Source of the DNA: Pseudoclavibacter sp. AY1F1
GTDB lineage: Bacteria; Actinomycetota; Actinomycetes; Actinomycetales; Microbacteriaceae
DNA: 64,000 nt
Assembly (NCBI RefSeq): GCF_002931075.1
Contig: NZ_PSTQ01000001.1
Coordinates: forward strand, 558,001-622,000
Direction: 5' to 3'
A model generated the notes under the pieces. It did no database searches and was not told where the DNA came from. It saw only the letters and a list, made by a program, of their open reading frames with translations. A program made the position numbers and the translations under genes. The stretch's first letter is position 1, and every line of letters starts with the position of its first letter. Below, piece after piece: positions 1-64,000 of this stretch.

Positions 1-725
1 GCACGACCGGAGGCCAGTTCGGCTTCCAGGACCACACGCCGCCCGCGGCCGCGCCTTCAGTGGCATGGCCGGGAACGAACCGGAACGTGCGCGACCACGA
101 CTTCGTGCCCGCCAGCGCCGCCGACTGGCCCGGCCTCTACGGCACCGAAGGGCAAGGGTCAGGACTCGGCGGGAAGCAGTTCGTCGCGCACTACTCCGGC
201 CCCGGCTACGACTACTGGGTCTGCGAATACGACCCCGAGACCCGCCAGGTGTTCGGGTACGCCTGCATCGTCGGGCACGGCGACGGCGAGTACGGCTAGG
301 CCGACTTGAACGAGCTCGAGGCGACCAAGATCGACGTGTTCAACCCAGCATCCTCGGGCCCCTCCAACTGGACCGTCAAGACAGCCGCGATCCACCGCGA
401 CAGCGACTTCGAAGACCTCCCATCGGAGCAGCGATACGCGCACCAGCACCTCGACAAGTACCGCGGCCAGGTCCTCGACCAGCTCGACCGGTCTGATCGC
501 GATGAGGTGAACAGCCGAGTCTCCCAGTGGCAGGCCGCCGTGCTGAGATTGCGAGAAACCGCTGATGGGTCCTGGAGCACGCGTGCGGTCGCGTCGGTCG
601 ATGTGGTCGCCGCTCAGCGCGAGGTGGAGGCGCTCACTACAGAGCACGGCCTCGTCTTCGACCCGGCCGATGGAGGGTCGTTCACGGTCGCGGAGCAGCA
701 TGCTGAGAACGAGCTCCCCGAGTGA
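1..725 (+). pseudogene. DUF2958-like protein, 5' truncated by window edge and interrupted by TAG
   Basis: The frame is open from the left edge, reads through a stretch (FVAHYSGPGYDYWVCEYD, then RQVFGYACIVGHGDGEYG) typical of DUF2958-like proteins carried by plasmids and integrative elements, and hits TAG at 297-299. The same frame resumes at once with ADLNELEATKID and stays open to TGA at 723-725. In the family this region reads roughly GEYG-Y/W-x-D/S-L-x-E-L without a break, so the TAG probably replaces a Tyr or Trp codon. The downstream part (about 140 residues) is hydrophilic and I do not recognise it. The gene is either a nonsense-mutated pseudogene or carries a base error. The upstream start lies outside the window. 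Function is unknown. Confidence 0.6.
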
Positions 726-742
726 CGTCGCACAACGACGAA

Positions 743-773
743 GCCGCCCCGATGCATCTCTGTGCGGGGCGGC
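743..773. terminator. Bidirectional hairpin terminator
   Basis: A 9-bp perfect stem (GCCGCCCCG at 743-751, CGGGGCGGC at 765-773) lies between two convergent genes, the DUF2958-like frame ending at 725 and the small membrane protein ending at 789. Confidence 0.75.
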
Positions 774-788
774 TTGGTGGGAAGGCGG

Positions 789-983
789 TCAGCGGACGAG
801 GATCGTTGCCCCTGCGAGCACAGCGCTCCAAAACCGGACAGCGATAGCCAGCCCGATGAGGATTCCACGCATGGACTTCACTGACTCGGAGTAGCCGCGA
901 TCGGCGCCGGGTCCGCGCTCGATGATCGGGATGAGTTCGATTGGAGAGGAAGCTGCGGGGAGGGGGTGCGTCGTGGTGGTCAT
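789..983 (-). CDS. Small membrane protein, unknown function
   Basis: A 64-residue protein with a Thr/Pro-rich N-terminus and one hydrophobic segment at its C-terminal end (about residues 43-63, GILIGLAIAV then WSAVLAGATILV). I chose the start at 983 because GGAG stands seven bases before it. The ORF could also start at 995, inside a frame that provides that same GGAG. The promoter-like decamer at 1019-1028 lies 36 bases upstream. No family recognised. It is convergent with the DUF2958-like gene and probably encodes a single-pass membrane peptide of the mobile element. Confidence 0.6.
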   Translation of the reverse strand: MTTTTHPLPAASSPIELIPIIERGPGADRGYSESVKSMRGILIGLAIAVRFWSAVLAGATILVR

Positions 984-1018
984 GTGAGGCTCCATGGTTT
1001 GGATGGGGGTGTCCTCTC

Positions 1019-1028
1019 CTATGCGGGC
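1019..1028 (-). promoter_or_regulatory. CCCCGCATAG-type element promoter (variant GCCCGCATAG)
   Basis: On the minus strand this reads GCCCGCATAG, one base away from the decamer found at five other places in the first 23 kb. The small membrane protein starts 36 bases downstream. I infer a -10 box (CATAGn) with a conserved C-rich extension. Confidence 0.5.
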
Positions 1029-1093
1029 AGTGACGACGAACCCCGCCGCACGCGGTGCATGACGGGGTTCGAGGTCCTACTGATCTGGGCGCG

Positions 1094-2158
1094 CTAGGCC
1101 TTGCGGCGATGCTGGAGCACGAGAGCGGTCAGCGCGACGAGCGCTGCACCTGCCAGCCCCAGCGTCCAGGGCAGCGCCGCGTCGCCGGTGGTTGCGAGGA
1201 CGGAGGAGCCAGTCTCAGCCTCGTGCCCGGCCTCGGCGGGCGCCACGGCGGCAGCATGCGTCTCAGACTCGACCGGAGCAGGTGTACTGGTTGCTTCCGG
1301 GGCGGGGGTAACCTCCACCGTCTCGATGGGCGTGGTCGACGGCGTGACGCTCGGGTCCGTCACGACTGCGCCGGCCGGGAGCGCGCACGAGCTCACACCC
1401 GCGAAGGAGACGCCGTTGATGATGCCGCCGTTGATGATCGCGTCCTGGTCGATGGGCGTGACAGCGAGGTCGTACACCTTGAGAACGCTCGTCAACTGCG
1501 CCAGGTATGTGCAGTGGAAGGCGGTGTTGGTCGGCATCCATTCGGACGCGAGGCGCATGCCTTTCGCCGAGTTCGCACGCCCCTCGACCGCCTGCAGGTT
1601 CATCGGGTCGTTGGCGAGTGCTTCACGCTTGGTGGCATCCCACTCGTTCGCGCCACCGGTCCATGCGGCGGCGAGCGGGATGATGTGGTCGATCTGGACA
1701 GCACCGGACGTCGCGACGCCGCGGGTGAAGGGGATCGCCTCGCCCGTGTACGGGTCCTGGAGGGTCCCGCGTTCGACGATGCAGTCGCTCCCGTCGCGGA
1801 GGACGACGTTCGTGAGGTCGCGCTGGAGCATGTCGTTGCGGGCGTCGCACCCGTTGCCGTCCGGGTCAGCCCAGTGCTTGAACAGGTCGCGGTCGTATCC
1901 CGTCGCAGACGAGTTCACGGTCCGCAGCCCCTCAGCGGCAGCTGCGACCGCGGCACCGTCCACGTACCAGGCGCCGTCGACCTGAGATGCGAACCCGGCG
2001 TCGATCAGCGGCGCGACGTTGCTCTTGGCCACGTCCAGCGTGATCGGCGCCTGCGTCGCGGCCGGTGCGGCGAACGCGGGGGAGGCGACGGCGGTTGAGG
2101 CGGTCAGGGCGAGGAACGCGCCGGCAGTGGCGGTGCGGAGGGTGGAGAAGAGAGACAT
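1094..2158 (-). CDS. Secreted HNH (DUF1524-type) nuclease with LATTG sortase anchor
   Basis: This 354-residue protein has a Sec signal peptide (residues 1-30, cut after AFA), a nuclease domain, a Pro/Glu/Thr-rich spacer, and a C-terminal LATTG motif (about 321-325) followed by a hydrophobic helix and the basic tail HRRKA. The nuclease domain shows DHIIPLAAAW at about 157-166, then NDPMNL and ANSAKG, the layout of secreted actinobacterial HNH proteins related to the GmrSD C-terminal domain. Class E sortases accept LAxTG, so I infer covalent attachment to the cell wall. A GGAAGG ribosome site precedes ATG, and the CCCCGCATAG element lies 37 bases upstream. It probably degrades DNA at the cell surface; the substrate is not proven. 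Confidence 0.85.
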   Translation of the reverse strand: MSLFSTLRTATAGAFLALTASTAVASPAFAAPAATQAPITLDVAKSNVAPLIDAGFASQVDGAWYVDGAAVAAAAEGLRTVNSSATGYDRDLFKHWADPDGNGCDARNDMLQRDLTNVVLRDGSDCIVERGTLQDPYTGEAIPFTRGVATSGAVQIDHIIPLAAAWTGGANEWDATKREALANDPMNLQAVEGRANSAKGMRLASEWMPTNTAFHCTYLAQLTSVLKVYDLAVTPIDQDAIINGGIINGVSFAGVSSCALPAGAVVTDPSVTPSTTPIETVEVTPAPEATSTPAPVESETHAAAVAPAEAGHEAETGSSVLATTGDAALPWTLGLAGAALVALTALVLQHRRKA

Positions 2159-2194
2159 GCGTGCCTTCCAGGCTAGGACGAGCTGACACCTTCC

Positions 2195-2204
2195 CTATGC
2201 GGGG
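2195..2204 (-). promoter_or_regulatory. CCCCGCATAG element promoter for the HNH nuclease
   Basis: Exact decamer on the minus strand. Its last G is 37 bases before the ATG at 2158. It faces away from a second exact copy at 2340-2349 in the same divergent intergenic region. Confidence 0.6.
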
Positions 2205-2339
2205 ACGCGCGGCGCAGCTCGTGATTCACCGACGCGCCTTTCGAGCGGCGGGGTCGACTGTGCGTGCTGGTGAATGCCCGATTGCGGGAAACGACCTGGG
2301 TATTGCGTATCGCGGTTGGGAAGACCAGCCGTTTCTGGC

Positions 2340-2349
2340 CCCCGCATAG
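2340..2349 (+). promoter_or_regulatory. CCCCGCATAG element promoter for the glycine-rich protein
   Basis: Exact decamer on the plus strand, about 145 bases before the likely start of the glycine-rich exported protein. This gives a long leader, unlike the leaderless geometry at 3622 and 4560. Confidence 0.55.
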
Positions 2350-2493
2350 CCTGTTGTCGTTGTCGCCGCAGATCGGCGAGTGTTCATCACCGTCGGGCCC
2401 ACGTGACCTCTCGAACAGTGAACCGACGACGCTCGGTGGCCAACATCTGGCCGCCTCCCCGTGATGGGGAATCTTCTGGAGGACATGCCACTC

Positions 2494-3549
2494 GTGACGA
2501 ACAACGAACACGCCAAACGCGGAGTCTCGCGACGCTCGCTCGTGAACGGAGCCGCCTGGTCGATTCCGGTCATCGCCGTCGCCACGGCCACCCCGTTCGC
2601 TTCGGCGTCCTGCGGCACGCCCGGGAACGAGCTCTACGCGCCCGGCGTCTACGACCTCACGCTCCCAGACTGCGTCTCCTCCGTCACCTTCGAGGTCGTC
2701 GGCGGCGGAGCCACGGGTGCAGCCGCCGGGCTGATCCAGGGAACGCTCGCACTGCCGAGCCGGGGCGTGACGCTGCGACTCGTTGTCGGCGCAAACGGCG
2801 GTTTCTCGTCCAGCACCACGGTCGGCGCCGTCGGCGGCGCAGGCTATGGCGCGGGCGGCTCTGCTCAGCCCAGCGCACGAGGCAGCTCAGCAGGCGGCGG
2901 TGGGTCGGCCATCCTCATCGGCACGACCCCGTACGTCGTCGCGGGTGGAGCCGGCGGAACCCCCACGACCAACGCCAACGGCAACCCATCCGGCCCCACC
3001 TGGGGCGGATATGGGGCGACGACAAGCCCTCTGAACGGCGCGCCGTACGGCAACTCCAACGGTGGCCCCACCCCTGGCAACGGGCGCGGGCGCACCGCCA
3101 ACTTCTACGAGGGAACGACGCTCACCCGAACGAACGTCGCTGGTGGACAGCCTGGCAGGGCAGCAAATGCTGGTACTGGCGGCGCCGGGGGCGCAGGACT
3201 CGCGTACAACAACTTCCCGACGGAGTTCACCGCGGTTTCGCCGGTCACTGGCGGCGCGGGCGGCAACTTCGGAACGGGATCCAATGGCGGTGGCAACGGA
3301 GGCGCCGGATTCCTCATGACCTCGGGCGCGATCCAGGGTGTCACCGGTGCAGGCGGCGGAGGTTACGCCGGCGGAGGAGGTGGCGGCGGCGCGATCGCGC
3401 GTCACACCGCGAGTGGCTTCGTGCACACATACACGACTGGCGGCGGAGGCGGCTCGTCCTACACCGGCGGCGCTGGAGTCGCAACGACCCTCGTCGGGAC
3501 CGGCACGGCCGGGCTGAACGCCGGACTCATCCGTATCTCCTGGACCTGA
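2494..3549 (+). CDS. Exported glycine-rich repeat protein
   Basis: A protein of about 351 residues. The N-terminus has a twin-arginine-like signal (SRRSLVNGAAWSIPVIAV, then ATATPFASAS) and the mature part has the glycine-rich domain seen in many secreted bacterial proteins: a short beta-rich opening (LTLPDCVSSVTFEVV) followed by Gly/Ala/Asn/Ser repeats to the end. I chose GTG at 2494 because GGAGG at 2478-2482 is 11 bases upstream; ATG at 2485 would leave only two bases. It shares its signal and domain plan with the minus-strand gene at 23095-24195. It has no sortase motif. A surface or matrix role is likely; nothing shows enzymatic activity. Confidence 0.75.
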   Translation: MTNNEHAKRGVSRRSLVNGAAWSIPVIAVATATPFASASCGTPGNELYAPGVYDLTLPDCVSSVTFEVVGGGATGAAAGLIQGTLALPSRGVTLRLVVGANGGFSSSTTVGAVGGAGYGAGGSAQPSARGSSAGGGGSAILIGTTPYVVAGGAGGTPTTNANGNPSGPTWGGYGATTSPLNGAPYGNSNGGPTPGNGRGRTANFYEGTTLTRTNVAGGQPGRAANAGTGGAGGAGLAYNNFPTEFTAVSPVTGGAGGNFGTGSNGGGNGGAGFLMTSGAIQGVTGAGGGGYAGGGGGGGAIARHTASGFVHTYTTGGGGGSSYTGGAGVATTLVGTGTAGLNAGLIRISWT

Positions 3550-3556
3550 TCCGGAA

Positions 3557-3596
3557 CGCCCCACCCGCGCATCCCCGGTGATGCGTGGGTGGGGCG
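3557..3596 (+). terminator. Hairpin terminator after the glycine-rich gene
   Basis: A 17-bp stem with one mismatch (3557-3573 pairing 3580-3596) and a six-base loop starts eight bases after the stop codon at 3549. No T-run follows. Confidence 0.8.
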
Positions 3597-3621
3597 TATC
3601 CCGTGGTCGGCATCCGACAGC

Positions 3622-3631
3622 CCCCGCATAG
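3622..3631 (+). promoter_or_regulatory. CCCCGCATAG element promoter, leaderless, for the methylase
   Basis: Exact decamer. Reading CATAGC as the -10 box leaves six bases (TGGGGC) before ATG at 3639, so transcription would begin at or next to the start codon. The same geometry recurs at 4560-4569. No convincing -35 box. Confidence 0.65.
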
Positions 3632-3638
3632 CTGGGGC

Positions 3639-4544
3639 ATGACCACGCGATACGCGAGCCCGCTCCGCTACCCCGGCGGCAAAGCCCGCATGACGTCGTG
3701 GCTCGCCGATCGGATGCTCTCAAGCCCATCCATGCTCGACATCGAGGTCTGGATCGAACCGTTCGGCGGAGGCCTCGGGGCCGCGCTGACGGCGCTGCTC
3801 GACCACGACATCCCGGAAGTGTGGGCGTGCGAGCTCAACCCCGCCCTGCACGCGTTCTGGACGTGCGCGCTCGATAGCGACGCCCTCGCTGACCGCGTCG
3901 AACGGACGACGGCGACGCTCGACCTGTTCTGGCGTAGCCGCGACCTCGTCGCCGCATCGCTGGCCGGCGAGCAAATCCCCGTCGACGAGCGCGGGTATGC
4001 CGCGTTCGTGCTGAACCGGTGCTCGCGCTGCGGCATGGTGCTCGGCAACGTCGGCCCCATGGGCGGGAAAGCGCAGACCGGGAAGTGGCTTGTGGACGCG
4101 CGGTTCGCGCGCCCCGACCGTCTCGCCGACCGACTCCGTGTGATCGCGGGGCTTGGACGCTCGCGCCGGCTCATCTTGCGGGGCCATGACGGCATCTCCC
4201 GGATCGAGGAGCTGCCCGGGTCCGGTATCGAGCACGAGGTGTTCGTGTTCGCGGATCCGCCGTACGTCGGCGTCGGAAACCGGCTCTACGCGGAAGGCAT
4301 GGACGCGGGCCTGCACCAGCGACTCGCGACGGCGCTCGATCGGTGCCCGGCGCCGTGGGCGCTGACGTACGACGAGCATCCGGACGTCGCCGAGCTCTAC
4401 CGAGGCCATCGCATCGACCGGTTCGAGATCCCGCACTCCGCGCATCACGGGAAGGTCGGGGCCGAGTACCTCATCACGCCGCACTGGTCCGCGCCGGTGC
4501 TCTCGAATCCGCTCGGGAAGGGTGCCCTGGAGCGGGTCGCGTAG
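3639..4544 (+). CDS. DNA adenine methylase, D12/Dam class
   Basis: A 301-residue N6-adenine methyltransferase. The N-terminus carries SPLRYPGGKARM (residues 7-18), the AdoMet-binding FGGG lies at 42-45, and the catalytic DPPY at 206-209. The order FGGG then DPPY is that of the alpha/D12 (Dam-like) class. I chose ATG 3639 rather than the longer ORF because YPGGK begins close to it and the promoter-like decamer sits directly before it. There is no adjacent restriction gene, so it is more likely an orphan methylase of the mobile element than half of a restriction-modification pair. The recognition sequence cannot be read from the protein. Confidence 0.9.
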   Translation: MTTRYASPLRYPGGKARMTSWLADRMLSSPSMLDIEVWIEPFGGGLGAALTALLDHDIPEVWACELNPALHAFWTCALDSDALADRVERTTATLDLFWRSRDLVAASLAGEQIPVDERGYAAFVLNRCSRCGMVLGNVGPMGGKAQTGKWLVDARFARPDRLADRLRVIAGLGRSRRLILRGHDGISRIEELPGSGIEHEVFVFADPPYVGVGNRLYAEGMDAGLHQRLATALDRCPAPWALTYDEHPDVAELYRGHRIDRFEIPHSAHHGKVGAEYLITPHWSAPVLSNPLGKGALERVA

Positions 4545-4559
4545 GTGCCGGGGAGCGGT

Positions 4560-4569
4560 CCCCGCATAG
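4560..4569 (+). promoter_or_regulatory. CCCCGCATAG element promoter, leaderless, for the 4577 gene
   Basis: Exact decamer. CATAGA plus six bases (TGCCGC) leads straight to ATG at 4577, the same spacing as at the methylase gene 938 bases upstream. Confidence 0.65.
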
Positions 4570-4576
4570 ATGCCGC

Positions 4577-5347
4577 ATGAGCACAGCAGAGGCTACGGCC
4601 ACCACAGAATCCACCACCGTCACCACCGCACCGGCACCCAACCCCATCGAGGTCGCCCGCGCCACGGAAGTCGCCATCCAAGACGGCCTCGAGGCGGCAC
4701 GCCGCGTCACCGTCCAGGAGACGCTCGTCAAGCTCCTCCAGGGGCCGATCGCGGCCGACCGCAGTAAGGCGCTGCTGGCCATGCGCCTGCGCCGGTCCCG
4801 CATCGTCGAGTCCGATTACAAGACGAAGACGGCGTACAACAAGGCCCTCAAGGAAGCCAGCACCCTCGAGACACCGCTCGGCGGCCTCTCGTACAAGTCC
4901 CCGGGCACCGCGAAGGCGTCCATCGACGACGCTGCCGGCCACCTGACCTGGGCGCTCGAGAACGACGCCGACAGCGTCGAGGAGTACCAGGAGATCGACG
5001 CCGAGCGCATCCACGAGGCGATGGCGCTGCTGCTCGAGCACGCGCCCGAGCTGGTCGTGACCCGCAAGCGCGTCACCGACGAGGCGACGGCCGCTCACCT
5101 CGCGGCGGCGGTGCGCAGCGACGACGGCACCGTCAAGCTGCCCGTCGGCAAGGAACCAGTCCTCTCCACGGTCGAGTTCATCAAGTACTCCATTCCTACG
5201 GCAGAGAACACCGCCTGGTCCGCATCCAAGTCGAAGTCCGCCGGCGAAGACGTCGTCGACTCATGGCTGGAAGGCAACCGCGAGAACATCATCGCCCTGA
5301 TCGCAGGCATCGTCTCGAGCTCAACCGCAGGTGATCTCCTAGGCTGA
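4577..5347 (+). CDS. Hypothetical protein of the mobile element
   Basis: A 256-residue soluble protein that I do not recognise. The first 25 residues are Ala/Thr-rich and likely disordered. The middle is charged and helical (for example YKTKTAYNKALKEAS, then SIDDAAGHLTWALEND), followed by an Asp/Glu-rich helical part and a Ser-rich tail (KSKSAGEDVVDSW). There is no signal peptide or membrane segment. The start is fixed by the promoter-like decamer placed six bases plus a hexamer before ATG. It lies 32 bases after the methylase gene but has its own promoter copy, so the two are probably co-regulated rather than simply co-transcribed. Confidence 0.7.
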   Translation: MSTAEATATTESTTVTTAPAPNPIEVARATEVAIQDGLEAARRVTVQETLVKLLQGPIAADRSKALLAMRLRRSRIVESDYKTKTAYNKALKEASTLETPLGGLSYKSPGTAKASIDDAAGHLTWALENDADSVEEYQEIDAERIHEAMALLLEHAPELVVTRKRVTDEATAAHLAAAVRSDDGTVKLPVGKEPVLSTVEFIKYSIPTAENTAWSASKSKSAGEDVVDSWLEGNRENIIALIAGIVSSSTAGDLLG

Positions 5348-5395
5348 TCGGCTCGTCCCACGCCATCGCGCGGCTGCAGCATCTCTTCAGTGCTC

Positions 5396-5920
5396 TCAGC
5401 TCATCGCGCCAGGCCAGCCTCCATCAGCCTTGGAGCGGCGTGCGTGCGCGCGCGCCTTCATCCGGTTGCCACAGACCGCCATCGAGCACCACCTGGCAGT
5501 ACCAGGGCGACTGTGGTCGACGAGGAACTGGGTGCATTTGTCATTCGCGCAGGCGCGGAGGCGCCCGGGGAACTCCGTGATCACGCTCGACCACGCCAGC
5601 ACGACCCCCGCCGCAAGACGGTCGTCGTCGGGAACCTGAAGCTCCCAGGCCACACCATTCGGGGTGACGTGGGGCATCTGCACGACTTCGTCGAGGGTAC
5701 CCGCAAGCTCTCCGATCGCGCCTCGGTCCTCTCTGCGGATGATGGCCTGCAGTGCCTGTCGCACGCGTCGGAGGCGCGACAACTCGTTGGCGGATCCTGT
5801 CCCGCCCCAGCTGCGAGCGACGTCTCGCCCCGTTGCGCCCTCGAGGCTGTCGGTCGGGGTGCCCTCGATGACCGGTGCGCTGTTCAGCAGGCTCAGCAGC
5901 AGTTCCTCGTTGCGAAACAC
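5396..5920 (-). CDS. CGNR zinc finger domain protein (ABATE-type regulator)
   Basis: A 174-residue protein whose C-terminus holds the CGNR zinc finger: RACANDKCTQFLVDHS, then WCSMAVCGNRMKARAHARR, with cysteines in a C-x4-C and C-x4-C pattern ending in CGNR. The N-terminal part resembles the ABATE (stress-induced regulator) domain. Such proteins are putative transcription factors. It is divergent from the alpha/beta hydrolase at 6006 and an inverted repeat lies between them, so I infer that it controls the hydrolase. The start is GTG, with AGGAG only two bases upstream, so the exact start is uncertain. Confidence 0.8.
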   Translation of the reverse strand: MFRNEELLLSLLNSAPVIEGTPTDSLEGATGRDVARSWGGTGSANELSRLRRVRQALQAIIRREDRGAIGELAGTLDEVVQMPHVTPNGVAWELQVPDDDRLAAGVVLAWSSVITEFPGRLRACANDKCTQFLVDHSRPGTARWCSMAVCGNRMKARAHARRSKADGGWPGAMS

Positions 5921-5973
5921 CTCTCCTCGCTTTCCCGCACCTTCCGATGCGATGGAGACATGCTAGCGTCCAG

Positions 5974-6003
5974 CTAACCAGTAAAACAAGTTAAAGAGGT
6001 TAG
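5974..6003. promoter_or_regulatory. Inverted repeat, putative operator of the CGNR/hydrolase pair
   Basis: CTAACC (5974-5979) and GGTTAG (5998-6003) flank an unusually A-rich 18-base core, ending three bases before the hydrolase start codon. A protein bound here would block transcription or translation of the hydrolase. Confidence 0.45.
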
Positions 6004-6005
6004 TC

Positions 6006-6878
6006 ATGGTCACTGTCCACCACCGCGCCGTCTCCGTCGATGGGTTCGACGTCTTCTACCGCGAAGCCGGCTCTGCAAGCGCTCCCGTGCTCCTGCTTCT
6101 GCACGGGTACCCGAGCAGCTCCCACATGTTCCGGCACCTCATCCCCGCGCTGGCCGATCGGTACCGCGTCATCGCTCCGGACCACATCGGCTTCGGCCGT
6201 TCCGCTGCGCCTTCGGTCGACGAGTTCGAGTACACCTTTGCGGCCCTCGCGCGGGTGACCGGCCGGTTCCTCTCGACCATCGGGGTGGCGCACTACACGA
6301 TGTATGTCCAGGACTACGGTGCCCCGGTCGGCTGGCGCCTCGCTCTCGCCGACCCCGCTGCGGTGGTCGGGGTCATCTCCCAGAACGGCAACGCGTACGA
6401 GGAGGGCTTCGTGCCTGGATTCTGGGACCCGATCTGGGCCGACGCCGCCGAACGGACCGCCGAGACGCGCGACGCGCTCCGTCCTGCCCTCGGGCGGGAA
6501 GCCGTCGAATGGCAGTACACCCACGGCGTGCCGGACACGACGACCGTCGACCCCGACGCGTGGGAGCATGACCTCGCGCTCCTCGCCCGGCCTGGACAGG
6601 ATGACGTGCAGCTGGCGCTCTTCCGTGACTACACCACCAACCGTGACCTGTACCCCGCGGTGCACGCCTGGCTCCGCACGTCGCAGGTGCCGGTTCTTGT
6701 CGTCTGGGGGCGCAACGATGAGATCTTCGACGCCGCCGGTGCCGAGGCGTTCACCCGCGACGCTCCGCACGCTCGCGTCGAACTCTTCGATGGCGGACAC
6801 TTCCTGCTTGAGTCTCATCTGGATGAGGTCGCTGGCACCATCAGGGGCTGGCTCCGGACCAGCGATCGAAGCGCGTAG
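6006..6878 (+). CDS. Alpha/beta hydrolase, Asp-nucleophile type
   Basis: A 290-residue cytoplasmic hydrolase. The oxyanion motif HGYP is at about 33-36, the nucleophile elbow VQDYGAPVG places Asp at 103, the acid is in GRNDEIF and the catalytic His in GGHFLLE near the C-terminus. An Asp nucleophile points to the haloalkane dehalogenase, haloacetate dehalogenase and epoxide hydrolase branch rather than to serine esterases. The substrate is unknown. It is divergent from the CGNR gene. Confidence 0.85.
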   Translation: MVTVHHRAVSVDGFDVFYREAGSASAPVLLLLHGYPSSSHMFRHLIPALADRYRVIAPDHIGFGRSAAPSVDEFEYTFAALARVTGRFLSTIGVAHYTMYVQDYGAPVGWRLALADPAAVVGVISQNGNAYEEGFVPGFWDPIWADAAERTAETRDALRPALGREAVEWQYTHGVPDTTTVDPDAWEHDLALLARPGQDDVQLALFRDYTTNRDLYPAVHAWLRTSQVPVLVVWGRNDEIFDAAGAEAFTRDAPHARVELFDGGHFLLESHLDEVAGTIRGWLRTSDRSA

Positions 6879-7265
6879 AACGGCGGGCCGGGCTGTCCGC
6901 CTTCGATGTTCCCCCCGGCGGGACTGGGTGGCCGGCCGAAGAAGCGGTTGCCGCCTGCGAGCTCACGGCATGTCTTGCGGCCGGATACCCTCGAGCCTCC
7001 CGAGCATGCTCGTCACCTCCCGGTCACGAGCATCGCTCAGCCCGTGCCGCGGCGGCTCAACCACCCGTCTCCCTTGGTCGTCCGGCGAACCGCGACCTAG
7101 CTGCTTGGGGTGAGTTTCGCTTCGGGCGACTGCAAGGCCGGCTCCTTGCTCGGTCGGCACGAGGGGCCAGGCGACCCTCGTGGCAGGGCTCACAATTCCG
7201 AGCAAGGATCCCAGTCAAGCGGCGGGGGTGGAGCTAACCGGCGCGGGTCCCACCAGCGACGGCCC

Positions 7266-7410
7266 CGGTCTGCGTTGAACGACGCTCAGACCACAGCCAG
7301 CACGTCCGAGGGATAAGGCCCACGCACGCGGCCCGCCACGAGTCGAGATGCGCGACCGCGACACTGCGCGCATCCGCTTCGGTCGCCCATCGCAGGGTGC
7401 TGCCTGTCAT
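7266..7410 (-). pseudogene. GNAT acetyltransferase relic
   Basis: On the minus strand, ATG at 7410 begins a frame reading LRWATEADARSVAVAHLDS then WRAACVGLIP, which matches the start of GNAT acetyltransferases (xRxATEADA..VAxxHxxSWRxAYxGLIP). Immediately after GLIP the continuation SDVLAVV and then LSVVQRR appears only in other frames, so at least two frameshifts are present. The core acetyl-CoA binding part is missing. The rest of the gap 6879-7561 holds no gene I can support. Confidence 0.45.
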
Positions 7411-7561
7411 GCGTTCACGATATCGCTCGGTCGGCTCGTGGTTCGTGGAAACCGCAATCGACAGGCGCCCGCGTCGGGTCGCGCAAGTCGCGGACTTGCT
7501 GCTTCCGTAGCGTCATGTGGTGCAGTGGATGCAATCCCGCCCACCCAGAGGAAGGCCGCAC

Positions 7562-8443
7562 ATGTTCTCGTCGTTCATCCCGCCGCGCCAGGTCACGATC
7601 GGGGGCGCCGCCGAGTTCGTCGGCACCACTCCGCGCGCGATCCGCCACTATCACCAGATCGGCCTGGTCTCGGAGCCCGAGCGGGGGAGCGACGACCGCC
7701 GCCGCTACGGCTACGACGAGATGATCCAGCTGCTGTGGATCCGCCGGATGGCTGAGGCCGGCATCGCCCTCGATGACATCCGGGACGCCTTCGCGGGCTC
7801 GGCCGACTCCGCCGACAGCGGCGGCGGCGACGGCGACGGCGATGACGTCGCGCGCATCCTGGAGCGACTGGAGGAGTCCCTCGTCGTCCGGCAGGCCGAT
7901 CTCGAGCGGCAGCGGATGGCCGTGCAGCGCATGCGCGCGCAGGGAAGCAGGTTGGGGCTGCTCTCCGATGTCGTGAGCGACCGCCTCGCTGACCTGCCGG
8001 ACGGGGCTCTGCGGCAGGACGACCTGGACGCCTTGCTCGTCACCGAGCGGATCTTCGGCGAGCTCGGCGCATCCGTCCAGGCCTCACGCTTCATGGCCCT
8101 CGCCACTCACCCGGATCTGCGGGACGAGTGTGACCGGGTCGACGCCGCCGAAGAGGCGCTCGACGACACGGTCGCCGTCGACGACCCCCGCGTGGCAGAG
8201 GTGGCCGCCAAGCGGGCCGCATTCGAGGCCAAGCTCAACGGGGTCATCGAGAGCTCCGGCCTGGCGCAGGCCGACAACGACCGGTTCGACGCCTGGGAGG
8301 AGTCGCATCCAGCTCCCGTCGGCGGGGCGACGCGCGGGTCGACGAGCCTTGTCGAGGCCGTGCAGATGATGCCGTACGACTTCTCCCCCGCGCGTTGGCG
8401 AAGCATGGAGCTGGCGCAGGAACTGGCTAACGAGCTCTACTGA
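7562..8443 (+). CDS. MerR family transcriptional regulator
   Basis: A 293-residue regulator. The N-terminal winged helix-turn-helix reads TIGGAAEFVGTTPRAIRHYH, then IGLVSEPERG and RRRYGYDEM, the MerR signature. A helical dimerisation segment follows (RILERLEESLVVRQADLERQ). The C-terminal 130 residues form an all-alpha, Asp/Glu-rich effector region without the metal-binding cysteines of MerR/CueR proteins. ATG 7562 was chosen because GAGGAAGG lies six bases upstream. It has no obvious adjacent target; the flanks are degraded DNA. Confidence 0.9.
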   Translation: MFSSFIPPRQVTIGGAAEFVGTTPRAIRHYHQIGLVSEPERGSDDRRRYGYDEMIQLLWIRRMAEAGIALDDIRDAFAGSADSADSGGGDGDGDDVARILERLEESLVVRQADLERQRMAVQRMRAQGSRLGLLSDVVSDRLADLPDGALRQDDLDALLVTERIFGELGASVQASRFMALATHPDLRDECDRVDAAEEALDDTVAVDDPRVAEVAAKRAAFEAKLNGVIESSGLAQADNDRFDAWEESHPAPVGGATRGSTSLVEAVQMMPYDFSPARWRSMELAQELANELY

Positions 8444-8487
8444 CCCAGCAGGGCTCCAGTAACCGGCGTGTTCACGCCGCAGAAGCG

Positions 8488-8658
8488 GCGACCTCCTATC
8501 AATATGTGTGGGGTTCCACTCCGGGTTCGTGCACTCAGGCGGCGAGGTCGTACATCCGAAACTGGTCCTTCGGGTACCGGGCGGCGCTGTACACGCCCTG
8601 CGCATACGACGCCGCGAAGGGCCGCTACTGGTCGAAGGTCACCTTCTACACCTCGTGA
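8488..8658 (+). pseudogene. C-terminal fragment of a small, possibly secreted, protein
   Basis: One plus frame ends in GSTPGSCTQAARSYIRNWSF, then GYRAALYTPCAYDAAKGRYW and SKVTFYTS before TGA. The aromatic-rich, cysteine-containing composition looks like a real exported protein. It has no ATG; GTG at 8506 would give about 50 residues without a signal peptide, and the frame runs upstream into the MerR gene. It is probably the remnant of a gene whose 5' part was lost. Family not recognised. Confidence 0.35.
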
Positions 8659-8737
8659 CGACGCGTCGGATCGATGCCCCTCGCGCGGCTGGTAGTCTCA
8701 GCGACTTCTCCTGTGGGTCGTCAGACTCAGTGGCGCC

Positions 8738-9760
8738 TCATGGCCCCAGGGCGTCGAGGATCGGGACGATCGGGCCTTCCTTGGTGTCGCGCCACCCTTG
8801 GCCTGCCCAGAGGTTGACGAGCGTGCTGTCGCCCGCGGCCGTCGCGTTCGCCCGCATCGCGCGGGTCAGGTGGTGGAGCGCCGGGTACCCGACGGGCGCA
8901 TCGGCGTGGCTTTCGACGAAGGCGTTCACGAGCGCCCGAGCGGGGCGGCCGGTGAAGGCGCGCGTGAGGGTCGTCTCCGTGTAGCGCTCGTCGACGAGCG
9001 CGGCCTTGTGCGTTGCGGATGCTCCGCTCTCGTCGGACCGGAGCACCGCGGTTCCGACCGCGACCAGGTCTGCGCCCGTGTCGAGCACTTCGCGCACCTG
9101 GTAGCGGCGAGTGATGCCACCGGACGCGATCAGCGGCAGGTCCGTGACCGTGCGCACGCGCTCGACGAGCGTCGCGAGCGGGACGTTCTCCGGGTAGATG
9201 TCTGCATCCCAGACGCCGCTGTGACCGCCGGCGTCGTACCCCTGAACGGTGACAGCATCGGCGCCGGCTGCTGCAGCCCGTCGCGCCTCGTCGACGGACG
9301 TCACCGTCTGGATCATGAGGATCCCAGCCGTCCGGAGCCTGCGAAAGACGTCCGGTGAGGGGAGCCCGAACGTGAAGCTCACCACCGGGGTTTGACTGCG
9401 GATGACAGCGTCCAGCTTCTCCGCCCATTCGTCGTCGTCTTCCAGCCTGGGCGCCATGGTCGCGGCGTCGTCGTGCGTGGACGCGTGCTGCCGGATGCGC
9501 TCCCAGTACGCGGCGTACCCCGCTTCATCGATGGGGTGTGGGTTGGGGACGAAGAGATTGACACCGAAGACCGGCACCCCTGCCTCGGTCACCTCAGCGA
9601 TCTGCGCCTCCAGGGCCGCCGCTGTCTTGTACCCGCCAGCGAGCTGCGCGAAGTGTCCTGCGTTTGCGGCCGCGATGACGAGGCCGGGAGTGCTCGGACC
9701 GCCAGCCATGGGCGCGACGGCGATGCGCTTGAACGTGTCCAGGGGCGAGGGGAGGGGCAT
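8738..9760 (-). CDS. Nitronate monooxygenase (NPD family flavoprotein)
   Basis: A 340-residue FMN enzyme of the 2-nitropropane dioxygenase/nitronate monooxygenase family, which oxidises alkyl nitronates. It shows the TIM-barrel opening VAPMAGGPSTPGLVIAAANAG, the phosphate-binding VQGYDAGGHSG, then LIASGGI and AVGTAVLRSDES. It lacks a signal peptide. GGAAAGG stands seven bases before ATG. It lies 25 bases downstream of the marR-type gene on the same strand, so the two form an operon in which the regulator probably controls the enzyme and the divergent SDR-esterase pair. Confidence 0.9.
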   Translation of the reverse strand: MPLPSPLDTFKRIAVAPMAGGPSTPGLVIAAANAGHFAQLAGGYKTAAALEAQIAEVTEAGVPVFGVNLFVPNPHPIDEAGYAAYWERIRQHASTHDDAATMAPRLEDDDEWAEKLDAVIRSQTPVVSFTFGLPSPDVFRRLRTAGILMIQTVTSVDEARRAAAAGADAVTVQGYDAGGHSGVWDADIYPENVPLATLVERVRTVTDLPLIASGGITRRYQVREVLDTGADLVAVGTAVLRSDESGASATHKAALVDERYTETTLTRAFTGRPARALVNAFVESHADAPVGYPALHHLTRAMRANATAAGDSTLVNLWAGQGWRDTKEGPIVPILDALGP

Positions 9761-9785
9761 GTTCGTACCTTTCCGTGTGGGCGGG

Positions 9786-10217
9786 TCAGTCCTGGCGCGA
9801 AGGGGTGCTTCCGAGGAGCTCCGTGATCTTCGTCAGGTCGGACTCGTCGACGCCGGCGAACGGTGAGCTGGTCGAGGCGAGCTTGACGATCGCGTCGCGG
9901 GCCACGCGTCCCTCCGTGGTCAGCTCGATGACGCGCTGTCGAAGATCGGTGGGGGACGGTTTTCGGGTCACGAGCCCCTTGGCCTCGAGCTGGTGGCACA
10001 TGAAGGTCACGTTCTGTGGGGTGCAGTGCGTTCGTTCGGCGGCTGTGCTCATCGATGGTGCGGGCGCATCGGGGTCGATCACCCAGAGGAGATGAGCAGT
10101 GACAGCGGTCAGCGCGAACTCCTGGATTGCTGGTTCGAGGGCGTCGTTGGTGCGCGCGACGACGTCGTACACGGCGAAGAGGGCCTCGGACAGCTTCTGC
10201 GCGCGTTCGTCCTGCAT
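9786..10217 (-). CDS. MarR family transcriptional regulator
   Basis: A 143-residue winged-helix regulator: dimerisation helices, then the recognition part MSTAAERTHCTPQNVTFMCH followed by QLEAKGLVTRKPSPTDLRQR and VIELTTEGR, the usual MarR layout. ATG 10217 was chosen over GTG 10223 because TAGTGT at 10224-10229 (read on the minus strand) would be a -10 box six bases before it, giving a leaderless mRNA. The repeats at 10244-10281 overlap where its -35 box should be, so autorepression is likely. Confidence 0.9.
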   Translation of the reverse strand: MQDERAQKLSEALFAVYDVVARTNDALEPAIQEFALTAVTAHLLWVIDPDAPAPSMSTAAERTHCTPQNVTFMCHQLEAKGLVTRKPSPTDLRQRVIELTTEGRVARDAIVKLASTSSPFAGVDESDLTKITELLGSTPSRQD

Positions 10218-10243
10218 GTGCACACACTAGCACTTGCTACAAG

Positions 10244-10281
10244 ACTTGAAGTTTCTGCTAGGGTAACTTCAGAACTTGAAG
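10244..10281. promoter_or_regulatory. ACTTGAAG direct repeats, putative MarR operator
   Basis: ACTTGAAG occurs at 10244-10251 and 10274-10281, exactly 30 bases apart (about three helical turns). The second copy is part of the palindrome CTTCA-N5-TGAAG (10267-10281). The site lies in the divergent promoter region between the MarR gene and the SDR gene, where TTGCTA (10234-10239) and TAGGGT (10259-10264) could form a promoter for the SDR. Confidence 0.5.
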
Positions 10282-10324
10282 GAATCAACGCCTCGCCCAT
10301 GCGCCCTAACAGAGAGCCGGACCT

Positions 10325-11242
10325 GTGAACACATCACGACTCGAGGGCCAGTCGGTCGTCGTTACCGGTGCCACGAGCGGCATCGGATTCTTCATCGCCG
10401 AAGGGCTCGCACGCCTCGGCGCGCAGATTATCGTGGCAGCCCGGTCCGCGGAACGGGCGCAGACCGCGATTGCGCTCCTACCAGAACCCGGCCGCCACCG
10501 TCACCTCGAACTCAATCTCTTGGACCTCGCATCCGTTCGCGCGGCCGGATCGCGCGTCGGCGTCGGCCAGCCGGTCCATGGCTTCGTGATGAACGCGGGA
10601 GTCATCGCCGCCCACCCGAGCTACGTTGAAGGGCCCTTCGGGGTGGAGTCCACCGTCGGGGTGAACGTCCTCGCCCACCTCGAGTTCCTGCGGTTGAGCT
10701 TCCCCGCGCTCATGCGCGCTCCTGCGGCGCGGATCGTCAGCACAGGCAGTTTCCTCACGAAGAAGATCCCCTTCGATGCAGAGGATTGGCATGCTCCGGA
10801 CTCCTATCGCCCTCGAGTCGCCTACGCAGCCTCCAAGCATGCTGCAGAGATCTTGGGTTTTGAGCTCGACAGGCATCTCCGCGGGAGCGGTTCTCCGGTC
10901 AGATCGATCGTCAGCCACCCCGGCTCCGCCATCGACGCGTTGACGCCGGATCGGCCACCTCTGCATCAACGACCCACGGTCGTCCGGGCACTCGCCACGT
11001 TCATGGGTCCCGTGTTCTCGAAGGTCGCGCAGGGCAAGGATGTGGCTGCGCAACCAACGATCGCGGCGATGACTGCGCCCGTGGTTCCAGCTGACGCATA
11101 TTTCGGACCGCGCACGGGAGCGACCGGGGCGCCGATCCTCGCAACGCCGGTGCCGACGAGCCTCAGTCCAGAGCTCGGCCGACGAGTCTGGATGCAGGTC
11201 GAAGAGCGTCTCGGGGCCCCGATCATCCCCGAGAGATCATGA
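10325..11242 (+). CDS. SDR family NAD(P)-dependent oxidoreductase
   Basis: A 305-residue short-chain dehydrogenase/reductase. The dinucleotide-binding TGATSGIG lies at about 15-22, the NAG motif follows, and the catalytic pair appears as YAASK with the upstream serine in STGSF. The length and C-terminal extension (PTSLSPELGRRVWMQVEERL) resemble the retinol dehydrogenase-like group. The substrate is unknown. The stop codon overlaps the start of the esterase gene by four bases (ATGA), so both are translationally coupled and probably act together. Confidence 0.9.
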   Translation: MNTSRLEGQSVVVTGATSGIGFFIAEGLARLGAQIIVAARSAERAQTAIALLPEPGRHRHLELNLLDLASVRAAGSRVGVGQPVHGFVMNAGVIAAHPSYVEGPFGVESTVGVNVLAHLEFLRLSFPALMRAPAARIVSTGSFLTKKIPFDAEDWHAPDSYRPRVAYAASKHAAEILGFELDRHLRGSGSPVRSIVSHPGSAIDALTPDRPPLHQRPTVVRALATFMGPVFSKVAQGKDVAAQPTIAAMTAPVVPADAYFGPRTGATGAPILATPVPTSLSPELGRRVWMQVEERLGAPIIPERS

Positions 11243-13041
11243 GCGCTCCGCGAACTCCGAAGTCCGGAGCCCGGTGGTGGGTGCCGCTTGTGCTGGTCTC
11301 GGCTCTCGGCGGGGTTCTGGTCTGGCTCAACCAGGGGCTCTGGTGGGCATGGCTACTGGTGGGTGCCAGCGTGCTGCTCGTTGCGATCGCGACACGCACA
11401 TGGGGCTCCCGTCGATGGTTCGTGCAGGTGCCGGCGTGGTGTGTGTCTGCCGCCCTCGTTGCAGCGATCGCGATCGTGGCTGGTCCGCCGAGCGTGACCC
11501 GGACCATCGATGGTCCGCATACTGCCGCCGTGACGACGGAGCAGGGAGCAGTGGTCGGGGTGCGCGACGATGAAGCCGGGGTCGAGGCATTCGCCGGCAT
11601 ACCGTACGCGGCCCCTCCCGTCGGCGACTTGCGGTGGGCGGCGCCGCAGCCCGCGCCTCCTCACGCTGAGACCCTGATCGCGGACGATTTCGGCCCTTCT
11701 GCTGTCCAATCCGAGCCGACGTTCTTCCTCCGCGCGGCGACGCAGGTGATGGATGTGCCGCTCGAGAACACCCTGCTCGGCGGCTACGCCACGGACGAGG
11801 ATGCGCTGCGGCTCAACATCTGGCGCAGCAGTTCGGCGCAGCCCGAACAGCGACTCCCGGTGCTGGTGTTCGTGCACGGTGGCTCATTCACCGGTGGGTC
11901 TGGGGCGCTTCCCGCCTACGACGGTGCCGCGCTGGCTGCTCGCGGCGAGGCCATCGTCATCACCATCAACTACCGTCTCGGCGTGTTCGGCTTCTTCGCG
12001 GATGAGGAGCTGGGTGACGAGGGCGGCAACCAGGGCCTCCGCGATCAGATCGCCGCTCTGCACTGGGTGCAGGACAACATCGCCGCCTTCGGCGGCGATC
12101 CTGGCCGAGTCACCGTGGCAGGGGAGTCGGCGGGCTCCGGCAGCGCCTGCATCCTCGGCGTCTCCCCGCTTGCAGCGGGGCTCGTGCACGGCCTCATCGG
12201 CGAGAGCGGCAGCTGTCTCGGAACGGCCGGCGACAGAGACGCCGGCGACCTGTACGACACCGCCGAGAACGCCCGCGCGGCCGCAGCCTCGCTGCAGGAA
12301 ACGCTCGGGGTCGCGAGTCTGGCCGAACTGCGCGCACTGCCCTCCGAGACGATCCAAGAAGCTGCCGCTTCGCTGTCGGCGCACTGGTGGCCGCACATCG
12401 ACGGCGCGCTGCTCCCCGCGTCGCCCACCGAGATCTACGCCGCCGGCGCGCAGAATGACGTCCCTCTGCTCTTGGGCAGCAACGCCGACGAAGCCTCGCT
12501 GTCGTTGCTGGGGAGCCTGGACACGGACCCGGGTGCCTACGAACAGGAAGCCCGCGAAATGTACGGCGCAGACGCGGCCACCTACTTGCGGCTCTACCCG
12601 GGCGAGACTGTCGAGCAGGTGCTCGACTCGCGTGTGCGGGCGGAGACCGACAGGTCGATGGTCAGCGCAATGCACGAGTGGGGCGTGAGCTCGGCGTCAA
12701 CGGGCTCCGGGAACGTCTACCCGTACTTCTTCACGCGGGTGCCTCCGGACCCCGCACTCGAGCGATTCGGCGCGTACCACGGGGCCGAAGTCATGTACGC
12801 GTACGGCAATCTCGGGGCCGACGGGGACGCCGCCTACGAAGCAATCGATCACCGTCTCGAGGCCGAGATGACCGGCTACTGGCTGGCCTTCGTCAGGACC
12901 GGCGACCCGAACGGCGGTGCGCGGCCTGCCTGGCCCACGCTCCAGGCCTCTCCCGATCACGTCCTCGAGCTCGGCGACGAGACCAGGGTCGTTCGGAGGC
13001 CGCGCCAGCAGGAGGTCGACTTCTGGCTGGCTCAGGACTGA
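11239..13041 (+). CDS. Membrane-anchored type B carboxylesterase
   Basis: A 600-residue protein. Residues about 13-83 contain two or three hydrophobic segments (WWVPLVLVSALGGVLVWL, then WWAWLLVGASVLLVAIA and AALVAAIAIVAG), so the enzyme is anchored with its catalytic part outside. The catalytic domain has the type B carboxylesterase features FAGIPYAAPPVG, VHGGSFTGGSG (oxyanion hole), and the nucleophile motif GESAGS with Ser at 297. The catalytic His is probably in the GAYHGAEV segment (about 512-519). It hydrolyses carboxylic esters; the physiological ester is unknown. It is coupled to the SDR gene upstream. Confidence 0.88.
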   Translation: MSAPRTPKSGARWWVPLVLVSALGGVLVWLNQGLWWAWLLVGASVLLVAIATRTWGSRRWFVQVPAWCVSAALVAAIAIVAGPPSVTRTIDGPHTAAVTTEQGAVVGVRDDEAGVEAFAGIPYAAPPVGDLRWAAPQPAPPHAETLIADDFGPSAVQSEPTFFLRAATQVMDVPLENTLLGGYATDEDALRLNIWRSSSAQPEQRLPVLVFVHGGSFTGGSGALPAYDGAALAARGEAIVITINYRLGVFGFFADEELGDEGGNQGLRDQIAALHWVQDNIAAFGGDPGRVTVAGESAGSGSACILGVSPLAAGLVHGLIGESGSCLGTAGDRDAGDLYDTAENARAAAASLQETLGVASLAELRALPSETIQEAAASLSAHWWPHIDGALLPASPTEIYAAGAQNDVPLLLGSNADEASLSLLGSLDTDPGAYEQEAREMYGADAATYLRLYPGETVEQVLDSRVRAETDRSMVSAMHEWGVSSASTGSGNVYPYFFTRVPPDPALERFGAYHGAEVMYAYGNLGADGDAAYEAIDHRLEAEMTGYWLAFVRTGDPNGGARPAWPTLQASPDHVLELGDETRVVRRPRQQEVDFWLAQD

Positions 13042-13062
13042 CCGTGCTGCACGCGGAACCCG

Positions 13063-14907
13063 TCACTGTGGTCTGAGCGCAGGCAGCGCCACCTCGAACC
13101 GGCTGCCCTCGCCGAGAGTGCTCCACGCCTGGATGGTGCCGCCCAACGCTCCGGCGAGGCTGCGGGCGATCGAGAGGCCGAGGCCGGTGCTCTGCCCTGC
13201 GCGGACTCGAGAAGGCTCCCCGCGCCAGAGGCGATCGAAGACGCGGGGAAGGTCGGCTGGGGCGATGCCCGTCCCGGTGTCGATCACGGAGATGCGCACC
13301 GTGCCGTCTGCTGCCGCCGCCGCCTCGACGTCAACGTGTCCACCGGACGGGGTGTGCCGCAGCGCGTTCGAGAGGAGGTTGTCGAGGATCTGCCGCAATC
13401 TGGCGGGATCCGTGTCGAGCGGCAGCTGCTCAGGGGTCGTGACGTTCAGCTCGACACCCGCGGTGGCCGCGCGGGCTCGGTACGCCTCGGCGAGCTCTCG
13501 CACGACGGCGGCCGCATCGCACCTCGTGCGCTCCAGCACGAGGTCACCGGACTCCGCGAGCGCGAGGAGCTGGAGGTCGCCGGTGATACGTTCCATGCGC
13601 CTGGCCTCGTCGAGCACGAGCCGGCGGAGTGCCGCATCATCGAGACCGAGTCCATCGTCCGCAGCCTCGACCCAACCGCGGATGTTCGTGAGCGGGCCGC
13701 GCAGCTCGTGCGCGATATCGCCGAGCAGACGACGGCGGGACGCTTCGTGCCCGGCGATCTCGCTGGACATGCGATCGAATGCCGCACCGATTCCCGCGAG
13801 ATCGTCGCGAGCATGCAGCCCCGTGCGAGCGTCGCGGTCACCGGCGCTGAAGCGATCGACGGCGGTCTCGAGTCGGCGCGCGCTCCGCAGAGTCGGCCCG
13901 ATGATGAGCGCCGCCGCTGCCGACAGAAGCGCGAGCAGCACCACGATGAAGACTCCGAAGCGGGCGATCGATCCCGGGCTCGCGTCAAGGGGACCTTGCG
14001 GGCCGCCACGCTCGTCGGTGAGGACCACGTGCACCGCGGGCGCCGTCGTCGCCTCGGACTGGTCGATGCGCGCCTGCAAGAGGCACTCGTCTGCGGTATC
14101 ACCGCTCGCCGGGACGGTGCGCAGCGCGAGATGCGCGGAGTCGTCCGACGGAGGCAGGTCGAGCTCGACGTCGGCGACGAGCGGAGCATCTGCGGCGAGC
14201 AGGCACGCGTTCGTGCGATCGCGGAGCTCGTCGAGGGCGATCCGCTCGCTCGGCAGCGGCGTGTTCAAGGCCGCACGGCCGCAATCCTGGGCCTCTTCTC
14301 CGCCGACGACCACGGGGCGACCGCTCGCCCACACCGTCGTGTCGACGAGCGCGTCACCCAAGCACTCCACCACCGCGCTCGCCTGCCCCGTGAGCTGGTC
14401 GCGCTGCGTCTGATCGAGCAGGAAGGGCCCGGTGATTCCCTCGTGCAGCTGCGGCTCGAGCGTCACCGGGTCGGAGAGCGGCTCGAGCGGGTCGAGCAGC
14501 CGAGTGGAGCTCGCTGGGCGGGGCAGCTCGGGCGCCGTGTCGGCAATGACCGTCCCCGCAGCGTCGATGACGGCGATGCGGCGCCCGGTCTCGTTGCTGA
14601 GGAGCAGCAGCGTTGGCCCGACTGCGCTCCAGTCAGTGTGGCTCCCCGCCCAGTTCGTGAGCTCGTCGATCACCTGCTCATCCCGCATGAGGGCGGCGCC
14701 GGACGCCTGCTCGTCGTAGCGGTACTCGGAGGTCTCCGCGAGCCAGATCGTGCCGCCCGCCGACGCGAAGACGAGCAGCACTCCAGCCGCGAGGTAGCGG
14801 GCGAGCAGCCGGGGCACACGCCGGGCGCCCGCGGCCCCGGCTCTTCTGCTTCTGCTTCTGCTTCTGCTTCTGCTTCTGCTTCTGCTTCTGCTCATATCGT
14901 CTGCCAT
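13063..14907 (-). CDS. Sensor histidine kinase of the ABC-transporter operon
   Basis: A 614-residue kinase. After an (SR)8 cytoplasmic tract come a membrane segment (LLARYLAAGVLLVFASAG), a long extracytoplasmic sensor with several cysteines, a second membrane segment (FGVFIVVLLALLSAAAALII), a HAMP linker, the phospho-acceptor His 400 in DIAHELRGPLT, and the ATPase boxes (LLSNALRHTPSGG, then DTGTGIAP and STGLGLSI). I chose ATG 14907; ATG 14895 is an alternative and the longer ORF runs into the permease gene. It is the last gene of the operon that starts with the lipoprotein at 18520; its partner is the divergent response regulator at 18637. Confidence 0.88.
   Translation of the reverse strand: MADDMSRSRSRSRSRSRSRSRRAGAAGARRVPRLLARYLAAGVLLVFASAGGTIWLAETSEYRYDEQASGAALMRDEQVIDELTNWAGSHTDWSAVGPTLLLLSNETGRRIAVIDAAGTVIADTAPELPRPASSTRLLDPLEPLSDPVTLEPQLHEGITGPFLLDQTQRDQLTGQASAVVECLGDALVDTTVWASGRPVVVGGEEAQDCGRAALNTPLPSERIALDELRDRTNACLLAADAPLVADVELDLPPSDDSAHLALRTVPASGDTADECLLQARIDQSEATTAPAVHVVLTDERGGPQGPLDASPGSIARFGVFIVVLLALLSAAAALIIGPTLRSARRLETAVDRFSAGDRDARTGLHARDDLAGIGAAFDRMSSEIAGHEASRRRLLGDIAHELRGPLTNIRGWVEAADDGLGLDDAALRRLVLDEARRMERITGDLQLLALAESGDLVLERTRCDAAAVVRELAEAYRARAATAGVELNVTTPEQLPLDTDPARLRQILDNLLSNALRHTPSGGHVDVEAAAAADGTVRISVIDTGTGIAPADLPRVFDRLWRGEPSRVRAGQSTGLGLSIARSLAGALGGTIQAWSTLGEGSRFEVALPALRPQ
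14844..14891 (-). repeat. Hexanucleotide microsatellite, 8 units, coding (SR)8
   Basis: Eight perfect tandem copies of TTCTGC on the plus strand encode alternating Ser-Arg at the cytoplasmic N-terminus of the histidine kinase. Because each unit is six bases, slippage changes the length by SR pairs without shifting the frame. Confidence 0.95.
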
Positions 14908-14963
14908 GCTCTCATCGCCGTTCGCCCGGAATGGCATCCACGCACGGTCAACGCCCTGCCTGC

Positions 14964-16151
14964 TCACGTCGCGGCGAGGGCCGCCGTCGGCGACTGTCGC
15001 GCGGCGCGGATCGAGGGGGCGAGTCCGGCGACCGCGCCTGTCGCAAGCGCCGCTGTCATGCCTGCCACGATCGTCTCCACCGGTACGACCAGCGGCCACC
15101 CCTGCAAGACGCTCCATGCTGCGGTGCCGAGCAGTCCGAGCGGCACTCCGGATGCGCCGCCCAGCGCGCAGAGGAGGATCGCCTCCACGAGGAACTGGGC
15201 CCGGATCTGCCCGCGGTGCGCGCCGAGCGCGCGTCGCAGGCCGATCTCCCGGCGACGCTCGAGCACGGAGACGAACATCGTGTTCGCGATGCCAATGCCG
15301 CCGATCACGAGCGCGACCGCGGCGAGCGCGAGGAACAGCCCATCGAAGTTGGAACGGGCGGCGTCTTTCGCGGCGAGGACGGCCGAGGGCTGACTCACCT
15401 GCACGAGCCCGCTCGCCCCCGGGGAGAGGGTCGCGGCGACGACCGGACGCAGTGCCTCTATCGACGCCTCGTCTCCGGTGACGTAGGCGACCGTCGGTGC
15501 GCCATCGAAGCCGAGCCAGCGCTGCGCCGCAGCATCGTCGACGAGGACCGCTGACTGCAGGTCACCGGAGAGCGGCGTCGCGGAGAGCACTCCGATGACG
15601 GTGAACGCGACGCCGCCGACGTCGATCGTGACGGGACGGTCGGGGAGCTGGGACAGGCCGAGCCGCTCAGCCGCGTCCATGCCGAGCACCGCTGTGGGCA
15701 GGTCGCTCTCTGCCAGCCAGAGACCGGAGGTCACCTCCGCCCTGAGCACCGCGCGGAGGTCACCGCGAACGGCGAGCGTCGTCAGCCCAGTCTCCGGGTA
15801 CTCGCGGAGCTCGTTGCTGCGAATGGGGGCGTGGACATTGCCGACCGTCGCGGCATCGGTCACGGCCCCGATGCGCTGCAGCATGCCGAGCGCCTCGGCC
15901 GGAAGCGGGACGGGGTCTCCGTCGGCACCTGCACGTGGGTCGGCGCGCAGCAGGTCCGCGCCGAGCGCGGTGAGCTGTTCGTCGAGCGCGGCCTGCGAGG
16001 ATGCCGGCACCGCGGTGACGGTCACCAGCGTGGCGATGCCGATGGCGATGCCGATGGTGGAGAGCACGGCGCGCAGCGGCCGAGTGCGAAGCCCGACCGT
16101 GCCCACCTCGAGCAGGTCTCGGAGGCCGAGACGTCTGTGGCGCTCACGCAT
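14964..16151 (-). CDS. ABC transporter permease, MacB/FtsX type
   Basis: A 395-residue permease with one N-terminal membrane helix (AVLSTIGIAIGIATLVTVTA), a large extracytoplasmic domain of about 220 residues (MacB_PCD), and three C-terminal helices beginning FLALAAVALVIGGIGIANTM. The motif ERRREIGLRRALGAHRGQI after that helix is characteristic of the FtsX core. It overlaps the ATPase gene by eight bases. Together with the ATPase and the adaptor it forms a mechanotransmission-type ABC system rather than a classic importer. The exported compound or signal is unknown. Confidence 0.92.
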   Translation of the reverse strand: MRERHRRLGLRDLLEVGTVGLRTRPLRAVLSTIGIAIGIATLVTVTAVPASSQAALDEQLTALGADLLRADPRAGADGDPVPLPAEALGMLQRIGAVTDAATVGNVHAPIRSNELREYPETGLTTLAVRGDLRAVLRAEVTSGLWLAESDLPTAVLGMDAAERLGLSQLPDRPVTIDVGGVAFTVIGVLSATPLSGDLQSAVLVDDAAAQRWLGFDGAPTVAYVTGDEASIEALRPVVAATLSPGASGLVQVSQPSAVLAAKDAARSNFDGLFLALAAVALVIGGIGIANTMFVSVLERRREIGLRRALGAHRGQIRAQFLVEAILLCALGGASGVPLGLLGTAAWSVLQGWPLVVPVETIVAGMTAALATGAVAGLAPSIRAARQSPTAALAAT

Positions 16152-16866
16152 GCTGCACCGCCTCGGTGCCGGCCTCGGTGGTGGTGTCGATGTTCGTGTC
16201 GGCGACGATGCGGCCGTCTCTCAGCTCGACCCGCCGCGGCAGTCGCGTGGCGAGCTCGACGTCGTGGGTGATGACGACGACGGTGGTGCCCTCGTCGTGC
16301 AGTCGCTCCAGCAGGCTGAGCACGCGTTCGCCGTTCGCGGTGTCGAGGGCGCCGGTCGGTTCGTCGGCGAGGACGACGAGCGGATCGGTCACGATCGCCC
16401 TGGCGATGGCGACTCGCTGCCGTTCGCCGCCGGAGAGCTGCTGCGCCGCGTGCCCCATGCGGTGCTCGAGCCCCACGCGCTCGAGCGCCGCGCGGGTGAG
16501 ATCGCGGCGCGCTCGCCTCGGAACACCGCTGTAGAGGAGCGCCATCATGACGTTCTGCTCGGCGGTCACTCCGTCGCTCAGGTGGAAGCCCTGGAAGACG
16601 AACCCGATCGTGCTGCCCCGCAGGGTGGAGAGCCCGCGATCCGTGAGATTTCGGGTGTCGGTCCCGCCGATGCGAACCGCACCGCTCGTGGGGCGGTCGA
16701 GCGTGCCGAGCACGTTGAGCAGCGTCGACTTGCCGGCGCCGGAGCGTCCGACGATCGCGGTGAGCTCACCGGGACCGATCTGCAGCGAGACTTCGTCGAG
16801 GGCGACGACTCCGCCGGGGTGGATGCGGCTGACGCGCTCGAGCTCGAGTGCGGGCGTCGTCGTCAT
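16144..16866 (-). CDS. ABC transporter ATP-binding protein, MacB/LolD type
   Basis: A 240-residue ATPase with Walker A GRSGAGKST (40-48), signature LSGGERQRVAIARAI, Walker B VVLADEPTGALD and switch HDVELA. The family is that of the LolD/MacB/FtsE ATPases that power FtsX-type permeases. The gene overlaps both its neighbours by a few bases (16863-16866 with the adaptor, 16144-16151 with the permease), so the three are translated as a unit. Confidence 0.95.
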   Translation of the reverse strand: MTTTPALELERVSRIHPGGVVALDEVSLQIGPGELTAIVGRSGAGKSTLLNVLGTLDRPTSGAVRIGGTDTRNLTDRGLSTLRGSTIGFVFQGFHLSDGVTAEQNVMMALLYSGVPRRARRDLTRAALERVGLEHRMGHAAQQLSGGERQRVAIARAIVTDPLVVLADEPTGALDTANGERVLSLLERLHDEGTTVVVITHDVELATRLPRRVELRDGRIVADTNIDTTTEAGTEAVQHA

Positions 16867-17906
16867 CGTGCCGACACCACCGTCATGCCGGCGTCGATTC
16901 CTTCGCCGCTGACCTCGACGCGGTCGTCCGCGATCAGACCGATCTCGACGCCGTGCAGTCCGCCCCGGTCGTCCTGCAGGGCGTACCCGCCTTCGGCGAG
17001 GGCGACAAGCGAGGCCACGGGGACGATCAGCACGTCCTGCACCGATCTGGTGACGATGCGGACGGTCACGGCGGCAGCGTCGACGCCGTCGAGGGTGGCC
17101 TGATCGTCGATCGCGACGATCGCGTCGACCTTCGCCTCGGCCCCCTCACCGGTCGTGTTCACGCTGTCGATGGAACCGTCGACGACGCGTCCATCCGGTA
17201 GCTCGATCGTGGCTCGTGCACCGGCGCCGATCAGCCCTGCGTCCTGGGCAGGGACGGACGCCCCGACGACCCGCGTCGTGAGCGTCACCGTGTAGGGCTG
17301 ACCAGCGGCAGTGTCGCCGAGGCGGGCACTCACGGTGGCGACGCGACTCGACGCGCTCAGGACGACCACGTCGGCAGGTCCGAGGATGCCGGTGCGCTCG
17401 ACGCCGAGCGACTCCTGCCAGTCCCGCACCGCCTGCTTGAAGTGCTTCCCCGTCTCGAACGTGTCGATGTCGCTGGGATACAGGTAGCCGAGGTCCATCA
17501 GGTTCGACGCGACCATGCTGACATCGGCCCCCTCCATCTTTGGCTTGTCGATCGCGCGGTAGAGCGGAACCTCGCCGATGAGCACGGGCACCGGGCGCTC
17601 GTTCGCGCGCAGGGCCACCGACCCCCGATCGAGGACTTCGCCGACCTCGGGCAGCCAGGTGATGATGCCGTCCGCCTTTGTCGTCACGGAGGCCGCGGCG
17701 CCGAAGCCGACGGAACCGTCGAGGCGAGCGGTCTGAACGAGCTCGCCACGCTCGACGACCGCGGTGGCCGGCGCGGCTGTCTCCTCCACGGGGCCTGCGT
17801 CATTCGCGGGCCGGAGCACCAGGGCGGCACTGCCGGCGCCCGCGGCGAGCGCGAAGCAGACCGCGAGCGTGACAATGAGCGCGGTGCGCCCGCGACCCCG
17901 GGTCAC
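16863..17906 (-). CDS. Membrane fusion (adaptor) protein with peptidoglycan-binding domain
   Basis: A 347-residue protein anchored by one N-terminal helix (TALIVTLAVCFALAAGAGS). A lipoyl-like region (VVERGELVQTARLDGSVGF) is interrupted by a peptidoglycan-binding type 1 segment (MVASNLMDLGYLYPSD, then FKQAVRDWQESLGVERTG) and followed by beta-barrel parts resembling HlyD/MacA adaptors. In Gram-positives such proteins link the ABC permease to the cell wall. It is in the operon lipoprotein-adaptor-ATPase-permease-kinase and overlaps both neighbours by four bases. Confidence 0.88.
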   Translation of the reverse strand: MTRGRGRTALIVTLAVCFALAAGAGSAALVLRPANDAGPVEETAAPATAVVERGELVQTARLDGSVGFGAAASVTTKADGIITWLPEVGEVLDRGSVALRANERPVPVLIGEVPLYRAIDKPKMEGADVSMVASNLMDLGYLYPSDIDTFETGKHFKQAVRDWQESLGVERTGILGPADVVVLSASSRVATVSARLGDTAAGQPYTVTLTTRVVGASVPAQDAGLIGAGARATIELPDGRVVDGSIDSVNTTGEGAEAKVDAIVAIDDQATLDGVDAAAVTVRIVTRSVQDVLIVPVASLVALAEGGYALQDDRGGLHGVEIGLIADDRVEVSGEGIDAGMTVVSAR

Positions 17907-18520
17907 GCAGTGCTCCCACCCGATTCGGAGGCCACGCAGGCGTCCACGTACTGCATGCCAAGCGAGATCGAGGTGGCATCGTTCGTCTCACCGCCGAAGG
18001 CGATATTGATCCGGCCGAACTGGTCCGCCTCTGCGATCTCGACCTCGCGGACACCGCGATCATGCAGGCAGTCCACCACGCCCTGCGCGAACCGCAGCGC
18101 ATCCGGGTTCTGCACGTCGAGCTCCCACGGAGGCAGCGGCGCCACGCGCAGGCAGAGAGCCTCGGCCTCGGCGGCCTTCGCCGGATCCCCACCGTCGCTA
18201 CCGGTGACCGAGCCGTCGCCGCCCACGGGGGCGTCCTGTGGTGCATCGGTGTGGTCCTCGAGGCAGCGATCCCGAGCCTTCCAGGCGTCCGTTTGTTCTT
18301 CGTCCGACATGTCGAGACGCAGGCGCACCGGCTCGCCGTACTCCGCGATGAGAGCATCGGCTGCCTCGGTCGGGGCCGGAGCGGCCGTTTCCAACGTCGC
18401 GATGCCGGTGCCACCCTCAGGCCTCTGATCGGCTGAGGGTGCGGAGCATGCGGCGAGCACTGCGACGAGCGCGATGGCGCCTGCTGCGGCGGTCAGGGAT
18501 CGGTGGGTGATGCGGAGCAT
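17903..18520 (-). CDS. Lipoprotein, first gene of the ABC/two-component operon
   Basis: A 205-residue lipoprotein: the signal ends in the lipobox LAAC with Cys 25. The mature part is acidic, with RLRLDMSDEEQTDAWKARDR and cysteines in DRCLEDH, ALCLRVAP, DCLHDRG and DACVAS, suggesting disulfides. AGGAGG precedes ATG by four bases, which fixes the start over the longer ORF. Proteins of this kind often accompany MacB-like systems in actinobacteria as extracytoplasmic sensors or chaperones; the exact role is inferred from context only. Confidence 0.8.
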   Translation of the reverse strand: MLRITHRSLTAAAGAIALVAVLAACSAPSADQRPEGGTGIATLETAAPAPTEAADALIAEYGEPVRLRLDMSDEEQTDAWKARDRCLEDHTDAPQDAPVGGDGSVTGSDGGDPAKAAEAEALCLRVAPLPPWELDVQNPDALRFAQGVVDCLHDRGVREVEIAEADQFGRINIAFGGETNDATSISLGMQYVDACVASESGGSTA

Positions 18521-18624
18521 GTGTCCTCCTCGTGTCGTGAGCGGCCGTGACCCACGCTCGTTCTCGGATGTGAGGGACTTGTGAGCGTCCAGTGCAGAGC
18601 CAGACCGCATGGCGGACGCGTGCT

Positions 18625-18630
18625 TAGGGT
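18625..18630 (+). promoter_or_regulatory. Leaderless -10 box of the response regulator
   Basis: TAGGGT at 18625-18630 stands six bases before GTG at 18637, so the mRNA probably begins at the start codon. There is no ribosome binding site. Confidence 0.5.
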
Positions 18631-18636
18631 TGGGTC

Positions 18637-19320
18637 GTGACCAGAGTCTTGATCGTCGAGGACGATGCGCTGCAGTCCGAGCTCGTCCGCCGATACCTCG
18701 AACGCGAGGGGCACGACGTGACGGTGCTGGCCGACGGCGCCGAAGCGCTCTCCGAGGTGCGCCGTTCTGCGCCCGACCTGCTTGTCCTCGACGTGATGCT
18801 CCCCGGGGCCGACGGCCTCACCATCTGCCGCACGCTGCGCGAGGAGCAGTTCGAGCTCCCGATACTCCTCCTCACCGCACGCTCCACCGAGAACGATCTG
18901 CTCCTCGGGCTCGAGCTCGGCGCCGATGACTACCTCGCCAAGCCGTACAGCCCGCGCGAGCTCGTCGCGCGAGTCCGCGCGCTTCTGCGGCGAGTGCACC
19001 GCACGGCGCCGGCCACGAGGGTCGTCACCGTCGGCGACCTTGAGATCGACCCGGAGCGGCGTCGTGCCACCCTCTCCGATCGGCTCCTCGACCTCACCCG
19101 CGCCGAGTTCGACCTGCTCGAGGAGTTCGCCCTGCATCCCGGCATCGTCCTCAGCCGCGCCCGCCTGCTCGACCGCCTGCACGGCACAGATCGCTGGATC
19201 GGAGGCCGCACGATCGACACCCACGTGAAGAACCTCCGGGCCAAGATCGAGGCCGATCCTCAGACGCCGTCGAGGCTCCTCACCGTCTACGGGGTCGGGT
19301 ACACGCTCCACGAGGGCTGA
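18637..19320 (+). CDS. OmpR/PhoB family response regulator
   Basis: A 227-residue regulator. The receiver domain has VLIVEDD at 4-10, the phospho-acceptor Asp 52 in LVLDVMLPG and Lys 102 in AKPYSPREL. The C-terminal winged helix shows VTVGDLEIDPERR, then LTRAEFDLLEEFALHPGIV and RTIDTHVKNLRAKIE, typical of OmpR/PhoB. It is transcribed away from the lipoprotein-adaptor-ABC-kinase operon and is the likely partner of that kinase, controlling the operon from the shared 116-base intergenic region. Confidence 0.95.
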   Translation: MTRVLIVEDDALQSELVRRYLEREGHDVTVLADGAEALSEVRRSAPDLLVLDVMLPGADGLTICRTLREEQFELPILLLTARSTENDLLLGLELGADDYLAKPYSPRELVARVRALLRRVHRTAPATRVVTVGDLEIDPERRRATLSDRLLDLTRAEFDLLEEFALHPGIVLSRARLLDRLHGTDRWIGGRTIDTHVKNLRAKIEADPQTPSRLLTVYGVGYTLHEG

Positions 19321-19374
19321 GCCAGGCACGCATCACGACCACACCCAACCGCGCTTCAACCAAAGGAACACTGC

Positions 19375-19569
19375 ATGCGACTTCTCGGAACGATTCTTCT
19401 TGCCATCGGATTCATCGCGCTCGCCTCGGCGGTCCTCATCACCGACCCAACCGCACTCGACGCGAACATCGGTGCCGGGATCCTCCAGATGGCGGGGTTC
19501 GTCGCCGGAGGCGCAGGTCTCGCCGTTCTCCTCGTCACTCTGCTCATTCCGAAGCGCACATCTCGCTGA
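19375..19569 (+). CDS. Small two-helix membrane protein
   Basis: A 64-residue protein with two hydrophobic helices (LLGTILLAIGFIALASAVLI and MAGFVAGGAGLAVLLVTLLI) and a short basic C-terminus (PKRTSR). AAAGGA lies seven bases before ATG. It follows the response regulator by 54 bases on the same strand and may be co-transcribed. No family recognised. Confidence 0.65.
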   Translation: MRLLGTILLAIGFIALASAVLITDPTALDANIGAGILQMAGFVAGGAGLAVLLVTLLIPKRTSR

Positions 19570-20277
19570 GGACTTCGCGGACGGAGACCGCCGTCGGTCT
19601 AGGTGAGCGAGCCGAAGGCCAGCTCTCCTTCGAACAAGACCGCCAACGGGCTCACCTGGCCGAGCGGGTCGAGCTCCACGTCCAAAGTCCCTGTCGAGGA
19701 TAACGAGGTTCGCGTCCATTTCGACTTCGAGAGAATCGACTCTGTCATCGATCCTGAGCTGCTGCGCCGCCTCGAAGGTGTGACCCTGCGGAATCGCCGT
19801 GACCCGAAGCGCGAATCGAGGCCCCGGGTAGCGTTCGGGGTCGGGAGGTAGTTCTGGGTCGACCCGCATCGCGGCCACCTGCATGCCGAAGAACAGGTTT
19901 CCTCGATGGAGCTCGAGGTTCCTCAGGACGTCACTCGCGACGCCGGACGGGTCGCTGGATGCTGGCTTCGAGCAGCCATGGCAGACTCGCAGACCCGAAA
20001 CTGCACGTGTAGCAGCGCTGGCCCGGCGATCAAGGCCGCCGGCTTCCATCACGGCCGAGACTGGTTTACATTGCTGAGAGGCCCCGCCGAACATCAAGTA
20101 GGTAATCGGCTCATCTGGGTCGAGGTGGTAAGAGCGGTTCAACTGTTGACGCTTGTCCCGCATCTTGCCCGCGGGCGCGGGTCGGTCCACCTCGCTGGCG
20201 GATACAGATCGTTCAGGACGGCACCGGTATCCGCTGCAGGCGACCACAGAGAATCGATCCACGGATCGGGGGAGCGG
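19570..20277. other. Gap with a possible eroded minus-strand gene
   Basis: About 700 bases without a gene I can call. On the minus strand a frame ending at the TAG complementary to 19601-19603 reads TGTLDVELDPLGQVSPLAVL, then FEGELAFGSLT before the stop, with strong codon bias at its end, but upstream a TGA interrupts it and there is no plausible start. A neighbouring minus frame stays open over the same stretch. This pattern suggests a decaying gene whose identity I do not recognise. Confidence 0.3.
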
Positions 20278-21081
20278 ATGGCGGATGTGTTTGAAGGTGA
20301 CCGGGTGATTCTCCTCCACGGCTGGCCGGGGCTCCCGTCGGACTACGACGAGGTGCGAGACGCCCTGCTGCCCGCGACAACGATCGTGCCAGAGCTCCGC
20401 GGATTCGGCACGGCGTTCGACGGGTACCTCCCACTGGGCGAGGCCACAGCAGAAGCGCACGCCCACCGGATCCTCGATACGCTCGAGGATTCGGTGGTCG
20501 GCGGCCGCACCATCATCGCCGGGTACGACATTGGCAGCCGCATCGCTCAGGCGGCCCTGCGCCTCGCCCCGTCGCGGTTCGACGCCGCCGTGCTCACCCC
20601 TGCGTATCCCGGCATCGGCGACCGCGCGACGGCGCCGTCCCTGGCACCAACGTTCTGGTACCAGCACTTCCACCGCGAACCGATCGCCGCAGGGCTCATC
20701 GACGGCAAACCCGGCGCCGTGGCCACCTACCTCGACTACCTCTGGCACGCCTGGAGCGGAGCCACCGCACCCCAGCGTCACCCGCACCGCGAGGAACTCA
20801 TCGCGGCCTACTCGCGGCCGGGAGCGTTCGCCGCGAGCATTCAGTGGTATCTCGCGAACCGCGGGTATGCGGGCGACCCGTCGCCGATCAAGACCCCCAC
20901 CGTCATGCTGTGGCCGACGGAGGACCCCCTCTTCCCTACTGAGTGGGCCGACCGGCTCGACGATCACTTCACTCGCGCCACCCTCCAATTCGTCGCCGGC
21001 AGCGGACACCTGCTCCCGATCGAAGCGCCAGCCGCGCTCGCCAGCGCCATCCGTTCCTTCCACGTCTCCAGGGACAGCTGA
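20278..21081 (+). CDS. Alpha/beta hydrolase, epoxide hydrolase-like
   Basis: A 267-residue hydrolase with HGWPG (14-18, oxyanion part), a nucleophile elbow AGYDIGS with Asp at 84, the acid in WPTEDPLFP and the catalytic His in GSGHLLPIE. The Asp nucleophile places it near epoxide hydrolases and haloalkane dehalogenases. The usual first beta strand is short: ATG 20278 leaves only about ten residues before HGWPG, so the true start may lie upstream in the same open frame. GGGGGAG precedes this ATG closely. It is followed by a TetR gene on the same strand. Confidence 0.75.
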   Translation: MADVFEGDRVILLHGWPGLPSDYDEVRDALLPATTIVPELRGFGTAFDGYLPLGEATAEAHAHRILDTLEDSVVGGRTIIAGYDIGSRIAQAALRLAPSRFDAAVLTPAYPGIGDRATAPSLAPTFWYQHFHREPIAAGLIDGKPGAVATYLDYLWHAWSGATAPQRHPHREELIAAYSRPGAFAASIQWYLANRGYAGDPSPIKTPTVMLWPTEDPLFPTEWADRLDDHFTRATLQFVAGSGHLLPIEAPAALASAIRSFHVSRDS

Positions 21082-21151
21082 TCTCACCAGCGCCCTCATC
21101 CGGCCACTCGCGCGAATGAGGGTGCCGCTCACGCGACGCTAGGCTGATCGG

Positions 21152-21841
21152 ATGCCAGCCAGGGGGACATATGCACGGGGCGCGAAGCGGCGGGAAGAGA
21201 TTCTCGGCGTCGCGCTGGCGACGCTCGCGGAACGCGGGTACCACGCAACCAGCCTGCGCGGCATCGCCCGAACACTGGACATCGATCCAGCACACATCGG
21301 CTACTACTTCGGATCACGCGAGGGGTTGCTTCGCGAGGTGATCGAGCGGTGGGACGCGGACCTGCATGAGCGCACCCAAGGTCTCGACCAGTTCGAGGTC
21401 CTTCTCGACGCGCTTCGGTTCAACGCCGGTGTCCGAGGAATCGTGCACCTGTACCTCTCTTTCGCCGCAGAAGCCGCGCAGGAGACGCACTCGGCGCACG
21501 CGTACTTCATCACGCGCTTCGAGGGGCACGCCGCTCGAACAGCCGAGACCATCCTCGAAGGGCAGAAGCAGGGTCTCGTGCGAGCGACGGTCGATGCGGG
21601 TGATGCGGCAAGGCGCATCATCGCGATAGCCGACGGCATCCAGATGCAGTGGCTGCTCGACCCCTCGCTCGACACCCCGGCGCTGCTCGGGGCGACCATC
21701 GACGACCTCTTCGTCACGGGGACTCGGACCCGCGTCCGCCCCGCCTCGAGCTCCCCCCCAGTAGCCTCGGTCGACTCGAGCGTCAACGGAGGAGGCGCGT
21801 ATCTCCTGCGCCTCCCCCGCCGATGCTGGAGTTCGGACTAG
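21152..21841 (+). CDS. TetR family transcriptional regulator
   Basis: A TetR-type regulator. The N-terminal helix-turn-helix reads KRREEILGVALATLAERGYH, then ATSLRGIARTLDIDPAHIGY and YFGSREGLL. The ligand-binding region is helical (IVHLYLSFAAEAAQETHSAH). As given the protein has 229 residues with an odd tail (NGGGAYLLRLPRRCWSSD) that is encoded by a terminator-like hairpin. A C7 tract at 21753-21759 shortly before would, with one C fewer, give an immediate TAG and a normal length of about 203 residues. It probably regulates the hydrolase upstream. Confidence 0.88.
   Translation: MPARGTYARGAKRREEILGVALATLAERGYHATSLRGIARTLDIDPAHIGYYFGSREGLLREVIERWDADLHERTQGLDQFEVLLDALRFNAGVRGIVHLYLSFAAEAAQETHSAHAYFITRFEGHAARTAETILEGQKQGLVRATVDAGDAARRIIAIADGIQMQWLLDPSLDTPALLGATIDDLFVTGTRTRVRPASSSPPVASVDSSVNGGGAYLLRLPRRCWSSD
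21753..21759 (+). repeat. C7 homopolymer near the 3' end of the TetR gene
   Basis: Seven consecutive C bases. In the given frame they read TCC CCC CCA GTA; with six C bases the frame becomes TCC CCC CAG TAG, a stop. Confidence 0.9.
21791..21815 (+). terminator. Hairpin overlapping the 3' end of the TetR frame
   Basis: GGAGGCGC (21791-21798) pairs perfectly with GCGCCTCC (21808-21815). It lies inside the annotated TetR reading frame, which supports an earlier stop for that gene. Confidence 0.55.
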
Positions 21842-22175
21842 GCACGAACAGCCAAGACCTGTGCGGTCCGGTTCGCTGACCCTCCTGCGGGATGTGACCC
21901 CACGACAGACTTTACACACTGTTGAAAGTTGTGTGCGAACAATCATGGTTTGGCTCCTCCGGAATCGGCTTTTGCGTCTCCCCACCCGATCGACCAACGC
22001 GAGCTCGCGCCCGAAGACGACGGGAACTAGACCTTGGGCTTGATCAGACACGACTCGGTCTAGGCGCCCCGCGACACCAGGGCCTGCAGCTTGGGAAGGA
22101 AATTATGCCGAGCGGTCGCCGGATCGGGCCCCCGGTCAGTTGGACGCTCTCGAATGAGTGCACGGGGCCGCTGGG
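21842..22175. other. Intergenic region without recognised features
   Basis: About 330 bases between the TetR gene and the small coupled ORF ending at 22176. I see no gene, RNA or repeat here. Confidence 0.6.
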
Positions 22176-22379
22176 TCACGAATGGCTTCGAGGGGATGAT
22201 TTCTGAGGGACCGTTGGGCGGAGCGTCCGGTCGATGCGGACACACCCGTCCGTGGTCGTCTGCGGGCAGACGCGCACGGCGACGTACTTCGGCGCCGACG
22301 CTGGCAGGGCAGCAACCACGAAGGAACCAGAGGAGCTTTGACCCGCGGCTTCACTCGTGCGGGTGTCGCCCGCGGTCAT
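22176..22379 (-). CDS. Small hypothetical protein coupled to the exonuclease gene
   Basis: A 67-residue ORF starting MTAGDTRTSEAAGQSSSG, then SFVVAALPASAPKYVAVRVC and PQTTTDGCVRIDRTLRPTVP. Its ATG overlaps the stop codon of the exonuclease gene in the arrangement ATGA (22376-22379), the classic mark of translational coupling, so I regard it as real. The N-terminal third is Ser/Thr-rich; two cysteines flank a short beta-like part. No signal peptide and no family recognised. Confidence 0.55.
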   Translation of the reverse strand: MTAGDTRTSEAAGQSSSGSFVVAALPASAPKYVAVRVCPQTTTDGCVRIDRTLRPTVPQKSSPRSHS

Positions 22380-22963
22380 GAGCGGTCCACCGCTGCGAGC
22401 ACCGCCTGGACGGTGTCGCCAATTCTCAGGCCGGTCGCCAGGCACGCGTCGACGTCGTCCATCGTTCGGTGTCCGGTCGTGGGTGCCACCCGGTCGATGT
22501 CGAGCCCGGAGTAGCGGGCGAGGAACAGCTCGACGCTGGTGAGGTCCACGCTGCGGTGGTGGAGCTTCGCGAAGGTCAGCGGGAGGTGCTCGCGCAGGAA
22601 GTTGCGATCGAGAGTGATCGAGTTGCCGACGAGCACCAGCGGAACGCCGTCTGCGTGCGACTCGAGGTAGGCGGCGATGCGCGCGTCCACGTCTGCGACC
22701 GTCAGACTGGCGCGGTCGACGTCGGCGACGAGTCCGCTCTTGGTGTGCATGTCCACGACGAAGTCGTTCATGCGGCCACGCCACGGGAAGACGGGGAAGA
22801 TCGAATCCGTGGGGCTGCGCTGGGCGACAACGAGCGATATGCCGTCGTCGACGGGGGAGAGGCCGTTCGTGACGACGCGGGCGGCGACCTCGAGGACGAT
22901 GCCAGTCTGCTCGCCGAGACCGGTGGTCTCCAGATCGATGGTCTCCAGATCGATGCAGACCAT
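22376..22963 (-). CDS. Oligoribonuclease-like DEDDh 3'-5' exonuclease
   Basis: A 195-residue exonuclease with the DEDDh motifs: ExoI IDLETTGLG near the N-terminus, ExoII GNSITLDRNFLREHLP and ExoIII HRTMDD. The spacing, HTKSGL and the HLHYR-like KLHHRSVDL part resemble oligoribonuclease (Orn), which removes nucleotides from short RNAs, but sequence identity looks distant. The first motif contains an exact 15-bp tandem duplication, so the catalytic D-L-E appears twice (CIDLETIDLETTGLG). ATG 22963 is chosen because the motif begins right after it. The CCCCGCATAG element lies 38 bases upstream and there is no clear ribosome site. Confidence 0.75.
   Translation of the reverse strand: MVCIDLETIDLETTGLGEQTGIVLEVAARVVTNGLSPVDDGISLVVAQRSPTDSIFPVFPWRGRMNDFVVDMHTKSGLVADVDRASLTVADVDARIAAYLESHADGVPLVLVGNSITLDRNFLREHLPLTFAKLHHRSVDLTSVELFLARYSGLDIDRVAPTTGHRTMDDVDACLATGLRIGDTVQAVLAAVDRS
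22925..22954 (-). repeat. 15-bp perfect tandem duplication in the exonuclease catalytic motif
   Basis: GGTCTCCAGATCGAT occurs at 22925-22939 and again at 22940-22954 (plus strand). It duplicates five codons, IDLET, of the ExoI motif. Confidence 0.95.
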
Positions 22964-23000
22964 GAGGGACGGGTGCGGTTCGGGAGTGCTCGTGTTCCGT

Positions 23001-23010
23001 CTATGCGGGG
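23001..23010 (-). promoter_or_regulatory. CCCCGCATAG element promoter for the exonuclease
   Basis: Exact decamer on the minus strand, 38 bases before ATG at 22963. It is 18 kb from the other five copies, and still inside the proposed island. Confidence 0.55.
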
Positions 23011-23046
23011 GACGTGGACTTTTTGATAGTTCTCGCGGGACTAGGA

Positions 23047-23080
23047 GGGCCCGGCCCGGCTTGTGTGCCTGGCCGGGCCC
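23047..23080. terminator. Hairpin terminator after the glycine-rich gene at 23095
   Basis: GGGCCCGGCC (23047-23056) pairs with GGCCGGGCCC (23071-23080) around a 14-base loop, 14 bases after the stop codon of the minus-strand glycine-rich gene. Confidence 0.8.
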
Positions 23081-23094
23081 CACCGATGTGTGCC

Positions 23095-24195
23095 TTAGGC
23101 GGGCCAGCTGATGGTGACGAAGCCGCTCCCGCCGCTACTCGGAGGTGAGAAAGTCCCGCCGTTGGATGCGACGCCCTGTGTGCTGGTGGCGATGAGGGTC
23201 GGATTCGAGACAACGAAGTTCGATCCCGCACCGCCGCCGCTGCCTGCGGCTGAGGCATTCGAGTTGGCGGTGTCCCAGATGCGTGCGGCACTTCCACCGC
23301 CCCCGCCCGCGTAACCTCCGCCACCACCGCCAGAGGAGGATCCAGTTGGTGCCGAGTTGGTGCCACTGACCGAGGCGCCGGTGCCGCCATTGCCGCCGGC
23401 GTTTGCGCCTGTGCCGGAGTTTCCTCCGGCCGTGCCGAAGGTTCTGGCGATGTTGGTGTTGTTGGCGGTGCCTGCGACCCCTGCGGCGCCTCCCGTAGCT
23501 CCTGTCGCGGAGGCGCCACCGGTCTGTTGGACGTTGAAGCCGTTGAAGTCTGCTCGCGAGCCACCGCCAGTCGCTGTTCCGGGGCTTGCCCCGTTCCCGC
23601 CGTATATTCCAGTGATGTTCGCGTTGCTCGCGTTGGCGTCTGCGGACCCGCCACCGCCTCCGCCACCCGCCACTGCGACGAGGGTGGTGCCTAGGCGAAG
23701 TGCGCTGCCGGCGCCACCTGCACCGCCTGTTGACGAGATGCTTGCAGGCGTCGCGGGGTCTTGGGAGTTACCTCCGTTGCCGTAGCCCTGTCCGCCAGCT
23801 GCTGCTATGTCGGGTGAGGATGGGCCGGATCGTCCGCCGCTGGCGGCGATGACGTTGAAAGTTTGGCCGGGTGTCACGTTGAGCGTGACGGTAACGAGAG
23901 CGCCGGCGGCTCCTCGGCCTTGTTGGGTCATCTGGCCGTTGAAGCTGCGGCCCGCTCCGCCGCCGCCACCGGCGATTGACACCGTGATCCTCGAAATGCA
24001 CGGGGGCACGATCCAAGTACCGGTCACGGCAGCAGTGCCTGCAGTTCCTCCGTTGAAGGTGATCGTGCCCGTCTCTCCACAGGAGGCGGCTGCAAACGGG
24101 GCTACAGCTCCGGTCGCGATGATGGGTACCGACCAGGCTCCCGCAGTGAGGAGAGTCCGGCGCGCGGGATTGGATTCTGAGGGAGTGGTGGTCAT
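23095..24195 (-). CDS. Exported glycine-rich repeat protein
   Basis: A 366-residue protein with the signal RRTLLTAGAWSVPIIATGAV, then APFAAAS, followed by CGETG and a beta-rich start, then a long Gly/Ala/Ser/Asn-rich body with runs such as GGGGGGGSA and GGGGGGYAGGGGG. The segment SALRLGTTLVAVAGGGG matches the corresponding part of the protein at 2494 (SAILIGTTPYVVAGGAGG), so the two are paralogues of the same architecture. GAGG lies four bases before ATG 24195, which fixes the start. Surface location is inferred from the signal; function unknown. Confidence 0.75.
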   Translation of the reverse strand: MTTTPSESNPARRTLLTAGAWSVPIIATGAVAPFAAASCGETGTITFNGGTAGTAAVTGTWIVPPCISRITVSIAGGGGGAGRSFNGQMTQQGRGAAGALVTVTLNVTPGQTFNVIAASGGRSGPSSPDIAAAGGQGYGNGGNSQDPATPASISSTGGAGGAGSALRLGTTLVAVAGGGGGGGSADANASNANITGIYGGNGASPGTATGGGSRADFNGFNVQQTGGASATGATGGAAGVAGTANNTNIARTFGTAGGNSGTGANAGGNGGTGASVSGTNSAPTGSSSGGGGGGYAGGGGGSAARIWDTANSNASAAGSGGGAGSNFVVSNPTLIATSTQGVASNGGTFSPPSSGGSGFVTISWPA

Positions 24196-24489
24196 GGGTC
24201 CTCTTCGATGTGGCGAGCCGGTTCGCGTTCCCCGGCTTGAACGGTCAAAACGTGCTTCGGGCTTTGGGCCGCTCAGCGATCCACGCCCCCTGGAGACGTG
24301 CAAGCCAGTGCGGCATATGCTCAGCCGGTCGGACACACTCTTGGGACGGTGGGGTCGTTCGCCAGATTAGAAGCCCGCTAGGGCTCGACTGGATCGTCAA
24401 GACAAACTGACGCGAACGCAGTACCTGCCGGCACGTAGGTGCGGGCTTACAAGTACGACGGCAGATGAGTTGTCGGAACGCGACGCTGT

Positions 24490-25509
24490 TCAGGATTGTG
24501 GCTCGTGCCCGGATTTCTGCCCATCGGTGTCGTCGATCAGCTTGTCGATGTCGACGTCGACGGTGACGGCGACATCGACGGGACTTGGAACGCGGAGGGT
24601 TTGCGCCGCGTGCTCGCCAGACTCCAGCGCGCGCTGCTCGGCTAGGGCGCGTTGGAGTGATCTCACGGAGCCGAAGCCAGAGAGCTTGGCGACTCTCGCG
24701 AGTTCTGCTCCTGTTGGACGAGCCTCGCGGAGATGGGCATTGGCCAAGTTCACCCTGGTTCGACGCAGGAGCTGGCCGGGAGTGGTTCCGGTGCCGTCGA
24801 AGACAGCGTGCAGGCGAGACTTTGACATTACGAGGTCAGTCGCCAGGTGTCTGATTGTGAAGGAGGGGTCTGTGGCGTTCGAATCGATCACAGCCATGGC
24901 GCGCCCGATTTCCTCGGACTGGGCGTAGGACGTGAAGGAGTACCGGTCGCGGGCAGTTGAGTCCAGCGAAGCGGCGAGGAGGTTCTCGAGCCCCCGCCGC
25001 CAGGCAGGGAATGCTGCCGAGGCCTCGGTCATAGGAGAGGCCAGCGAAGCATGGGCCGCGCTGATGAAGATGGAGGCGATTGTGGAAGCGACGCTGACAG
25101 GTGTGCCGTTTCTGAGCAAGTCCGGGTTCTGAACCGTCAGCCGGGTCTTGAGCGTCGCGAGCACCACTCGTGACGCGGGCTCGTGGGTGATCAGCGAGAA
25201 CAGATCTGCGTTGCCGTGGACAACGTGGTCTCCAGGGCGAAGGGTGTGCGTGCCGGCCTCATTCACCACTTGGTGGTCGCCAGACACACCGACGACGACG
25301 ATCGCCCGGACGTTCGGTTCGGTGTCCGAACCGATGATCTCGATCTCGGCCGGGGTGTGCCAGATGCGGCCAATGGCGAAGGTATCCGTCCAGATGAGAT
25401 CTGCGTTCAGGCGGAATGTCCCGCGGTAGGAGCGCACGTGCCAACCGCGCTTGCCGAGCCAGTCCACGGCATCCGGGCCTGTGAGGTGTACGTCGCGGTC
25501 GTCCGGCAC
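24490..25509 (-). CDS. AraC family transcriptional regulator
   Basis: A regulator of about 339 residues. The N-terminal part matches the AraC-type ligand-binding domain (VDWLGKRGWHVRSYRGTFRL, then GDHVVHGNADLFSLITHEPA). The C-terminal double helix-turn-helix reads FTIRHLATDLVMSKSRLHAV, then LLRRTRVNLANAHLREARPT and VAKLSGFGSVRSLQRALAEQ. A 40-residue Asp/Val-rich tail follows and is unusual. GTG 25509 suits the domain start; the longer ORF from TTG 25647 has no ribosome site. It may control the exported-protein genes on either side. Confidence 0.85.
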   Translation of the reverse strand: MPDDRDVHLTGPDAVDWLGKRGWHVRSYRGTFRLNADLIWTDTFAIGRIWHTPAEIEIIGSDTEPNVRAIVVVGVSGDHQVVNEAGTHTLRPGDHVVHGNADLFSLITHEPASRVVLATLKTRLTVQNPDLLRNGTPVSVASTIASIFISAAHASLASPMTEASAAFPAWRRGLENLLAASLDSTARDRYSFTSYAQSEEIGRAMAVIDSNATDPSFTIRHLATDLVMSKSRLHAVFDGTGTTPGQLLRRTRVNLANAHLREARPTGAELARVAKLSGFGSVRSLQRALAEQRALESGEHAAQTLRVPSPVDVAVTVDVDIDKLIDDTDGQKSGHEPQS

Positions 25510-25922
25510 TCGGTCTTCTTTCGCTGGGGGGAGCGTCCTGGAGGGGACCAGGGAACTGTTGGGCACCGGGCGAACCCTCGGCAACTCCAGCGACGAAAAA
25601 TCCTGTCCCGGTGTCAGCGAATCCGCGACTCGACGCGAATGTCTCAATTCGCGGGAACAGACCTCGCCTATATCCCATGAGTGGGGATCTCATCGGGACC
25701 TAGCCGTGTTCCCCTCAGTGATGCTATGCGCCTCGGGCCATCCACGTGCGTGTTGGGGTGGTTGAGGACCCCACCTTGGGCGACAGTGCCAAATCGTCCT
25801 CGAGTTCGACACGAAAGTCCACGATCTGTGTTTCGTTTCACTGCGGTGCACGGCTGAGAGAGAGCATCAAGCGCGAACGCAGCAGCGGGTTGCGCTTCCC
25901 TAATTCCACGGAGTTTCACCGG
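25510..25922. other. Divergent promoter region between AraC and an exported protein
   Basis: About 410 bases. If the AraC gene starts at TTG 25647 the gap is shorter. I see no repeat or confident promoter box. Confidence 0.4.
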
Positions 25923-26654
25923 ATGGCCGACCTGGATCCGAACGAAGGAGATCGCGCGCGCAGTATCGTCATCCACAGCACCGCGTGGTCAGTTCCGATT
26001 TTCAGTGCCGCTGTCGCGACTCCGACTGTTGCTGCATCGGGTGGGTGTGCGAGCGGAACCATCGTGTGGAGCGACCCCGGATTTGTGCGAGATTCCAGTG
26101 TGTCAGGACACGGAACCGTGACCGCTATCGGACCGAGCGGCAGTACACCGATCGACTATCAGATCACCTCCACCATCCAGGCCGATGGCGCCCTCAAACC
26201 AGGTTCCGAGAATCTCAGTGCGAGTGGTCAGGGACTCAAACTCGACTCGACACCACGGGAGACCCTCGCGCCGGACGTCTTCGATCCTCAGTACAGCAGC
26301 GACACACGCGTTGTCTTTGACGCTCCCATTCGAAATGTCCGATTTCGCATCGGTGACGTCAAGACAATCGGAACCCCCAAGGCAATCGTTGCCAAGCAGT
26401 GGGTTGGTATCCGCAACATCGTTGGGCGTCAAACCGTCTCAGCAGCCGCTGGAATGGGGATGACCTACGAGACCGCTCCAGACATCTACTCCGCCCATGT
26501 CTTCGGAGGAGTGAACCCCGAGGACCCGGACCGCGAAGTTCGATTTGTCCTGGGCGGCCCCATCACCGAATTCAGCGTCTTGTTCAAGCGCCAAGGTGTG
26601 GCTGCAGGCGGCGGCATCCACCTCACGAACTTGAACTTCGACCTCGACTACTGA
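25923..26654 (+). CDS. Exported protein with AAWSVP-type signal, unknown function
   Basis: A 243-residue protein. The N-terminus (RARSIVIHSTAWSVPIFSAA, then VATPTVAASGGC) resembles the signals of the genes at 2494, 23095 and 26704 but has RAR instead of RR. The mature part is predicted beta-rich (TVTAIGPSGSTPIDYQITST, then TRVVFDAPIRNVRFRIGDV) with a C-terminal EFSVLFKRQGVAAGGGIHLT, like a single jelly-roll or beta-sandwich domain. CGGAG lies nine bases before ATG. It is followed 49 bases later by a related exported protein, so the two form an operon. Confidence 0.7.
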   Translation: MADLDPNEGDRARSIVIHSTAWSVPIFSAAVATPTVAASGGCASGTIVWSDPGFVRDSSVSGHGTVTAIGPSGSTPIDYQITSTIQADGALKPGSENLSASGQGLKLDSTPRETLAPDVFDPQYSSDTRVVFDAPIRNVRFRIGDVKTIGTPKAIVAKQWVGIRNIVGRQTVSAAAGMGMTYETAPDIYSAHVFGGVNPEDPDREVRFVLGGPITEFSVLFKRQGVAAGGGIHLTNLNFDLDY

Positions 26655-26703
26655 CCAAGACCAACACCGCCGTCGCACAGACCATTCAAGAGAAACCAGG
26701 AAC

Positions 26704-27525
26704 ATGAACAATCCCCAGCCCGCCCACGTCTCCCGACGCACGATCGTGACCGCTGCAGCGTGGACCATCCCAGTCATCAGCGTTGCGACAGCTGCTCCTC
26801 TCGCGGCAGCTTCGACCCTTCTGTGCACGAGCACCGCCACCGCGTCGGCAGTCGCCGTCGCCGGCAATCCCTCGGAATGGACAGCGACCGTCCCGGGAAG
26901 CACCACGACCTACACCGTCCGTGCTGTGTCAACACTCGGCCCGGGAACGACCACCACACAGAACGGCATCTCCCACAACCTCACGGATGACGGAGCAGGA
27001 TGGAACGGGGAAGCCGCTGCAGACGGCAGCGACGACTACGAGTTCTCCGGCTTCGGCGCACCTGGATCGCTCGTGCTTAATCAACGCGTCGATGGCACGA
27101 CCGCACCGGCCTCGACCTTGGCCCCGACTCAGACGCTCACATTCGAATTCGTCGACAGCACGGGGGCAGCGTTCACGCCGAAGAACTTTGAGCTGACCGT
27201 CTTCGACATCTCTTCAGTTGCCAACTCGGGCTGGCGAGCCACCTACTGGGACGCCGTGGGCTTCAGCGTCACGCCAGAATCGATCACCCCGAGCTCAGTA
27301 TCGGCTGGAGTCGGCACAGGCACGCTCGCGGATCCATTCCACCGCGAAGGCGACAACGAGTTCACGCCACTGGACTCCGATTTCCTCGACGTGTTCCGCT
27401 TCGCTACCTTCCCAACTGGCTCGACGATGCTCTACACGCAGAACGGAGGGGCGCAGGGGTGGCAATTCATCTCCATCGCCGGCCTCAAGTTTGACGTCGA
27501 AGTTCCCTGCCCGCCTGCCAACTAA
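26704..27525 (+). CDS. Exported beta-rich protein with twin-arginine-like signal
   Basis: A 273-residue protein with the signal SRRTIVTAAAWTIPVISVAT, then AAPLAAAS. The mature part is Thr/Ser/Gly-rich and predicted beta-sandwich (WTATVPGSTTTYTVRAVST, then LTFEFVDSTGAAFTPKNFEL and TVFDISSVANSGW), with one cysteine near each end. No enzyme motif is visible. It follows the related gene at 25923 and is the last gene before the att-like scar; a terminator lies at 27706-27731. Confidence 0.7.
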   Translation: MNNPQPAHVSRRTIVTAAAWTIPVISVATAAPLAAASTLLCTSTATASAVAVAGNPSEWTATVPGSTTTYTVRAVSTLGPGTTTTQNGISHNLTDDGAGWNGEAAADGSDDYEFSGFGAPGSLVLNQRVDGTTAPASTLAPTQTLTFEFVDSTGAAFTPKNFELTVFDISSVANSGWRATYWDAVGFSVTPESITPSSVSAGVGTGTLADPFHREGDNEFTPLDSDFLDVFRFATFPTGSTMLYTQNGGAQGWQFISIAGLKFDVEVPCPPAN

Positions 27526-27705
27526 ACAGAAGACGCTCGCCATTCCAGGAGCCGAGGTGTCCTGCTTCACCGTCACTTCATCCCGAAATCGGGTCGTCAG
27601 TGCAGTCGCCCCGTGAGCGAGTCGTACGCTGTCCAAGCCGCTTCCCGGTCAGCCCCGGCGCGTTGGGGAACCTGCATGCGGGCCCCGTTGGACAGCGGCA
27701 CCAGG

Positions 27706-27731
27706 CCCCGCCGGAATCACTTCCGGCGGGG
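27706..27731 (+). terminator. Intrinsic terminator
   Basis: An 11-bp perfect stem (27706-27716 with 27721-27731), a TCAC loop and a T-rich tail (TCTTCCATTTT). It ends transcription from the exported-protein operon. Confidence 0.85.
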
Positions 27732-27867
27732 TCTTCCATTTTCGTCCGGATCGCATCCAATGCACGGCGATGCAACGGGGCAAAGTGGTTTTTGGACGTC
27801 CGGCCCCGGGGCGCCGGTTGAATGCGACACGCCGTGCGGACACCCTCACAACCGAACCCTCTTTTGA

Positions 27868-27903
27868 CCCCAAAAACCCCCGAAAACCCCCCGTTTTGAA
27901 CCC
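27868..27903 (-). other. G-quadruplex-capable tract (minus strand)
   Basis: On the minus strand four G-runs occur as GGG-N8-GGGGGG-N5-GGGGG-N5-GGGG. The tract lies 107 bases from the tRNA-Asn scar, within a 480-base gene-free region (27526-28009) that otherwise shows only the terminator at 27706. Confidence 0.4.
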
Positions 27904-28009
27904 GCAATCAGTCCGTGCGAACCCGTAGAGTTTGACTCAGGCGGGTCGAACAGGCCCGGGAAATCAAGGAAGTCGGGGCATGCCGGTCATGCTTAGGCAG
28001 GTGGCTCAG

Positions 28010-28048
28010 AATCGGCAGGTTGATGGTTCGAGTCCATCTCAGGGAGCA
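28010..28048 (+). other. tRNA-Asn 3' half, att-like scar
   Basis: From the bases just 3' of the anticodon the sequence follows a tRNA-Asn: AATCGGC (anticodon-stem 3' strand), a five-base variable loop AGGTT, T-arm GATGG-TTCGAGT-CCATC, acceptor strand TCAGGGA, discriminator G (as in tRNA-Asn), then CA. The matching 5' half (a TCCCTGA acceptor strand, D-arm and GTT anticodon) is absent upstream. Integrases that use tRNA genes leave exactly such a displaced 3' end, with the intact tRNA at the other end of the element, here expected to the left of the window. Confidence 0.65.
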
Positions 28049-28052
28049 GTAA

Positions 28053-28081
28053 GAACCCCAGCGCCTCAGGCGCTGGGGTTC
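28053..28081 (+). terminator. Terminator of the tRNA-Asn locus
   Basis: GAACCCCAGCG (28053-28063) pairs perfectly with CGCTGGGGTTC (28071-28081), followed by TCTCGTTT, five bases after the tRNA fragment. Its position supports the reading of the fragment as the original 3' end of a tRNA gene. Confidence 0.85.
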
Positions 28082-28208
28082 TCTCGTTTCGGCGACCGTC
28101 TCAAGGATCGCGACGGTAACACGGGGCTCCGGCGCGGGTTGCCGACTGAGCGCCGGACGTGGTCCTCTTGAGGGGCCAACTCCGAGGACACACAAGGGCG
28201 TGCAGTCG

Positions 28209-29465
28209 ATGACGATGAACGATTCCGAACAGCGTCGGACGAACTGGGCGCGGTCATTGACCTACTCCGCTCGAGAGGTGGCGAGGCCGCGCTCGATGGA
28301 CGAGTTGTCGAGCATTGTCGCGAGCTCCGACCGGGTGCACGCACTCGGCACACGACACTCCTTCAGCGACGTTGCGGACACGGCCGGCGTGCTTGTGGAC
28401 CTCGGCGGGCTTCCGGTCAAGCTTGACATCGATGCGTCGACAGGAACTGCGGCGGTGAACGCTGCGGCAACGTACGGGAAAGTCGCGCCCGCGCTCGACC
28501 TGGCGGGCTTCGCGCTCCACAACGAGGGTTCGTTGCCGCATATCTCTGTCGCAGGGGCCACCGCCACAGGGACGCACGGGTCAGGGTCGACCCTCGGTTC
28601 CCTAAGCACAGTCGTACGGGCATTGGAGGTTCTCGGTCCCGACGGATCGGTGCGTACGTTCAACTCTGATTCAGGAAGATTTCCCGGCGCTGTCATGCAC
28701 CTGGGACTGCTCGGGGTCGTAACGCGGGTCACGTTGGAACTCGAGCCGAGCTACAGAATGCGACAGGACGCGTACGGCCCGATGCCGTGGAATACGTATC
28801 TCGACAAACTGGAAGAAATCCACGCCGCCGGCTACTCGGTGAGTGCTTTTACGAGTTTCGGTGAAACCGTGCACGAGATCCTCGTGAAATCACGAATTCC
28901 TGACGGCGCCCATGACATCGAAATCGTGAACGACCTGTTGGGAGCGCCACGGCTTTCGGGAGATCCGGGTGGCACCTCGGTCACCGCGCGAGACGGATCG
29001 GTCGGGCCCTGGTGGGATCGCCTCCCGCACTTTCCAATCGCATCAACGCCCAGTGTCGGCTCGGAACTCCAGAGCGAGCACTTCGTGCCTCTCCGGCATG
29101 CGGGATCAGCCCTCGAGGCGGTCCGCGCTCACGCTCGGCGCCTCCTGCCCCTCCTGCACGTCAGCGAGCTCAGGACAATGGCAGGTGATGACCTCTGGCT
29201 GAGCTCGACGCAGGGTGAGGACGTGCTCTGCATCGCCTTCACCTGGAAGAAAGTCCCAGAAGCCGTGGCGGAATTGCTCGTCGATATCGAGAGGAGCCTC
29301 ACGCCGTTCAGCGCCCGCCCGCACTGGGGCAAACTCACCTCTCTCGATCGCGACTCGATCAGCGACCTCTATCCGCGCCTCCCGGAGTTCCGCCGTCTCG
29401 TGACGGAGCTCGATCCAGACCGAAAATTTGCGTCGCCGTTCAGCGAACGTCTACTTGGTATCTGA
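28209..29465 (+). CDS. FAD-binding alditol oxidase-like flavoprotein
   Basis: A 418-residue member of the VAO/alditol oxidase family. GTRHSFSDVADT contains the His (about residue 50) that binds FAD covalently in alditol oxidases, and LHNEGSLPHISVAGATATG followed by THGSG is the FAD-diphosphate region. The C-terminal PHWGK and the end DPDRKFASPFSERLLG are also shared with AldO and xylitol oxidase. It likely oxidises a polyol with oxygen, forming an aldose and H2O2. ATG 28209 suits AAGGG ten bases upstream; GTG 28200 and ATG 28215 are alternatives. Confidence 0.85.
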   Translation: MTMNDSEQRRTNWARSLTYSAREVARPRSMDELSSIVASSDRVHALGTRHSFSDVADTAGVLVDLGGLPVKLDIDASTGTAAVNAAATYGKVAPALDLAGFALHNEGSLPHISVAGATATGTHGSGSTLGSLSTVVRALEVLGPDGSVRTFNSDSGRFPGAVMHLGLLGVVTRVTLELEPSYRMRQDAYGPMPWNTYLDKLEEIHAAGYSVSAFTSFGETVHEILVKSRIPDGAHDIEIVNDLLGAPRLSGDPGGTSVTARDGSVGPWWDRLPHFPIASTPSVGSELQSEHFVPLRHAGSALEAVRAHARRLLPLLHVSELRTMAGDDLWLSSTQGEDVLCIAFTWKKVPEAVAELLVDIERSLTPFSARPHWGKLTSLDRDSISDLYPRLPEFRRLVTELDPDRKFASPFSERLLGI

Positions 29466-29615
29466 AATGAGCGCTACCGAGGCTGACGGCTCCCAGAGGG
29501 CCCCGTTCTCGAGGCCGTTTCTCGCCTTCCTTTCAAAATCGACTCTTCCGCATTCGCAAAGCGCTCTTTAGACTCGGACACGTTGCCCTTGAAGCACCAA
29601 CCGCAGGAGACTCCT

Positions 29616-30722
29616 TTGCCGAAGTCGTCCATCGCCACGCCAGACACTCACCCCGACATTCCAGGCCGCCGTGCACGCCGCGCAAAAGAGCGCCGCCGGG
29701 CCAGGCTCCTCGCTGTGCCAGTTGTCGCGGCGACGCTCGGGCTGATCGCGGCTGCGTCGATAGGGGCCGCAGCGGTGACGGGTGCAGTTGATGATGGCCA
29801 GTCGACAGTTCCCGTCGTGAGCTCCAAGGAAGCGGATGGCGTCACCTACACGGTGTCGGGGACCGTGCCTGAGCAGCTCATCGGAGCTCGCGATGTGCCT
29901 GTCGTTCAGAACAGCGCCGCTGGCGCGACCGGTGGCAGCGTTGCCCCGGGCGTCCAGTGGCCGGTCGACATGAGTCTCGTTCGAATCTCCGACGGGTTCG
30001 GGCCGCGCAATTCTCCGTGCTCAGGATGTTCCTCAAACCACCGCGGCCTCGACATGGCCGGCCCACAGGGCACGCGGGTCGGGAGCATCGCCAACGGTGT
30101 CGTCATCGAGTCCGTTCCGACCGACGGGGGAGGCCTCGGCGCTCACGTTGTTGTCGAGCATCGGATCGACGGCCTGCAGGTCCGATCCGTCTACGGTCAC
30201 CTCATCGCAGGGTCGCCCGCAGTCAAAGTCGGGGACGAGGTGAAGACAGGGCAGCTCGTCGGCCTCCTCGGCAACACCGGAGCATCCACCGGGCCGCACC
30301 TTCACCTGGAGACGATCGTCGACGGCACCCACGTCGACCCGCAGAAGTTCCTCAACAAGTACGCAGACGGAGCGGCCGTCGACATCTTCGGCGAGGTACC
30401 GACCTGGAGTCCACCCTCCGGCGACCCTCAGAAGGACGACGGGTGGATTCCTTCGGAGTCCACCTTGACGCCGCCACCTTCCTCCGTGCCTGTCTCGACT
30501 CCACCCCCGGCCGGGTCGCAGTTGACACCGCCGCCTGGAAACAGTTCCGTGCCAAACCCTTCACCTTCGGAGAGCGGCTCGCCGACGCCACCGCCGTCGA
30601 CGACACCCACCGGCGAGCCGGAATCGCCGAGCCCGTCACCGTCGAACTCGAGCGAGCCGACGCCGTCGAGTCCTTCGAGCGAAACGAACTCGGCAACTCC
30701 TGCGACCCCGCCAGAGTCCTGA
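29616..30722 (+). CDS. Secreted M23 family metallopeptidase
   Basis: A 368-residue cell-wall hydrolase candidate. A basic N-terminus (RRARRAKERRRARLL) and one membrane helix (AVPVVAATLGLIAAASIGAA) precede the M23 (LytM/DUF5930-like) domain with zinc ligands in NHRGLDMA and HLHLE and the VYGHL motif. The last 110 residues are Pro/Ser/Thr-rich, suited to threading through the wall. I chose TTG 29616 because AGGAG lies five bases upstream; the ORF's first possible codon (29583) lacks a ribosome site. It probably cleaves peptidoglycan cross-bridges or is an amidase activator. Confidence 0.88.
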   Translation: MPKSSIATPDTHPDIPGRRARRAKERRRARLLAVPVVAATLGLIAAASIGAAAVTGAVDDGQSTVPVVSSKEADGVTYTVSGTVPEQLIGARDVPVVQNSAAGATGGSVAPGVQWPVDMSLVRISDGFGPRNSPCSGCSSNHRGLDMAGPQGTRVGSIANGVVIESVPTDGGGLGAHVVVEHRIDGLQVRSVYGHLIAGSPAVKVGDEVKTGQLVGLLGNTGASTGPHLHLETIVDGTHVDPQKFLNKYADGAAVDIFGEVPTWSPPSGDPQKDDGWIPSESTLTPPPSSVPVSTPPPAGSQLTPPPGNSSVPNPSPSESGSPTPPPSTTPTGEPESPSPSPSNSSEPTPSSPSSETNSATPATPPES

Positions 30723-30980
30723 TCCGCGCAGCCACGGCCTGAGCTCGCGCCACTTCCAGACCCGGGTAATCGGAGGAGGGGGCATCCCTGCTATCGTCGC
30801 GTCTGGTGCGGTCCAGCGGAAACGACGCGTCGCGCCAACGGGGGATTGGTCGGGGGGTCGCAGGGCGCACTCCTGACTCGGTGACGGCGCTCTTCGAGCG
30901 CGCCGACACACATCCTCCACGCCAGCGCTGCTGCCGCGTCTCGTCCTGCTGTTCTTTCAGCGTGACGATAGGAATCCCGG

Positions 30981-32816
30981 ATGCGATCCGCAGCGAAACA
31001 GTCAATCATGGTCCTGGCGCTTGGCCTTGCTCTCGTGGCGGCGCCCCTCACGCCGGCCGCCGCGAGTCCCGCGTCGCCTCCACCGACCTCGGACGCGCCG
31101 GTCGACGGTCAGCTCGTGGATGGTGGGGTCCAGACCCCGCAGCCGACGGCCACAACGCCGCCCACGAGTGACGTCACGCCAGCTCCGGTCGAGCCTTCGC
31201 CGCAGCCGCAACCCTCTCTGCCCCCGGTCGTCGATGCGCCGGTCGAGTCGTCCGCGCCGGGCGAGGGAGCGACGCCGACGCCGACGCCCGTCGTGACGGT
31301 TCCGCCGACTCCGCTGCCACCCGTGCCAAGCGCGATTCCCGAATCGCGTCCGTCCGGGGCGAGAACGGCCCAGTGCTACGGCTCGTCCTCCATCGACTAC
31401 CTCTGCGGTGGCGGTTACCTCGGCCGGCATCTTGCCGGGTGGAACGTGCTCAATCACGGGGTGGGGTCGATCGGCCCGGTTGCGATCGGCACGATCGCAG
31501 GCGTGTACCAGACGGCCCTTGCGCGCGCCGTCACGATCCCGAGTTCCGGTGCGGTCAACCTCGGTAACGTCACGGGCCTGCCGATCGACTCGCGAACTCT
31601 TGGTCGGATCATCTTCGACGTCGAGATCGCCGGAGTCGCGGGACAGATCACCCACTACCCAGACCTCGCGGACACCAGCCTGCACTGGAAGTTCACGCGT
31701 CACGGCTCGGGGAGCGCCGTCTACGCGGGAGTCGGAACTGCCATCAACTCGCTGGAGAAGCCGCAGCCGGGCTCAACAAGCGTGCTCTGGGTTGGGGCCA
31801 ACGGCATCGAGGACATGCAGCGCGTCAAGGACGTCATCTCGGGAATCGTCGAAGCCGGCAACCGTGTTGGTGCGACGTCCTACGTGATCCAGTTGCCCCC
31901 GCGCTGGGACTTCTCGAACCCGCTCAACCACAACCGTCACCAGGTCAACGACTGGATTCGGGCGACGTACGGCGAGCGGGCGATTCCGCTCGCCGACTAC
32001 CTCTCGAACGGAGCACTGGTCGATGCAGGGCGCGTACCGAGCGCCTCGGACCGAGAGACCATCGCGATGGGTCTCAACCCGAGGTCGTTCTGGATGGCAC
32101 CCGATGACACGACGCACATGAATGCCGTCGGCATGAACGTTGCCGGCAGGTATCTCGCGCGTTGGGTGAATGAGGGGTACACGTACTCGCAGGCGGTCCT
32201 GCGCTTCGACGTGAACTCGACGGCCGCGATCCGAGTCGAGGGGTCTCGGGTAACGGTTTCGGGGCACGCCTTCGATTTGTCGGACCTCTACGCGACCATT
32301 CCGGTGGGCATCACCGTCGACGGCGCCTGGAGCGCGCTCACGGCGAGCTCCCCTTCCCCGCAGCTCGGGAGCTACGGCGTGCCCGGACAGCATGGGTACA
32401 CGGCTGCATTTGACCTCCAACCAGGGAGCCATGAGGTCTGCACCGTCGGCATCGGCTTCGGTGCGGGGCAGCACAGCTACCCGCCCTGTCAGACCGTCGT
32501 GGTCGCCAAGCAGGCCGCGCCACTCGGCAGTATGGCGATCGCAGACGCTCCATCACGCACCAAGGCGATCTACGGCTGGACATACGGTCCGAGTGCTCCA
32601 GGTCGTTCGCTTCCCGTCGCGATCCTGGTCGACGGGTCCTGGCATCACCTCGTGGCCGCCGACAGGCCTTCGGGCTATCTCAGCGGAGTTCCCGGGCAGC
32701 ATGCCTTCTTCACGGCAGCGGCGTTCACTCCTGGCAATCACACGGTCTGCGCGGTTGCCATCGAGTCATCGACGAACATGGCGAACCTCGGCTGCCAGGT
32801 GTTCACGATCAAGTAG
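30981..32816 (+). CDS. Secreted SGNH hydrolase-like protein with C-terminal repeats
   Basis: A 611-residue exported protein: signal peptide (1-29, ending AAAS), a Pro/Thr-rich linker to about residue 130, a central domain, and a C-terminal region with two modules that each end in PGQHGYTAAFDLQPGSHEVC or PGQHAFFTAAAFTPGNHTVC. The central domain fits a divergent SGNH/GDSL fold: CYGSSSIDYLCGG at the start, WVGANG as block III and DDTTHMNAVG supplying the Asp/His pair. It may deacylate a surface glycan or lipid. The neighbouring M23 gene also points to the envelope. Confidence 0.65.
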   Translation: MRSAAKQSIMVLALGLALVAAPLTPAAASPASPPPTSDAPVDGQLVDGGVQTPQPTATTPPTSDVTPAPVEPSPQPQPSLPPVVDAPVESSAPGEGATPTPTPVVTVPPTPLPPVPSAIPESRPSGARTAQCYGSSSIDYLCGGGYLGRHLAGWNVLNHGVGSIGPVAIGTIAGVYQTALARAVTIPSSGAVNLGNVTGLPIDSRTLGRIIFDVEIAGVAGQITHYPDLADTSLHWKFTRHGSGSAVYAGVGTAINSLEKPQPGSTSVLWVGANGIEDMQRVKDVISGIVEAGNRVGATSYVIQLPPRWDFSNPLNHNRHQVNDWIRATYGERAIPLADYLSNGALVDAGRVPSASDRETIAMGLNPRSFWMAPDDTTHMNAVGMNVAGRYLARWVNEGYTYSQAVLRFDVNSTAAIRVEGSRVTVSGHAFDLSDLYATIPVGITVDGAWSALTASSPSPQLGSYGVPGQHGYTAAFDLQPGSHEVCTVGIGFGAGQHSYPPCQTVVVAKQAAPLGSMAIADAPSRTKAIYGWTYGPSAPGRSLPVAILVDGSWHHLVAADRPSGYLSGVPGQHAFFTAAAFTPGNHTVCAVAIESSTNMANLGCQVFTIK

Positions 32817-32927
32817 GTGGCGGGGAGCGGTTCTCCGGGGATTCTCGGTGCCAGGCCTCTAGTGTTGCTGGGGGACCCGCGTGGGCTGGCCCGGGAGTGA
32901 GTCGAGAGAAACAGGGATGGGCCAACT

Positions 32928-34133
32928 TTGATCCGCACGTACAGTGCTCCGCGGGCCGACTGGCGCGCGAGGTTCGATTCCATTGGCTTCACCTTCTATG
33001 ACATGGAGTCAGAGGGCGGTCGTCCGTATTGGCAGGAGGAAGCCGCCTACGGCTTCTCGGGCGGCGAGGTTGACGACTTCGAGCGGGCCACGGCAGAGCT
33101 CTTCCGTTTGTCGATGGAGGCCTGCGAGCGAGTCGTGCGAGACCGACGCTTCGCGGAGTTCGGCATCCCCGTCGAGCTCTGGGACCTCGTCGAGAAGTCC
33201 TGGGATGAAGATGACCCGACGGTCTACGGACGGTTCGACCTCGCCTACGACGGGGCCGGCACCATCAAACTGCTCGAGTTCAACGCGGACACCCCCACGT
33301 CGCTCGTGGAGTCGGCGGCCGCGCAGTGGCAGTGGCTCGTGGAGACCCGCGGCGCGACCGCCGACCAGTTCAACCTCCTGCACGAGCTGCTCGTGGAGCA
33401 GTGGGTGCACATTCGCGTGCAGCGTTGGTTCCTGCCGCAGGGAGCGCGGCTTCACCTGGCTTCCCTGCACGACGACGGCGACGGGCAGCTCATCGTCGAG
33501 GACGCGGACACGGTGAGCTACATGGCTGAGACGGCGCGCCTCGCCGGCTTCGAGGTGAAGCAGATCTACATGGAGGACGTGCAGTTCGACGAGGCGTCGC
33601 ACGGCTTCGTCGATGGTGACGGTGAGCGCATCGATCGGATCTTCAAGCTCTACCCCTGGGAGTGGATGGTGCGCGAGGACTTCGCGCAGTACTTCCCGAC
33701 GACGCGTGCGACGACTGCCTGGGTCGAACCGATCTGGAAGATGCTGCTCTCGAACAAGCAGCTCCTCGTTGTGCTCTGGGAGCTCTTTCCGGAGCATCCG
33801 CTGCTCCTCGCCGCGTACGCGACTCCAGAGCGGCTCCGCGGCAAGGCCTATGTCGAGAAGCCGAAGCTCGGGCGCGAGGGGGCTAACGTCACGATCTACG
33901 ACATGGTCGGACGCAAGACCGCCGAGAACGGCGGCGATTACGGCGCGGAGGGCTTCGTCTACCAGGAACGAGCCCGGCTGGCGAACATCGATGGCAAGAC
34001 GGTCATCGTGGGCTCCTGGGTTGTGGGCGAGACGCCCGCGGGAATCGACGTGCGCGAGACGAGCGGGCCGATTACGGGCGACCTTGCCGAGTTCGTGCCG
34101 CACTACATCACCGACCACGAGGAGCGGCCATGA
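32928..34133 (+). CDS. Glutathionylspermidine synthase-like ATP-grasp protein (YgiC/YjfC type)
   Basis: A 401-residue protein of the glutathionylspermidine synthase-like preATP-grasp family. Features are GRFDLAYDG then KLLEFNADTPTSLVE, the ATP-site part RIDRIFKLYPWEWM, and the C-terminal EKPKLGREGANV with VYQERARL. In Escherichia coli the homologues YgiC and YjfC lack a known substrate, and the amidase half of true Gsp synthetase is missing here too. It starts with TTG. It overlaps the next gene by four bases (ATGA), so the pair is translated together. An amide-ligase role on a peptide or polyamine is inferred. Confidence 0.88.
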   Translation: MIRTYSAPRADWRARFDSIGFTFYDMESEGGRPYWQEEAAYGFSGGEVDDFERATAELFRLSMEACERVVRDRRFAEFGIPVELWDLVEKSWDEDDPTVYGRFDLAYDGAGTIKLLEFNADTPTSLVESAAAQWQWLVETRGATADQFNLLHELLVEQWVHIRVQRWFLPQGARLHLASLHDDGDGQLIVEDADTVSYMAETARLAGFEVKQIYMEDVQFDEASHGFVDGDGERIDRIFKLYPWEWMVREDFAQYFPTTRATTAWVEPIWKMLLSNKQLLVVLWELFPEHPLLLAAYATPERLRGKAYVEKPKLGREGANVTIYDMVGRKTAENGGDYGAEGFVYQERARLANIDGKTVIVGSWVVGETPAGIDVRETSGPITGDLAEFVPHYITDHEERP

Positions 34134-34735
34134 CCTACGAACCCAAGCTTCGCCGCAGCAGCGGAGTGAGCCTTTCCGGGATCACCCGACCTTCCGCGCC
34201 CAAGACCGTGGGCGCGATGGGCATTGCCGCCGCCATGATGTTCCTGGCCGGATGCAGCACGGTTCCTGAAGAGGGGATCGTCGTCGAGGGTGCAGACGGG
34301 GAGAATTACGTGGTCCCCGAGGGCGCCGAGCGACCGACCTACACGTCGAAGGAGGACTGCCTCGCGGATGTGAACGAGCAGATCCAGCTCCTGGTGCAGC
34401 AGGGCGAACAGGTTGAGGGTGATGCCGAGTCGCTGTGCGAGTCGTCGAGCAGCTACGGGACGCACTACAGCTCCGCCCTCTGGCTTGGCCCCATGCTGTT
34501 CGCCTCCTCGCGGTGGAACAGCACGAGGGTCAGTTCCTGGGCGCCCGTCACCTCAGGTGGTTTCGCTGCCCCGGGCTCGGCCGCCCACTCTGACGTGGCC
34601 CAGAAGGCACCAGCGGGCGCAACGGTCGGTTCGCGCGCGCCGCTGAAGAACGGCTTCGGGTCGACCGGAAAGTCGGGCTTCGGCTCGACGGTCAAGGGCA
34701 AAAGTGGCGGTGGCGGCAGCTCGACCGGTGGTTGA
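34130..34735 (+). CDS. YgiB-like (DUF1190) lipoprotein
   Basis: A 201-residue lipoprotein: basic N-terminus, one hydrophobic segment (GAMGIAAAMMFLAGC) with lipobox Cys 42, then YTSKEDCLADVNEQ, WLGPMLFAS and a Gly/Ser-rich tail with a GFGSTGKSGFGSTVKGKSG repeat. These features match the DUF1190/UPF0441 YgiB family. The pair with the YgiC-like gene is conserved, although here the order is ygiC then ygiB, the reverse of E. coli. A membrane-bound partner or substrate of the ATP-grasp enzyme is the likely role. Confidence 0.8.
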   Translation: MTYEPKLRRSSGVSLSGITRPSAPKTVGAMGIAAAMMFLAGCSTVPEEGIVVEGADGENYVVPEGAERPTYTSKEDCLADVNEQIQLLVQQGEQVEGDAESLCESSSSYGTHYSSALWLGPMLFASSRWNSTRVSSWAPVTSGGFAAPGSAAHSDVAQKAPAGATVGSRAPLKNGFGSTGKSGFGSTVKGKSGGGGSSTGG

Positions 34736-34774
34736 CATGCCTGCCCAGGGTTTCTTGGGCGGGAGAATGAGTGC

Positions 34775-35302
34775 ATGAAGCCAGCGACTGTGATCCGCCG
34801 CGACGATCTCGAGCCCAATCCCTGGCGGAATGGCTTGGGGGTGACGCGCACCATCCAGTCCATGGCGGATGGAGGCGGCTGGTCGCTGAGCATCGCCACG
34901 ATCGAGCGTTCGGCTGTATTCTCCATCATCCCTGGAGTTCAGCGAGTGCAGCTGGCGATCGATGCAGTGCGCCTTGTCATCGATGGCACCGAGTCTCGTC
35001 TCGACCGTGGAGAGCAGGTGCGGTTCACGGGCGAGCAGAGCGTGAGCGGCGCATCCGCTGGAGAGACCTCACGGGTCCTCAACCTGATGTACGCGGAAGG
35101 GACTCCAAACCTCGGGCTGAGCATCATCCGCAGCGCGCACGGGTTACCGGACACAGCATTGGCAGCCGTCGTCCTCGCTGGAGTGCTCGAGGTTTCGGGG
35201 TCGAAGCTCGGCTTCCTCGACTCGGTGATACTCGCGCCTGGCGGATATGCCGAGAACTTCAGTGGCACTGGCCAGATCGCCGTCGTCCACGTCGTGAGTT
35301 GA
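34775..35302 (+). CDS. hutD: HutD family protein
   Basis: A 175-residue cupin-like protein. The signature PWRNGLGVTRTIQ followed by WSLSIATIERSAVFSIIPGV is that of HutD, a protein often found in histidine utilisation operons and thought to limit or tune the pathway. It lies 150 bases upstream of the IclR-type regulator and on the same strand as hutU, hutF and hutI. It has no enzyme activity that is firmly established. Confidence 0.88.
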   Translation: MKPATVIRRDDLEPNPWRNGLGVTRTIQSMADGGGWSLSIATIERSAVFSIIPGVQRVQLAIDAVRLVIDGTESRLDRGEQVRFTGEQSVSGASAGETSRVLNLMYAEGTPNLGLSIIRSAHGLPDTALAAVVLAGVLEVSGSKLGFLDSVILAPGGYAENFSGTGQIAVVHVVS

Positions 35303-35452
35303 TGAAGCGCTCCCCAGTTCACGGAGCTTTGGGCTGCCACCTGGTGGTCAGGTCTTGCCATTGAATGACATATGGGCTGTACTAGGCGGAGACAGTCCCG
35401 GCCGTCACTTCATCCGTTCCCGCCGGATCTTGTCTGCACAGAAGGAGACAAG

Positions 35453-36131
35453 ATGGCCGAACCGTCGACGCGAACCGTTGAACGAGCACTGTCGTTACTC
35501 GCGTTGGTCTGCGAACGCGGCAGCCTGAGCCTCGCCGAAAGCGCTCGGCTCGCCGAACTCTCGCCGAGCACGTCTCTGAGGCTTCTGCGCACCCTCGAGT
35601 CGGCCGGATTCGTGCGGCGCGACGAGATCGGCGAATTCCACGCGGGAAGCCGCATCGTGCAGCTGGGTGCGCAAGCGCTGTCGAACGATAACCTCGTGCG
35701 GCTGTGTGCGCCGGTTATGCGTGACGTCGCAGAAGCGACGGGGGAGTCGGTGTACCTGAGCGTCGAGGGCCACGGTGACCAGGCTCTGTATATCGCCATC
35801 CACGAGGGCGGCCACTCCGTCCGCCACACGAACTGGGTCGGCCGGACCATCCCGCTCGAGGGGACGGCCTCCGGTCAGGTGCTGCGCGGGGGCACCCCGC
35901 CAGGTGGCTATGCAGTGGTCGAACGTGGCATCGAGAAGGACGTCACCGCCATCGCCGCTCCGATAGCCCTCCGGCAGCGCGTCATCGGCTCGCTCAGCGT
36001 GCTTGTGCCGAGCTATCGCATCACGAAGACGGAGATCGGGCGCTATGGCCGATTGCTTGTCGCAGCCGCAGCCAGCGTCGAGAGCAGTCTCGGCGCGGAG
36101 TCGACCCCGGCACCCCCCCGTCGGGGTATGA
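35453..36131 (+). CDS. IclR family regulator of the hut operon, frame open into hutU
   Basis: An IclR-type regulator of about 226 residues: N-terminal winged helix ([20 protein letters not shown], then [20 protein letters not shown] and [14 protein letters not shown]) and an effector domain with [19 protein letters not shown] and [18 protein letters not shown] lies five bases before ATG. In the sequence as given the frame does not stop but runs on into hutU, forming one 824-codon ORF when counted from 35372. A C7 tract at 36113-36119 decides this: with six C bases the frame ends at TGA 36129-36131. Its place suggests that it is the hut repressor or activator responding to urocanate. Confidence 0.85.
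36113..36119 (+). repeat. C7 homopolymer joining IclR and hutU frames
   Basis: Seven C bases. As given the codons are CCC CCC CGT CGG GGT ATG; with six they become CCC CCC GTC GGG GTA TGA, a stop codon ten bases after the tract. Confidence 0.9.
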
Positions 36132-36181
36132 GCAGACATTCTCTGAAATCCCCTCATCGAGACGCACCAAGGAAGTTGCAG

Positions 36182-37846
36182 ATGAACACGCACAAGAACA
36201 TCAGGGCAGCACGCGGGACGAAGCTGACCGCGAAGAGCTGGCAGACCGAGGCTCCGCTTCGCATGCTCATGAACAATCTCGACCCAGAGGTGGCCGAGCA
36301 TCCGGAGAGCCTGGTCGTTTACGGCGGCACGGGTAAGGCCGCCCGAAACTGGGAGGCGTACGACGCGATCGTCCGCACCCTGACGACCCTCGAGGATGAC
36401 GAGACCCTGCTTGTCCAGTCAGGCAAGCCTGTCGGTGTCTTCCGCACACACGAGTGGGCTCCCCGCGTGCTGATCGCGAACTCGAACCTCGTCGGGGACT
36501 GGGCGAACTGGCCGGAGTTCCGGCGCCTCGAGGCTGCCGGGCTCACGATGTACGGCCAGATGACTGCAGGCTCGTGGATCTATATCGGCACTCAGGGAAT
36601 CCTCCAGGGCACCTATGAGACGTTCGCTGCGGCAGCCGAGAAGCGTTTCGGTGGCACGCTCGCGGGCACACTCACGCTCACTGGCGGCGCTGGAGGCATG
36701 GGCGGAGCCCAGCCGCTCGCCGTCACCATGAACGAGGGCGTCGTCCTGATCGTCGACGTCGACGCGAGCCGCCTCGACCGCCGGGTGAAGCACGGCTACC
36801 TCGACGAGATGACGCACGATCTCGACGTCGCGATCGCGCGCGTGCTCGCGGCGAAGGCTGCCCGCGAACCGCGATCGGTGGGGGTTGTCGGCAACGCGGC
36901 GACGATCTTCCCGCTGCTCCTCGAGCGCAGAGTCGCCATCGACATGGTCACTGACCAGACAAGCGCGCACGACCCGCTCGCCTACCTGCCAGAGGGCGTG
37001 AGCGTCGAGGACTGGGAGGCGGAGGCCGAGCGAGACCCGGAGGGCTTCACGGAGCGTGCTCGCGCATCCATGGCAAAGCAGGTCAAGGCGATGGTCGAGT
37101 TCCAGGATGCTGGTGCCGAGGTCTTCGACTACGGCAACTCGATTCGCGCCGAGGCCAAGCTTGGTGGCTACGAGCGGTCGTTCGACTTCCCCGGGTTCGT
37201 GCCGGCGCATATCCGCCCCCAGTTCGAGGAGGGGCGCGGCCCGTTCCGCTGGGCGGCGCTCTCGGGTGACCCCGCTGACATCGCCGCGACTGACCGCGCG
37301 ATCCTCGAGCTGTTCCCCGACGACGAACGACTGCACCGCTGGGTCAAGGCCGCTGGCGAGAAAGTGCACTTCGAGGGCCTGCCAGCCCGTATCTGCTGGC
37401 TCGGCTACAAGGAGCGCCACCTCGCGGGCCTCAAGTTCAACGAGATGGTCGCTACCGGCGAGCTCTCCGCGCCGATCGTGATCGGGCGAGACCACCTTGA
37501 CTCCGGCTCCGTGGCCTCGCCGTACCGAGAGACCGAATCGATGAAGGACGGATCTGATGCGATTGCCGACTGGCCGCTCCTGAACGCGCTGCTCAACACC
37601 GCATCCGGAGCGACCTGGGTGTCGCTGCACCACGGCGGAGGCGTCGGAATCGGCAGGTCGATCCATTCGGGCCAGGTCATCGTGGCCGATGGGACAGACC
37701 TCGCGGCGCAGAAGATCGAGCGTGTGCTCACCAACGATCCCGGAACGGGGGTCATGCGTCACGTGGACGCCGGCTACGAGCACGCCGCCGACATCGCAAG
37801 GGAGCGCGGGCTGCGCGTCCCGATGTGGGAGGGAGTGACCGAGTGA
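36182..37846 (+). CDS. hutU: Urocanate hydratase (urocanase)
   Basis: A 554-residue NAD-dependent urocanase, second step of histidine degradation (urocanate to imidazolone propionate). Strong motifs are [57 protein letters not shown] and [21 protein letters not shown] lies six bases before ATG 36182, so hutU can be translated on its own even though the upstream IclR frame is open into it. The length is normal for the family. It begins the catabolic part of the hut cluster. Confidence 0.96.
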
Positions 37847-37925
37847 CCGAGCGGCCGAACGCCGCGGCCGAGACAGGTAGCGAGCCGTCGATCACCGCCA
37901 GGTCCTCCAGAGCGGCGGTGCTGCG

Positions 37926-39269
37926 GTGAGCGCCGAATGGATCTGGATCGACACGCTCGTGCGTGGTGGACACACGCTTCGGTCCGTTCGGCTCCGGAAC
38001 GAGACAGGCATGGTCGCCGAGGAGCAGTTGGGCGTACCCGCTTGCGAGGGCGATCTCGTGCTCGGCACTGTCTTCCCGGCCTTCGGCAACGCCCACTCGC
38101 ACGTCTTCCACAGGTTGCTGCGCGGGCGCACGCACGCGGACGGTGGCACCTTCTGGTCGTGGCGAGAGAAAATGTACGCCTTGGCCGGCAGCCTCACGCC
38201 TCCCGCTTTCGAGAGCATCGCCGCAGCCAGCTTCACCGAGATGGTGGCAAGCGGATGGGGCGCCGTCGGCGAGTTCCACTATGTCCACCACCGCGTCGAT
38301 GGCGCGCCCTACCCCGACCACGACATGGAGCTCGCGCTCGCACGCGCTGCGGCGACTGCGGGCATCCGCCTCACGTTGCTCGACACCTGCTACCTCACCG
38401 GTTCGATCGGCAAGGGACTCGCGCCGGAGCAGCTGAGGTTCGGCGACGGGGGTGCCGCCCGCTGGCTCGAGCGGTGGTTCAGGCTGCGCGAACGCTTCGC
38501 TGACGAGTACCCGGAGCTTGTGCTCGGCGCCGCCATCCACTCGGTGCGAGCGGTGCCAGCGACGGCTATCGCAGAGATCGCTCGCGCCCTGCCCGCCGAA
38601 GTGCCACTGCACATCCACCTGTCAGAGCAGGTCGCGGAGAACGAGCAGAGCTTGGCCGCCTACGGGCGGACCCCGACCGCGGTGCTCGCCGAGGCTGGTG
38701 CCCTCTCTGGTCGCCTGAGCGTCGTGCATGCGACGCACTTGAGCGACGGGGACATCGTGTTGCTCGGCGAAGCAGGCGTGCACGCGGTCTTCTGCCCGAC
38801 CACCGAAGCTGATCTCGGCGACGGCCTCGGCCCGGCCTCAGAACTCTTTGCAGCCGGTGCGCGGCTGGCAGTTGGCTCCGATCAGAACGCCGTTCTCGAC
38901 CCGTTGCTCGAGCTGCGTGGCCTCGAAGCGGGGGAGCGGTTGCGCTCGCAGACACGAGGCAGGTTCTCACCCGAACAGCTACTGGACATCGGCACACGGG
39001 TCGGATATTCCTCGCTCGGGCTGCAAGCGCCTGGTCTGATTGGCGGCCTCTGCGACCTCGTCGAAGTCGATGCGGCATCCGTGCGCACTGCAGGGTCGCT
39101 GCCAGAGCAGCTTCTGCTGACTGGAACCGCAAGCGATGTGATCCGTACGATCGTCGCCGGACGGGTTGTCTATGAACGAAGCAGGGACTCGGCGCGGCTC
39201 AGCAAGGCCGCGGTCGACCTTGCCCGCTTCGCCGCCGATCCAGCAGCCATGGCAGAGGAGAACTCATGA
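37926..39269 (+). CDS. hutF: Formimidoylglutamate deiminase
   Basis: A 447-residue amidohydrolase. Metal ligands are visible as GNAHSHVFHRLLRG (His 57 and His 59), HIHLSEQ, and GSDQNA near the C-terminus. The overall sequence matches HutF, which converts N-formimino-L-glutamate to N-formyl-L-glutamate and ammonia. This implies the five-step route that needs a deformylase (HutG), which is not in the window. The start is GTG, 79 bases after hutU. Its stop overlaps the hutI start by four bases (ATGA). Confidence 0.92.
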   Translation: MSAEWIWIDTLVRGGHTLRSVRLRNETGMVAEEQLGVPACEGDLVLGTVFPAFGNAHSHVFHRLLRGRTHADGGTFWSWREKMYALAGSLTPPAFESIAAASFTEMVASGWGAVGEFHYVHHRVDGAPYPDHDMELALARAAATAGIRLTLLDTCYLTGSIGKGLAPEQLRFGDGGAARWLERWFRLRERFADEYPELVLGAAIHSVRAVPATAIAEIARALPAEVPLHIHLSEQVAENEQSLAAYGRTPTAVLAEAGALSGRLSVVHATHLSDGDIVLLGEAGVHAVFCPTTEADLGDGLGPASELFAAGARLAVGSDQNAVLDPLLELRGLEAGERLRSQTRGRFSPEQLLDIGTRVGYSSLGLQAPGLIGGLCDLVEVDAASVRTAGSLPEQLLLTGTASDVIRTIVAGRVVYERSRDSARLSKAAVDLARFAADPAAMAEENS

Positions 39270-40423
39270 GCTCGACTGTCTTCACGAACATCGGGGAGCT
39301 CACGACAAACGGTGACGAAGGTGTGCTGCGTGATGCCGCCCTCGTCATCGTTGGGGACCGGGTCGATTGGGTCGGACCGAGCTCCCGGGCACCCGCGGCC
39401 GACAACAGCGTCGACGTCGACGGCCGCGCCGTGCTGCCTGGGTGGGTCGACTCGCACACCCACCTCGCATTCGCCGGAGACAGGTCCGCCGAGTTCGCTG
39501 CGCGCATGGCGGGAGAGGCGTACGCGGCCGGCGGCATCAAGGTGTCGGTGGAGCGCACCCGTGCGGCGAGCAGCGAGGAACTGCGACGGCTCATGGCCGG
39601 GCGTGTCCGCGAAGCGAACCTCGGGGGTACGACGTGGCTGGAGACGAAGACCGGATACGGGCTCGATGTCGAGACCGAAGAGCGATCGGCCCGCCTCGCG
39701 GCTGAGGTATCGCAGGACGTGACGTACCTCGGCGCCCATGTCGTGCCAGACGGCTGGGACGCCGATGACTACGTGGGGCTCGTCACGGGCAAGATGCTCG
39801 ACGCCGTGCGCCCCCACGTGAACTGGATCGATGTGTTCTGTGAGCGGGGAGCATTCGATGAGGACCAGTCGCGAGCAGTACTGCAGGCCGGCCTCGAAGC
39901 GGGCCTTGGTCTGCGCGTGCACGGCAACCAGCTCGGCCCCGGTCCAGGGGTGAGGCTCGCCGTGGAGCTCGGCGCGGCCAGCGTCGACCACTGCAACTTC
40001 CTCGACACCGAAGACATCGATCGCCTCGGCGCGTCGACGACCGTTGCGACATTGCTGCCCGCCTGCGACCTGTCAACGCGGCAGCCGTTCCCGCCCGCGA
40101 GAGACCTGATCGATGCCGGTGCGACTATCGCTCTGGCCAGCAACTGCAACCCTGGCACGTCCTACACGACGTCGATGGCGTTCTGCGTGGCGACGGCCGT
40201 GCTGCAGATGCACATGACGGTGGAGGAGGCGGTCTGGTCGGCGACGATGGGCGGCGCTAGCGCCCTCCGCAGACACGAAGGAGATCTCCGGATCGGCGGC
40301 CTTGATGCGGGCTCCCGTGCGGACCTGCAGGTGCTCGACGCTCCATCGGTCACCCACCTGGCCTACAGGCCTGGCATGCAGCTCACGCACGCCGTCTGGC
40401 AGGCAGGCAACCGAATCGTGTGA
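39266..40423 (+). CDS. hutI: Imidazolonepropionase
   Basis: A 385-residue amidohydrolase that opens the imidazolone ring to give N-formimino-L-glutamate. Evidence is WVDSHTHLAFAGDRSAEF (metal His 64 and His 66), GAHVVPDGW, DVFCERGAF, RVHGNQLGPGPGVRLA, and the SNCNPGT motif. It is translationally coupled to hutF. The order hutU-hutF-hutI gives the second, fourth and third steps of the pathway; histidase (hutH) must be elsewhere. Confidence 0.95.
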   Translation: MSSTVFTNIGELTTNGDEGVLRDAALVIVGDRVDWVGPSSRAPAADNSVDVDGRAVLPGWVDSHTHLAFAGDRSAEFAARMAGEAYAAGGIKVSVERTRAASSEELRRLMAGRVREANLGGTTWLETKTGYGLDVETEERSARLAAEVSQDVTYLGAHVVPDGWDADDYVGLVTGKMLDAVRPHVNWIDVFCERGAFDEDQSRAVLQAGLEAGLGLRVHGNQLGPGPGVRLAVELGAASVDHCNFLDTEDIDRLGASTTVATLLPACDLSTRQPFPPARDLIDAGATIALASNCNPGTSYTTSMAFCVATAVLQMHMTVEEAVWSATMGGASALRRHEGDLRIGGLDAGSRADLQVLDAPSVTHLAYRPGMQLTHAVWQAGNRIV

Positions 40424-40454
40424 AGATGGCGAACCAGACTGGGCCCCGAGGCGG

Positions 40455-40733
40455 TCACTCCCACCGGAGCACCAGCCGCCAGCCGTCCGGATCTCGCCGG
40501 AGGTCGTAGAGGCACGGCTCACCCTCATGCCCGTCTCGACTCGCGCTGACTCGCCAGAATTCGGTGTCGAGTCGAGACGGGTCGCCTTCGCCAGCCCACC
40601 AGCGCTGCTGAACCCTGCGGTAGAACGCCTGTGGCAAGCCGTGCACAACGTAGGCGAAGCGCTCCCACCAGAACACGGAGGGAAGCTCATCGATGAGTTC
40701 GACCTCGATGGGGTCGTCAAGCGCTGTGGTCAT
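40455..40733 (-). CDS. Small conserved hypothetical protein (DUF6504-like)
   Basis: A 92-residue protein: an acidic N-terminus (DPIEVELIDELPSVFWWERF), then a beta-rich part with WWAGEGDPSRLDTEFWRVSA and a C-terminal strand ending DGWRLVLRWE. The aromatic pattern resembles DUF6504, but I am not certain. GAGGG lies seven bases before ATG 40733. It follows def by 41 bases on the same strand and is probably co-transcribed with it. Confidence 0.6.
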   Translation of the reverse strand: MTTALDDPIEVELIDELPSVFWWERFAYVVHGLPQAFYRRVQQRWWAGEGDPSRLDTEFWRVSASRDGHEGEPCLYDLRRDPDGWRLVLRWE

Positions 40734-40774
40734 GTCGGAACCCTCGCAGTGGCCACCGACATTGACCGCCCGCG

Positions 40775-41350
40775 TCAGCCCTCGAGGTCGTCCACGCCCG
40801 GCAGCCAGCTCTTCCCCGGCCCACCCCAACTGCGCTTTCGCATGACCTTGAACGCATCCTTGTACCAGGGGTGCTCGAGCCGGTCGGCGTAGATGATGCC
40901 GTTGAGATGGTCGAACTCGTGCTGCAGGATGCGGGCGAACCAGCCCTCGGCTTCGATCTCGTACTGCTCCCCGTCGAGGTCCGTGGCGCGCAGCAGAGCG
41001 CGTTCGGATCGGCGCAGGGGGTAGCGTTCGCCCGGGAACGACAGGCAGCCCTCCGACTCGAGTTCGTCGTCGAGCTCGAGCAGCGACTCCGGCTCGGCCG
41101 GAGTGACGTACAACTCTGGGTTGATGGCCACGCCGCGGCGCTCTGTGCCGTCGGCCTCCTCGTAGGAGTAGACGAAGAGGCGCTTGCCGACGCCGATCTG
41201 GGGGCCTGCGAGGCCTACGCCTGGGGCCGCATCCATGGTCTCGAACATGTTCGCGACGAGCTCGCGAATCTCCTCCGTGATCTCGCCGACCGGTACCGCG
41301 GGTTCATGAAGGACGGGCTCGCCGTAGATGCGAATTGGGAGAGTTGTCAT
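40775..41350 (-). CDS. def: Peptide deformylase
   Basis: A 191-residue metalloenzyme that removes the formyl group from nascent proteins. All three motifs are present: GVGLAGPQIG (44-53), EGCLSFPGE with the metal Cys, and QHEFDHLNG with the two metal His. ATG 41350 is preceded by TACGCT, six bases before it on the minus strand, and has no ribosome site, which suggests a leaderless mRNA. The gene diverges from the DMT transporter. Confidence 0.95.
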   Translation of the reverse strand: MTTLPIRIYGEPVLHEPAVPVGEITEEIRELVANMFETMDAAPGVGLAGPQIGVGKRLFVYSYEEADGTERRGVAINPELYVTPAEPESLLELDDELESEGCLSFPGERYPLRRSERALLRATDLDGEQYEIEAEGWFARILQHEFDHLNGIIYADRLEHPWYKDAFKVMRKRSWGGPGKSWLPGVDDLEG

Positions 41351-41415
41351 CCCATCAGCGTATCTTCGCGCCAACATCCCTTCACGACGCGCGCCGCACA
41401 ATAGGATTGCCCATC

Positions 41416-42426
41416 ATGACCATCGCACCCCTCAGTGATCTGGCAATGCTCCCAGGGCTCACTCCGGTCCAGATGATCGGCATCCCGCTCGCTCTGATCG
41501 GCGCTGTCTTCATGTCACTCGGTGCCATGTACCAGCATCGCGGTGTGAGCAAGGTAGAAGCGGCGAGTGGCACGAGCGGCGCAGCCGGACTGAACCTGAA
41601 GCACCTGTTCGCGTTGCTGAGTCGACCCTCCTGGGTCATCGGCACGGTCATGCTCGGGCTCGCCGTCGTCATGCAACTCGCCTCGTTCGTCTTCTCGCCC
41701 ATCATCGTGGTGCAGCCGCTCGGAGTGGTCTCGCTGCTCCTGACCACGCTGCTGACAGCGCGGGCTATCAGGCAGCGACTCCCGAACGTGAAGATCTTCG
41801 CCGTGGCCCTTTGCATCATCGGCGTCGGCGCGTTCGTGACGGTCGCTGCGCTGTTCGCCAAGGAAAAGGCGATCTCCGACGAGCAGGTTGCAACCGTGCT
41901 TGTCCTCCTCGCGATCGTCGTCGTCGTGTTCGGCACCGGCTTTTTCCTGCTGCGCAAGCGATTCAAGGCGCTCATCTACGTGCTCGGAGCCGGCGTCATC
42001 TACGGCTTCGTCGCGACGCTCGCCAAGATCACGATCAACCGCATCCAGCACGACAACTTCGAATGGCTGACTCTCATCTGCCTTGTTGCGCTCCTCATCG
42101 CGACGGGCGTCGGCGGCTACTTCGTCCAGAACGCCTACGCCTCCGGCCCGCCAGACATGGTCATCGCAGGGCTGACGGTCATCGACCCGATCATCGCGGT
42201 CGCCATCGCCATCGCCGTCCTCGGCGAGGCGAGTGCAGCCCCCTGGTACGCGTTCGTGCTGTTCATCGCTTCTGGCGCGATCGCCGTCACGGGTGTGTTC
42301 GTGCTCGAGCGAGGACAGACGGATGCCGAAGTCGAAGCTGTTCGCCGGAACGCGGTCGAGGGTCGCGGATCGCTCGACACCGAGGGGCGTCGAAGCGACA
42401 CCGAGGCGCGAGTCACCGAGCAATAG
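41416..42426 (+). CDS. DMT/EamA family membrane transporter
   Basis: A 336-residue protein with about nine to ten membrane helices (for example MIGIPLALIGAVFMSLGAMY, then WVIGTVMLGLAVVMQLASFV and SPIIVVQPLGVVSLLLTTLL). The two-fold helix pattern and GLTVIDPIIAVAIAIAVLGE near the end are typical of the drug/metabolite transporter superfamily; the group with PxxVVQPLG is common in Actinobacteria and resembles NIPA-like Mg2+ permeases. The last 45 residues are charged and cytoplasmic. TAGGAT lies eight bases before ATG. The substrate is unknown. Confidence 0.8.
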   Translation: MTIAPLSDLAMLPGLTPVQMIGIPLALIGAVFMSLGAMYQHRGVSKVEAASGTSGAAGLNLKHLFALLSRPSWVIGTVMLGLAVVMQLASFVFSPIIVVQPLGVVSLLLTTLLTARAIRQRLPNVKIFAVALCIIGVGAFVTVAALFAKEKAISDEQVATVLVLLAIVVVVFGTGFFLLRKRFKALIYVLGAGVIYGFVATLAKITINRIQHDNFEWLTLICLVALLIATGVGGYFVQNAYASGPPDMVIAGLTVIDPIIAVAIAIAVLGEASAAPWYAFVLFIASGAIAVTGVFVLERGQTDAEVEAVRRNAVEGRGSLDTEGRRSDTEARVTEQ

Positions 42427-42546
42427 CAGTCATCCAGCGTGTGCTGAGGCCACGCCTCCGGACACGGCCAGTACCATGACGTGAGATTCCGCGAGCGACG
42501 GCCACAACCTGTCGCGAGCCCCAGACGAGATCGAGGTCACCACCCC

Positions 42547-43800
42547 GTGCCGAATGAAGGTCATTCAACAAGCACCACCGCCGTCGCAGCTGACGGCGAA
42601 CGGCCGCTCAAGATTCTGATCGCGGGGGACACTTTCACGCCGAACGTCAACGGCGCCGCCAAGTTCACGGAGCACCTGGCATCCGGCATGGCCGCTCGAG
42701 GCCACGACGTGCACGTCATCGTGCCGGCCGCCAGCAGGCGCCACGGCACTTGGACGGAAGAATACGACGGGCAGAAGGTGACCGCGCACCGCCTCAGGTC
42801 TCATCGCTGGTGGGCACACGACTGGCTGCGCTACGCACCGCCGTGGCACATCCGAGCAGAATCGGAGCGTGTGGTCGACGAAGTCCGTCCCGACGTCGTG
42901 CACTTCCAGTCTGCCGTCATCATCGGCCGCGGTGTCGCGATCGAAGCCGAGAAGCGTGGCATTCGCATCATCGGCACAAACCACCTCATGATCGAGAACC
43001 TCGTCGACCACTCGCTGCTGCCACAGGCCCTCCGCGGTATCGCGGCGAGCATCTGGTGGAAGGATGCGCGCTCGACATTGGGCCGCGCATCCGCCATCAC
43101 CACCCCGACGCGCCGCGCCGCTGACTTCCTCGAGGCGAACGGCGGCATCTCCGACGTGCTCGCGATCTCGTGTGGCATCCGAACCTCCGACTACACGTTC
43201 GACTTCTCGCCACGCGAGTCCAAGCGCATTCTCTTCGTGGGTCGAGTGACCGGAGAGAAGAAGATCGATGTGCTGCTCCGCGCCCTCACGCTCCTGCCGT
43301 CGGACGTGGGGCTCGACATCGTCGGTGGGGGAGACCAGAAGAAGAACCTGCAGTCGCTCGCCAAGCAGCTCGGGCTGGCGGATCGCGTGACGTTCCACGG
43401 CTACCTGAGCGATCAGGAGCTTCGCCGCATGTACACGCGCGCCTCCGTGTTCGCGATGCCCTCGATCGCTGAACTGCAGTCGATTGCGACAATGGAGGCC
43501 ATGGCCTCCGGTCAGCCCGTCGTCGCGGCCGACGCGATGGCGCTGCCCCACCTCGTGCACGACGGCGAAAACGGCTTCCTTTTCGAGCCGAACAACGAGC
43601 GCGACCTCGCCGACAAGCTCTCGCAGGTCCTTGCGCTCTCAAGTTCCGAACGCGAGGAGATGGCCCGCGCGGGTCTCGACCTCGTGCGCATGCACGACAT
43701 CGACCGCACGCTTGAGCTGTTCGAGCGGCTCTACCGGGGCGCATCCGTCAAGGAAGTCGCGCGCGATTCGGTCAACGAGCAGGACCACTCGCTCGACTGA
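42547..43800 (+). CDS. Family 4 glycosyltransferase
   Basis: A GT-B fold glycosyltransferase of about 417 residues. The acceptor part starts ILIAGDTFTPNVNGAAKFTE, and the donor part has ILFVGRVTGEKKIDVLLRAL, then FHGYLSDQELRRMYTRASVF and the motif MEAMASGQPVVAADAMALPH, as in GDP-mannose-dependent mannosyltransferases of the PimB/MgtA kind. It probably transfers a sugar to a lipid or glycan of the envelope. The start is uncertain: GTG 42547 has GAGG ten bases upstream, while GTG 42481 adds 22 residues rich in Arg. Confidence 0.85.
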   Translation: MPNEGHSTSTTAVAADGERPLKILIAGDTFTPNVNGAAKFTEHLASGMAARGHDVHVIVPAASRRHGTWTEEYDGQKVTAHRLRSHRWWAHDWLRYAPPWHIRAESERVVDEVRPDVVHFQSAVIIGRGVAIEAEKRGIRIIGTNHLMIENLVDHSLLPQALRGIAASIWWKDARSTLGRASAITTPTRRAADFLEANGGISDVLAISCGIRTSDYTFDFSPRESKRILFVGRVTGEKKIDVLLRALTLLPSDVGLDIVGGGDQKKNLQSLAKQLGLADRVTFHGYLSDQELRRMYTRASVFAMPSIAELQSIATMEAMASGQPVVAADAMALPHLVHDGENGFLFEPNNERDLADKLSQVLALSSSEREEMARAGLDLVRMHDIDRTLELFERLYRGASVKEVARDSVNEQDHSLD

Positions 43801-43821
43801 GTCCGTCGCACGCCTCTGGCC

Positions 43822-44604
43822 TCAGCCGTTCTGATCGCCGGGCAGAGTCAGGATGCGTGCCCCGCCTTCCATGATGGCGATCGTGTGTTCAGTGTGGGCG
43901 GTCCTGCATCCGGTTGCGCTGCGCAGTGTCCAGCCGTCCTCGTCGGTCACGAGCCGGTTCGTGTCGGCCATGACCCACGGCTCGATCGCCAGCATCATCC
44001 CGGTGCGTAGACGCACGCCGCGGCCGGGACGACCGTCGTTCGCGACGTGCGGGTCCTGGTGCATCGTCGAGCCGATCCCGTGCCCGCCGAACTCCATGTT
44101 GATCTCGTACCCGGCTGACGAGAGGACGCTGCCGATGGCATGCGAGATGTCGCCAACGCGCGCACCGGGAACTGCGACGGCGATGGCGGCGGCAAGAGCG
44201 CGTTCGGTGACTTCGATGAGCGCTTCGTCGGCGGCATCACGAGACGAGCCCACGATGAAGCTGATGGCCGCGTCTGCGGCCACGCCGTTTTTCACGATCG
44301 CAAGATCGAGCGTGAGGAGGTCTCCGTCCGTGAGTCGGTAGTCGTGTGGCTTGCCGTGGAGGACGGCGTCGTTCACTCCGACGCAGATGTAGTGCCCGAA
44401 CGGGCCTCTCCCGAACGACGGTTCGTAATCGACGTAGCACGAGGTTGCCCCAGCCTCCAGGATCAGCGTCTTCGCCCACTCATCGATCTCGAGCAGGTTC
44501 GTGCCGACCCTGATCTTCGCTTTCAGGTGCTGCAAGATCGTCCCGACGACCTGCCCGGTCACTGCTGCCCGTGCGAGCTCGGTCTCGTTGAGGATCTCGA
44601 TCAT
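43822..44604 (-). CDS. map: Type I methionine aminopeptidase
   Basis: A 260-residue enzyme that removes N-terminal Met after deformylation. The metal and substrate residues are visible: LHGKP (His 83), LTLDLA (Asp 100), AADAAI (Asp 111), GHGIGSTMH, AIEPW and HTEHT. AAAGG lies six bases before ATG 44604. It diverges from an XRE regulator across an operator-like palindrome. The genome may carry a second map in the ribosomal protein region, as in many actinobacteria. Confidence 0.94.
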   Translation of the reverse strand: MIEILNETELARAAVTGQVVGTILQHLKAKIRVGTNLLEIDEWAKTLILEAGATSCYVDYEPSFGRGPFGHYICVGVNDAVLHGKPHDYRLTDGDLLTLDLAIVKNGVAADAAISFIVGSSRDAADEALIEVTERALAAAIAVAVPGARVGDISHAIGSVLSSAGYEINMEFGGHGIGSTMHQDPHVANDGRPGRGVRLRTGMMLAIEPWVMADTNRLVTDEDGWTLRSATGCRTAHTEHTIAIMEGGARILTLPGDQNG

Positions 44605-44648
44605 GCGGCGCCTTTCGTCGTGAGGCCTCATATGCCCCAATAAGTATC

Positions 44649-44666
44649 CCGGTAAAGGTATACCGG
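44649..44666. promoter_or_regulatory. Palindrome in the map/XRE divergent promoter
   Basis: CCGGTA (44649-44654), six bases, TACCGG (44661-44666). It lies just upstream of TAGTAT (44669-44674), the likely -10 box of the XRE gene, which is six bases before ATG 44681. A bound regulator would repress both directions. Confidence 0.5.
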
Positions 44667-44680
44667 ATTAGTATTGGGAC

Positions 44681-44974
44681 ATGGTCAGACTTCCACTCAG
44701 CCCAGACGACATCGAGCGCGGGGAGCGCCTCGGAGCGTTCCTGCGGCGCGCGCGGGGCGATCGCCCCATGCTTCGGGTTGCGCTCGACGCGGGCGTGTCG
44801 CCAGAGACGCTTCGCAAGATCGAGTCGGGCCGGGTGGCGACGCCAGCATTCTCGACGATCGCGGCGATCGCCGGAGTCCTGTCGGTCTCGCTCGACGAGA
44901 TCTGGTCGGCAATCAGCGAGTCGGAGGTCCGTGCGGGCTCAGCGACGGACCCCGGGATGCGCGCCGTCAGCTGA
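44681..44974 (+). CDS. XRE-type helix-turn-helix regulator
   Basis: A 97-residue DNA-binding protein: RLGAFLRRARGDRPMLRVAL, then DAGVSPETLRKIESGRVATP and AFSTIAAIAGVLSVSLDEIW is an XRE/Cro-type helix-turn-helix. No separate effector domain exists. The mRNA is probably leaderless (TAGTAT plus six bases plus ATG). It is divergent from map and likely acts on the palindrome between them. Confidence 0.85.
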   Translation: MVRLPLSPDDIERGERLGAFLRRARGDRPMLRVALDAGVSPETLRKIESGRVATPAFSTIAAIAGVLSVSLDEIWSAISESEVRAGSATDPGMRAVS

Positions 44975-44980
44975 AGCTGT

Positions 44981-45325
44981 CTAGCTCGTCTGCGCCTCCC
45001 GCGCTTCGAGCGCGGCTTCCAGGCGCTCGACCTTGCCGTCGAGCTCGCCAGTGTGTCCTGGCCGGATGTCGGCTTTCAGAACCAGGGAGACACGGCTCCC
45101 GAACTGGCCCACAGCCTCCGTCGCTGCTTTGACGACGGCGAACACTTCGTCCCACTCACCCTCGATGGTTGTGAACATCGAGTCGGTGCGGTTGGGGAGC
45201 CCGGATGCGCGCACGACGGCGACCGCGGCGGCGACGGCGTTGTGGAGTGACGCGTCGCCCTCTCCCGGAGAAGGGGCTGACGGGCTTGGAGTTCCGCTGG
45301 GGGCGACGGAGAAGGCAACGATCAT
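44981..45325 (-). CDS. Thiamine-binding protein, MTH1187/YkoF family
   Basis: A 114-residue ferredoxin-like fold protein. MIVAFSVAPSG, then AVAVVRASGLPNRTDSMFTT and IEGEWDEVFAVVKAATEAVG and RVSLVLKADIRPGHTGELDG match the MTH1187/UPF0045 family, which binds thiamine or its pyrimidine precursor. ATG 45325 starts the conserved part. It is convergent with the XRE gene (six bases apart). Confidence 0.85.
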   Translation of the reverse strand: MIVAFSVAPSGTPSPSAPSPGEGDASLHNAVAAAVAVVRASGLPNRTDSMFTTIEGEWDEVFAVVKAATEAVGQFGSRVSLVLKADIRPGHTGELDGKVERLEAALEAREAQTS

Positions 45326-45375
45326 GCCCACCATCGTGCCACGCCGTCACGCGGTCGTCCTGCTGTGTTCAGAAG

Positions 45376-45450
45376 TAGGGCGGGTGGGACTCGAACCCAC
45401 GCATCGTCCAGTTATGAGCCGGATGCCTTAACCAGCTTGGCTACCGCCCC
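45376..45450 (-). tRNA. tRNA-Met (CAT anticodon)
   Basis: A 75-base cloverleaf on the minus strand. Acceptor GGGGCGG (from 45450) pairs with CCGCCCT (one G-U pair), D-stem GCC/GGC, anticodon loop CTCATAA with stem TCCGG/CTGGA, T-arm GTGGG-TTCGAGT-CCCAC, and discriminator A at 45376. CCA is not encoded. The CAT anticodon fits elongator Met; an Ile2 (lysidine) tRNA cannot be fully excluded. Confidence 0.9.
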
Positions 45451-45559
45451 AAGCGCTGTCGATTCTAGCCAGATTTCACTCCCGTGTGCGGCGGACGGAC
45501 TTGTGAACACGGGCAGGTCTAGACTTGGGCCCCACAAGCGGGGTCGACGTCGATTCCGT

Positions 45560-46186
45560 ATGCACGAAAAGCAGGGGATGATGAAGCGAGCTGAACAGCG
45601 AGCGCAGACGAGGCAGGCGCTTCTCGAAGCGGCTTCGCTCGAGTTCGAGGCCAACGGCTACGCCGCGACGGTTCTCAGTGATATTTCCGACCGTCTTGGC
45701 ATGACCAAGGGCACGGTCTACTTCCACTTCCCGACGAAGGCCTTGCTTGCCCAGGCCGTCACCGCGAACTGGTCGGTGATGTGGGAGGAGGAGATCGCCG
45801 CCTCTCGCGAGCGAGGGCTCTCGCTTGACGAGCTCGAGTCGCTCATGATCCGGATCGCGGAGCGCTTTCAGTCTGACGCGCTCATCCGCGCGACTATCAG
45901 GCTCGTTCGCGAACGTGAACTGATCGAGGAGGAGCTTCCTCGCCCCTTCGATCATTGGCTCGATGTGACGAAAGAGGCGCTCCAGGCCTCTCGCGAATCT
46001 GGTGTGCTGCGCGACGACATCGATGTGGATGCGGCGGCCTGGCAGATCCTGGCGAACCTGGTGGGCATTCAGCTGCTCATCGATGACCTGAACGACGGTC
46101 GGAGTATCGCGGATCGTGTCAGGGAGATGTGGGCGGTCCACAGGGTCACCCTCGCTACCCCGGGGCGCTCAGTCACACAATCCTGA
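45560..46186 (+). CDS. TetR family transcriptional regulator of the RND pump
   Basis: A 208-residue TetR protein. The DNA-binding part reads TRQALLEAASLEFEANGYAA, then TVLSDISDRLGMTKGTVYFH and FPTKALLAQAV. The ligand domain is helical (MIRIAERFQSDALIRATIRL). ATG 45560 is used; ATG 45578 or 45581 in the same frame are alternatives next to AGGGG. The efflux gene follows about 200 bases later on the same strand, so it is the likely repressor. A CGGGT/ACCCG hairpin lies between the two genes, at about 46287-46303. Confidence 0.88.
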   Translation: MHEKQGMMKRAEQRAQTRQALLEAASLEFEANGYAATVLSDISDRLGMTKGTVYFHFPTKALLAQAVTANWSVMWEEEIAASRERGLSLDELESLMIRIAERFQSDALIRATIRLVRERELIEEELPRPFDHWLDVTKEALQASRESGVLRDDIDVDAAAWQILANLVGIQLLIDDLNDGRSIADRVREMWAVHRVTLATPGRSVTQS

Positions 46187-46383
46187 CTCGCCGCATCCCC
46201 CATTACCAGAGGGGCGGTGCCTGCGTTGCGCGCATTCCTGTCTTCGGCCAAAGATCAGTCTCAGGTAGGGCATGAGAGGCGAGGAACCCGTCCTTTCGGG
46301 TGATTCCAAGGTTCGTCCTCGGCGACAGGATTGAGTGGCGCCAGGTCATCGCTCGGCGTCGTGTCGCGTCGAAAGGTCCCTCT

Positions 46384-49300
46384 GTGTCTGTGCTCACCCG
46401 TCTGAGTCTCAAGTATCGAATTCTGATCGGTCTGCTCACCGCGGCGATCGCAGCGGCGGGGATCATCTCGACGGCGCAGCTCAAGCAGGAGCTCATGCCG
46501 TCGATGGAGATCCCGCAGGGCTTCGTGACCGCAACTCTCGACGGTGCGTCTCCAGACGTCATGGTCTCCGAGGTCACAGAGCCGATCGAGAACGCCCTTC
46601 GAGCGGTCTCGGAGGTGCAGTCGGTGACTTCCACGACTTCCGAGGGGTTCGCGCAGATCGTCGTCGCTTGGAGCTTCGATGCCGACAAGTCGCAGGTCGA
46701 GGCCGACCTCCGTGCCGCGGTCGAGTCCACCGAAGCCACGCGTCCTGACTCGTCGACCGCTGAGCTCATGACGTTCTCGCTCGACGCGCTGCCTGTCTTG
46801 ACTCTCGGCGCGTCGTCCGACGCCGACACCGCCGCGCTCTCGAAGACGCTCACGGACACCGTGGTGCCCGCGCTCTCGCAGGTCGACGGTGTGCAGAACG
46901 TTCAGGTTTCCGGTGCCCGCGAGGAACGCGTCGAGATCAGCCTGCGCCAGGCCGACGTCGACGCGCTGAAGATCGACACCTCGATGATCGAGCCGACGCT
47001 CACCGCGGCCGGCCTGGTGCTGCCGGCCGGCGACGTCACGGGAGGCAGCGGCGAGATCTCCGTGCAGGTCGGCTCGCAACTCGACACGCTCGACGCCCTC
47101 CGCGCGCTGCCCTTCACGACGGAGGACTCCACGGTTCTGCTCTCGCAGTTCGCGGATGTCGACCTCAAGGAAGTCCCTGCGACGTCCATCTCCCGCGTCA
47201 ATGGTGCGGAAACGCTGACGCTCAGCATCACGAAGGCCACGGACGCGAGCACTGTCTCCGTCGCGCACGGTGTCACGGAGAAGCTGGCCGAGATCACGCC
47301 GACACTCCCGTCGAACGTGGTGTTCACCGAGATCGAGAACCAGGCTCCCTACATCGAGCAGTCCATCCACGATCTGTCGGTCGAGGGTGGACTTGGCCTC
47401 ATCTTCGCGGTCCTCGTCATCTTCCTCTTCCTCGCTTCGTTCCGTTCGACGATCGTCGCAGCGATCTCCATCCCGATGTCGCTGCTCATCACGATGGTCG
47501 GCCTGAACCTGGGCGAGTACTCGCTCAACATCTTGACGCTCGGTGCGCTGACGATCGCCGTCGGGCGAGTGGTCGACGACTCGATCGTGGTCATCGAGAA
47601 CATCAAGCGACGCCAGGGTTCCGGTGCGCTGACCATCGAGGGCATCGTCGGTTCCGTCGGGCAGGTCGCGGGCGCCATTACGGCATCGACGCTCACGACC
47701 GTCGCTGTGTTCCTTCCTATCGCGTTTGTCGGCGACATCGTCGGGCAGCTTTTCCGCCCCTTCGCGGTGACCGTCTCGATCGCGTTGATCGCGTCCCTGG
47801 TCGTTGCCCTCACGATCGTGCCGGTCTTCGCGTACTGGATGCTGCGCCGTCCGTCCAAGCCCATGAAGCGTGAGCGCTTCATCAGAGCGCGTGCGGCACA
47901 GGCTGCCTGGGCGGCTCGCCAGGAGGACTCCGCCGAGCGTCGGTGGGTCCGTCAGGCCGAAAAGCTCGAGGCGAAGAACGCGAAGCGGGAGCAACGCGGG
48001 AAGTCGCTCCTGCCGGTCCCTGCGTCCGCATCCGGAGTTGTGCATGCGAGTGGCGACGGCGAAGAGGGCTCGCCTTACGACGGCCTGCAGCGCGCGTTCG
48101 TCCCGATTCTGGATGCAACGCTGCGGCACCCGCGTCGCACGATCGCCGCGGCGCTCGCGCTCCTCCTGCTGACGGGAGTTGGGGCGACCGCGCTTCGAAG
48201 CGACTTCCTCGGCAGCATGGGTGACGAGACGATCCTCGTCGAGCAGAAGCTCGCTCAGGGGACCACCATCGAGCAGAGCCTGGCGAGTGCGGAGAAGCTC
48301 GAGGCAGTGCTCTCGACGAAAGACAGTGTCGAGACGTTCGTGAGCTCTATCGGAGCGAGCGGGGCCAGCGCCTTCGGTGGTGGCGGGGGAGACACCTCGA
48401 TCACCGTCATCCCAGTCGAGGGAGAGGATGCAGAGGCCGTCGCCAACGGCCTTCGTGCGGACTTCGGCGGGCTCAGCGACGTGGGCGAGGTGACCGTCAC
48501 GACGGCGGCATCGTCAGCGTTGGCGAGCGACGTCCAGCTTGCGATTCAGGGCAACGACGCGGATGCACTCAACCAGGCAGCGACGCAGCTCAGCGATGCG
48601 GTCAAGGACCTCCCGGGGGTCACTGCCGTCACCAACGATCTCAGCACTGGCGGCAACGTCGTTGTCGTCGATGTCGATCGCAGCAAGGCTGCTGGCTTCG
48701 GTTACACGCAGGCCACGGTCGGTCAGGCCGTCTCCGCCGCGCTCACCGGAACGCCGCTCGGATCGGTGCGGCTCGAAGGCGTTGACCGCGACATCGTGAT
48801 CGCACCGACGCAGGGCCCGGTGGCACTCGACCAGCTTGCGCTCATGCAGCTGCCGGTCACCGCCGTCCAGCAGCAGCGTGCCATCCAGGACGCTACGGAT
48901 GCGTTCGCCGATGAGCAGGAGGCGAAGGCCGAGGAGCAGCAGGCCGAAGCCGTCGAGCAGATGCAGGAGACGGTCAACGACGCGGTCGAGGCGCGAGACA
49001 CGGTCTCGTCGCAGCTGTCCGAGCTGCAGACCCAACTGGCCTCCCTCCAGAGTGCCCCGCTGACGCCCACCGTTCCGGACGCAGGTTCGGGCATGACTCC
49101 CGAGCAGGCAGCACAGGCTGAACGGGATGCCCAGATCGCTGCCCTCACCGACGCGATCACTCAGGCAGAGTCGGGCATCGAGCAGGCAAACGCCGGTGTC
49201 GACGCGGCTGTGAAGGCTCAGGAGGATATGGCAGCGCAGACGCTTGAGGCGGAGGAGACGCAGGCCAGGCAGGAGGGTCTCGCCGATACGCAGGCGACTC

Positions 49301-50106
49301 CGATCCGTCTTGGTGACATCGCGGCGGTCCGCGAGGAGGCCACGCCGAGCGCGATCACACGCAACGACGGTGCCCGTCAGGTCACCGTCTCGATCACACC
49401 AGCCGAGGGGCAGCTCGGAACCGTGACCCAGTCCGTGTACGCAGCGACCGACGGCCTTGCATTGCCCGCCGGAGTGACGTTTGTTGTCGGCGGTGCCTCC
49501 GCTGACCAGAACGAGTCATTCGAACAGCTCGGCATGGCAATGCTGCTCGCTATAGTCCTGGTGTTCCTCATCATGGTGGCGACGTTCCGCAGCCTCATGC
49601 AACCGCTCATCCTGCTCGTCTCCGTGCCGTTCGCTGCGACGGGCGCAGTCGCACTGCTGCTCCTGACGGACACGCCGCTCGGACTGCCCTCGCTCATCGG
49701 CCTGCTGATGCTGATCGGAATCGTGGTCACCAACGCGATCGTGCTGATCGACCTCATCAACCACATCCGAGAACGGGGCGCGAGCGTGCACGATGCGATC
49801 GTGCACGGCACGAGACTGCGCCTGCGACCCATCCTCATGACGGCCGCCGCGACGATCTTCGCGCTTGTGCCGATGTCGCTCGGCCTGACCGGCGGCGGCG
49901 TTTTCATCTCCAAGCCGCTTGCCATCGTCGTGATCGGCGGTCTGATCAGCTCGACGCTCCTCACGCTTGTGCTCGTGCCCGTCCTCTACTCGAGCGTGGA
50001 ACGGCGCGCCGACCGTCGGGCCGCGAAGCGAGCGGCGCGGGCCGACAAGAAGTCGGAGGCCGCGGCGCGGAAGAAGGCGCTGGCCGCGTCACCCGCGGCC
50101 AGTTGA
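46384..50106 (+). CDS. RND superfamily efflux transporter with a coiled-coil insertion
   Basis: A 1240-residue transporter of the AcrB/SwrC type: the two halves each show a first helix, a large porter domain and a block of five to six helices (GLIFAVLVIFLFLASFRSTI, then VGRVVDDSIVVIENIKRR with the proton-relay Asp pair; second half IGLLMLIGIVVTNAIVLIDL). GTG 46384 has AAAGG seven bases upstream. Two parts are unusual: a charged cytoplasmic linker after the first half and an Ala/Glu/Gln-rich helical hairpin of about 148 residues (825-972) inside the second porter region, between MQLPV and PIRLGD. It probably exports drugs, lipids or peptides by proton antiport. Confidence 0.92.
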   Translation: MSVLTRLSLKYRILIGLLTAAIAAAGIISTAQLKQELMPSMEIPQGFVTATLDGASPDVMVSEVTEPIENALRAVSEVQSVTSTTSEGFAQIVVAWSFDADKSQVEADLRAAVESTEATRPDSSTAELMTFSLDALPVLTLGASSDADTAALSKTLTDTVVPALSQVDGVQNVQVSGAREERVEISLRQADVDALKIDTSMIEPTLTAAGLVLPAGDVTGGSGEISVQVGSQLDTLDALRALPFTTEDSTVLLSQFADVDLKEVPATSISRVNGAETLTLSITKATDASTVSVAHGVTEKLAEITPTLPSNVVFTEIENQAPYIEQSIHDLSVEGGLGLIFAVLVIFLFLASFRSTIVAAISIPMSLLITMVGLNLGEYSLNILTLGALTIAVGRVVDDSIVVIENIKRRQGSGALTIEGIVGSVGQVAGAITASTLTTVAVFLPIAFVGDIVGQLFRPFAVTVSIALIASLVVALTIVPVFAYWMLRRPSKPMKRERFIRARAAQAAWAARQEDSAERRWVRQAEKLEAKNAKREQRGKSLLPVPASASGVVHASGDGEEGSPYDGLQRAFVPILDATLRHPRRTIAAALALLLLTGVGATALRSDFLGSMGDETILVEQKLAQGTTIEQSLASAEKLEAVLSTKDSVETFVSSIGASGASAFGGGGGDTSITVIPVEGEDAEAVANGLRADFGGLSDVGEVTVTTAASSALASDVQLAIQGNDADALNQAATQLSDAVKDLPGVTAVTNDLSTGGNVVVVDVDRSKAAGFGYTQATVGQAVSAALTGTPLGSVRLEGVDRDIVIAPTQGPVALDQLALMQLPVTAVQQQRAIQDATDAFADEQEAKAEEQQAEAVEQMQETVNDAVEARDTVSSQLSELQTQLASLQSAPLTPTVPDAGSGMTPEQAAQAERDAQIAALTDAITQAESGIEQANAGVDAAVKAQEDMAAQTLEAEETQARQEGLADTQATPIRLGDIAAVREEATPSAITRNDGARQVTVSITPAEGQLGTVTQSVYAATDGLALPAGVTFVVGGASADQNESFEQLGMAMLLAIVLVFLIMVATFRSLMQPLILLVSVPFAATGAVALLLLTDTPLGLPSLIGLLMLIGIVVTNAIVLIDLINHIRERGASVHDAIVHGTRLRLRPILMTAAATIFALVPMSLGLTGGGVFISKPLAIVVIGGLISSTLLTLVLVPVLYSSVERRADRRAAKRAARADKKSEAAARKKALAASPAAS

Positions 50107-50207
50107 CCCTGACGGCGTCGCGCGTGAGCGCGGCGCCGTCTTGCTGTCGGCGGCGCCGTCTTCGGACGCAATTCGGAAAGCGCCGAGGATCGAGAGAGAA
50201 TAGGCGG

Positions 50208-51353
50208 ATGCATCCGATCGCCGCCCGTGCTCAGCTCTCGACCGCCCACCGCATCGTGGTCAAGATCGGATCGTCGTCGCTGACCGGCGCCGACGGGCAC
50301 CTGAACCTCGACGCGCTGCGCTTGCTGGTGCAGGTCATCGCCGATCGTCATGACCTGGGCCTGCAGACCCTGCTCGTGACCTCGGGCGCCGTCGCGGCGG
50401 GAATCGGCCCACTCGGTCTCCCATCGCGGCCACGCGACGTAGCCACCGCCCAGGCAGCCGCATCGGTGGGCCAGGGGATGCTTGTGGCCCGCTACGCCGA
50501 GGCGTTCGCCGATAGGGCGATCACCGTCGGGCAGATTCTCCTCACGGCCGAAGACACGGTGCGGCGCACGCGCTACAAGAACGCGCAGCGCTCGCTCGAG
50601 CGCCTGTTCCGACTCGGGGTCGTGCCGATCGTGAACGAGAACGACGCGGTCGTGACCGACGAGCTGCGGTTCGGTGACAACGACCGGCTCGCCGCGCTTG
50701 TCGCTCAGCTTGTCGGTGCCGACGCGCTTGTGCTGCTCACCGATGTCGACGGCCTCTACGACGGGCCGCCCAGCAGGGAAGGCACTCGACGGATCACCGA
50801 GGTCCTCGGTCCGAGCGACCTCGAGGGCATCGAGGTGTCCGGCAGGGGGAGCGACGTGGGCACCGGCGGTATGCTCACGAAGCTCGAATCGGTGTCGATC
50901 GCCACCGGGTCCGGTATCCCGGTCGTGCTGACCAAGGCGGATAACGCGCGCCCGGCGATCGCCGGCGAGCGAGTCGGCACGTGGTTCGCGCCGACTGGCA
51001 AGCGCTCGTCGCGCAAACGCCTCTGGATCGCCCACGCAGCGCGCGTGCAGGGCAAGGTTGTGCTCGACGACGGTGCAGTTGATGCGGTCCTCGGTGGTCG
51101 CGCGTCCCTGCTGGCGGCAGGGATCGTCGGCGTCGAAGGGGAGTTCGTGGCGGGGGACCCGGTCGAGCTCGTCTCGAAGAGCGGCACCGTGATCGCGCGC
51201 GGGCTCAGCGGCTTCGACTCCGCCGAGATCCCGGAGATGCTCGGCCAGTCGTCGAGCGCCCTCCGGGAGTCGCTCGGTTCCGGCTACGACCGCGAAGTCA
51301 TCCACCGCGACGACCTCGTACTGGTGCGCCCGAAGGGCCTCCGCGTCAACTGA
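50208..51353 (+). CDS. proB: Glutamate 5-kinase
   Basis: A 381-residue enzyme, first step of proline synthesis (glutamate to glutamyl 5-phosphate). The kinase domain has [29 protein letters not shown] and [10 protein letters not shown]; the C-terminal 80 residues form a PUA domain ([20 protein letters not shown] then LAAGI). ATG 50208 gives the family start. It is followed 32 bases later by proA on the same strand, so the two form a proline operon. Regulation by proline feedback is the family norm. Confidence 0.95.
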
Positions 51354-51385
51354 GCGAGGGTGCACCCCGCGTAGAATGCTCTGTC

Positions 51386-52705
51386 ATGACGATCTTGCAG
51401 GGTGAGCGCGCGGAAACGGTCGACGAGGGCAACGCAGACGAGGCGGCGAGCAACGCCATCATCGGGCTCGCCGGGCGGGCTCGCGCGTCGTCGCGGGTGC
51501 TGGCACGGTCGACGCGCGCGCAGAAAGACGGTGCGCTCCTCGCGCTCGCAGACGCTCTCGTGGCCGCCACGCCGAAGATCCTCGCCGGAAACGCGCAGGA
51601 CCTCGAGCGCGGGCGAGCCTCGGGCATGTCCGGCGGCCTGCTGGATCGACTTGCCCTCGACGAGACCCGCATTCGAGGCATCGCAGACTCGCTCCGCGAA
51701 GTCGCCGCGCTTCCCGACCCGGTCGGTGCCGTGGTTCGAGGTTCGACGCTCGCGAACGGGCTTCGCCTCCGACAGCTGCGGGTTCCGATGGGCGTCATCG
51801 GCGTCATCTACGAGGCGCGTCCGAACGTGACGGTCGACGTTGCCGGTCTTGCGCTGAAGAGCGGCAACGCCGTGCTCCTCCGCGGGGGATCCGCCGCAGA
51901 GTCCTCGAATGAGGCGATCATCGGGACGCTGCGCAGCGCCCTCGAGTCCTACGGGCTCCCGGCAGATCTTGTGCAGTCGATCGACGAATACGGCCGTGCC
52001 GGGGCTCGAGCGCTCATGCGCGCCCGCGGACACGTGGACCTCGTTGTGCCACGGGGCGGCGCCGGCCTGATCCAGACCGTCGTCCGCGAGTCCCGGGTTC
52101 CCGTGATCGAGACGGGTGTCGGCAACTGCCACGTCTTCGTCGATAGCACGGCCGAGCTCGACATGGCCCTTGACATCATCATCAACTCCAAGACGCACCG
52201 TGTCGGGGTCTGCAACGCCGCTGAGACGCTGCTGGTGCACGCGGACGCCGCCGACGCCTTCCTGCCGGTCGCGCTCTCAGAGCTCAGCAGCAGAGGTGTT
52301 CGGCTGCACGGTGATGACCGCACGCGTGCCGCCGCGCCGGACGGCATCGAGGTCCTTGAGGCGACGCACGAGGACTGGGCCACGGAGTACCTGGACTACG
52401 AGATCGCCGTGCGCGTCGTCGAGGACTTCGACCAGGCACTCGAGCACATCCGCGAGTTCTCCACCGGCCACACCGAGGCGATCGTCACGAGCTCGCTGCA
52501 GGCCGCCGAGCGGTTCACTGCTGAGGTTGACGCTGCCGCCGTGATCGTCAACGCCTCCACGCGCTTCACCGACGGGGGACAATTCGGACTCGGTGCCGAA
52601 CTCGGCATCTCGACGCAGAAGCTGCACGCCCGCGGGCCAATGGGGCTCGAGGAGCTCACGACGACGAAGTGGGTTGTGACCGGCGACGGCCAGATCCGCG
52701 CCTGA
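51386..52705 (+). CDS. proA: Gamma-glutamyl phosphate reductase
   Basis: A 439-residue NADPH-dependent aldehyde dehydrogenase-fold enzyme, second step of proline synthesis. Motifs are [36 protein letters not shown], the cofactor part [12 protein letters not shown], and the catalytic Cys in [22 protein letters not shown] lies eight bases before ATG and there is no ribosome site, so translation may be leaderless even though proB is just upstream. Confidence 0.95.
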
Positions 52706-52824
52706 TCGACCGCATCGCCGTTCCTTCTCGGATCGGCGGGGCCGGTAGTCGAAGATCAGACCAGGTGATGACGCGCTCGGTCAGGCGTGCCACGTAGCCT
52801 TCTGGGAGACGAGAAGGGACGAAC

Positions 52825-53241
52825 ATGACGAGCACCCCACTGCCCATCGAGAACCAGCCGCACACCCTCGACCGAGTGTTCCTCGGTGAGCTCGAGGTGT
52901 CGCCTGAGCGCATAGCGGGCCCATACGGCTCGCTTCCGACGGCAGGCTCCACGGTCTTTGTCACGAACATGTCGCGCGTCGAACGGGCGATCCCGACCTG
53001 GGCCATCATCGTCGCTATTGCCGGCTTCTTCGTCCTGACGATCTTCAGCCTCCTCTTCCTGCTCGTCAAAGAGGACCGTGTCGTCGGCGGCTATGAGGTG
53101 CGGGTCTCGAATCCCACCGGAACGCTCACAAGCTTCGTGCCAGTGGATGCTCGCTCAGCGGCGTGGATCTGGCAGGACCTGCAGGGCCGGGCTGCCGCTG
53201 CTCGGGAAATCATCGCGACAGTCACTTCTTCCGTTCACTGA
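52825..53241 (+). CDS. Single-pass membrane protein, unknown function
   Basis: A 138-residue protein with a cytoplasmic N-terminal half, one strong membrane helix (TWAIIVAIAGFFVLTIFSLL then FLLV) at about 58-81, and an extracytoplasmic part with EVRVSNPTGTLTSFVPVDAR. AAGGGA lies six bases before ATG. It stands alone between proA and glgP. No family recognised. Confidence 0.7.
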   Translation: MTSTPLPIENQPHTLDRVFLGELEVSPERIAGPYGSLPTAGSTVFVTNMSRVERAIPTWAIIVAIAGFFVLTIFSLLFLLVKEDRVVGGYEVRVSNPTGTLTSFVPVDARSAAWIWQDLQGRAAAAREIIATVTSSVH

Positions 53242-53293
53242 CGTTCATCAGCGTGACGCAGCGGGGCCTCATTTGGGGGCTACGCTGTACGGC

Positions 53294-55843
53294 GTGAAGG
53301 CCTACGACTCGCTGTCCGTATCCACTGTCCTCCCCGCTGAGCTCGCTCCTCTGCGGACTCTCGCCAAGAACCTGCGATGGTCCTGGCGTCCGAGCGCCGA
53401 GCGCCTCTTCGCTGGAATCGACGAGCCCCTCTGGCGCGCCTGCGGCCGCAACCCGGTCGTGATGCTCCGGTCACTTTCGGCGACCCGGGTAGCAGAGCTC
53501 GCCGCCGACGGTGCGTTCCTGGCTCGACTTTCCGAGGAGACTGAGGACCTCTCGGCCTACCTCGAGAGCGAGCGCTGGTTCCACAAGCACACGAGGGGCA
53601 CGGAAGACGAGGCCACGAGCGTCGCCTACTTCTCGATGGAGTTCGGCATCACGGAATCCTTGCCGGTCTACTCTGGCGGTCTCGGCGTGCTTGCCGGCGA
53701 CCACCTGAAGAGTGCCAGTGATCTCGGAGCGCCGATCATCGGCATCGGGCTCCTGTATACCTACGGCTACTTCTCGCAGACGCTCTCGCGCGAGGGATGG
53801 CAGCAGGAGGCCTACACAGAGCACCCTCCGACGGATCTTGCCGTCGACCCGGTACTCGACGCCGATGGCACCCAGGTGCACGTCTCGCTCAGCTTCCCGG
53901 ACGGACGTGCCCTGGACATAGCGCTGTGGGAAGCGCAGGTCGGCAGCGTCCCGCTGCTGCTGCTCGACACGAACCTGCCCTCGAACCCGGAGGACTTCCG
54001 GGCGATCACCGACCGCCTCTATGGGGGCGACGCTGAGCACCGCATCCGCCAGGAGCTGGTGCTCGGTGTCGGCGGGGTGCGGGCGGTGCAGGCCTACACA
54101 GTGCTCCGCGGTCGTGCGCAGCCGACGGTCTTCCATCTCAACGAGGGGCACGCCGGCTTCTCAGGGATCGAGCGCATCGGCCAGCTCATGGAGAGGGGTG
54201 AGAACTTCGAGACGGCCCTCGCGACAGTGCGATCGAGCACGGTCTTCACGACCCACACGCCCGTCCCCGCCGGCATCGACCGCTTCGACTCGCATGTCGT
54301 CCAGCGCTACCTGGGATCCTCCGGCGGCCACACGCTGGTCCCAGCCGTGCCCTCGCCCCGCATCATGGAACTCGGTGCAGAAGACGACCCGGGTCGCTTC
54401 AACATGGCGCACCTGGGCCTCAGGCTGGCGCAGTACGCCAACGGTGTCGCGAAGCTCCATGGAGTCGTGTCGCGAGGCATGTTCGCAAAGCTGTACCCGG
54501 GTGTGGAGGTCGACGAGGTCCCCATCGGCTCCATCACCAACGGTGTGCACATCCCGAGCTGGACGCGCCCGTCCATGATGCCGGTCATCGAGGCGATGAA
54601 TGGTGGCCGTGACCTCGCCACCTCCACTACCTGGGACCACCCCGACGCGGTCGGTGCTGAAGAGCTCTGGCGCATCCGCGGCGAACTTCGGGCCGAACTC
54701 GTGAAGCGGGCGCGGGACTCCGTGCGCGCATCCTGGAAGGCACGCGGGGCGCAGGACGCGGAACTCGGCTGGATCCGTGACGTGCTCGATCCGGAGCGGC
54801 TCACGATCGGGTTCGCGCGACGCGTCTCGACCTATAAGCGCCTCACGCTCATGTTGCAGGACCGCGAGCGGCTTGCGCGCATTCTGAACAACCCAGAGCG
54901 CCCGGTGCAGTTCGTGATCGCCGGCAAGGCGCACCCGGCCGATATGGGCGGCAAGCAGCTCCTACAGCAGCTCGTGAACTTCGCGGACGAGGCCGGCGTG
55001 CGCGATCGCATCGTCTTCCTGCCCGACTACAACGTGACGATCGCCAAGCATCTCGTTGCCGGCAGCGACGTCTGGCTCAACAACCCCGTGCGCCCCCAGG
55101 AGGCTTCGGGAACGTCTGGCATGAAGGCCGTCATGAACGGCTGCCTGACGTTCTCGATCTCAGACGGTTGGTGGGACGAGATGGCCGATGATTCAGTCGG
55201 CTGGACGATCCCGGACGCACACGGAGTCGACGAGCGGACGCGTGACTCGCTTGAGGCAGGCGCCCTGTACGACATCCTCGAACACGAGATCGCCCCGCTC
55301 TTCTACGAGCGCGATGAGCGTGGCCTCCCGACCGAGTGGGTCGAGAAGGTCCGCCGGTCCATCGCCGTGGTGGGGCCCAAGGTTGCAGCCGAGCGCATGG
55401 TCCGCGACTACGTCGACGGGCTGTACCTGCCTGCTGGCCGTTCGGCGAGCGTTGCGGCGGATGCCGTGGCGACGCGCGAGTATGCCGTCTGGCTCGGCAA
55501 CGTACGCGCGGCGTGGCCGAGCGTGCTGGTCGAGGACGTCGTCTCCGAGACCCGAGAGCCGAGGACCGGCGAGGGTCTGCGTCTGTCCGCACGTCTTGCT
55601 CTGGGGCAGCTGACGTCTGACGATGTGCTGGTCGAGGCTGTTGTCGGGGTTCCAGATGAAACGGGGGAGCTGCGTGACGCCCGCATCCTCCAGATGCACC
55701 CTGTCGTTGATGGTTCCTCGGAGTTTGTCGTCGAGGTGCTCGTCGACGCGCCAGGCCGCCTCGGCTACACCGTTCGGGTGCAACCTCGGCACGCCTTCCT
55801 GCAGGCACCCGCTGAGCTCGGACTGGTTCGCCTTCCATCCTGA
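53294..55843 (+). CDS. glgP: Alpha-glucan (glycogen) phosphorylase, short GT35 type
   Basis: An 849-residue pyridoxal-phosphate enzyme that releases glucose 1-phosphate from glycogen or maltodextrin. It belongs to the short alpha-glucan phosphorylase group: KNLRWSWRPSAERLFAGID near the start, VAYFSMEFGITESLPVYSGG, HLNEGHAGF, and the cofactor site EASGTSGMKAVMNG with Lys 611. The C-terminal 100 residues form an extra beta domain usual in this group. GTG 53294 follows TACGCT by seven bases, which again looks leaderless. A long hairpin follows the gene. Confidence 0.94.
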   Translation: MKAYDSLSVSTVLPAELAPLRTLAKNLRWSWRPSAERLFAGIDEPLWRACGRNPVVMLRSLSATRVAELAADGAFLARLSEETEDLSAYLESERWFHKHTRGTEDEATSVAYFSMEFGITESLPVYSGGLGVLAGDHLKSASDLGAPIIGIGLLYTYGYFSQTLSREGWQQEAYTEHPPTDLAVDPVLDADGTQVHVSLSFPDGRALDIALWEAQVGSVPLLLLDTNLPSNPEDFRAITDRLYGGDAEHRIRQELVLGVGGVRAVQAYTVLRGRAQPTVFHLNEGHAGFSGIERIGQLMERGENFETALATVRSSTVFTTHTPVPAGIDRFDSHVVQRYLGSSGGHTLVPAVPSPRIMELGAEDDPGRFNMAHLGLRLAQYANGVAKLHGVVSRGMFAKLYPGVEVDEVPIGSITNGVHIPSWTRPSMMPVIEAMNGGRDLATSTTWDHPDAVGAEELWRIRGELRAELVKRARDSVRASWKARGAQDAELGWIRDVLDPERLTIGFARRVSTYKRLTLMLQDRERLARILNNPERPVQFVIAGKAHPADMGGKQLLQQLVNFADEAGVRDRIVFLPDYNVTIAKHLVAGSDVWLNNPVRPQEASGTSGMKAVMNGCLTFSISDGWWDEMADDSVGWTIPDAHGVDERTRDSLEAGALYDILEHEIAPLFYERDERGLPTEWVEKVRRSIAVVGPKVAAERMVRDYVDGLYLPAGRSASVAADAVATREYAVWLGNVRAAWPSVLVEDVVSETREPRTGEGLRLSARLALGQLTSDDVLVEAVVGVPDETGELRDARILQMHPVVDGSSEFVVEVLVDAPGRLGYTVRVQPRHAFLQAPAELGLVRLPS

Positions 55844-55856
55844 GCGCCAAGACGTG

Positions 55857-55905
55857 GACGGCGGCGTCGAAAGTAATGACAGGCTTGTCATTCGACGTCG
55901 CCGTC
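55857..55905 (+). terminator. Long hairpin after glgP
   Basis: GACGGCGGCGTCGAA (55857-55871) pairs with 55891-55905 with one G-U wobble, and an inner TGACA/TGTCA extends the stem. It ends glgP transcription and also contains the -35 box of the next gene. Confidence 0.75.
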
Positions 55906-55914
55906 GGGCATAAT
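55885..55914 (+). promoter_or_regulatory. Sigma-70 type promoter of the DUF3145 gene
   Basis: TTGTCA (55885-55890), 18-base spacer, CATAAT (55909-55914). This is the clearest -35/-10 pair I see in the window. The transcript would have a leader of about 100 bases before ATG 56021. Confidence 0.6.
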
Positions 55915-56020
55915 TCAAGAGACGACAGAAATGTCGACGTCTGGTAAACGATGCAGTTCGCATCCATTCATCACGTGATCGTTGGGGAAGACGAATCACC
56001 AAACGAATGGAGGAGAACTC

Positions 56021-56527
56021 ATGGTTGCACCGAACGCAGGAGGGGTGCTCTACGTGCACTCCTCTCCTAAGGCGCTTTGCCAGCACGTCGAGTGGGGTGT
56101 CGGTCGCGCCCTTGGGTACGCGGTCAACCTTCCCTGGATTGACCAGCCGGTCATTCCTGGACAGTTGCGCGCTGAATTCACCTGGGAAGGCGAGCCTGGT
56201 GCGGGGGCGGCTATTGCGTCGCATCTGCGCGGGTGGGCTCACCTTCGCTTCGAAGTCACCGAGGACGCGCGTCCTGGCGTCGATGGCGGTCGTTGGATGC
56301 ACACGCCTGAGCTTGGTATTTACTACGCCCAGACGGATGCCTCTGGCGGCGTCGCGGTTCCGGAAGAACGCATCCGGTACGCGATGGAGATCGCGGGAGG
56401 CAACGCCTCTGAGCTCCACCGCGAACTGCGCCTCGCGCTTGGGCAGGCCTGGGACGACGAGTTGGAGCCCTTCCGCATCGCCGGCGACGAGAGTCCCGTC
56501 GTGTGGATGCACCACCGAGTCGGCTAG
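56021..56527 (+). CDS. DUF3145 family protein
   Basis: A 168-residue protein whose sequence fits DUF3145, a family restricted to Actinobacteria: GVLYVHSSPKALCQHVEWGV, then LRAEFTWEGEPGAGAAIASH and MHTPELGIYYAQTDASGGVA and GQAWDDELEPFRIAGDESPV. GGAGG lies seven bases before ATG 56021. The function is unknown. It is convergent with fabF across a strong terminator. Confidence 0.9.
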   Translation: MVAPNAGGVLYVHSSPKALCQHVEWGVGRALGYAVNLPWIDQPVIPGQLRAEFTWEGEPGAGAAIASHLRGWAHLRFEVTEDARPGVDGGRWMHTPELGIYYAQTDASGGVAVPEERIRYAMEIAGGNASELHRELRLALGQAWDDELEPFRIAGDESPVVWMHHRVG

Positions 56528-56588
56528 GTCAGCCACGCTGAAGGTCTGCTCCAACGCAGACGGGAAGCGGTTCTCGACACTCCAAGGA

Positions 56589-56624
56589 CTGTGGCCCCTC
56601 AGATTTTCACCTGAGGGGCCACAG
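56589..56624. terminator. Bidirectional terminator between DUF3145 and fabF
   Basis: A 14-bp perfect stem (56589-56602 with 56611-56624) and an eight-base loop. On the plus strand TTCTCT follows. Confidence 0.9.
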
Positions 56625-56668
56625 TTCTCTGTCGATGCCGCGGATCGGCTGTCGAGGTGCTTCTGGTT

Positions 56669-57910
56669 TTAAACGCCTCGGAATGCGACGACGGCGTTGT
56701 GACCGCCGAAGCCGAACGAGGTCGAGATAGCGACCTTGCCTGACGCCTCGAACGGACGCGGTTCGGTGACCACGTCGAGGTGGATAGCGGGATCCTGCTC
56801 GTTGAGGTTGATGGTCGGAGGCAGCGTGCCCTCTGAGAGCGCAAGCACGGTGAACATCGCCTCGATGGCACCGGCACCGCCAAGCAGATGGCCCGTGGAG
56901 GCCTTCGTCGCGGAGACCGGGATGGAGGCGAGGTGCTCGCCGAAGACCGCCTTGAGCGCCGTGAACTCGGCGATATCGCCAACGGGTGTGGATGTGGCAT
57001 GCGCGTTGATGTGCCTGACGTCCGCAACTTCGACGCCGGCCTGTCCGAGAGCAGCCCTGATGGCGCGCGCAGCTCCGGTGCCTTCTGGGTCCGGCGCCGT
57101 GATGTGGTGCGCATCCGCCGTGACGCCGCCGCCGATGAGCTCGGCGTAGATGCGCGCGCCGCGAGCGAGCGCGTGCTCTTCCGTCTCCAGCACGAGCGCC
57201 GCCGCGCCCTCGCCGAGCACGAATCCGTCGCGGCTCACATCGTAGGGGCGCGAGGCGTGCGAGGGGTCGTCGTTGCGCTTCGAGAGTGCCTGCATGGCAG
57301 CGAACGACGCAACGGGGAGGGGATGGATGGCGGCTTCGGAGCCGCCGGCGACGACGACGTCGGCGAGACCCTGCTGAAGATGCTCGTAGGCGTCCGCGAT
57401 GGCCTCGGTGCTTGACGCGCAGGCTGAGACGACGGTGCGGACACCGGCGCGAGCCTGGATGTCCATGCCGATCGCGGCTCCGGGGCCGTTCGGCATGAGC
57501 ATGGGGACCGTCAGCGGCATGACGCGGCGCGGTCCCTTCTCGCGGAGGGTGTCCCAGGCGTCGAGCAGCGTCCACACGCCGCCGATACCGGTGGCCCAGT
57601 CGACGAGGAGGCGCTCGGCGGGGATGTCGCCGACCTTCAGGCCTGCGTCGGCGAAGGCCTCGCGGCCGGCGATCAGCGCGAATTGGCTTGAGGGGTCGAG
57701 GCGCTTCGCCTCGTGGCGGGGGAGCACCTCGCTTGCCGGCACCTTTGCGGTTGCGGCGAATTCGATGGGGATCTCGTACTTCGCGACCCATTCGGCCTCG
57801 AGCGTCCGAGCTCCTGACTCACCCGCGAGGAGTGCTTCCCACGTGCTGCGGGCGTCTCCGCCGAGCGGGGAAGTCGCTCCGATTCCGGTGACGACAATTT
57901 TCTTGGTCAT
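56669..57910 (-). CDS. fabF: Beta-ketoacyl-ACP synthase II
   Basis: A 413-residue condensing enzyme of type II fatty acid synthesis. The Cys-His-His triad is clear: Cys 164 in VVSACASSTEA, His in INAHATSTPVGD and His in STGHLLGGAGAIEA. Start and length match the family. It is the last gene of the cluster aceE-fasR-fabD-fabH-acpP-fabF and follows acpP by 90 bases. It elongates malonyl-ACP and acyl-ACP chains. Confidence 0.96.
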   Translation of the reverse strand: MTKKIVVTGIGATSPLGGDARSTWEALLAGESGARTLEAEWVAKYEIPIEFAATAKVPASEVLPRHEAKRLDPSSQFALIAGREAFADAGLKVGDIPAERLLVDWATGIGGVWTLLDAWDTLREKGPRRVMPLTVPMLMPNGPGAAIGMDIQARAGVRTVVSACASSTEAIADAYEHLQQGLADVVVAGGSEAAIHPLPVASFAAMQALSKRNDDPSHASRPYDVSRDGFVLGEGAAALVLETEEHALARGARIYAELIGGGVTADAHHITAPDPEGTGAARAIRAALGQAGVEVADVRHINAHATSTPVGDIAEFTALKAVFGEHLASIPVSATKASTGHLLGGAGAIEAMFTVLALSEGTLPPTINLNEQDPAIHLDVVTEPRPFEASGKVAISTSFGFGGHNAVVAFRGV

Positions 57911-58000
57911 GACAACTGCTCCTGAATGAACTGGGGCGAAGGTGAAACAGTCACTAAGAGTGGGCGGCAGAAGCCGCCCACTCGAAGTGGAGGAGCGTAC

Positions 58001-58246
58001 TTAGGACGCTGCGACGATGAAGTTGACGGCGTCGCCCACGGTCTTGAGGTTTGCGACCTCGTCGTCCGGGATCTTGACGTCGAACTTCTCTTCGGCGTTG
58101 ACAACGATCGTCATCATGGAGATCGAGTCGATGTCGAGGTCGTCGGTGAAAGACTTCTCAACCGTGACCGTGTCAGCCGCGATTCCGGTCTCGTCGTTTA
58201 CGAGCTCAGCGAGTCCCGCGAGAACTTCGTCGTTGGTAAGTGCCAT
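58001..58246 (-). CDS. acpP: Acyl carrier protein
   Basis: An 81-residue acidic helical protein. The 4'-phosphopantetheine attachment Ser 41 lies in DIDSISMMTIV; most ACPs have DSL, so DSI is a mild variant. AAGGAG lies seven bases before ATG. It sits between fabH and fabF and carries the growing acyl chain in fatty acid synthesis. Confidence 0.96.
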   Translation of the reverse strand: MALTNDEVLAGLAELVNDETGIAADTVTVEKSFTDDLDIDSISMMTIVVNAEEKFDVKIPDDEVANLKTVGDAVNFIVAAS

Positions 58247-58335
58247 GGTGTTTCTCCTTGATTGTCAATGACCGAGCCAAGTGTATTGGTCGGCGGGGGT
58301 GCGTGGTGGAGGCGTGCGGGGACTTCTTGTGCCGT

Positions 58336-59346
58336 TTACGGGAGCACGACGACCTGGGCGCCGTAGACGAGGCCTGCGCCGAAGCCGATTTGCAGGGCGA
58401 GGCCGCCTGAGAGCTCAGGGTTCTCTTCCAGCAGCCGGTGCGTCGCGAGCGGCACGGAGGCCGCCGAGGTGTTCCCGGTTGTCGCGATGTCGCGCGCGAT
58501 GACGACGTGGTCGGGCAGTGCGAGCTGCTTCGCGAACTCGTCCACGATGCGCATGTTCGCCTGGTGCGGGATGAAGGCGGAGAGCTGTTCGGCGGTGACG
58601 CCGGCTTCTTCCAGTGCGCGCCGCGCGACCTTGGCCATGTCCCAGACTGCCCAGCGGAACACGCTCGGACCGTCCTGACGCAGTGTCGGCCATTCGGAGC
58701 CGCCTTGGCGGTACTCCTGCAGGCTCGCGTTCATGGAGACGGCTTCCCAGCGGGATCCGTCGGAGCCGAGGATCGACTTCGAGATGCCAGGCGTGTCGCT
58801 CGGCCCGATGATCGCTGCCCCTGCACCGTCGCCGAGGAGGAACGAGATCGTGCGGTCGGTCGGGTCGATGAGGTCGGAGAGCTTCTCTGTGCCGACGACC
58901 AGGACGTGCTCGGCCACACCAGTGCGAACCAGTGCATCCGCCTGCGCGACGGCGTAGCAGTAGCCAGCGCATGCTGCGTTGAGGTCGTACGCCGCTGCTG
59001 GCGTCGTTCCGACGAGGTCCGCGAGGCGTGCGGCGAGCGACGGGGTCTGCATCCCGTTGCTGATCGTCGCGACGATGACAGCCCCGATGCGGGTCGGGTC
59101 GATGCCGGAGCGCTCGATGGCCTCGCGAGAGGCGTCGACGGCGAGGTCGAGTGCGCTGGTGTCCTCATTCGCGCGGACACGCGTGATGACGCCGGTGCGC
59201 TGCCGAATCCACTCGTCTGACGAGTTGATCGGTTCGATGATCTCCGAGTTCGGCACGACACGCTCGCCGCGGGCTGCGCCCATGGCGAGGATGCGCGTGA
59301 ACTGCGCGCCTGTCGACTGCACGAGGGTTGGTGTTGCTGTGGTCAT
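58336..59346 (-). CDS. fabH: Beta-ketoacyl-ACP synthase III
   Basis: A 336-residue enzyme that condenses acetyl- or branched acyl-CoA with malonyl-ACP to start fatty acids. The Cys-His-Asn triad is visible: Cys 126 in NAACAGYCYA, His in FIPHQANMRI and Asn in TTGNTSAAS. AGAGGA lies before ATG. Between fabD and acpP in one operon. Confidence 0.96.
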   Translation of the reverse strand: MTTATPTLVQSTGAQFTRILAMGAARGERVVPNSEIIEPINSSDEWIRQRTGVITRVRANEDTSALDLAVDASREAIERSGIDPTRIGAVIVATISNGMQTPSLAARLADLVGTTPAAAYDLNAACAGYCYAVAQADALVRTGVAEHVLVVGTEKLSDLIDPTDRTISFLLGDGAGAAIIGPSDTPGISKSILGSDGSRWEAVSMNASLQEYRQGGSEWPTLRQDGPSVFRWAVWDMAKVARRALEEAGVTAEQLSAFIPHQANMRIVDEFAKQLALPDHVVIARDIATTGNTSAASVPLATHRLLEENPELSGGLALQIGFGAGLVYGAQVVVLP

Positions 59347-59391
59347 GCGAGTCCTCTCGAGGATGCCCAGGGCAGTTCGGGCAGTTCTGGT

Positions 59392-60315
59392 TCAGGAGTC
59401 GGCGCTGATGCGCTCGCGCGCCACGTCGAGGTCTGCTGGGGTAGAGAGCGCAAGCGTCGGAGTGCCCTTGAGAGCACGCTTTGCGAGACCGCTGAGGGTG
59501 CCGGCTGGCGCGAGTTCGATGAGCGACGTGACGCCGGCAGCCGCGAATGATCGCATGCAGGCGTCCCAGCGCACCGGCTGCGCGAGCTGGCGGATGAGCG
59601 CCGCCCGGAACTCCGCGCCGTCGCTCACAATCTCACCGGTCTCGTTCGACCAGATCGTTCGAACGGGGTCGCGGACCTCGAAGAGCTCGGCGTCTGCGCT
59701 GAGCGCGGTGCGGGCCTGCTCCATGAAGCGCGTGTGGAACGCGCCGGCAACCTTGAGGGGGATCACGCGGGTTCCCGCGGCGGGCTCGCTGCGGAGCGCG
59801 GCGAGGGCATCCGGGGTCCCTGCCGCGACGATCTGTCCGCCGCCATTGAAGTTTGCCGGAGTGAGGTCGAGCTCGGCGAGTCGCGCGAGCACAACCTCTT
59901 CGTCACCACCGAGGACCGCACTCATGCTGGTCGGCGTCGCGGCCGCATCCTGAGCCATGAGCTGAGAGCGGCGGGCGACGAAGCGCATTGCTGTGTCGGC
60001 GTCGAAGATTCCCGCCGCGTAGGCGGCCGTGATCTCGCCGACGGAATGACCAGCCACTCCACGCACGGCGGATGCGGCGCCGGGAAGCTCCATGAGCGAG
60101 TTCCACGCGAGGATGCCGGCGGCGACGATGAGCGGCTGCGCGACAGCGGTGTCACGGATCGTGTCGGCGTCCGACTCGGTGCCGTGCTTGACGAGGTCGA
60201 TGCCGGAGGAAGCGGACAGCTGCTCGAGCGTGTCCCGGTTTCTCGTGTCTTCGATCCACGGAAGCAGGAATCCTGGAGTCTGTGAACCCTGGCCTGGGCA
60301 GGTGACGACAATCAT
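59392..60315 (-). CDS. fabD: Malonyl-CoA:ACP transacylase
   Basis: A 307-residue enzyme that loads malonate onto ACP. The start MIVVTCPGQGSQTPGF is characteristic; the nucleophile is Ser 91 in GHSVGEI and the catalytic His is in AGAFHTRFM. ATG 60315 is preferred; ATG 60327 would add four residues. It follows fasR by 78 bases. Confidence 0.95.
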   Translation of the reverse strand: MIVVTCPGQGSQTPGFLLPWIEDTRNRDTLEQLSASSGIDLVKHGTESDADTIRDTAVAQPLIVAAGILAWNSLMELPGAASAVRGVAGHSVGEITAAYAAGIFDADTAMRFVARRSQLMAQDAAATPTSMSAVLGGDEEVVLARLAELDLTPANFNGGGQIVAAGTPDALAALRSEPAAGTRVIPLKVAGAFHTRFMEQARTALSADAELFEVRDPVRTIWSNETGEIVSDGAEFRAALIRQLAQPVRWDACMRSFAAAGVTSLIELAPAGTLSGLAKRALKGTPTLALSTPADLDVARERISADS

Positions 60316-60393
60316 GGATTCCATCATGACAGCACCTGAGCCTTCAGCCCTGTAGCAACAGTCCCAAGAAGTCGAGAGATCATTAGAGGATTT

Positions 60394-61638
60394 CTAGTGC
60401 GAGGTGCGTCGGCCGCGTCGGGCCACGTTGCTCGCGGGAGCGGTTCCCGAGTGTCGACGCGGTTCTGGCTGCTTGGGTTCGGCGATGTTGCCGAGGATGA
60501 GCGCGCACTGCAGGATGAGCGCCTCGCGCGGCCCCGTGGCGTCCCACCCGATGACCTCGCTGACACGCTTGAGACGGTAGCGAACGGTGTTGGGATGCAC
60601 GAAGAGCTCGCGTGCGGTCGCCTCGAGGGAGCGGCCGTTGTCGAGGTAGCACCAGAGCGTGGTCAGGAGGTCGCTCTGGTGATCGGCGAGTGGCCTGAAG
60701 ACGCGCGCGACGAGGGTCTGTCGCGCAAGCGGGTCACCGGCGAGTGCTCGCTCAGGGAGGAGTTCGTCGGCGAGCATGGGGCGCTGCGCCTTGCGCCAGG
60801 CGCCCGCGACCGCGAAGCCCGCGAGTGCCGCGCGCGCGCTACGGGACGCTTCGACAACACTCGGCACGGGTGGGCCGAGCACAAGACGCCCGTCGCCGAA
60901 GCTTGGCTCCAGCCGTTCCGCGATCTCCATGAAGGGCACCTGCTCGGCTTCGTCGCCCTCCCCGTTGGGGTGGGCGCGGCCGATGACCAGCACGAGCCGG
61001 CCACCCTGCACGCCCACGAGCAGGTCGACCTTGTTGTGACGGGCTGTGCGGCGGATCTGATCGACCTCGAGGATCCTCGGGGTCGTTCCGACAAGCACAC
61101 TGACCTCGCCGTGCCCGTGCCAGCCCAGGGCTGCGATGCGGCTCGGGAGCTCGTCGTCGTGCTCGCCCGTGAGGATCGAGTCGACAACAAGTGCCTCGAG
61201 GCGCGCATCCCAGAGCCCTCTTGCCTCCGCGGCGCGGGCGTAGACGTCCGCGGCCGCGAAGGCGATGTCGCGTGAGTACTTCAGCACCGCTTCGCGCACG
61301 TCGCCATCCGTCAGCTTGGTGCGCTCCTCAACAACTTCCACGACGACTCGGATGAGCTGCAGCGTCTGCTGCAGGCTCACCGATCGCAGGAGCTCGCGAG
61401 GGGCGGAATCGAAGACGTCCGCCGCAACCCACGGGGTGGCGGTGGGGTCTTCGAACCAGGCGATGAAGGAGGAGATGCCCGACTGGGCGACGAGGCCAAC
61501 GGCGCTTCGTCGCCCAGGGGGCATGTCCCCGAACCAGGGAAGGGTCTCTTCCAATCGCTTCACTGTTGCGGTCGAGAGCTCTCCTGAGATCGACCGTAGC
61601 CAGTTGAGTGTCTGGTCCTTAGTGCGTGGAGCGGGCAT
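60394..61638 (-). CDS. fasR: FasR-type regulator of fatty acid synthesis (PucR/CdaR family)
   Basis: A 414-residue regulator with a central GGDEF-like/PucR middle region and a C-terminal PucR helix-turn-helix: LWCYLDNGRSLEATARELFV, then HPNTVRYRLKRVSEVIGWD. In Streptomyces a PucR-like protein next to fabD (FasR) activates the fab operon, and this gene has the same place. The last 30 residues are basic and Pro/Ala-rich. It lies 40 bases after aceE and on the same strand, so it may also be transcribed with it. Confidence 0.9.
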   Translation of the reverse strand: MPAPRTKDQTLNWLRSISGELSTATVKRLEETLPWFGDMPPGRRSAVGLVAQSGISSFIAWFEDPTATPWVAADVFDSAPRELLRSVSLQQTLQLIRVVVEVVEERTKLTDGDVREAVLKYSRDIAFAAADVYARAAEARGLWDARLEALVVDSILTGEHDDELPSRIAALGWHGHGEVSVLVGTTPRILEVDQIRRTARHNKVDLLVGVQGGRLVLVIGRAHPNGEGDEAEQVPFMEIAERLEPSFGDGRLVLGPPVPSVVEASRSARAALAGFAVAGAWRKAQRPMLADELLPERALAGDPLARQTLVARVFRPLADHQSDLLTTLWCYLDNGRSLEATARELFVHPNTVRYRLKRVSEVIGWDATGPREALILQCALILGNIAEPKQPEPRRHSGTAPASNVARRGRRTSH

Positions 61639-61678
61639 GATTCCGAACTGTGAGTGGGCGAGCAGGGGAGAGGCGCTG

Positions 61679-64000
<2,322 letters not shown>

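Follow-up and report, generated by a model that had tools for sequence, protein, structure and literature searches.

How does the 3′ half of a tRNA-Asn gene come to lie without its 5′ half in a bacterial chromosome, and what does it border? The question is raised by a 64,000-nucleotide stretch of the 4.1-Mb genome of Pseudoclavibacter sp. AY1F1 (the window, G000:C1:558001-622000, where G000 is the source genome). A first-pass annotation of the window had read the fragment as an integration scar, closing one element of at least 28 kb with an integrase beyond the left edge. The scar stands, on an exact repeat of the tRNA 3′ end, an intact gene and an empty site in a relative (G005). We regard the fragment as very probably the attR of a 37.3-kb island that was inserted into tRNA-Asn(GTT) in the manner of tyrosine integrases, its integrase having since been lost or acting in trans (Table 1).

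Table 1. Coordinates of the island, its ends and its neighbours; plain numbers are window positions.
Feature	Position	Strand	Remark
attR core, displaced tRNA-Asn(GTT) 3′ end	28013..28047	+	35-nt direct repeat
Partner repeat, closing the intact tRNA-Asn gene	G000:C1:548652-548686	+	left of window
Island-side arm of attR, imperfectly like tRNA anticodon arm	27997..28012	+	BLAST
Native tRNA-Asn terminator hairpin, stayed with fragment	28052..28082	+	folding, G005 homology
FAD/ALO-type oxidase, first core gene right of island	28200..29465	+	adjoins tRNA-Asn in G005
Whole island	G000:C1:548687-586012		37.3 kb
Right three quarters of island	1..28012		missing from G005 empty site
GmrSD-C/HNH endonuclease-like gene	1094..2158	-	relatives: G005 C1:504927-505850; G002 (split, next to tRNA-Asn)
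D12-class DNA adenine methyltransferase-like gene	3585..4544	+	PADLOC PD-Lambda-5_B, type II MTase models
Metabolic/transport cargo	5396..21841		11243-19940 94.6% identical to G005:C20:143566-152244
Right-end module	22216..28012		89% identical to G005:C1:514260-520075

The fragment is an exact copy of positions 40-74 of tRNA-Asn(GTT), that is, of its 3′ end. The intact gene (G000:C1:548613-548686; anticodon at position 34 according to ARAGORN) lies on the same strand and the same contig, 9.3 kb left of the window edge, and the two copies of the repeat are separated by 37,361 bp. Thus, as had been foreseen, there is left of the window a complete tRNA-Asn(GTT) on the plus strand whose last bases are those of the fragment, and the shared core does have a second copy, its length being 35 nt and not the 39 first given. 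The 5′ half is indeed missing, and ARAGORN calls no complete tRNA at 28010-28081; yet BLAST similarity runs on imperfectly to 27997 (88% over tRNA positions 24-74), so that the island-side arm weakly resembles an anticodon arm. With up to three mismatches allowed, the window contains the 35-mer once, and none of 100 dinucleotide-preserving shuffles contains it. Good matches to the fragment in the entire source genome are confined to the intact gene and the window copy, the next best being 83% over 30 nt (E 0.037). A tDNA with a downstream 3′ tDNA fragment in the same orientation is therefore present on one replicon, both parts being on contig C1.

Is the DNA between the two copies an insertion? 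Ten Pseudoclavibacter genomes, the source genome included, were compared, and a clean empty site was found in G005 only. There a dehydrogenase gene (C1:330534-331538) is followed by tRNA-Asn (331640-331713), its native terminator and the ALO-type oxidase gene (331810-333069), tRNA and oxidase being 96 bp apart. When the two flanks of the source genome are joined in silico at the 35-nt core, they align to this site over the tRNA and the terminator, the remaining intergenic DNA being less similar. The native context of the tRNA is thus kept in a relative in which the intervening DNA is absent, and hence window positions 1-28012 and the 9.3 kb to their left make up a 37.3-kb insertion. The comparison with an empty site, which had been proposed as a check, so places everything in the window left of the fragment within one insertion: positions 1-28000 are not collinear core DNA in G005, and the core is repeated. 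In two further genomes (G006 and G008), tRNA and oxidase are 2.1 and 0.9 kb apart, with different terminators and no second repeat. G001, G002, G003 and G009, in which no oxidase gene stands beside tRNA-Asn in the stretches compared, and the fragmentary G007 were left unscored.

The terminators tell the two ends apart. Directly behind the fragment, where a strong terminator had been claimed, folding gives a 14-bp hairpin with a minimum free energy of -30.5 kcal/mol (z -6.0; none of 200 shuffles equally good), followed by an interrupted T-tract. A simple terminator scan of 27600-28200 is weaker support: besides this site it reports one at 27703-27734, two in all, where shuffles average 0.8 (sd 1.0). 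The terminator behind the fragment has a homologue in G005, immediately after the intact tRNA-Asn of the empty site. The hairpin now behind the intact tRNA-Asn of the source genome differs from that native terminator and, on sequence comparison, is taken to be a replacement brought by the island. The locus is thus a clean example in which the original terminator of a tRNA can be distinguished from an imported one. In the mechanism that we favor, the circular island would have carried an attP consisting of the tRNA 3′ half and a terminator of its own. A crossover inside the shared 35 nt would then have produced, on the left, an intact tRNA-Asn followed by the island terminator and, on the right, the original 3′ half followed by the native one; the integrase gene would later have been lost, unless the enzyme was supplied in trans.

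Alternatively, the fragment might resemble a tRNA by chance or be the decayed relic of a duplicated tRNA gene, with 1-28012 being ordinary core DNA. Metabolic genes are indeed present, and the GC content of the island (0.670, against 0.662 and 0.660 in the flanks) is so core-like that, on base composition alone, the island would have gone unnoticed. However, the exactness of the 35-nt copy, never reproduced by shuffling, the native terminator attached to it and the empty site in G005 make this reading hardly credible.

What does the island carry? From the left, a transposase remnant and two ORFs without an accepted match are followed by genes for a 775-aa protein and an HSP90-family protein, then by the HNH (GmrSD-C) gene, the D12 methyltransferase gene, metabolic, regulatory and transporter cargo and the right-end module. 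The cargo encodes a CGNR regulator, alpha/beta hydrolases, a MerR regulator, a nitronate monooxygenase, a MarR regulator, an SDR protein, a carboxylesterase, a histidine kinase with a response regulator, a MacB/FtsX-type transporter and a TetR regulator. The right-end module encodes an RNase T-type exonuclease, a 413-aa protein, an AraC-type regulator, a 302-aa protein and a 273-aa protein with a Tat-like signal (by eye). A scan of named genomes with an alignment of the last gives one relative, from Pseudoclavibacter sp. AY1H1 (NZ_PSXX01000001.1), which is G005, and tblastn finds no match to it in the plasmid collection. Pfam detected no phage structural, packaging or lysis genes and no relaxase or type IV secretion families among 38 island ORF translations (small ORFs being partly covered), and none of 10 island proteins matched PHROGs. 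In these scans the island shows neither the phage genes expected of a prophage nor the relaxase and type IV secretion genes expected of an ICE or CIME. CIMEs, cis-mobilizable elements, derive from ICEs; the island is like them in having attL and attR while integrase and conjugation genes were not found, and unlike them in that neither an ICE ancestor nor a relaxase is seen.

Several observations concern single genes. The gene for the 775-aa protein overlaps the HSP90-family gene (NCBIfam PRK14083; L004:13389-17506). The former protein has no match in Pfam, PADLOC, PHROGs or NCBIfam, and is matched in six of 299 genomes of the family, including the source genome, whose second copy is 47% identical; the pair is 86% identical in G005 at the DNA level. 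Second copies of the island segments 7489-8445, 9754-11233 and 19599-19940, 82-90% identical, are found at G000:C29:74521-77394. In G002 (C1:1208680-1216560, L071), the relative of the HNH gene stands ~0.3 kb behind tRNA-Asn and is split by ~7 kb of other DNA.

Is tRNA-Asn a recurrent target? In G004, an identical 35-nt fragment (C1:950044-950078) lies in the same orientation 38.8 kb from the intact tRNA-Asn, which is likewise followed by a replacement terminator of the element's own. The interior is a prophage, nine of 10 scanned proteins matching PHROGs (integrase, endolysin, tape measure, portal and terminase among them), and the start of its integrase ORF is 115 bp away from the fragment; the prophage thus has the integrase and phage structural genes that were not found in the island. 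Except for ends and flanks, blastn finds nothing in common between island and prophage, and in tblastn of 38 proteins of the source genome against the G004 stretch, five flank proteins match but none of the 33 island proteins. Since an unrelated prophage is bounded by the same fragment, the site has been reused. To the right of this prophage the oxidase gene is broken (G004:C1:939165-949554, L065), with matches in several frames and ~9 kb of additional DNA interrupting it.

In a family sample of 299 genomes, seemingly without G004 and G005, a query of window positions 27600-28049 matched 61, the source genome included; outside its own copy, only the tRNA part (398-450) was hit among the matches listed, with no second copy of the arm. 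In G044, from another genus of the same family, 38.4 kb separate an intact tRNA-Asn from a fragment, and an integrase frame lies 146 bp from the latter. In G066 the distance between fragment and integrase frame is 642 bp, the intact tRNA-Asn being absent from the matches of the family search at the threshold used. The integrases of G004, G044 and G066 are 42-56% identical to one another. In all four elements the fragment starts at tRNA positions 36-40 (by eye), which suggests that the crossover occurs near the anticodon side of the repeat block. A study by Williams in 2002 is said to have dealt with tRNA sublocations. In G026 (C1:354826-355108, L106), two tRNA-Asn genes stand in tandem with differing sequences behind them.

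Which enzyme moved the island? The integrase that had been placed beyond the left edge of the window was not found: PF00589, PF00239, Pfam and tblastn searches detect none in the 37.3 kb. A six-frame search with PF00589 matches seven places in the source genome, all outside the island; Pfam finds no integrase family among the 38 translated island ORFs, which include overlapping alternatives; and tblastn with three integrases against the island gives a best E of 0.53. A serine recombinase was dropped as the mover, PF00239 having no match in the island. A frameshifted integrase at C1:731445-732411, picked up by tblastn, was missed by the PF00589 search, and a strongly decayed copy in the island could therefore escape detection. 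In the three other tRNA-Asn elements the integrase frame lies at the fragment end. The left end of the island bears a remnant of a Mutator/IS256-type transposase, the N-terminal part of which is in another frame (by eye); it is a plausible trace, although not proof, of the events that would have removed the integrase.

Did the island ever have an integrase? It may have been a cis-mobilizable, satellite-like element from the start, its att sites being served in trans by the integrase of a tRNA-Asn prophage like that of G004, or of some other element in the same cell. Such a hitch-hiker would have kept a working attL and attR and swapped the terminator each time that a tRNA-Asn phage integrase moved it. 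The two att copies are undamaged and agree in all 35 nt, the very 35 nt that the unrelated G004 prophage uses, and two related integrases are encoded elsewhere in the source genome (C1:26445 and C14:588), 34-40% identical to the tRNA-Asn integrases. There is also a precedent in Klebsiella pneumoniae, where asn-tDNA is described, in the available text, as a hotspot for different islands with direct repeats, of which groups VIII, IX and XII are without an integrase and integrase cross-talk has been proposed (PMC4891358). The likeness extends to the tRNA-Asn hotspot, the direct-repeat bounds and the lack of an integrase in some islands; in contrast, phylum and cargo are different, and four asn-tDNA copies are described there against one full-length match here (PMC4891358). 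However, the two integrases of the source genome adjoin apparent fragments of another tRNA (by eye), so that their own target is probably different, and the decay at the left end fits the loss of a former integrase. We therefore consider an island that always depended on other integrases improbable.

The sequences beside these two integrases (G000:C1:27340-27390, L081; C14:40-90, L115) resemble a tRNA 3′ half with the anticodon CAT (by eye), and ARAGORN calls no tRNA at either. They differ from the tRNA-Met at window positions 45375-45450 (by eye). The integrases themselves are 70% identical.

Was the 37.3 kb moved as a unit? The single element of at least 28 kb claimed by the first-pass annotation is right as to a single insertion, but its interior is, on the alignments, a mosaic of modules common to other loci of the genus. 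Segments of it match G005 at C1:504.9-520.1, C20:96-98, C20:143-165 and C22:124-129 kb with 80 to 95% identity, the larger matches all lying away from the tRNA-Asn of G005. The first of these regions, which contains the 775-aa/HSP90 pair, the HNH gene and the right-end module, adjoins tRNA-Val(CAC) and a different integrase. Mean identity between island and G005 is 90.0% over 22,968 bp in seven pieces of more than 800 bp, an average that omits island pieces of 174, 168 and 32 bp and two C22 pieces; it becomes 89.2% over 25,486 bp with the two C22 pieces (80% and 84%) and 89.1% with the small pieces as well. The core flanks are 81.2% identical over 10,024 bp in four pieces, a 94-bp piece being omitted. 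Shorter matches of ~65-80%, mostly to ABC-transporter and regulator genes, were not counted, as presumed paralogues. The excess of ~89-90% over 81% indicates that pieces of the island were exchanged within the genus after the species split.

The att sites could stem from a previous occupant of another kind, for instance a prophage, the interior having been filled in afterwards by homologous recombination, IS activity or accretion; the 37.3 kb would then never have moved as a unit. The four separate regions of G005 fit this history, as do paralogues of right-end module genes in a tRNA-Val island of the source genome and the fusion of the same right end to a tRNA-Val-type integrase in G005. However, the outermost arm is joined to the right-end module in G005 too, together with 18 nt of the tRNA-Asn core, so that at least the right end looks like a true element end, and no simpler element with common ends was seen at the site in the 10 genus genomes. 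A later-filled interior is thus possible but doubtful, and insertion of the island as a whole remains the reading that we prefer.

The hybrid end in G005 (C1:514260-520220, L076) carries an arm similar to that of attR beside a different integrase, the right end being joined at the T-loop, through the 18 nt of core, to the tRNA-Val-type integrase. Secondary integration at the T-loop was considered as its origin and no left partner was found: an exact 14-mer search of G005 C1:486-546 kb for a tRNA-Val left-end fragment returned only the two tRNA-Val genes themselves. The second island of the source genome (G000:C1:716530-732630, L082) lies at tRNA-Val(CAC), with the intact gene at C1:732554-732628 on the minus strand, a 3′ fragment accompanied by a hairpin-like sequence near C1:716550, the frameshifted integrase mentioned above and the paralogues of right-end genes of the tRNA-Asn island.

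How does the island relate to known systems? According to the available text of the Islander paper, its class of islands is recognized by a tDNA with a downstream 3′ fragment, within length limits of 2-200 kb and with an integrase ORF required (PMC4383910). The present island resembles this class in having an intact tDNA and a same-orientation 3′ fragment that reaches the tDNA end, with 37 kb between them, and differs in that no integrase was found, candidates of this kind being rejected there (PMC4383910). It is apparently an integrase-less addition to a well-described class of tDNA islands, and insertion into a tRNA gene is in itself a common route by which bacteria acquire DNA. In one species the attachment site holds a prophage with its integrase; in another, the same site holds an island in which no integrase could be detected. 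The boundary of the core chromosome is hereby closely fixed: 28 kb of the window and 9.3 kb beyond it are island and not core, and the HSP90-like, HNH, methyltransferase, esterase and transporter genes within them are therefore to be read as exchanged cargo.
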